Source: a virus
IMG/VR virus record: IMGVR_UViG_3300010885_057489
Coordinates: 1 to 27,572 of that record
Length of the DNA: 27,572 nucleotides
Strand: one strand, 5' to 3'
Notes under the pieces: model-generated
The model's database searches: none
Told to the model about the DNA's origin: nothing
The model's input: the letters and a program-made list of their open reading frames with translations, nothing else
In this document: positions 1-27,572 of the stretch, one piece after another
Layout: each line of letters opens with the position of its first letter
Position numbering within the stretch: position 1 is the stretch's first letter
Program-made: the position numbers and the translations under genes

Positions 1-102
1 ACGAACAAATCCCTCTACGCTAATAGATCCTGTTTCATTGGGTCTTTTGGCAGGAGTGTTGTTGGATTTTTCTGGGGGTTGCCCAGTGGTATTTTCATTC
101 AT
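1..102 (-). CDS. N-terminus of a phage structural-region protein, cut by the window edge
   Basis: An open frame begins at an ATG (100-102) and stays open for 34 codons to base 1. The readable residues begin MNENTTGQPPEKSNN and end in ISVEGFVR. The start is rich in Asn, Thr, Pro and Lys, as in a flexible N-terminal tail, and a beta-type segment begins at ISVEGF. The ATG lies 12 nt after the TAA of the giant upstream gene, with a weak AAGG (113-116) as possible ribosome site and a TAAATA box between them. In T4 the gene after gp6 and gp7 is wedge protein gp8, but too little is visible to call that. The reading frame is fairly sure; the function is unknown. Confidence 0.6.
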   Translation of the reverse strand, partial: MNENTTGQPPEKSNNTPAKRPNETGSISVEGFVR

Positions 103-106
103 GATT

Positions 107-113
107 TATTTAC
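107..113 (-). promoter_or_regulatory. TAAATA box directly before the ATG of the edge gene
   Basis: The minus strand reads GTAAATAAATC immediately before the ATG at 102. The GTAAATA part resembles the T4 late -10 box (TATAAATA). It lies only 4 nt from the start codon, so a transcript from it would be leaderless or nearly so. Nearly the same string precedes the gp25 gene. It could also be no more than an AT-rich start region. Confidence 0.25.
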
Positions 114-114
114 C

Positions 115-3100
115 TTAGGTTAGTCCCCGTAAAAACCTTGCTGCCTGTGTATTGGTATCTTGCAAGGCCACACCATTGCTGGGTGTGCCCGGGCCGGGTG
201 CGTACCATGTGACTCCCCGACGTATCAATATGTTGATTTCAAGTCCAGCAGGTGGTGCTTCATCAAATTCAAAACTCACTGGAGCAAATCCAGTGAATGT
301 TCCGTCGTTGGTTGTTCTGATTCCACCAACGTAAATTTCAACTGCATCAAGATTTGCCTCGGTGGTAATGATGTCAGTGACAAATTCAACTGTGGTGCCA
401 TCTGACATAAATGTGTTGTTGACAATGTAATTTTGATACTGCTCTGGCAACAGATTGCCACGTCCGAGACTGTAAACTGTTGAGTCAATGTCATGTGAAG
501 CAGCGGCTGTTCCAGCTGTGCCACGTAACAAGCTGCTGATGGTATTGTTTACAGTATTTCTCTCACGATACATAATACGCTCGCCATTGACAGTCAGCAC
601 TCCCCAGACATTGGCTGCAAGATTAGGTTCGCCTTGTGTGGACGCATCTACTAGATAAATTACATCGTCGTATTGGCCCAATGGCTGTGCCAATTGTGTG
701 GTAGTAGCAACAGTCATACGGTAAGTGGCCTGCACGCCGCGCATGTCTTGGAATATGCGGAAGGCCATGGGCTCAGGAACAACGCTTTCGGTAAATTGTG
801 TGATCATTACCACGTCATTTGGTCCCAGTATGCCATTAGTCAAGATCAGTTCTTGCCCTACTATACCAAAACCAAATCCATAATACAGTCGACGACCATT
901 TACGGTTACCCACAGACGATCAGCATTGACCACAGTGCGTCCTAGGTCAAGATTATTAGATACAATAAGTGAGTCAGCACTAAAATCGAAAGGAGCCACC
1001 GGATAGTCTGGATCTCCTGGGCTGGTGCCATCGCCTTGATCATACCTGGTAGAATCATAAGGTTCAGTGATGGTTATGCCCACCTCCACTGGACCCACAA
1101 AAACTTGAGTCAAGATATTTTGTTGACGTGTGTCATTCCAAGTTGTGACTTCGATCACGTCACCAATGCCAGGTTCAAGACCTTGCCCTAAACGGAAATT
1201 CAATGTTGAATCTCCTCGGTTTACATAGCATTGTGTGTTGGTGTCAACACAGATCAAAATTCGTGATCCAATGGGAGGATCTTCAGCAAATATCACCACA
1301 CGCCGTCCATCATATCCATTGAATGGGTTGTAGGGCTCAACTACATAGTCAACATTTAATATCAAAGGAATATCATTGATATAAACATTGACTTCGTTGT
1401 CGGCAATGAGTGCGTAACTAAATCCTAGACGATCTGGAATCAGATATTCACTACTGCCATCGCCGTAGTATTCAATACCAGCACTAGTTCTGGCACGTAG
1501 ACCATTGACTGTGACAATCAAATTATCAGGATTGGTATAGGCCAAACTGTTGTCAAGCTCATAGGTCAATGTGGATCTATCACCTGACATTATTTGTGTT
1601 ATTGGAGCACTCCAACTATAATCTATAACTTCAATGTTATCCACTGTGGTTGGTCCAATGGCTGTCAATGTTACCATTTCGGTGGCACTGAATGAGTTGG
1701 CAAACGTAATCTTGGTGCTGTTGATATTGGCCAGGAATGTCAAAACACCGCTGGGTTGGCTGTCCGGTGGTGCGCTGATTACCAATGCAGTGCCACTGAG
1801 TTTTCCTACCACTGTTTGTCCGCTGGTGAATCCTGTTCCTACAATCAAGGATCCCAACTGTATGCCCAAAGTACTGATTACCACCAAAGTGGTTCCACTG
1901 CTGCCAGTTGGGTTGTAAGGTGAAGATATTCCAGTGGTTGCGTATTCTGGTGCATAGGTATAGTTGGTCGTCAAGTTTCCATTGACAAAAATTGCAAATT
2001 CTAGAATTTGATTATAGACCACAGGAACTGACAATTCAGTGCCAAAAGTGGATCCACGATATGAATTTTCAAATAACTGATTTCCACCGCCAAGGCCATA
2101 GACAGAAATCACAACGATGTCGCCTGGAGCTACGCTTTGGATCATGGTTATGGTCTGTTCAACCCAGTCAAGCACATAGGCAACATCTTGTGTAAGATCC
2201 TGTCCAGTGGTTAAATTAGTAACAATCACCGACTGCGGATAAGGAACTAGATCTGCCCAGCTTTGTGTTGGATTCAATGGATCAAAAATAAATTTAGTAG
2301 ACTGAGTTGGAAATCCGTGCCCGTTGAGTATCCAATCGCTGCCGGCTCTGGTGTACACACGAAAATCCAATGTGTCAAACTCTGCCCCGGGTATAAGTTC
2401 TTCCGGAGCATAACTGCTGTAAACGTCTACGTAGCCACCGCCGTCGACGTTGACATCGGTTGGACGAGTTCCTAGATATAGATCTAAGTAACTGCTACCA
2501 TAGATAGTGTCAAGTATGCCCGGATCATAGGTCGGGAATCCTTCTGGGCTGATACTGAAATTATCAAAAGGATTGATGTCAAAGTTTCCTACATCAAACC
2601 CAGTGTTTTGATCAAAATTGATTCCTTTGACTTGTACTCCTGGATAGTCAACTCCGTCAATCAACAAAGGCAAACTCAGACCAGGTTGGTTGACTGTGGG
2701 TGCATAGAATCCCATGGTACGATCTACACCGCTTAGGGTATCGGCAGGTACCGGAGTCCATTGTTCCAGATCGAATATGCTGTTGTTTACAGTGCCCACA
2801 GCTGACCATACACGATCAATATAACGAACCTGCGTGCCGGCAGGATAGGTTACATTGGGTTGCCATTCAAAGATAGTTGTGGAGTACTGGTAACGGTCAT
2901 ATTTGATAACAGTTTTAAAAGTTCTAATCAGGTCATTGCCCATGTTGGCCACAGCTCTTGCGCCAACACCGTTGCCGGTTATCGTTATTGTTGGGGTACT
3001 ACTGTAACCACTGCCAGGATTGACGATATCAATACCAATGACACGACCTGCAGAATTGATTACTGCCGTTAGTTCTGCAGGCTCAGTACAGGTACCTGTC

Positions 3101-6100
3101 ACGGTGATTTCAGGAACTGCGGTATATCCAGCACCACCAGAAATTATGGTCACACTTTGTACACTCAACAAGTAATTGTTATACCAATCTTTCCAAGGAG
3201 CCAAGGTCCAAATTTCTGCGTTGCTGGCCACATCGCTGGTGTTGCTTTGTATAAAACTGCCAGACTGTGTGTAAGGCAACAAGATAGGACTAACAAATTG
3301 TGGAATTGTAAGCAAGCGGTCGTAGTACGCTGGCAAGTCATAATCAGTTAAATTACCAGGGTAGGCATCGTCACCATCATAGGTAAGATTGAACTCACGT
3401 ATTTGTACGTGATAGGGCTTGACTTCTTGTATGTAATCCAGCACAAAGTCTTGATTGTCACGCAGATAATTTTGGAAAGGTAACAGAGCACGAATCTTGT
3501 GGTCCACATCAATCAAACTGGTTTTTATCAACCATTCTGGTATTTCACTCTCGCTATAGACAAAGTTGAATACTAACATTAGACCGAGATTGCGTTCAAT
3601 CAGCAATTCATCAATGAACAATTCTTCATTGATGGCTCGTATAATTTGTCGAGTTTCTATAACAGGTTCTTGATCAAAGTATTGTGCATCAAACACTTCA
3701 ACATCAAATCCAAAATTTCCAACAGCATAGTTCCAAATTTCTTCTTTGATCTCAATGGTTCCGTTTTGCAATCCCACACGATTCCACCCAAGATCGGTTC
3801 TCAAGTAAATTTCAAATTTGCCTTGGGCATTGGCCGTGACTTTGACACTGCTACCCACCGGCGCCTGTGACAGAGTCAGTGTGCGTAGGTCTGAATAATT
3901 TGCTACTTCTGCCACGGGTTGTATGGTGCGGTTGTAACCGGGTTCATACCAGTCAATGGTATTCCAATAGCGACGTGTGTCATAGTTTTGTACTCTGACA
4001 AGTTTGGTATTCCGTTGCCCTAGCAATCCATCTTCGACTTCGTAGATGGTCCAAAGTCCGCCTTGGCCACTGTCAGATACTACCAAATACTTGTAACCCA
4101 AAGGAACTGCCCTGATATTCTGGAAACTGAGTTCTTCAATGTTGGCCACACGTTTGTTCCAGGCACCCGAGGCGGATGATGGCTCGGGTTCACTGCTGTT
4201 CAACAGATTGAACCTGCGTATTTCCACCATTGGGAATTTTAAAAATATGTTGTTGGCCCGTTGCAGATAATTTTGCAAAGCAACGAATCGATCAACAAAC
4301 ATGCTTTGTCTTGGACGGAACTGCACACCAAAACGTTCGGCTGGGCTCAACATTGGATCTGGCACATTGGCACCGAATACGTTTACACCGCAAAAACTAT
4401 CCAACAATTTTCTATACAAATTATCATTGAGGAAACTGTCGGCACGCCCACTGGCAATCAGTTGGTATTCTTGATGAACATTGGCCGATGTCAGCTGGCG
4501 ATCATATTCAACATGCAAAATTGTATCAGCAGCACTAATAATATCCAAGGCATTATAGATGGCTATGGTACTGGAGTTCAATGGTGCTATGTAAGGTATT
4601 CCACTGCCTCTTGGGTTTTCAATATAACTAGCAATGCCCACTGTGCTCAGTGTTTTACCTGCAACAACATCAATTGTGGTTATGCCACGCACCCAAAAAT
4701 AATAACGAGTTTCAAATATGTTGAGCAGATTCAAACTCGAAGTTACTGTGTAACTGGTTGTGCTGAGAGCAATACCGGGTCCGGTGTAGCTCACCGGTGG
4801 AACTGAACTACTGACCCACTGATAGATGTCTACACGACTACCCGGGAACACTTGTCCCCATCTACGACTGGCATAAGTGATATTGTCCTGATTAGGATCA
4901 ATAAATCTCACTGTGTCTGTGTCCCACCAAATTTCTCCCACATGCTCTTGAGCCCAGCTGTTGCCTAAATTATGCACAGGACCAGTGTTGTAATCTGCAG
5001 GATCAACTGCACCAATATAATCAATGTTACGACGAGCCGCACCAAGTATCTTGCCCTGTAATGGGTTAAAGAAATCAAAATATTGTTGAGCGTTGGATGT
5101 GAGTCTATCGTACATGAACACACTGTTGATCTGATCTATATTGACCGACGGTTGTTGCAGGATCTGTACTGCCCAGGCCGGTGTATTGTCAGGATTATTG
5201 TATACCGTGACTTGGCCATAGTTGGCCTCGGCTACTTGTTGATCGTTACCGGGTGATCCTATCAATAATCTTCCATTGCGATAGTTAACTGCAAAACCAA
5301 ATCGATCGTTGGTAGCAGAAGTGTCGTCGTATACTTGTTGTCCAAATATCAATGCTCCGGGATTGTTGATTGACGATGTAGCACTGGGCAACAAATCAAA
5401 AGTGTAAGCCACACCACTGTTGAATACTGGTGAGAAGAATGTGGTACTGCGATCATCAAAATAAGTTTGAGCAAGGTCAAAGGTCACAGGGGCATACACA
5501 TCGCCATTGGGCGCACCCACTATCAAATTTACGGCTGTGCTGTCAACATCCAGACTTTGACCAAAGTAAGCATAGTCGGTGGGATTAGGACTCACAATGG
5601 TTTGTACATAGTAATAGGTGTCAAAACCTAGATCATCAAATGCTGTACCTGTCACCCCGGGAAGAACTGTGAGTTTGTTGTTGGGTACCGTGGCCTGGAT
5701 GTTGACCACACTCACTGTCATGCGTCCAGAAACCACAGTTATTGTTGTGCCAAAAGTGGGTGCGGCTACAAATATCAACTGTTTTGTATTGTTGTTGTAG
5801 GTATAATCAACTCCGGCAGTTTGTAACACAGTGCCCAAATAGACCACAGTGGTATAAGCTGTTGTGGCACTGTATATGGTTCCTACATCAAATATCTTGG
5901 TTACACTGTCGCCTGACAAAACCAGATCTGTTGTGGCCGATGCTATCACATTGGGTATTCCAGCTGAATTAATAGCTGATATCAATCCTTGTATGGTATT
6001 GTTGGGAGCAAGAGGAACAGCAACTTGAGTGTTGTTGATTCTTATAGGATCTCCAGCAACCAGTGTAGGATTGGCCTTGGTTGTTGAAATGACTCCGTAG

Positions 6101-9100
6101 ACTCGACTTTGATTTACGTTGCGTTGTACTTGTCCTTCCTGTGGAAGAGTCACTGTGGCCAGTGGCTCTCCAGTGTATACACTGCAATTGTTTGAACAGA
6201 TTTCCACGGCAGTACCAAATGCACTTTCATCTTGGGCCGTGGCCGAAACAATTTTTTGTATTTGCTGGAATTCATTGGTTTCAATTTCTATAACGTCACC
6301 AATGGTCAAACTTGTTGTACTAGACAACACAACGTCAGATCCCACCACGCTGAATTGACCATTTTTAAAGTCATCTGAATTGTTCAAAAACTGATTGTTT
6401 AGAATTACCGAGATTGGTCCCTGAGGAGTTCCTGGCATGGCATAAGTCAACTGTGTGACATCTGTTACCAAGTAGCGAATCACGCTACGATCAAACGCAT
6501 AAACTGAACCAGCTTGATTCACCGCCCCGGCATCGTCTAAGGGCGAGCCAATCAAAATTTGGCGGCCGTCGGTGGCAGTGGTTACACTGGATCCAAATCC
6601 TGCATTTGCACCTAGACCGGGTACTGTGAGAGTTTCTACATATTGCCAATAAGATCCAGTTGATACACTGATGATTGTGCCCGGAGCTGGATTATTGATA
6701 AATGTGATCTGTGTTGTGCTGTTGTTAAATGTGTAATCAATAAATGGTCGCTGTAATTGTCCATCCACGGCCACAATAAACGAATAAATGTTAGTGGCTG
6801 TGTAAAGCTCTGGGTTAAGAGCAAAGGTTGTGGTGTTACCAATGCCGGTTCCGCTATTGGTAAATGTTGCTATTCCAGTGTTGGCATCAACTGTGGTCAC
6901 TGTGATTGTTAAATTGTTGGCCGGCGTGGCTCCACCAATTGCTGCTCCAAATATCACTATGGTATCACCAGGTGCATATCCAGATCCAGGCGAAACCAAA
7001 GTAGGAACGTAGGCTCCACGCACAGAATTCAGAGAAAACACAGCGCCTGATCCGACCCCACTGGTGGTATTTTGTAGTATTCCAAAATAGTTAAAGTCGT
7101 CGAGCTGTGCAACCTGGCGACGACTGATAGAAAGATTCAATCCTGCAGTCGGAGTACTGAATAACACTACCGTTGTGGCAGTTATCAAATAGTCAATGGC
7201 ATAAACAAGGTCTACGTTGATACCGCTTTGCAAATTGTCCAAGCTCAATACCAATTGGCCAGGAAACACACTGTCAATTTCAATGAAATTTGAATAGTTG
7301 AAGATGTTGGTGGCGCCGTCGGTCACATAAACCACACGCTGATTTTCTATTTCGACCTTGCCGTAGGCATAGACTTTGTTGCCGGCGGCAGCACCCACAT
7401 ACATCCAGCGTTCATCCGGGCTGATGGTCACTGCTGAGCCAAACTTGATTTGAGAGAAATCCAAATCAGGTGCTATCAACACCTGAGACAAAATATAATT
7501 GTTGCTGCCAGGTACCAAATATAGGACCACTGCATATCCAGCATAATTGTTACTGATGCTGGCACCAGCAACTCCCCAGGTACGATTACCAAAATCCACA
7601 CTGTTACCAAAGCCCAGAGTATCCACAGCGTTCAATTGTAAAATTATGTTGAAACCGTAATTACCGTCAATGGTTCTACGGTAGGTATAAACACTGCCAG
7701 CTGAATCTAAGGAACTGTCTTCAGCATCTAATCCCGGAGCTCCAACCAGAGCTGTAAAACTGTCGGCACCTTGGGCTATGGAAAACCCAAATTGGTTGTT
7801 GGTTATTGGGGCTTCTGCACGCAAGCGATCAAAATCCTTGAAGGGATTTTGTTTTTCTAAAACCACCCAGTGACCGGCACCATTGTCATCGACCCATACT
7901 CGTGCACCGGATACCAGACTGTTGGCATATGGCAAGGTGGCTATGTCGCTGGGCTGTGCTACTCGAGCTGTTTGCAAATAGAAAACCAGTCCGTCACCGT
8001 TGAGAGTGGTTTGATTGGTACTGATAAAATTGTAAGCAATGACTACTTGTGTGATACTGGGCACGGATAATACGCGATATACTCCGTCCACTGCTTCGCT
8101 GAAATAACGAACAATTATCAGATCTCCCACAACAAGGCTGTGTGCCGAAGTAAATGTGGCCACACTGGTCTGATTGAGGTTGTCTGCTACTTGTGTAAGT
8201 CGCCCAGCCACCCGTTCACATCTGTAAATGTTCCAATCATATGGATTGGTTTTTGCTACCCAAATTACAGTGCCGATGCCCACAGAATCTAAGTTGGCAG
8301 CAATACTGGAAGGATCATCAAGGCTGAACACAGTGATGTCTGCATCATTTAAGTTTACATAACCGGCACTGGGCAAAGCAGTATCACTGATGGTTGAATA
8401 AGTAGTAGGCAATATGTCAGTGCTGGTCAGTTTGAAACTTTCTCTCCAGACATCGCTCAACAACACAGTTTGATCTGCATCGCTGGGCTCCTGTGGATTG
8501 ATAACTTGTATCACACTGGGATTTGATTGCAAGAGAGCTTCATTGAGTCTGAGTTCAAAAAAGCTACGATTGGCATTGGCGCCATATGTGGACGACAGTA
8601 TGCCCCAGTTTTCATATATGTTGTATTCGCCACTTTCTTTGCCCAGGTCTGCACGGGTAAACAGTTCAGCTGAACGGATAGTTCCTTTGGTTCCCAGGAA
8701 CTGTTGATAGATATTGACCTGGCTGACATCGTCAAGATTCAATGCAGCCATGTACTGACGTGGACGGAATCCAATCAAGCCATAGCTCAACAAATCGTTG
8801 TCGCGTTCCAGGTTGGCACTATAGGTATTGTAACTGTTGGCCAACTGATCGGCCTTGTTGGCTATGTTAGGTAACAGGCCTTCTTGGATCAATGTATAAT
8901 CGGCCGTGACCCAATCGTTGAAATCAAACAATACCTTGGGTTGTACAATGGTCTGTGCCGACCAATAGACGTTTTTGTAAAGAACAATTTCACCCTTGGT
9001 GTATTTGCGATTGCTTTGCCATTCTTTGACATTGTTTTCGTTGAGAATAAATCCTTGTGCATCTACTTGTCCGTTCCATTCAGTGGTAGTGGCCGCCGTG

Positions 9101-12100
9101 ATCCGCACACGATTTTGTCGCGCAGCCGTAATTGGATCGTAGATCAAATCAGCAAAAATACTCACATTGTCTAACACGACCATGTGTTCATAGTTAGTAA
9201 ATCTCAGATGCAGATAACTTATGGTTTGATTTGAATCAGAAGTTATAGTAAAAGTATTTCCATTGCGATCTATCACAAGATCACGTGTGGGCAACACTTC
9301 ACGATTTTGATCCAATAGCATGTTCTCTGGTGTAAGGCTTTCGACGGTATCGACCACTGCGCCAGCCCTGACAGCTATCAGTCGATTGGCCACTGGATTT
9401 AGATTGATCAAAGTTCCTGTGGCCCACCCTTGTTGACTAAAATACAAGAATTCTGTGGCCATCTGGTTCCAGTTGAGTCGATATCCATTTTCAACATCAG
9501 TAAATATCAGGCCTTGACTTTCAAGATATGTGCCATAACTCAAGATAAAATCCACAACCATGGTAGTGTTGGTAAACACAAACCCATACGGAACCTGGAC
9601 TACAATGTCGGTGTAGTTGGATGGCACACGCACTTCAGCTCCGCCACCACTTACTGTTTGTAGTACTCCACCACTGGAGCTGGCAAAAATTTCAAAGTAT
9701 GGATTGGTAGTGCTGTATCCAAATACCGCATATCCTGTGGCCACACGTTCTACAATCAAGGCACTGTATACAATGTCGGCAAATGGCTGATTCTTGTACA
9801 ACAACAGATTGTAACTTTCGTCTGGCAACAACAGACTACTGTTTTGGCTGTTGGGACTGGATTTTTCTGTGAATATTTTTAGATACTGTTTGTTGGTAAA
9901 GCTGGCCATTCTATAGCACAGCCGTACATCAATATTGGACAGGTCGTCGGTCAATCTTTCAGTGCTGTTGCGACCCAACTGTTGATTGTAATCAACGATC
10001 CAGTTGATATAGCTGGCCTTGCTGATGCCACCTTGTTGTCCTGGCAAGCGTCCATAGACTTCGATTCCGCTGATACTGTCTTGTCCGGGAATTGGTCTCA
10101 GGCTCAATCTGTAACGGCCATCATATAAGTATTGATCAAATTCTGCGCTGAAACGATAACGATCACGATCAGCAAACAGGCTAAAGAATTCTGCAGGCCG
10201 TGTCAGGGCCAACAGGCGCATGACCGCAAATGGATAACTGCTGGATGTCCACCAGGAACTTTCAACAGGTCCGCCGTCGCCGACCACCCAACTCTTGCGG
10301 AATGCAGTAGGGTCATATGCGCCTACCACACTGTTGATTGGAGCCAACAACTGTCCTTCTGTGCCCACCGGTATAACTGATGTCAAACCTGGTCTGCGGA
10401 ATTTTATGATCACATAAGGTGCCACAGGATCAGCCACTAGGCCAGCTTCAAGGTCGTCCCACAATACCAAGTTGTCGCTGGTATAAGGCGCAGGACCATA
10501 TCGTTGTGTCCACCACACTGGTTCTTCACTGAACCCCAGCATTTCCCAGGGTGTTAGATTGGGACTGATGGTGTCATAAAAATATCTGTAGATTCCGCGC
10601 CAGGCACCCAGCAACGGACTTTCTCCTGTATTGCTGACTGTGCCGCCGCTGGTTATCCTGCTGCCAGCTGTGCTGTAATTGTAGGTAAACGGATTGTTGG
10701 CTACATAGTCCTGTGTTTTGTAATCTAGTTTGTTCCAGCCGATCCAACTTAAAAAACTTTCTCCAAGGATTGCAGTGATCTCAGTCTGCGTGTAATCTGT
10801 GGTGCGGAAAAATCCTGGAATGACATCATCAATGGTCAAGGGCACTGGATTGTCATCGGTCTTGAGATTGTTGTAAATGCGTGTTTCAAATTCTAACAAT
10901 ATCTCATCTCTGATGTCGCCAAATGTCAAAGTGATGCTGCCATCGTGACCTTGTATTACTGTTGTGGGATTAATATAATTGGTATCAACAAATATCCTTG
11001 GCAAATATTTGGGGTACAAGCCCATCTTGCTGGGAGTGTTGGGACAGAAATTTCCGGCGGTGTTTCGATATTCACGCAAGGTTACCACGTCGCCTACAAC
11101 CAAAGGCACCGTGACAGCCAATGTTGGTCCGTCAGTTGATACAACATAATCAGTGTGGCGGCTTAATAACCTGGTTGTACTTTGTCCTTGTTCTGGGCCA
11201 GTACGGGTGAGATATACCAGCAGTCCCTGGAAGTTGGCTGATGTAAAATCATAAGTCTGCTCAGTATCAAACACATTGGTTGTGATAGGTGTAACTGTGT
11301 ACGTGGTTTCTAAAAATACTGAACCAGTGGGCAACATGTCGCTCCAATAAAATGGATTGAGATCTGTGCGTCCTTGGGTAATTTCTGCAATGGTCAAGTC
11401 TAGGATTTGTGCCACAGTAGCATTTCCATACTCGTTGCGAACCACTGTTTCCAGCATGAGATTTTTAAACTTGATATATTCTCTAGAATTGTATTCTATA
11501 GCAGCAAAAATATCATATTCAAGATTTCTAGCAAAGTATCCAGCCAAGGTCAATGGACTTGACTGTTGTAGGATTTTCAAACCATAAGGAACAATGTTGC
11601 CTAGGTCACGTGTGTTGTTGGGTCCGTTGATAGGGCCTTGTAATGCAATCAGATTTTCTCCAATGGTGCCGTAATGGCTACGCACAGTGCCCAGAGTAAA
11701 TGTGTTGCTGTTGGCATTGATTGGATTGTTTTCTAAATTGATAGGTACCTGATAAAATCCTTGTGCGCTGACTTGATCACTGATGGCTGCAATTTCAATA
11801 ATGTCGCCAAGCACTACTCCGGTGGCCTCGGTCGTCAGGATCACTGTGGTTGTGTCTGCTGTGGTTGCCACTGAGTAACGACTTGGATCCTGGAACCTGG
11901 CATTGACATACAACTGGATTGCAGGAACTGTGACAGAATCACTGACCTTGACATCCAACTGCAATGGACGACCTTCGTAGATAAATCTGAATTGTTGCCG
12001 AGTTATGCTGGGAGTGACGGCTGTTTGCCAACCCAGTTCTCTTACAAAAGCAACTCGATTCAAATAACGATGCACAAACCCAGAACTGATTGCTTCCGTT

Positions 12101-14691
12101 GTACTGACTGAATCTTTTACATATATAAAAGTATCTGTGTATAGATTGTTGTCAAACACAATGTCACCGATGTTGGCCAAGTTAAGATATTTCAAAGCAA
12201 ACTCCAGCACTGGATCGTCTGGACCAGTACCTGGGGCATAGCTTAGTAACTTGCTACCTGTGAAAGTTGAACTAGGATATTTGACCAAATTTCCAAGACT
12301 GATTTCAGAACTGTCAAATACGTCAAACAACGGTGCTTGATTTAAACTTTGTTTGTCTTGTCCTGGCAACCATGTTACACCATCATAGTAAAAACTTTTT
12401 CCTTGTAAAGTTATACCACTCAAACATACCACAGTTTGATTGATTTCTATATCAGCATCCGACGCAGGTACCAAATTGATAATAGGTTGCAATATCAATG
12501 GATCTTGTGTGTCAGGCATGATGAATTCAACTTGATATATCTTGTTTCTGACATCGGGGTTACGATCGGCTGCAAAAATAACTCGAGTTCCATTGATAAA
12601 TGAATATCCATCCACACCATATCCCAGTGTACCATTGACGTTGCTGAGTGCATCTGTGGTTTGAAAATCAATAATGTTGACCGGTTGTTTGCCTTGGGTT
12701 CCAAAATTAAACAAGCGTGTGCCGGCACGGAATTCCAAGATTGGTCTGCGGCCACGTGCAGCGTTGTCCACTGTGGGTTGTATGTTGTTGAGTGCAGCTG
12801 AATAGTTGATTACATCTATATGGAACCAGCGGTTGCTACGACTCCAGCCATTGAGATCTGGACTAGCTCGGTTGATAGTCAAGTAGTCGGGCCTTGCAGG
12901 AGCATTCAGTGTGCCATCAAAATTGCCCACATCGTAGGGCAATTGATCAAAGGCAATACTGGCACTCTGCGTGTAAGTTTCGGGTGTGACAAAATCAGTC
13001 ACAGGCAACAGGCGTATGGCCGTGCCTACCCCTTCCACGTAGTAACTTTGGTTTTGATAGCTGGCAGGATCAACGTTGCCACGGAAAACTACTTTGAGAC
13101 CATTGGTGAATACTACTCCGTTGGGACTAGTATAGGTAGGGCGATCAATTATGTCGTCAATTCTCAATGTGGAAGAGTCCAACGGATCTATCAGACGGAT
13201 TTCTCCAAACAATGTTGGATCTAGACCATCTTGGTAGTACAACACACTCATGACTGCGGTCAACAGCGGAATCTGTTCAAATAGTCCTTGGGTATTTTTG
13301 TACCATCCAGTGCTGGCATATTGTGTGCCATACAGAATTGAAAACTTTTCCAGATTGTTCACAGTCAGCACATTGGTCAATTGTATGTACTCAGTGCCGG
13401 CTATGTCTACATAATTGATTCTCCAGACATTGTACCTGAGAGAGGGTGGCACAGTGCCCCAGCCGCTATCAGTGTATTGGAATACCAAGGTGCGATTGTT
13501 GAGGTCAACTATGTCGTCAATGCCAAATATATTTTCAATAAAAAACTGCTCAACTGTTTTGCCATTGATTTGATCATACTGCAACGTGGTTATTAAATCC
13601 ACTCCAGGAAGCTCGGTCAAGTTATAATAAAAACTTTGTGCTGTGCTCAGAGGCACATCAAATGTGATGGTGCCAAGATCTTCGCCGTTGTTGGTCACCC
13701 CTAAAACATCTCTACTGCTGATGTTGGGAGTGGCTGGCAATTTTCCGTTGACTCCTGGAGCAGCTTGTATCCAAAAGCCCGGACCGGTGCCAGGCGTGGC
13801 ATCAACTATGTTCATGGTACCACGCATGTTAAGTTGCGTGGCGCTACTGTAATACAGCACATCCGGTGCATCTTGAGGCACCACAAAAGTCACGGTTCCG
13901 ATACTGGCACCATTGTTGGTCACGCCCGAATCCCAGGTATTGATATTGCCCAGGCTGGGCAGTGTTTTGATGAAAAAAGGAAATAACCCAGTCAGTGACA
14001 AAGTAAATGTGTAGGTGTTGCCACGCACCAGTGTCAAAGTGGGATTGGGCTCGTAGTTTATTAGATATGCAGAAATACCTCGATTCTGCACACGGAAATT
14101 TATGTTTTGTTTGTCATTCTGCGCCACTTGAAATGTATAACTGCCGCCGCGTACCAAGGTCAACGCAGGATTGGTTCCACCTACTCCACTAAACGTGTAA
14201 GTGCCGTTTGCTCGTGTGACTACGAAATTGTCAGTAGACAAAACCGTGGACGAAGAAACATCCACGTCAAGAGGACCACTGGGCAACCAATAGTATTGTT
14301 GATAGTTTACAAACTTATCAAAGTCAACAAATGGATCCCAGGCATAGTATTCGCTGGTGTACAGTCTGTCTGAATTGTTAGTGTAAGCGCCTTGCAATCT
14401 CAGTGCATCATTGATTCCCGGATAGGTGATTACATCATTGATATTGTTGGGACCGGGCTCAAGACCGACAACTCCAGGTTCCAATTGATAATCATTGCGT
14501 GTCTTGGTGGGCTCGATTACATAACGATCTTCTGGATTGACTCCAGGTCCAACACGACGTCCAACGAATCCTTGCGTTTTTTGGAATTTTGGCTCTTGTA
14601 TGAGTTGATCTAGTGTGGCTGCCAAAAACTGTCGATTGACCGGAGTTTGGAATATTTCTGGTAAGAAATCGACCGAACGTACTCGTGCCAT
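115..14691 (-). CDS. Giant (4858 aa) multi-domain baseplate/tail structural protein in the gp7 position
   Basis: A single uninterrupted frame follows gp6 by a TAATG overlap, with GGAG (14699-14702) 7 nt before the ATG. The N-terminus (VDFLPEIFQTPVNRQFL) is of a kind I associate with very large structural proteins of marine T4-like phages. Modules visible in order are: a tandem cupredoxin-like region (about 174-297, partial third copy 328-356); a long region rich in Trp and Tyr to about 1880; a CBM5/12-like motif (1889-1926); seven FG-GAP repeats (2301-3150) interrupted by inserts; a conserved-looking helical stretch (about 3500-3800); Gly-rich GSGY segments (near 2563 and 3850-3915); a second CBM5/12-like motif (3942-3978); and repeated short 'VNG...DY' beta modules toward the C-terminus. 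No protease, lyase or chaperone domain is evident. T4 gp7 is about 1030 aa, so homology with it is only positional. The likely role is wedge-attached or host-contacting tail structure; this is inference. Confidence 0.8.
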   Translation of the reverse strand: MARVRSVDFLPEIFQTPVNRQFLAATLDQLIQEPKFQKTQGFVGRRVGPGVNPEDRYVIEPTKTRNDYQLEPGVVGLEPGPNNINDVITYPGINDALRLQGAYTNNSDRLYTSEYYAWDPFVDFDKFVNYQQYYWLPSGPLDVDVSSSTVLSTDNFVVTRANGTYTFSGVGGTNPALTLVRGGSYTFQVAQNDKQNINFRVQNRGISAYLINYEPNPTLTLVRGNTYTFTLSLTGLFPFFIKTLPSLGNINTWDSGVTNNGASIGTVTFVVPQDAPDVLYYSSATQLNMRGTMNIVDATPGTGPGFWIQAAPGVNGKLPATPNISSRDVLGVTNNGEDLGTITFDVPLSTAQSFYYNLTELPGVDLITTLQYDQINGKTVEQFFIENIFGIDDIVDLNNRTLVFQYTDSGWGTVPPSLRYNVWRINYVDIAGTEYIQLTNVLTVNNLEKFSILYGTQYASTGWYKNTQGLFEQIPLLTAVMSVLYYQDGLDPTLFGEIRLIDPLDSSTLRIDDIIDRPTYTSPNGVVFTNGLKVVFRGNVDPASYQNQSYYVEGVGTAIRLLPVTDFVTPETYTQSASIAFDQLPYDVGNFDGTLNAPARPDYLTINRASPDLNGWSRSNRWFHIDVINYSAALNNIQPTVDNAARGRRPILEFRAGTRLFNFGTQGKQPVNIIDFQTTDALSNVNGTLGYGVDGYSFINGTRVIFAADRNPDVRNKIYQVEFIMPDTQDPLILQPIINLVPASDADIEINQTVVCLSGITLQGKSFYYDGVTWLPGQDKQSLNQAPLFDVFDSSEISLGNLVKYPSSTFTGSKLLSYAPGTGPDDPVLEFALKYLNLANIGDIVFDNNLYTDTFIYVKDSVSTTEAISSGFVHRYLNRVAFVRELGWQTAVTPSITRQQFRFIYEGRPLQLDVKVSDSVTVPAIQLYVNARFQDPSRYSVATTADTTTVILTTEATGVVLGDIIEIAAISDQVSAQGFYQVPINLENNPINANSNTFTLGTVRSHYGTIGENLIALQGPINGPNNTRDLGNIVPYGLKILQQSSPLTLAGYFARNLEYDIFAAIEYNSREYIKFKNLMLETVVRNEYGNATVAQILDLTIAEITQGRTDLNPFYWSDMLPTGSVFLETTYTVTPITTNVFDTEQTYDFTSANFQGLLVYLTRTGPEQGQSTTRLLSRHTDYVVSTDGPTLAVTVPLVVGDVVTLREYRNTAGNFCPNTPSKMGLYPKYLPRIFVDTNYINPTTVIQGHDGSITLTFGDIRDEILLEFETRIYNNLKTDDNPVPLTIDDVIPGFFRTTDYTQTEITAILGESFLSWIGWNKLDYKTQDYVANNPFTYNYSTAGSRITSGGTVSNTGESPLLGAWRGIYRYFYDTISPNLTPWEMLGFSEEPVWWTQRYGPAPYTSDNLVLWDDLEAGLVADPVAPYVIIKFRRPGLTSVIPVGTEGQLLAPINSVVGAYDPTAFRKSWVVGDGGPVESSWWTSSSYPFAVMRLLALTRPAEFFSLFADRDRYRFSAEFDQYLYDGRYRLSLRPIPGQDSISGIEVYGRLPGQQGGISKASYINWIVDYNQQLGRNSTERLTDDLSNIDVRLCYRMASFTNKQYLKIFTEKSSPNSQNSSLLLPDESYNLLLYKNQPFADIVYSALIVERVATGYAVFGYSTTNPYFEIFASSSGGVLQTVSGGGAEVRVPSNYTDIVVQVPYGFVFTNTTMVVDFILSYGTYLESQGLIFTDVENGYRLNWNQMATEFLYFSQQGWATGTLINLNPVANRLIAVRAGAVVDTVESLTPENMLLDQNREVLPTRDLVIDRNGNTFTITSDSNQTISYLHLRFTNYEHMVVLDNVSIFADLIYDPITAARQNRVRITAATTTEWNGQVDAQGFILNENNVKEWQSNRKYTKGEIVLYKNVYWSAQTIVQPKVLFDFNDWVTADYTLIQEGLLPNIANKADQLANSYNTYSANLERDNDLLSYGLIGFRPRQYMAALNLDDVSQVNIYQQFLGTKGTIRSAELFTRADLGKESGEYNIYENWGILSSTYGANANRSFFELRLNEALLQSNPSVIQVINPQEPSDADQTVLLSDVWRESFKLTSTDILPTTYSTISDTALPSAGYVNLNDADITVFSLDDPSSIAANLDSVGIGTVIWVAKTNPYDWNIYRCERVAGRLTQVADNLNQTSVATFTSAHSLVVGDLIIVRYFSEAVDGVYRVLSVPSITQVVIAYNFISTNQTTLNGDGLVFYLQTARVAQPSDIATLPYANSLVSGARVWVDDNGAGHWVVLEKQNPFKDFDRLRAEAPITNNQFGFSIAQGADSFTALVGAPGLDAEDSSLDSAGSVYTYRRTIDGNYGFNIILQLNAVDTLGFGNSVDFGNRTWGVAGASISNNYAGYAVVLYLVPGSNNYILSQVLIAPDLDFSQIKFGSAVTISPDERWMYVGAAAGNKVYAYGKVEIENQRVVYVTDGATNIFNYSNFIEIDSVFPGQLVLSLDNLQSGINVDLVYAIDYLITATTVVLFSTPTAGLNLSISRRQVAQLDDFNYFGILQNTTSGVGSGAVFSLNSVRGAYVPTLVSPGSGYAPGDTIVIFGAAIGGATPANNLTITVTTVDANTGIATFTNSGTGIGNTTTFALNPELYTATNIYSFIVAVDGQLQRPFIDYTFNNSTTQITFINNPAPGTIISVSTGSYWQYVETLTVPGLGANAGFGSSVTTATDGRQILIGSPLDDAGAVNQAGSVYAFDRSVIRYLVTDVTQLTYAMPGTPQGPISVILNNQFLNNSDDFKNGQFSVVGSDVVLSSTTSLTIGDVIEIETNEFQQIQKIVSATAQDESAFGTAVEICSNNCSVYTGEPLATVTLPQEGQVQRNVNQSRVYGVISTTKANPTLVAGDPIRINNTQVAVPLAPNNTIQGLISAINSAGIPNVIASATTDLVLSGDSVTKIFDVGTIYSATTAYTTVVYLGTVLQTAGVDYTYNNNTKQLIFVAAPTFGTTITVVSGRMTVSVVNIQATVPNNKLTVLPGVTGTAFDDLGFDTYYYVQTIVSPNPTDYAYFGQSLDVDSTAVNLIVGAPNGDVYAPVTFDLAQTYFDDRSTTFFSPVFNSGVAYTFDLLPSATSSINNPGALIFGQQVYDDTSATNDRFGFAVNYRNGRLLIGSPGNDQQVAEANYGQVTVYNNPDNTPAWAVQILQQPSVNIDQINSVFMYDRLTSNAQQYFDFFNPLQGKILGAARRNIDYIGAVDPADYNTGPVHNLGNSWAQEHVGEIWWDTDTVRFIDPNQDNITYASRRWGQVFPGSRVDIYQWVSSSVPPVSYTGPGIALSTTSYTVTSSLNLLNIFETRYYFWVRGITTIDVVAGKTLSTVGIASYIENPRGSGIPYIAPLNSSTIAIYNALDIISAADTILHVEYDRQLTSANVHQEYQLIASGRADSFLNDNLYRKLLDSFCGVNVFGANVPDPMLSPAERFGVQFRPRQSMFVDRFVALQNYLQRANNIFLKFPMVEIRRFNLLNSSEPEPSSASGAWNKRVANIEELSFQNIRAVPLGYKYLVVSDSGQGGLWTIYEVEDGLLGQRNTKLVRVQNYDTRRYWNTIDWYEPGYNRTIQPVAEVANYSDLRTLTLSQAPVGSSVKVTANAQGKFEIYLRTDLGWNRVGLQNGTIEIKEEIWNYAVGNFGFDVEVFDAQYFDQEPVIETRQIIRAINEELFIDELLIERNLGLMLVFNFVYSESEIPEWLIKTSLIDVDHKIRALLPFQNYLRDNQDFVLDYIQEVKPYHVQIREFNLTYDGDDAYPGNLTDYDLPAYYDRLLTIPQFVSPILLPYTQSGSFIQSNTSDVASNAEIWTLAPWKDWYNNYLLSVQSVTIISGGAGYTAVPEITVTGTCTEPAELTAVINSAGRVIGIDIVNPGSGYSSTPTITITGNGVGARAVANMGNDLIRTFKTVIKYDRYQYSTTIFEWQPNVTYPAGTQVRYIDRVWSAVGTVNNSIFDLEQWTPVPADTLSGVDRTMGFYAPTVNQPGLSLPLLIDGVDYPGVQVKGINFDQNTGFDVGNFDINPFDNFSISPEGFPTYDPGILDTIYGSSYLDLYLGTRPTDVNVDGGGYVDVYSSYAPEELIPGAEFDTLDFRVYTRAGSDWILNGHGFPTQSTKFIFDPLNPTQSWADLVPYPQSVIVTNLTTGQDLTQDVAYVLDWVEQTITMIQSVAPGDIVVISVYGLGGGNQLFENSYRGSTFGTELSVPVVYNQILEFAIFVNGNLTTNYTYAPEYATTGISSPYNPTGSSGTTLVVISTLGIQLGSLIVGTGFTSGQTVVGKLSGTALVISAPPDSQPSGVLTFLANINSTKITFANSFSATEMVTLTAIGPTTVDNIEVIDYSWSAPITQIMSGDRSTLTYELDNSLAYTNPDNLIVTVNGLRARTSAGIEYYGDGSSEYLIPDRLGFSYALIADNEVNVYINDIPLILNVDYVVEPYNPFNGYDGRRVVIFAEDPPIGSRILICVDTNTQCYVNRGDSTLNFRLGQGLEPGIGDVIEVTTWNDTRQQNILTQVFVGPVEVGITITEPYDSTRYDQGDGTSPGDPDYPVAPFDFSADSLIVSNNLDLGRTVVNADRLWVTVNGRRLYYGFGFGIVGQELILTNGILGPNDVVMITQFTESVVPEPMAFRIFQDMRGVQATYRMTVATTTQLAQPLGQYDDVIYLVDASTQGEPNLAANVWGVLTVNGERIMYRERNTVNNTISSLLRGTAGTAAASHDIDSTVYSLGRGNLLPEQYQNYIVNNTFMSDGTTVEFVTDIITTEANLDAVEIYVGGIRTTNDGTFTGFAPVSFEFDEAPPAGLEINILIRRGVTWYAPGPGTPSNGVALQDTNTQAARFLRGLT
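2758..2868 (-). other. CBM5/12-like motif 2 in the giant protein
   Basis: Residues about 3942-3978 read EWQPNVTYPAGTQVRYIDRV, then WSA, and close with EQW. The pattern is the same as in the motif near residue 1889. It follows Gly-rich segments with the GYxxxPxITITG pattern at 3850-3915. Confidence 0.45.
5242..7791 (-). repeat. Seven FG-GAP repeats (integrin-type beta-propeller) in the giant protein
   Basis: Seven blades are visible, each starting FG-[xS]-[AS]-[VLI] and ending in a GAP/GSP/GEP-type turn. The Phe residues are at 2301, 2361, 2417, 2699, 2825, 3043 and 3131. Examples are FGSSVTTATDGRQILIGSP and FGFAVNYRNGRLLIGSP. Blade 3 ends in GAA, so it is a degenerate copy. Some blades are followed by a strand such as AGSVYTY or GQVTVY. 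Seven is the number needed for one closed propeller. Spacings of 60, 56, 282, 126, 218 and 88 residues show that three gaps hold large inserts. The classic DxDxDG calcium loop is not kept in the blades. Confidence 0.7.
8914..9027 (-). other. CBM5/12-like (chitin-binding type) motif 1 in the giant protein
   Basis: Residues 1889-1926 read KEWQSNRKYTKGEIVLYKNV, then YWSAQ, and end near FNDW. The spacing (W, about 5 residues, Y-x-x-G-[DE]-x-V, aromatic pair, closing W) is that of the small carbohydrate-binding CBM5/12 fold. It may contact a surface polysaccharide or only be a structural beta module. Confidence 0.45.
13798..14172 (-). other. Cupredoxin-like tandem domain lacking most metal ligands
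   Basis: Residues 174-298 of the giant protein contain two similar starts, NPALTLVRGGSYTF and NPTLTLVRGNTYTF. They are followed by LFPFFIKT (236-243), GVTNNGASIGTVTF and VLYYSSATQLNMRGTMNI (279-295). This is the framework of the cupredoxin-like domains of marine phages, where the pattern is HPFxIxT then YYxCxxHxxMxG. Here the first His is Phe237, Cys is Ser283 and the second His is Gln286; only Met289 remains. A partial third copy follows near 328-356 (GVTNNGEDLGTITF). The domain probably keeps the fold as a structural beta-sandwich and does not bind copper. Confidence 0.6.
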
Positions 14692-17600
14692 TAGATAACT
14701 CCACTACCTGGCGCTGTACGCAAATTGGTACTGGTCAAGGCCTGTATGACTTCAACGTTGTTGACCGTGGCTGCATTGACAAAAATCTGACTGGGCGCAC
14801 TGCGGATTTCATACAGATCACCAAAAAACTTTTGTTGATTCAATGGTACCACAACCACACTGCTGACAATGTCTCCAATCTGTGCGTGCAGATAAGCAGC
14901 AAGTTCTGAAAAGTAGAATGTGTCGCCAAAGTTCCATTTGTCAAGACTGAAATAAGCATCCATGTTGGCCACAACCAAGTTTTTAATTTCGCTCACGCTG
15001 GCGGTGCTGTTGGCAGCTCTAATGACCTTGATGGTGGCACGCAGTTCTTCTGCGGCCTTGGCACCAAACAAGGGTTTGAATTCCACACTGTTGACGATCA
15101 TGTTGTCGCTGATCATCTTGTAATCTTGTAGGCCAGAATAATCAGTGGTCAGTTGATCAATGGTCGGTGGCAACGGTTCTGGTACAGTGCCTGTGCTATC
15201 TTTGATCCAATTCTGATAAGCTGTGTAGTACTGCAGGGTAACCACATACAAGTCAATGATATTGGTACTGCCAGGATCCAGCCTTGAAGTCAACGGACTG
15301 TTGTGACGATATTGGAAATACAAACTCTGTCTGCCAACTCTGGCGATAAAATCATTGCGCAGTACCAACACACGGGTTCCGTTGTTGGGATTTACTGTCA
15401 ACGAATAAAATAATTGTTGTGAATACGCATAAAAAACCTGCCCGTCAACATAACTTTGTTTGACCAACTCAATGTCATCCAAGGTTGCATAGTCACTATT
15501 GACTATGCCAGGTTCGACCAGTAGATAACGTTGCAAATTATCAAAATCCACGGTGCTTTGCAAGAACACCAGTTTGAGATTGGGTGTGACATCTGGAGCC
15601 ACGATGTCATTGAAAAAATCTGGATTGTCTGGAACACCGTCACTGTCGGTGTCCTCAAAACCCACCAGGACCTGGAAGTCGTCCACAAAGCCGTCGCTTT
15701 GCACAGGTTGGCCAATGATGCGCAAACGTGTGTCACCTTCCAAGGGCATGTTGCTGTCGGGCTTGCTGTTGGTTTTAAGTACGTTGACAAAGTCTCTGAT
15801 GGTGGTTCCAGTTCTGCTGTCAAATATTTGTTGACCTGTGAAAAAGAAAAATCTGGTTTCTAACACGCTGCCAAAATAATAGTCCAGGCTGCGACTAGAC
15901 ACTGTGTAATTTTCTCCATCAGTGATGGCCTCTATAAACCAACTTGCGTCATTGTTGATACCAGCGGTGCTTTGTGCATTGGCCAGACTGAATTCCGCAC
16001 CCACGTCAAGATTGGTACTGGTAATCAGATACCAAGTGGCTGTCAAATTGTTGTAACCCAGCCCCCAATTTCTATTCAGCGTGATTTGATCTAAAATACT
16101 CTGTCTGATTGTGCTGTTCAGATCAGTCACAAACAAAGGAATCACTTGTGTGGCTATGGCACCAGTGGGCACATAATTGTTCAAGGTCACTGGACCTACA
16201 CCGTTGCTGAAATTGCCCAGACCTTGATTGGTTCCATCTAGATACACTGCTGTGGGACTGGCCCAGATCACTAATTTTTCGTCGGCTCGTACAGGAACCC
16301 CAGCTACCAATTGATTACTGGAATTGAAAAAATAACCTGCAGGTGGTACGAATTTGACCAGGCTTCCGACCACAATATAGCGTTTGTTGTCAGAGGTGTA
16401 ATTGCCAATGGCCTCAGGTGTGCCCAATGTATTTTTAAAATATCCAGTGGTCTCATTGGCCAAGGTGGTACTTTGTTGCCAAATCACATTCAGTGCGATC
16501 AAGTCGGGCCTAGGATAGTTGGCGTAATAAAACTGTCGAGCACCGGCGGCTATCAAAGTGGGTTCAATCTGATTGGTAATGATACTGGAAATATCATTGT
16601 TGTTCAGCCAGGTAAAATTAAAACCAGGCAAATTGTTGGCTTCATACAGGGCGCCGTCGCTGGCAAAAATATTGGTTGAGCTATATTTGCCTGTGCCATC
16701 TACCAGATCCAAATAACGACTGGTGCCTATGCTGGCACGATTCAAGGCCTTGCTTTTTAAAATACTGTTGTAGGCTGTGAATGGAAAGTTGTTGTAATCT
16801 TCACCATTGACCATGCGATTTTGTGTGTAATATCGAGCTGGGGCACGCTGTTTGATTTCGTCAATGGTTTCGCGTGCCTGGGCATTGGTCACTGGCTGGG
16901 TGATACCACAGGTAAATGTTATGGTCTCTAATTGTCCGGTGCGGCTTACATAGCTGATAGGTATGACCACACTTTGCATTTCTTCTGGATTGATAATGTA
17001 TTGCAGGCCATTTGATGCCCGCACATAGCAACGGAATAGGCCCACTGGAATGGCACTGAACACTCCATCGCCAAAATTCAAAGCAATCTGATCGTTGACT
17101 CTGGATGTGGTACTGAATAAACTTCTGACGTTGGGTATAAGTTGTTCTACTGCTGCTGCATAAACACTTTCCACATACTGCCACTCAGTGGCCACGTTGC
17201 CCAGGTTGTCCAACTGATATAACCAACGATCGGTGTTGTTGATTCCTTCGATGTTGATATTGACTTGGCGATTGGCTATGCGTTCTGGCAGGTTGAAATC
17301 TTGATTCTGCAAAACACCCTGCTTGAACAAAAAGAAATAACCTGTGTTGGCCGACGCAAATCCCAATTCGTCGTTGCGGAACAAAATATTAAATTGACCA
17401 TTGGGCAAAGGGCTGGGCTCATACACAAATTCTTTTCCAGCGGCTGTGGCATTGACTGCTTCAAACGGCATGTTAACTCCGTCCACGGTGGCCGTGTAAG
17501 GTACCACTGGCAGGAATCCCGGAACCAGATTCACAGTGTATTCATCGGTCCTTACACCAAGTATGGTGCTTCTTGCTCCAGGACGACCCACACGCTGGGT

Positions 17601-18098
17601 GTCGGTCAGGCTGGCATTGATGATGGCTGTAAACTGTTCTTGCCAGTCAAAGTTTGTGGGATCGGCCCAGTTTACCGTGACATTGGCCAGGTTAACACCG
17701 TTGTAATCTATGACATTTTCTGTGGTTTGCACTGAAAATATTTTGAGATATCCCTGTGAGGCTGTGTTTCTTTTGGGTGTGTAAGATACCAAGTTGGCCA
17801 GTTTGACCACGCTGTCCCGGCGTTCTGCTGTGTCTAGGTAATTTTCACGTGTGTTTAGGTCTGTGCGGAAGGCCAAGGCCTGGCCCATGAAGGCCATGAC
17901 ATCCAAGAGGGCAATAAACTCTGAGCTCTCAATGTAATCGTTGAATGTTTCTGGATAATAAAGACGCAGATAGTCCACAAAACTTTTGCGCAGAGTTTCA
18001 AAATCATAGCTTTGGAAGTCGGCTTCTCTATAGGTTTGATAGATACGTTTCCAATCTTCAACACCAAATATTGCAGTTTGTCTTGTGGTTGTGGCCAT
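14691..18098 (-). CDS. gp6: Baseplate wedge protein gp6, enlarged (1135 aa)
   Basis: gp6 forms the ring of wedge dimers that carries the T4 baseplate. The N-terminal signature is strong: LRKSFVDYLRLYYPETFNDY, then ESSEFIALLDVMAFMGQALA and a TAERRDSVVKLANLVSYTPKRN segment (about residues 36-110). A middle segment ARYYTQNRMVNGEDYN and a C-terminal block (KWNFGDTFYFSELAAYLHAQ) also fit gp6. T4 gp6 is about 660 aa; the extra roughly 475 residues appear to lie between the middle and C-terminal blocks. That region includes a DxDxDG calcium-type loop at 816-827. The ATG at 18096-18098 has only a weak GGA upstream, and a late-promoter-like box lies 18 nt away. The stop overlaps the giant gene's ATG as TAATG, suggesting coupled translation. 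Confidence 0.9.
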   Translation of the reverse strand: MATTTRQTAIFGVEDWKRIYQTYREADFQSYDFETLRKSFVDYLRLYYPETFNDYIESSEFIALLDVMAFMGQALAFRTDLNTRENYLDTAERRDSVVKLANLVSYTPKRNTASQGYLKIFSVQTTENVIDYNGVNLANVTVNWADPTNFDWQEQFTAIINASLTDTQRVGRPGARSTILGVRTDEYTVNLVPGFLPVVPYTATVDGVNMPFEAVNATAAGKEFVYEPSPLPNGQFNILFRNDELGFASANTGYFFLFKQGVLQNQDFNLPERIANRQVNINIEGINNTDRWLYQLDNLGNVATEWQYVESVYAAAVEQLIPNVRSLFSTTSRVNDQIALNFGDGVFSAIPVGLFRCYVRASNGLQYIINPEEMQSVVIPISYVSRTGQLETITFTCGITQPVTNAQARETIDEIKQRAPARYYTQNRMVNGEDYNNFPFTAYNSILKSKALNRASIGTSRYLDLVDGTGKYSSTNIFASDGALYEANNLPGFNFTWLNNNDISSIITNQIEPTLIAAGARQFYYANYPRPDLIALNVIWQQSTTLANETTGYFKNTLGTPEAIGNYTSDNKRYIVVGSLVKFVPPAGYFFNSSNQLVAGVPVRADEKLVIWASPTAVYLDGTNQGLGNFSNGVGPVTLNNYVPTGAIATQVIPLFVTDLNSTIRQSILDQITLNRNWGLGYNNLTATWYLITSTNLDVGAEFSLANAQSTAGINNDASWFIEAITDGENYTVSSRSLDYYFGSVLETRFFFFTGQQIFDSRTGTTIRDFVNVLKTNSKPDSNMPLEGDTRLRIIGQPVQSDGFVDDFQVLVGFEDTDSDGVPDNPDFFNDIVAPDVTPNLKLVFLQSTVDFDNLQRYLLVEPGIVNSDYATLDDIELVKQSYVDGQVFYAYSQQLFYSLTVNPNNGTRVLVLRNDFIARVGRQSLYFQYRHNSPLTSRLDPGSTNIIDLYVVTLQYYTAYQNWIKDSTGTVPEPLPPTIDQLTTDYSGLQDYKMISDNMIVNSVEFKPLFGAKAAEELRATIKVIRAANSTASVSEIKNLVVANMDAYFSLDKWNFGDTFYFSELAAYLHAQIGDIVSSVVVVPLNQQKFFGDLYEIRSAPSQIFVNAATVNNVEVIQALTSTNLRTAPGSGVI

Positions 18099-18116
18099 GG
18101 TTTTTCCAATTTTTAT

Positions 18117-18124
18117 TATTTATG
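18117..18124 (-). promoter_or_regulatory. Late-promoter-like box upstream of gp6
   Basis: The minus strand reads CATAAATA in the 45-nt gap between gp25 and gp6, matching the T4 late -10 box TATAAATA in 7 of 8 positions. It would start a transcript about 12 nt before the gp6 ATG. It is the only such box in a true intergenic gap within the structural block. Confidence 0.5.
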
Positions 18125-18143
18125 GACAGAATAAACTGCGTAG

Positions 18144-18518
18144 TTAAACATAGCTGGCCAGACGTTGCGATTGATCAAAAAATATGGCCAAACGTTGTGC
18201 GTCGGTGCTGGGTACCACTGTGATTTCTAACTGTAACAGCATGCCATTTTGTTGGGGGAATATCTCTAAGTTGCTGACAAACACACGTGGATCACCGCCG
18301 GCCACACGCTGTATTTCTGTCAACAAGGCACGTTCCGTTTCTTGCAGTTGATTTTCAAACACAAAATCCCAGATACTGGTACCATACGCTGGACGACCCA
18401 CCAGTTCTCCCTGGCGTATGTTGAATGCATTCAAGAGATCACGTTTGATCAATTCAAAATCCACCAAGGTAAATTTTTTGTTTTGATTGATTGTGTTGAA
18501 TCCAATAAAAGTAGGCAT
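18144..18518 (-). CDS. gp25: Baseplate wedge protein gp25
   Basis: This is a 124-aa protein, close to the usual gp25 length of about 130. gp25 lies in the inner wedge core, near the point where sheath assembly starts. Features of the gp25/IraD-like family are visible: an N-terminal strand-helix region (VDFELIKRDLLNAFNIRQGE), GTSIWDFVFENQ, and ALLTEIQRVAGGDPRV near residues 83-98. A final beta hairpin follows (LLQLEITVV). Family members are often annotated as 'lysozyme', but the biochemical role is structural. The gene starts 12 nt after the 470-aa gene and ends 45 nt before gp6. Confidence 0.9.
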   Translation of the reverse strand: MPTFIGFNTINQNKKFTLVDFELIKRDLLNAFNIRQGELVGRPAYGTSIWDFVFENQLQETERALLTEIQRVAGGDPRVFVSNLEIFPQQNGMLLQLEITVVPSTDAQRLAIFFDQSQRLASYV

Positions 18519-18522
18519 GATG

Positions 18523-18530
18523 TATTTACT
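18523..18530 (-). promoter_or_regulatory. TAAATA box directly before the gp25 ATG
   Basis: The minus strand reads AGTAAATACATC immediately before the ATG, matching TATAAATA in 6 of 8 positions. The start codon is only 4 nt away, so a transcript would be nearly leaderless. A GGATAG further upstream may instead be the ribosome site. It overlaps the stop of the preceding gene. Confidence 0.25.
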
Positions 18531-19943
18531 CTATCCTGTGATGCGGTTAAACGTGGGTTGTGCTTGGGCGATCAAGTTTCTGGCCTGCGAAGTTAGATTC
18601 GTAACCTGTGATCCAATGCCTCCAATGCGTCCTTGCACGCTTTTCAATATATTTTCTGCTTGGGGAATATCTAATCCAGACCCAGGCAACGCTGGCATAA
18701 AAGAAGGAGCGGGTATCTTGGGATTTCCCAAAATACGACCAACTGCAGAATCCACGGTGGCACGATTCACAGTGTTTTTAAATCCAGCAGCCAATTGCGT
18801 GCCAGAAATCAAATCGCCACCGCCACTGAAGAAATTGCCAGTGGAAAAATTCAAACTGAACTGTGCAGCCTTGCCATACACATCTTGCAAAGCCTGAGAC
18901 ACATTCAACTGGCTCAGTTGACCCAGTGATCCTAGATTGCCAGTTAAGTTAGGAAGGGTGGTCAGACTGTTACCAATGCCTGTGATGGCCGATGAAAGTT
19001 GACCTTGGGCATTTACAAAAAGTCTACTGCTTTGAGCCCACGCAGCCGTGGCCACAGAACCAAATTTACCACCATTGGCCAAGAGGGCTCCTATGTCGCC
19101 GTTGATGACATTGGTTATTTTGGCTGAGGTGCCGGTAATCAGATTCAAATTGCCGCCCACTAAACTCAATGCTGACAATGTTTGATTTCCGGTGGCTGTA
19201 TAGACTTGACCCGAACTGACCCTGACCGCTGACGTTGGTACCTGAGAAATTACACCGCTGGCATTCAAGGCCTGGTAAGATTGTTGCATGAGTTGTGTTT
19301 GTACCTGTGTTTGTAAATTTTGATCACCCAACAAAAAATCCAAAGAATCAACTCCATTTAAACCAGTCCATATGCCAGGGCTGTTCATAACTGAAACAAA
19401 ATCATCGGGGTTTTCTAAAAATCTTGCACTGGTTCCTGGCTTGACATAACCAGCCTGTTCCAGTTGGTAGCAGTTGAATCCAAATTTGCCAATGCCTTTT
19501 TGCTGTGTGATCACGTCAAATGGCTGATCAACCAAGCTCTGCAGTTGTGCCAACAACAGTTGTGTTTGAAATGCTGTCAATGGCCCCACTGGATCTGCTC
19601 CCAAGGTGTCGCCTCTGCTGAGTACCACACCGGCCTGGTCCACAGGATTCTGTATGGGGACATTAACTAAATTAGGAATACTCGATATTACAGGTGAGTT
19701 CTGTATCACTGACAACACAGACACTGTGTCTACTCCGGCTGTGCCGCGATCCAGTCTGCTGAGTTCAAACTTTGTTATTTGAGATGCCACACTGGTCAGT
19801 GTTTGTCCAGGTTGATAACCCACTAGGCTGCCAGCAACTACCTGTTCATAGAAAACTTGATCGGCCTGCAATTGTGTGGCGCCAGCCGGGCCGTTGACTC
19901 GAAAATTACTGCCAGATGGCAGGGTATATTCAAATTGGCTCAT
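18531..19943 (-). CDS. 470-aa hub-region protein with a degenerate lysozyme-like segment
   Basis: I do not recognise a named family. The start overlaps the gp5 stop as ATGA, so the two are probably translated together and likely act together at the hub or spike. Residues 20-50 contain GATQLQADQVFYEQV and AGSLVGYQPGQTL, a stretch that looks conserved. Residues 149-210 read KGIGKFGFNCYQLEQAGYVK, then a WTGLNGVDSLDFLL segment. This resembles the 'GKYGF...L...GY...W.G..G..S...FL' pattern of phage muramidase-like domains. The catalytic Glu normally upstream of that pattern is not evident. The C-terminal half is rich in Gly, Ser, Asn and Gln with predicted amphipathic stretches and no membrane signal. 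It may replace the lysozyme function missing from gp5, or be purely structural. Confidence 0.65.
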   Translation of the reverse strand: MSQFEYTLPSGSNFRVNGPAGATQLQADQVFYEQVVAGSLVGYQPGQTLTSVASQITKFELSRLDRGTAGVDTVSVLSVIQNSPVISSIPNLVNVPIQNPVDQAGVVLSRGDTLGADPVGPLTAFQTQLLLAQLQSLVDQPFDVITQQKGIGKFGFNCYQLEQAGYVKPGTSARFLENPDDFVSVMNSPGIWTGLNGVDSLDFLLGDQNLQTQVQTQLMQQSYQALNASGVISQVPTSAVRVSSGQVYTATGNQTLSALSLVGGNLNLITGTSAKITNVINGDIGALLANGGKFGSVATAAWAQSSRLFVNAQGQLSSAITGIGNSLTTLPNLTGNLGSLGQLSQLNVSQALQDVYGKAAQFSLNFSTGNFFSGGGDLISGTQLAAGFKNTVNRATVDSAVGRILGNPKIPAPSFMPALPGSGLDIPQAENILKSVQGRIGGIGSQVTNLTSQARNLIAQAQPTFNRITG

Positions 19944-21466
19944 TGTCGACTGATGCTCCAGTCCGTGGGCACAGTGGGCGCTCCCGGAGGAGGAGTGGGT
20001 TGACCTTGTTCAAGGCTCACACTCACAGGCACGCCTTGATTGTGATAAGGATAAGGTTCATGAGTGGGTGCCCGAGTCACTATGCTTTCGGTGCCAGTGG
20101 GATCAGTTTGCCAACCTGTGCTGGAATTAAATGTGACCTTGGGTTGTAGATATTTGGTCAAACCTCTGACTGAATCAACAGGGTAACTTGCACCACCATT
20201 GAGATTGATCTGGCTGCCATTGAGATTCAGCGTACTTCCACCTTCCCAGCTGCTTTGCTTGCCTATGAGTGCCAGGGTTCCATTGCTTTTGACTCCAATC
20301 TTGGTCATGCTAAACAAGGTCAGATCTTTCTTGGTGGCCAGGCCAATTTCCTGGTCTGCTTGTATGTTGGTTTTTTCCAGACTTTTGATATTGATATTTT
20401 TGCCGGCGTACATGTTGATATCTTGATCGGCGTGCAAATTTATAGTGCCTTCGGTGCGGACGTTCACACTGTTGGTGCTGAATACATCTACAGTACCTTC
20501 TTGGCCCAGTTCAATCCAGGTCTGTCCATTGGCGTGTGTGATATAAAAACAATTGCCGTCATCACTCATGGTGATCTGATGGCCCTTGGCGGTGCGTATT
20601 CTTATAAGATTATCGTTGCCTTCTAGATTGCCATCGTCCATGACAAAAGTGTGTCCGCCTCTGCGACCAATCACAGCCACGTCTTGAGGCTTTTGATTGT
20701 CCAACTGTTGAGTGGCATTGTTGTCCTGTAGGCCTCCGGCATATATGGCACGGCCTGGTGTGCTGATACCATAACAATTGCTGGGACTTTCTCGCTGACT
20801 ACTGCTGGCTATGGGCCCACGCACAGGATCATTGATTAGTCCTTGTTGAAACAACACAGCGGCCACATAGCTGTGGACTGGTTTTTTCTGATCAAAGAAT
20901 TTGGGATTTTCACTGATGGCAGTGTTTTCAGGAGCATTGTTGATTTCAGTCACTGGCAACAACGAGGCTCCAGCAAAATATGTTTGCTGATTGGCATTTT
21001 GTGTTTGTGCGTCGGCACTGGGTACACTGCCAATGGCCGGAATCATGTGATTGATTCCTTGTTCTGGTATGCACCCCACATAGTAGCCTTGCGAAGGATC
21101 TCCTGCTACAAAAAAACATAAAACTTGTGTGCCCAAGTCAGGTGGAGTAAACCACATGCCGTAGCTTTGTTGATTGCCTGGAACAAAAGTTCCAACACCG
21201 GCACTGGTTCCAGACCTGGGTGTGGCTCCGTAAAATGGCGGACAATAACTCACGGTTCTCCACAATGTGGGGTCTGTTAAATTGGGCAAGCCGTCTTTGT
21301 TGGTGGCTCCAAATTGATCAATGTAAACTTGCAAACGACCGCTGCGAGTATTGTCTACATTGTTGACCACGATGCCAATGTAGGGTCCCATTTCCGCAGG
21401 AGTGCCTCCGCGGTCAAATTTGTATCCCTGGGGACGACCTCTACTGCGTTGTACGTTCTCTGCCAT
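19940..21466 (-). CDS. gp5: Baseplate central spike protein gp5 (no lysozyme domain)
   Basis: This is the trimeric needle under the hub. Residues 27-145 form the gp5/VgrG-type OB domain, seen as GPYIGIVVNNVDNTRSGRLQ, VSYCPPFYG, TQVLCFFVAGDPSQGYYVGC. Residues about 265-425 form the repetitive beta-helix: TEGTINLHADQDINMYAGKN followed by INI, IGLATKKDLTLFS and STLNLNGSQINLNG. A proline-rich tail ends the protein. T4 gp5 (575 aa) has a lysozyme between these parts; here residues 150-260 show no catalytic lysozyme motif. The ATG overlaps the upstream TAA (TAATG), and the TGA overlaps the next ATG. The upstream ribosome site is weak (AGAGAAG), so coupling to the 947-aa gene is likely. Confidence 0.9.
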   Translation of the reverse strand: MAENVQRSRGRPQGYKFDRGGTPAEMGPYIGIVVNNVDNTRSGRLQVYIDQFGATNKDGLPNLTDPTLWRTVSYCPPFYGATPRSGTSAGVGTFVPGNQQSYGMWFTPPDLGTQVLCFFVAGDPSQGYYVGCIPEQGINHMIPAIGSVPSADAQTQNANQQTYFAGASLLPVTEINNAPENTAISENPKFFDQKKPVHSYVAAVLFQQGLINDPVRGPIASSSQRESPSNCYGISTPGRAIYAGGLQDNNATQQLDNQKPQDVAVIGRRGGHTFVMDDGNLEGNDNLIRIRTAKGHQITMSDDGNCFYITHANGQTWIELGQEGTVDVFSTNSVNVRTEGTINLHADQDINMYAGKNINIKSLEKTNIQADQEIGLATKKDLTLFSMTKIGVKSNGTLALIGKQSSWEGGSTLNLNGSQINLNGGASYPVDSVRGLTKYLQPKVTFNSSTGWQTDPTGTESIVTRAPTHEPYPYHNQGVPVSVSLEQGQPTPPPGAPTVPTDWSISRQ

Positions 21467-24309
21467 TATGCTTCTCTATCCATTAGTTGTGACTGACTAT
21501 TTACACCGGCTGTTTGTTGGTCGGCTGACAATCCTGCAAACACATCAATGTCGCCGTCAGAGGTCGGCGGTTCTGGAGCTGGTTGTGGTTGTGGTGAATT
21601 CAAACTGATCGGCACTTCTTCCTCTGTGGCCTCACCGGGCAAATCTGCAGTCAATATATTGAGTCCGTTGACGTTGGTCCATTCGTTGTCTGGCGTGCTG
21701 GCAGGATTATCTGTGCTTCTTGTTGCATTGGTCAGGGCATTTGTAGCCGCTGAGTTTGGACGTCCTAGTTCTTGTCGTTCTTTGAATGTTTGATCTGGCA
21801 AGTAGGTCAACAACGTTCCTTTGAGAGTTTGCACAAATTTGCCTTTGTTGAACTCACTCACACATTCGGCAGCTCGATACACATAGCTTTGCCGTGTGTT
21901 GCCAGGACGTTTTTGATTTTCAAACACAGTGGTACGAGTGTTGGGATCAATGATTCCGGTGTCCAGATCATAATCATCTGGAGTGTTGATCAAGATTTCG
22001 AACATGATCTGACGGGATTCAAAATTGATTGTGCCGTCGGGTAAAAATGCATTGAATGAAAAACCAGCCCTGCTGGGAGTAGCAAATGCTTCGCCCTGTT
22101 GCAACCATGCAGGATCACCAACAATTTGCAAGGTAGCATTGGCCAAATCTCCTGGGTTGTACAAATAGTCAGCGGCATTTGCTCCAATTTCGTTGACACG
22201 CCCGGCAGCTCCTTGGCTGCTTTCTCCGCTGCGAGGTTGGAAGTTAGCTTTGATGGCATCATTGAGCAGGGTACCACCGTTGCTTGAACCGCCACTGAGT
22301 ACCGAGGTATACAGGGCATTGTATGTTTGTTCATAGCTGAGTACCTGGGTGTTTTCTCCAGTGAACCAATAGTTGTATTGTTTGTGTACTCCGTTGTATC
22401 TGGGCACTTGGAAGTAGTTGCTGACCAAGTCGCTGAGTTGGTAAAGGCTGATGGTGTATTTGATGTCATAGGCATAGTCATTTCTTTTGGGATCATACTT
22501 GCCTGGCTTGGGTGTGGCTTGCAGACTGATCTTGTACCAGGCCACGTTGTTTCCCTGGGGGCCATTGGGTTCTTGTTTGCCAGAAATTTCGTTGATGCGA
22601 ACCAGAGCTTGATCTGTGACAAAGGTGCTGTTTCTAAGCACCTGATCAATGAACTGCACAATCTGCATGCCCGCCGTGACACTGATAACACGGCTGGTGG
22701 GATCATAACTTTGTTTGTCGGGATTTTTCTGATCAGCAGCGGTGCCTCTGACTGGCATGCTTCCACGATTCTTGTCGGGATTTTTAACCTGTATGCTGGC
22801 CTGCTCCAGGCTGGAATTTATGAATTCCACACTGTAAGTATCAGCAAAAGTGTAGGTTCCGTCTTTGACCAGGTCTTCTTGATACTGATTGAGTGCTGTC
22901 ATTAGACCCTGTCTTATGGTCAATTTGGGATTGGGTGCAGTTGCTGCGTTGGGTGGTGGTGGTGGCAAGTTGTCTGGTTCGGGTTCATCGCCTTCAGCAA
23001 ATACACCATTGGATCGGGCACGTTGATTCAACTCATCATTGGTAAAACCTCCAGTGGTTGTTCCTCTGGTTGGAGCAATCAGTGTGGGACCCGTCAGTGC
23101 GTCCTTGACTGTGATTCCACCAATTTCTACATTGTAGGGTATGGTGCCTCGATTGCTACCTATGGCCACTTGATAACTAGGGCTGGCAGCCTTGATCTCA
23201 TATTCCACTAACTTGTTGGCCACTTTAAAATTGATTTCGCTGATGGCCAGCGGATAAAATTTTTCAACAAAGGCACTGCCTTGGGTGCTGTCTTGTGGTT
23301 GTGCCACACCACCGCGCACCAGGTTGCCTTGATCATCGTAGCCGTAAAATCTCAGGACCAACAAATATATGGCTGCAGTAAAATTGGTTTTTTTCTTTTG
23401 TGGTGTGCCCAGGTATGCCTGCACTGCCTTGTCAAGATTGGGTATGAGCGTGATGCCATTGGGTTCAATCACGGTCATTAATATTTCGTTGGCGTTGTGT
23501 GAAGCATTGGTACCTTTGCCAGTGATCACTGATTTGATTTGTACTTTGTCTATGTAATAGTCATTGCTGAAATAGGTGTTTCTTCCAGCGATAGGAGCGC
23601 CGCCACTTTGAAACAACAATTGATTGGCTGGGATTACTTTTCTTTTTTGACTGATAAGATTTCTGTATTCCACAGGATTCATTAGATACACAGATGCAGT
23701 ATATGTGTAGCTGGCATACTGATCCAACACATTTGGTTGAGGTATGATTCTGTCTTGATTGAACACATTGTCAATTTCTACTCGAGTAGAATTTTTTGTA
23801 GGTGCACCACTGTCATCACTTCTGGCTCCTACTCCGCCTTGTGTGGGGGCAAATGGTACTTGTTGCGCATCTTCGTCGCCAATGGAGGAGGCAAATGGCT
23901 GTGGAGGTGCAGGCGGAGTTGATTGTGTTTCTTCAGTGGTTCTTATGCGTCCGTTGGTGCCGAATTCAATTTCATCTTCGGGCAGAACATTGAGTCCTGT
24001 GCTGCTTTGTACAAAGCCATCGTCGTCGACTGTTGCCGGTGGAGGATTTTGCACCACAGCATTGTCGGATCTAGCACGTTGTTCTTCGGCAATCACTTGT
24101 CCAGAGCTAACAGGTGCTGCGGATTGAACTGCTTGTAGCTCGGCCCTGGCAACTGCTAGACTTTGATTTAACTGGCCGATGTATGCAGAGAGTTCTGCTA
24201 CTCGGGCAGTGTCGCCTTCTGCTCGAGCCTGTGCCAATTGTTGGTTGGCCACAGAAATCGAAGTTTCGATGCTACGAATTTGACTTTCAATCAGTGCAAC
24301 ATTTGACAT
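21466..24309 (-). CDS. Baseplate hub candidate (gp27-like position), 947 aa
   Basis: The gene sits just upstream of gp5, where a hub protein that seats the spike is expected. Residues 1-65 form a probable coiled coil (IESQIRSIETSISVANQQLA and similar heptads). Residues 66-185 are an acidic, Pro/Gln-rich linker with one GLNVLPED motif (105-112). A folded part begins near 200 (YTYTASVYLMNPVEYRNLIS), continues with YYIDKVQIKSVITGKG and IEPNGITLIPNL (250-292), and FYPLAISEINFKVANKLVEY (351-370). A proline-rich linker at 440-460 divides it from a second folded part (470-850). The C-terminus is again acidic and disordered with GLNILTAD (882-889). No enzyme motif is seen. The start follows the gp53 stop by 1 nt. 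The gp27 role is inferred from position and size, not from clear sequence identity. Confidence 0.6.
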   Translation of the reverse strand: MSNVALIESQIRSIETSISVANQQLAQARAEGDTARVAELSAYIGQLNQSLAVARAELQAVQSAAPVSSGQVIAEEQRARSDNAVVQNPPPATVDDDGFVQSSTGLNVLPEDEIEFGTNGRIRTTEETQSTPPAPPQPFASSIGDEDAQQVPFAPTQGGVGARSDDSGAPTKNSTRVEIDNVFNQDRIIPQPNVLDQYASYTYTASVYLMNPVEYRNLISQKRKVIPANQLLFQSGGAPIAGRNTYFSNDYYIDKVQIKSVITGKGTNASHNANEILMTVIEPNGITLIPNLDKAVQAYLGTPQKKKTNFTAAIYLLVLRFYGYDDQGNLVRGGVAQPQDSTQGSAFVEKFYPLAISEINFKVANKLVEYEIKAASPSYQVAIGSNRGTIPYNVEIGGITVKDALTGPTLIAPTRGTTTGGFTNDELNQRARSNGVFAEGDEPEPDNLPPPPPNAATAPNPKLTIRQGLMTALNQYQEDLVKDGTYTFADTYSVEFINSSLEQASIQVKNPDKNRGSMPVRGTAADQKNPDKQSYDPTSRVISVTAGMQIVQFIDQVLRNSTFVTDQALVRINEISGKQEPNGPQGNNVAWYKISLQATPKPGKYDPKRNDYAYDIKYTISLYQLSDLVSNYFQVPRYNGVHKQYNYWFTGENTQVLSYEQTYNALYTSVLSGGSSNGGTLLNDAIKANFQPRSGESSQGAAGRVNEIGANAADYLYNPGDLANATLQIVGDPAWLQQGEAFATPSRAGFSFNAFLPDGTINFESRQIMFEILINTPDDYDLDTGIIDPNTRTTVFENQKRPGNTRQSYVYRAAECVSEFNKGKFVQTLKGTLLTYLPDQTFKERQELGRPNSAATNALTNATRSTDNPASTPDNEWTNVNGLNILTADLPGEATEEEVPISLNSPQPQPAPEPPTSDGDIDVFAGLSADQQTAGVNSQSQLMDREA
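21498..21505 (-). promoter_or_regulatory. Late-promoter-like box upstream of gp5
   Basis: The minus strand reads TGTAAATA, 7 of 8 matches to TATAAATA, 31 nt before the gp5 ATG. It lies inside the 3' end of the upstream CDS. It would give an approximately 25-nt leader. It is supported only by the motif match and position. Confidence 0.35.
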
Positions 24310-24310
24310 G

Positions 24311-24610
24311 TTAGAATCCCAACACAGTTCTTAATGTGGTAATCTTGGGCAGGTATATCACTGTTTCGGCTAGGAAATCCAATGGAGGCTTGGTCAGGGT
24401 GTTGGGATTGCGTTGATAAAACACCCACCACAAGTTGGGAGTATCATAAAGGTCAAAGCTCAGTAGGTCTGGCCTGTATTGATAAGTCTGATTGATCTTG
24501 AACAAACGATCATCTGGTTGCTTGGGTATGGGACGATCGACCATGACGTCCAAGAAAAATTGACTATAACCAGTTTGAAAATAAGGACTGGTTGATGTGT
24601 AGGCAGCCAT
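24311..24610 (-). CDS. gp53: Baseplate wedge protein gp53 (short, LysM-like)
   Basis: gp53 clamps neighbouring wedges together in T4. The 99-aa product has YFQTGYSQFFLDVMV, then YQYRPDLLSFDLYDTPNLWW and FLAETVIYLPKITTLRTVLG. The RPDLL...LY....WW...NP....I.LP pattern is LysM-like and matches gp53. T4 gp53 is about 196 aa, so this is a compact form. I chose the ATG at 24608-24610. It overlaps the upstream TAA (TAATG) and lies 9 nt after a strong AGGAGG. An in-frame TTG two codons earlier is only 3 nt from that site and is unlikely. Confidence 0.8.
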   Translation of the reverse strand: MAAYTSTSPYFQTGYSQFFLDVMVDRPIPKQPDDRLFKINQTYQYRPDLLSFDLYDTPNLWWVFYQRNPNTLTKPPLDFLAETVIYLPKITTLRTVLGF

Positions 24611-26292
24611 TACCAAAATCCTCCTTTGATCAAGTTACCATTGGCAAATTCTTTGACGCTGAATTGTTTGCTGACCTGTTGACGACTCTGCGTTGGCAAC
24701 ATGGTCACTGAGATTTCCATCTTGGTGGGCACGTAGGTGGGACGATTCAGTCCCAGAGTGGGCGGCGCCGGTGTATTGGGTATGGCTCCCTTGGTCAAGA
24801 AGGCCGCGGCCAATCTGTTGAGGCTGCCGAACACACCATTGGTGGCCACGCTTTGGCGATCTCTATTGGTAGTCAGGTTGGTTCCTATGTTGCCTGGACT
24901 GCCTGAACGAATGTAATCCACATCCGATGGCAAGGTATATGTAAAATTTTGTATCAGGCACGGATGTTCGTTGAATTGATATTCACCCAGTCCTGTGAAA
25001 TATACCAGGGGAGGTGGTGCACCGCGCTCGGCATCTTGTCCGTAGAACATCTTGGTAGCACTTCTAAAAAAGTGTATGACTGCCAGAAGGTAATTGGCTT
25101 CAGCAGTGTCCTGGGCAGTAAACATGCCGGTGACAGTGATTGGTTCAATGCTGCTGCTTTGATAAAAGTATCCCTTGTAGTTGCTGTGTGTGAGATCGTA
25201 GGGTGCGTAGTTGGCCTTGTAGGCTGTGCTGATGGTAGGAGTATACGGAAATAGCACACCATCTGTGACTGTGAGTGGTTGTAGTATGCCTGGTTGTGGT
25301 GCATTGTACAGATACTTGCTTTGCGGAGCCAACCTGATACGCACACGCCAGTCACCGTTGTTGACCTGTCGTCTTTGACTGGCAATGGTCTGTTGTTGTC
25401 GGGCACGCTGGCGTGCCGTAAATTCAGCCGACGCCTGTTCCTGAGCCACAGTGACCTCTTCGGGATTCAGCACACGATCGCCGTCGGCACCAAATTCTGT
25501 GAGATAACCGTCGATCTCTCCTGCAGGTTGATCTTCTGGCAGGATATTGAGTCCTGTGCTGCTTTCAGTGAATCCAAATTCGTCAACAGTCAGAGTTTCT
25601 CCGGTGTTGAGATCTACCAATTGGTTGTCTGCTTCCTCCACTGGTATGTCTTCGGGCAGGACATTGAGTCCTGTGGCAGGATCTTCAACAAATCCTGCTT
25701 CGTCAACCACACCTAGATTTTGACCAGTGTTGAGTAATACCAGATCGTCTTCGCCGGCCGCAGTTGGCAAATCTTCAGCCAACACATTGAGTCCGTTTTG
25801 TTCCACAAATACCGGATCGTCGGTTGTCGGGAATTCAGGATCGGCGCCCGGGGGTACACCTACCAAAGCAGAATACGGTTGTGATGTTTCCGGCAAAGGT
25901 TGATCGGGGCTGGTATTAGTAGTGTTGGGTACAAGAAATTGTTGTGGCACCTGACCCTGCAAGGATGCTAAACTTTCTTCGCTGACAGCATTTGCTCTTC
26001 GTTGATTTTCAACATTTTGTTGTAGTTCTGCTATTGTTGTTGCAGATGCACCACTTGCTCGAGCTTGCGCCAATGCCTGCTCACGATCTCTCAATGAACC
26101 TTGACCGTTTTCTACTGTTATTTTTGCATTGTCAATCTCTGCTTGATTAGGGGTAACATTAGTAATTTTGCCACCTGCGGGTGTGGCAGAAGATTCTCTG
26201 AACGGTGGGGTCACAGGATTTGCCTTGTTATAGGCATCAATCTCCTCCTTGGTCACAAAACGTGTTTGACCGTTTTCAATAATGTATGGCAT
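24610..26292 (-). CDS. Tail-tube/baseplate junction protein (gp48/gp54-like), 560 aa
   Basis: The folded part is residues 314-470: WRVRIRLAPQSKYL, then LFPYTPTISTAYKANYAPYD, ITVTGMFTAQDTAEANYLLA, VIHFFRSATKMFYGQD and FTYTLPSDVDYIRS. This pattern belongs, as I recall it, to tube-like baseplate proteins of T4-related phages, those that cap the hub and start the tail tube. T4 gp54 and gp48 are 320-364 aa; here about 310 residues are added in front. Those residues include a coiled coil (about 50-115) and an acidic linker with three roughly 40-aa repeats. The final part (520-560) is a short beta segment. AGGA (26301-26304) lies 8 nt before the ATG. This is the first gene of the minus-strand block. 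A tail-completion or other tube-fold protein is the alternative. Confidence 0.6.
   Translation of the reverse strand: MPYIIENGQTRFVTKEEIDAYNKANPVTPPFRESSATPAGGKITNVTPNQAEIDNAKITVENGQGSLRDREQALAQARASGASATTIAELQQNVENQRRANAVSEESLASLQGQVPQQFLVPNTTNTSPDQPLPETSQPYSALVGVPPGADPEFPTTDDPVFVEQNGLNVLAEDLPTAAGEDDLVLLNTGQNLGVVDEAGFVEDPATGLNVLPEDIPVEEADNQLVDLNTGETLTVDEFGFTESSTGLNILPEDQPAGEIDGYLTEFGADGDRVLNPEEVTVAQEQASAEFTARQRARQQQTIASQRRQVNNGDWRVRIRLAPQSKYLYNAPQPGILQPLTVTDGVLFPYTPTISTAYKANYAPYDLTHSNYKGYFYQSSSIEPITVTGMFTAQDTAEANYLLAVIHFFRSATKMFYGQDAERGAPPPLVYFTGLGEYQFNEHPCLIQNFTYTLPSDVDYIRSGSPGNIGTNLTTNRDRQSVATNGVFGSLNRLAAAFLTKGAIPNTPAPPTLGLNRPTYVPTKMEISVTMLPTQSRQQVSKQFSVKEFANGNLIKGGFW
24620..24625 (-). promoter_or_regulatory. 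Strong ribosome binding site of gp53
   Basis: The minus strand reads AGGAGG, a full anti-16S match, inside the last codons of the upstream gene. It decides the gp53 start in favour of the ATG at 24610 over the TTG at 24616. It is the best ribosome site in the structural block. Confidence 0.7.
25453..25815 (-). repeat. Three ~40-aa acidic 'GLNVLPED' repeats in the tube-junction protein
   Basis: Residues 160-280 hold GLNVLAED (167-174), GLNVLPED (208-215) and GLNILPED (247-254), 41 and 39 residues apart. Each is preceded by a DExGF.[ED]-type segment or equivalent, and the first two are followed by [LV].LNTG. At DNA level the + strand shows CATTGAGTCC or ATTGAGTCCTGT each time. The same motif occurs in the 947-aa hub candidate at 23974-23997 and, weaker, at 21643-21666. 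Confidence 0.8.
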
Positions 26293-26310
26293 GTGCTTTT
26301 TCCTGTGTAG

Positions 26311-26318
26311 TATTTAAC
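26311..26318 (-). promoter_or_regulatory. Candidate late promoter of the tail gene block
   Basis: The minus strand reads GTTAAATA, 6 of 8 matches to TATAAATA, with the core TAAATA intact. It lies 19 nt before the ATG of the first block gene. Initiation about 6 nt downstream would give a 12-nt leader beginning at the AGGA ribosome site. Confidence 0.4.
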
Positions 26319-26349
26319 CAAAAAATAATCGGCTATTATAATGATCTGG

Positions 26350-26377
26350 TTGACAACTTGGGTTTTTGTGCTACAAT
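26350..26377 (+). promoter_or_regulatory. Sigma70-type promoter of gp55
   Basis: The sequence has TTGACA (26350-26355), a 16-nt spacer, then TACAAT (26372-26377): a perfect -35 and a 5-of-6 -10. Initiation near 26384 would leave about 19 nt before the GTG start. This fits host-polymerase expression of the late sigma factor. Confidence 0.6.
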
Positions 26378-26382
26378 AAATA
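26375..26382 (+). promoter_or_regulatory. Late-promoter-like box overlapping the gp55 -10
   Basis: The + strand reads AATAAATA, 7 of 8 matches to the T4 late box, overlapping the TACAAT hexamer. It could let gp55 sustain its own late expression, or be a chance result of AT-rich sequence. Confidence 0.3.
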
Positions 26383-26389
26383 ATCAATT

Positions 26390-26394
26390 AGGAG
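26390..26394 (+). promoter_or_regulatory. Ribosome binding site that fixes the gp55 GTG start
   Basis: AGGAG lies 8 nt before the GTG at 26403. A longer in-frame reading from 26286 has no such site and would overlap the divergent gene and the promoter. Confidence 0.65.
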
Positions 26395-26402
26395 ATCTCC
26401 CA

Positions 26403-27317
26403 GTGGCAAACACTACCGCTACACCAGCAATACCAAAAACAGCACCACGTGTCAACTATCTCAACAATAGAGATATCTTAAAAGAAATACACCTAAGCAA
26501 GAATACCTACTGTAGCTACCTCGATCCTGTACAGGATCACCAGTACGATATCATACTGCCCACGTTGTTGAAAATCAATCAACGCACCATTGCCGAAGCA
26601 CGGAGAAATCGTGCAGATCGTTTAAAACGTGAAGGCACTATCGTAGATCCTAAAAAAATACCCAACACCGACTTGGTGTTTAGAATCACATGTTGGGAAC
26701 ACATACCCATGGCTCCAAAAAAAGTGCCCAAGACACAGGCCAAGAAGAAAAAAATTGAAGACATTTTTGAATTGGATCTACTAGAAGAAGAAGATCCTCT
26801 GGCCGACTTGTTGGAAGTTCCTGTGCTGGATGAAAAACATGTGCGTCTGAACTTTCCTCCATTTTATCACTATCGCATAGATGAAAACAAAACTCCGTTT
26901 CTGGTGGGCAAAAGCCACTGGCGCGGTGACTTTGAGCATGGCGAATTCAGCAAGGATCATGGAACCATGACACGCAAGTTGGCCACCATGTTCATGAAAT
27001 TGTGCGAACGCTATGCCACACGTAGCAACTGGCGTGGTTATACCTACAATGAAGAAATGCGCGGACAGGCCTTGTTGCAACTCAGTCAGATCGGTCTGCA
27101 ATTTGATGAAAGCAAGAGCCAAAATCCCTTTGCCTACTACACTGCCGCTATTACTAATAGCTTTACTCGTATATTGAATCTAGAAAAGAAAAATCAAAAC
27201 ATTCGTGATGACATGTTAGAAATGAACGGACTCAATCCCAGCTGGACCCGACAGAATGCTGGCAGGAAAACACCCGAGCAGGCTCCAGGTACTGTTACCA
27301 TAGTCAGTCTAGAATAA
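26403..27317 (+). CDS. gp55: Late-transcription sigma factor gp55
   Basis: gp55 is the small sigma-like factor that directs RNA polymerase to late TATAAATA promoters together with gp33 and the sliding clamp gp45. From the GTG start the product is 304 aa. The C-terminal half carries the sigma region-2-like segment (about 211-275): NWRGYTYNEEMRGQALLQLS, FDESKSQNPFAYYTAAITNS and FTRILNLEKKNQNIRDDMLE. The N-terminal part (HLSKNTYCSYLD, INQRTIAEARRNRADRL, TDLVFRITCWEHIP) looks like that of the longer gp55 proteins of marine phages; T4 gp55 is only 185 aa. Between the two lies a charged insert: a Lys-rich run (106-117) then an acidic stretch with EDPLADLLEVP (118-142). The gene is divergent from the tail block. 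It ends 6 nt before the next gene. Confidence 0.85.
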   Translation: MANTTATPAIPKTAPRVNYLNNRDILKEIHLSKNTYCSYLDPVQDHQYDIILPTLLKINQRTIAEARRNRADRLKREGTIVDPKKIPNTDLVFRITCWEHIPMAPKKVPKTQAKKKKIEDIFELDLLEEEDPLADLLEVPVLDEKHVRLNFPPFYHYRIDENKTPFLVGKSHWRGDFEHGEFSKDHGTMTRKLATMFMKLCERYATRSNWRGYTYNEEMRGQALLQLSQIGLQFDESKSQNPFAYYTAAITNSFTRILNLEKKNQNIRDDMLEMNGLNPSWTRQNAGRKTPEQAPGTVTIVSLE

Positions 27318-27323
27318 TTTTTT

Positions 27324-27572
27324 ATGCACGCCAAAGACACTATTCCTATAGCGTTTAGTGTGGGCTGTTATGGCACTTATCTCGAATGGGTGCTGACCAC
27401 ACTATCCGTGGATCAACACATGGATCCTCCGTTCACCGACACCGGCAGTAGTCATTTGTTTTTTGGCAATCATGTGGAAAACAATGCTGGATGGTTGAGA
27501 TATTTGCAGGGAGATCAGCAACATCGTTTTGTGAGATTTCACCCCAAAGAGAAAAAAAATCAGTCGTTAAGT
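27324..27572 (+). CDS. Unrecognised protein, N-terminal 83 codons, cut by the window edge
   Basis: An open frame from ATG 27324 runs to the end of the window. The first residues are MHAKDTIPIAFSVGCYGTYL, then EWVLTTLS. A hydrophobic strand followed by a Gly-containing turn and a helix (IPIAFSVGCYGTYLEWVL) could be the first strand-loop-helix of a nucleotide-binding or sulfotransferase-like fold, but this is only a shape resemblance. No ribosome site is visible; the 6-nt gap to gp55 suggests translational coupling. It has no Cys or His cluster or membrane segment in the visible part. Confidence 0.6.
   Translation, partial: MHAKDTIPIAFSVGCYGTYLEWVLTTLSVDQHMDPPFTDTGSSHLFFGNHVENNAGWLRYLQGDQQHRFVRFHPKEKKNQSLS

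Follow-up and report, generated by a model that had tools for sequence, protein, structure and literature searches.

A predicted seven-bladed, integrin-alpha-like FG-GAP propeller in a giant baseplate-cluster protein of an uncultivated jumbo phage

The window analyzed here, which is the whole stretch of 27,572 nt from the IMG/VR record IMGVR_UViG_3300010885_057489, encodes on its minus strand a giant protein of 4858 amino acids, in which structure modeling has confirmed a predicted seven-bladed, integrin-alpha-like FG-GAP propeller. The window comes from an uncultivated jumbo phage with a contractile-tail-type baseplate cluster, and the propeller has probably long been retained as a platform for docking or attachment. 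The original prediction had assigned the propeller to a baseplate gene, which is borne out by the adjoining gp6-type wedge gene, the gp25-type gene beyond it and the ESI-MS/MS note carried by the record of the orthologue in phage PA5oct (PMC6950013). The genes concerned are:

115..14691, minus strand: giant virion gene, 4858 aa (phrog_10938 'virion structural protein', E 5.9e-285; orthologues in jumbo phages)
14691..18098, minus strand: gp6-type baseplate wedge gene, adjoining the giant gene upstream (phrog_10646, E 8.8e-281; phrog_219, E 1.2e-24)
18144..18518, minus strand: gp25-type baseplate wedge gene, next to the gp6-type gene (PF04965, E 3.7e-6, 27.1 bits vs. a cut-off of 27.2)

Orthology with phrog_10938 is indicated by homology over both ends of the protein and by the position after the gp6-type gene, and the jumbo phages of this family (121Q, PA5oct, Atu_ph07, and SCTP-2) have the same gene, with both ends matching and a gp6-type gene preceding it. 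When the gene order of the window is compared with that of T4, the giant gene, which immediately follows the gp6-type gene, corresponds in position to T4 gene 7. Homology to T4 gp7 was detected neither by hmmsearch (E 5.3 for the N half, 0.87 for the C half) nor by hhalign (probability of ~0.1%), and none of ten T4 proteins searched against the giant protein matched convincingly, the best being gp5 (E 0.018, C half). The whole protein has no relative among PDB sequences at E<=1, and NCBIfam gave no match at the same threshold. Beta modules are recurrent within the protein, and some stretches of it weakly resemble chitin-binding type 3 domains (CBM_5_12 at E 0.08, short of the profile's cut-off). 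The PDB matches of the two halves are weak as well, with deacetylase DA1 as the best for the N half (E 0.004) and chitinase A1 for the C half (E 0.029), the matched modules of these two enzymes being chitin-binding ones.

In an AlphaFold2 (AF2) model built from an 83-row alignment, aa 2282-3179 (model residues 83..978) form seven four-strand blades in a ring (pLDDT 85.2, pTM 0.83), in agreement with the closed seven-blade ring that had been proposed, and the ring would be closed by the N-terminal strand in blade 7, as in integrin. The earlier coordinates, 5242-7791, overlap this domain, but the ring is larger, at about 5155-7848 of the window, and includes the N-terminal strand. In the window, blades 3, 4, and 5 each have a beta-rich insert in their C-D loop; among the beta modules of the blade 3 insert are a GSGY module and a repeat of ~60 aa. 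The parts are arranged as follows:

5155..7848, minus strand: seven-bladed FG-GAP propeller with inserts, aa ~2282-3179 (Pfam, AF2, VIA-align)
7819..7839, minus strand: N-terminal strand KDFDRLR ahead of blade 1, aa 2285-2291 (DSSP strand 86-91 of the model)
7639..7791, minus strand: blade 1, aa 2301-2351 (AF2 model)
7477..7611, minus strand: blade 2, aa 2361-2405 (AF2 model)
7354..7443, minus strand: blade 3 strands A-C, aa 2417-2446 (AF2 model)
6652..7353, minus strand: insert in the blade 3 C-D loop, aa 2447-2680 (beta modules)
6628..6651, minus strand: blade 3 strand D, aa 2681-2688 (AF2 model)
6469..6597, minus strand: blade 4 strands A-C, aa 2699-2741 (AF2 model; overlaps the best FG-GAP_2 stretch, aa 2682-2733)
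6295..6468, minus strand: insert in the blade 4 C-D loop, aa 2742-2799 (AF2 model)
6250..6294, minus strand: blade 4 strand D, aa 2800-2814 (AF2 model)
6112..6219, minus strand: blade 5 strands A-C, aa 2825-2860 (AF2 model; Cys2832 and Cys2836 conserved)
5617..6111, minus strand: insert in the blade 5 C-D loop, aa 2861-3025 (two modules, 2862-2945 and 2945-3010)
5596..5616, minus strand: blade 5 strand D, aa 3026-3032 (AF2 model)
5332..5565, minus strand: blade 6, aa 3043-3120 (AF2 model)
5416..5502, minus strand: blade 6 B-C loop, TFDxxxTYFDxxSTxFF..SG, aa 3064-3092 (loop profile)
5155..5301, minus strand: blade 7, aa 3131-3179 (AF2 model)

The seven phenylalanines named at the outset (2301, 2361, 2417, 2699, 2825, 3043, and 3131) all lie in FG-x-[SA]-[VLI] motifs of the 4858-aa product. 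The motif occurs eight times in the whole protein, always within aa 2250-3200, while in 1000 shuffles it occurred 0.60 times on average and at most 4 times in the whole protein, and 0.12 and 2 times, respectively, in aa 2250-3200. The motif at 2581 was rejected as an eighth blade, as it lies within the blade 3 insert, its G is found in 51% of the relatives and no blade-profile match exceeds 50%; the G of the seven blade motifs is 90-100% conserved (82-83 rows). A GxP had been expected in all seven repeats and is present in five, but blades 2 and 3 have AGAS and VGAAA. Because of the three inserts, the F-to-F spacing of the motifs is very uneven (60, 56, 282, 126, 218, and 88). The expected profile match was obtained with Pfam FG-GAP_2 (PF14312; E 1.6e-10 over three stretches, 41.5 bits where the cut-off is 23), which also recognizes, with 86.7 bits, a compact, insert-free propeller region of ~450 residues in a relative, L114; in contrast to Pfam FG-GAP_2 proteins, inserts spread the blades here over ~900 residues, and the whole is embedded in a baseplate-cluster protein of 4858 aa. 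With PF01839, the classic FG-GAP profile, there is no match in the window at E<=1, and L114 reaches E 0.005, below the cut-off. In blade-to-blade comparisons by hhalign, 11 of the 21 blade pairs exceeded 50% probability, as opposed to 0 of 70 blade-control pairs, the highest of which (26%) involved a control whose stretch shares residues with blade 6 and stops immediately ahead of blade 7; all six pairs with blade 2 remained below 15%. The full calcium motif DxDxDGxxD is absent from all 83 rows of A2 and all 11 rows of A4, and 17 and 3 of these rows, respectively, have the shorter pattern D.[DN].[DN]G, which the window lacks.

All 50 of the 50 entries listed by VIA-align for the window model are integrin alpha chains, which together with the FG-GAP_2 match above the cut-off upholds the integrin type, and the best match (Z 40.5, rmsd 2.6, 16% identity) covers 359 residues of aa 2282-3177. 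A separate model of L114 (pLDDT 72.3, pTM 0.77) matched integrin alphaL with Z 34.5. The propeller alignment reached only E 0.21 against PDB sequences. It is very improbable that the domain belongs to another propeller class (WD40 or lactonase-like) with a merely generic likeness to integrin, a reading for which one could cite the Elongator and SF3B propeller chains, which outrank the integrins in the Foldseek list of the long model (ranks 1-4), the WD40 protein Ciao1 (Z 31.9 with the L114 model) and a Pfam Lactonase match in L144 (E 1.4e-5), but which conflicts with the FG-GAP_2 score, the uniform VIA-align result for the window and the first seven Foldseek rows of the compact model, all of which are integrin chains.

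Integrin alpha propellers (heads of alphaM, alphaX, and alphaL; 9t3y, 7usm, and 5e6s) likewise have seven FG-GAP blades in a ring. In both the integrin and the phage propeller, extra modules are inserted in blade loops. Some integrin alphas carry their I domain between blades 2 and 3, and at this very site two relatives of the window, L008 and L009, have an insert of ~70 aa. However, the calcium motif and the PF01839 match are lacking as described above, and integrin is a membrane receptor, whereas the phage protein is a virion protein, into whose C-D loops, in the window, small beta modules are inserted.

The propeller is present in all 82 close relatives kept, while the seven cultured orthologues examined gave no propeller-core, blade or FG-GAP_2 match in this gene. 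The conserved flanks are ~100 (PA5oct), 80 (121Q), and 50 (CBB) residues apart in cultured phages and ~1000 in the window-clade profile, hence the site of the propeller appears to be a variable one, with a conserved part of the protein on either side. In a 99-row tree, 81 rows have the propeller and 18 lack it, a distribution that needs two changes, whereas shuffles gave a mean of 16.8 and 0 of 500 were as low as two, which speaks for clustering only; as the tree is unrooted and quick, it does not separate gain from loss. The propeller follows the gene tree across a deep clade, rather than being swapped, and a propeller-less subclade (L132, L133, and L147) is nested within the propeller clade. 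Compact, insert-free propellers exist, and the ring is kept while inserts vary between relatives. A profile of the blade 6 B-C loop, the sole loop tested for recognition in distant compact propellers, matched 38 of 43 propeller ORFs of a second set and 0 of 16 propeller-less ORFs; it replaced a hand-written pattern that was too strict (21 of 123, the window itself being missed). A hidden divergent propeller was considered for Atu_ph07 and Sinorhizobium phage Phosso and rejected (best hhalign probability 7.8%, in the flank; no core profile match). These two phages also have FG-GAP_2 repeats, but in separate genes elsewhere in the genome, and the BFVD matches include a 'hemagglutinin' of Atu_ph07 (target TM 0.65). 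In ten large contigs (177-343 kb), every FG-GAP_2 match at E<=0.01 fell within the giant frame, and at E<=0.1 one extra weak match (E 0.07) appeared in a 699-aa frame of G006. No cultured propeller-bearing member was found among 50,697 phage records (tblastn limit 1e-5; compact forms also searched), and a search of bacterial and archaeal genomes for host hints returned 197 pattern matches and 0 relatives. As far as sequence comparison can tell, the propeller thus characterizes a large uncultivated phage group and is absent from the cultured relatives examined.

On average, the propeller core is under purifying selection, with dN/dS values of 0.051, 0.065, and 0.106 against three close relatives; these are segment averages of three close pairs, which could mask positive selection at single sites. 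Other segments of the gene range from 0.019 to 0.114, and the inserts (0.117-0.130) lie above the core. The two faces of the propeller are equally conserved (top 2.45 vs. bottom 2.57 bits, p=0.40), so that no conserved interface stands out, and of the classes compared, conservation is lowest in the D-A loops (2.23 bits).

A role as a rigid baseplate disc that serves as a docking or ligand-binding platform is, in our estimation, about an even call. Of the two different functions first proposed, receptor contact and a docking platform, the evidence leans towards docking through the low average dN/dS, the two-change distribution and the precedent of podophage nozzles; the poorly conserved D-A loops, as a host-facing surface might have, run counter to it. 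The nozzle proteins T7 gp12 and SU10 gp17 are built around a seven-bladed propeller (PMC6702177; PMC9509320), and in SU10 a short-fiber dock loop extends from blade 1 and the nozzle domains are inserted in the ring (PMC9509320). In the parts of these papers that are available, the podophage nozzles thus share with the present domain a tail-tip seven-bladed propeller with blade-loop insertions, and theirs has a fiber dock attached (PMC9509320; PMC6702177). They are an analogy from short-tailed phages, in which they form a hexameric DNA channel, whereas the present ring is part of a giant gene in a baseplate cluster of the contractile-tail type, and the available text of the T7 paper has no occurrence of FG-GAP or integrin (PMC6702177). 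In the Foldseek search, chain U of the cyanophage A4 tail (PDB 9k09), perhaps its nozzle, ranked sixth (E 8.3e-8, TM 0.10). Another phage tail protein, e.g., a fiber or fiber connector, has roughly equal chances of being the partner or not, and such a fiber protein would be a more likely partner than a fast-evolving host receptor. On contig L025, a fiber-like gene lies downstream (19027-20307).

Alternatively, the propeller could be a host-contact adhesin that binds a conserved surface glycan or protein in reversible attachment, alongside the carbohydrate-binding-like modules of the same protein. We consider both this role and a conserved host glycan or protein as the partner to be distinct possibilities, though short of even. 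The integrin-like head fold, the weak chitin-binding type 3-like stretches, the weakly conserved D-A loops and the higher dN/dS of the inserts would fit an adhesin, but the average core dN/dS of 0.05-0.11, a domain that tracks the gene tree and the infection of their own hosts by propeller-less isolates argue against it. A structural spacer, which would only enlarge or stiffen the baseplate as other beta modules do, is improbable, and a purely structural role is rated equally low: beta modules do recur in the giant protein, the dN/dS of the propeller is low like that of the remaining gene and a propeller-less subclade lies inside the propeller clade, yet the blade 6 B-C loop is common to compact and expanded forms, beyond the needs of a spacer, and the ring persists while inserts vary.

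Under the favored docking or ligand-binding role, the giant wedge-position protein would bear the propeller disc at the variable site between its conserved parts. Both ends of the ring would meet again at one place, so that the disc could occupy a loop and leave the framework undisturbed. Most likely, the disc would be displayed on the baseplate exterior, with one copy per giant subunit; in the window, three extra sets of beta modules would protrude at the C-D loops of blades 3-5, and the disc would bind a phage or host partner. Against this role stand the lack of a conspicuously conserved interface and the seven isolates, which infect without the propeller, so that the wedge as such can function in its absence. 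More speculatively, and rather doubtfully, this uncultivated jumbo-phage clade may carry an integrin-like head in every baseplate wedge arm as an expandable attachment hub, the ring having been acquired once and loop modules added later, like the integrin I domain.

The literature searched contained nothing that joins FG-GAP to jumbo phages, phage baseplates or bacteriophage tail fibers, and the matches for FG-GAP with phage beta-propellers, or for an integrin-like bacteriophage tail propeller, were on other subjects in the parts available. The available text of a jumbo-phage review (PMC13282480) has no occurrence of propeller, integrin, FG-GAP or adhesin, and that of a paper on contractile injection fibers (PMC12923769) none of FG-GAP or integrin. 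From what is accessible of the podophage papers, tail propellers are already known from nozzles (PMC9509320; PMC6702177), and the fold itself is known, the novelty lying in its variant form and its setting: an integrin-type head can form part of a contractile-tail-type baseplate protein. As a marker that is simple to recognize by sequence and fold, the propeller identifies a large phage group with no cultured member found in the records searched, and both this domain and the B-C loop of its blade 6 are concrete candidates for fiber docking or host contact.

The 27572 bases of the window, all from one IMG/VR virus record, contain a giant gene:

115-14691, minus strand, giant gene in a single reading frame of 4858 aa

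Its upstream neighbours are genes for a gp6-type wedge protein, a gp25-type protein (whose Pfam match falls just short of the cut-off) and a protein carrying a phage-baseplate OB domain; with T4 gp7, the giant gene agrees in position alone. The seven FG motifs on which the original prediction of a seven-blade integrin-type propeller was based are all present where it had placed them, and their excess was borne out, as eight motifs were counted in the protein, all at aa 2250-3200, whereas shuffling the whole protein 1000 times produced 0.60 on average and never more than 4. In an alignment of 83 rows (the window and 82 close relatives), the G of the motif is 90-100% conserved in each of the seven, and 51% conserved in the eighth, a chance motif at 2581. 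Pfam FG-GAP_2 matches the giant protein at E 1.6e-10. When profiles of single blades were compared, 11 of 21 blade pairs exceeded 50% probability versus 0 of 70 blade-control pairs, the highest of which (26%) came from a control stretch overlapping blade 6; blade 2 is the most divergent, with all six of its pairs below 15%.

The region aa 2200-3250 was modeled with AlphaFold2 from the 83-row alignment (pLDDT 85.2, pTM 0.83), leaving the final 70 residues, which fall below 50, uninterpreted, and the secondary structure of the model comprises seven blades of four strands each. With VIA-align, all 50 entries listed among 961 aligned chains are integrin alpha chains, the best being 9t3y chain A (Z 40.5, rmsd 2.6 over 359 residues, model 83-978, 16% identity), so that model and alignment together support the integrin-type seven-blade ring as a predicted fold. 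Foldseek gave a less clear result than VIA-align, with Elongator and SF3B propeller chains at ranks 1-4, integrins from rank 5, a cyanophage A4 tail chain at rank 6 and low TM-scores throughout, which are expected because inserts swell the window model.

Both sequence and model place the window's large inserts in blades 3, 4 and 5, each time between strand C and strand D; they hold a recurring module of ~60 residues, of which a weak copy occurs near the protein C-terminus. One insert module (aa 2862-2945, window 5857-6108; 'LTAGDTIRINN..V.VP...I.GL..AINAA.IP.V.AS') has no Pfam match, and we take it to resemble the flagellin-hook IN motif. In place of the GSGY module of insert 3, the relatives L008 and L009 have an insert of ~70 aa that separates blade 2 from blade 3. 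In several loci of a second set of relatives, the propeller is contiguous, spans about 400-460 residues and is free of large inserts; FG-GAP_2 matches have E 1.2e-24 (L114), 1.1e-20 (L103) and 4.7e-16 (L144). The AlphaFold2 model of the L114 propeller (11-row alignment; pLDDT 72.3, pTM 0.77) matches integrin alphaL with Z 34.5 over 361 residues and WD40 proteins with Z of at most 31.9, and its Foldseek rows 1-7 are all integrins.

The relatives were collected by scanning IMG/VR, where a single-sequence scan yielded six and an alignment scan 475 candidate stretches, 390 of them coding for relatives; the best 80 of these 390, with L008 and L009, form the set of 82, in all of which the reading frame is open across the region. 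A blade profile derived from the same alignment recognized 4-7 blades in each. The second set (best 80 of 590 loci, no census) was obtained in a scan with the PA5oct orthologue in the lead and is not wholly independent of the first, L158 and L087 sharing one contig; the propeller occurs with a recognized C flank in 43 and the C flank without propeller in 9, while the C flank is unrecognized in 28, five of these with a propeller match. The majority of contigs are fragments, and the label 'jumbo' is used because the longest contigs bearing the gene reach 343, 337, and 317 kb.

At other places in and near the gene, further features were observed. A unit 'TLxRGxxYTF...TVTFxVPxDAPxxLYY' occurs in two copies at aa 150-500 (window about 13194-14244), a stretch that is presumably cupredoxin/YHYH-like and is missing or shortened in orthologues; aa 198-297 share 43.6% identity with a tail-fibre-like gene of cyanophage P-SSM2. 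Two weak stretches resemble chitin-binding type 3 (CBM5/12) domains, namely aa 1890-1911 (window 8959-9024), the best such Pfam stretch (E 0.08), and aa 3938-3996 (about 2704-2880), which was placed by reading the sequence and also matches Atu_ph07 1268-1326. Cys2832 and Cys2836 in the blade 5 A-B loop (aa 2832-2836, window 6184-6198) are 93% and 92% conserved over the 83 rows and may form a disulfide or a metal site; integrins bind calcium at the corresponding place in some blades. In a relative (L025:18371-22463), the giant gene is followed by candidate partner genes: a phrog_11259 gene, one of 426 aa that is tail-fibre-like, one of 336 aa that has no match, and one with a weak phrog_1903 match, which we assume to resemble a glycosyltransferase.

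The N part of the giant protein matches 'virion structural protein' genes in 79 cultured jumbo-phage records and the C part in 63, and seven of these orthologues were compared more closely. Searched by tblastn against 50,697 phage records, the propeller region itself gave no match, and neither did the compact form of L144, while that of L114 gave two weak matches, one in Phosso, in a separate FG-GAP gene, and one in Synechococcus phage S-SCSM2R, in a gene labelled 'TolB'. The flanks are about 100 residues apart in PA5oct, 80 in 121Q and 50 in CBB, and enclose other sequence in SCTP-2, Atu_ph07, and Phosso. FG-GAP_2 (E<=0.1) was not found in five of the seven isolates; Atu_ph07 and Phosso have matches in other genes. 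The Phosso record (PV764938.1; regions at about 48-69 and 92-95 kb) has 64 such matches, mostly within a pair of giant frames of 3702 and 3182 aa and otherwise within two short ones of 429 and 398 aa, and none in its orthologue of the giant gene. In ten large contigs, every FG-GAP_2 match at E<=0.01 falls within the giant frame.

A tree was built from the conserved block aa 1215-1700 (145 rows clustered at 85% identity to 95), leaving out 22 rows in which both the propeller match and a recognized C flank are missing (most end early, although L105 has 4944 aa) as well as three rows with short matches, including 121Q and CBB. The five isolates in it all fall within the propeller-less part, and L132, L133, and L147 form a propeller-less subclade nested in the propeller clade. 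With 121Q, CBB, L104, and L105 included, 81 of the 99 rows have a propeller and 18 lack it, and two changes still suffice, versus a shuffled mean of 16.8 (0 of 500 shuffles as low). L104 and L105, on a long branch near PA5oct, have neither a detectable propeller nor a recognizable C flank. A single gain plus a single loss is the most economical reading but not the only one, because the tree is unrooted, came from a quick search and carries a long-branch warning.

On average, purifying selection acts on the propeller core, with dN/dS of 0.051, 0.065, and 0.106 against L004, L005, and L006 (L004 and L006 being cut by contig ends); the inserts evolve slightly faster (0.128, 0.117, and 0.130), and other segments of the gene range from 0.019 to 0.114. 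In loop conservation, no face of the propeller stands out (p=0.40). The one loop tested across the deep clade was the blade 6 B-C connection (TFD..TT.FD..ST.F.D....SG). It was recognized (E<0.01) in 38 of the second set's 43 complete ORFs with a propeller, the remaining five having E between 0.011 and 0.11, and in none of 16 ORFs that lack the propeller.

The complete integrin calcium motif occurred in 0 of 83 and 0 of 11 aligned rows. The fold is already known from integrin alpha heads and FG-GAP_2, FG-GAP proteins occur in other viruses, and tail propellers have been described for podophages. In T7 and SU10, the nozzle protein contains a seven-bladed propeller into which domains are inserted, and it shows that such a propeller can be the site of fibre docking on a phage tail (PMC6702177, PMC9509320). 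By analogy with these nozzles, the propeller of the giant protein may act as a rigid platform that holds a conserved partner, with a phage fibre or connector as the likeliest candidate. Among the papers covered by full-text searches, none joined FG-GAP with jumbo phage, phage baseplate, or bacteriophage tail fiber; what is new is that these elements occur together: a predicted integrin-like FG-GAP ring sits inside a giant protein of the baseplate cluster and characterizes a large clade of uncultivated phages.
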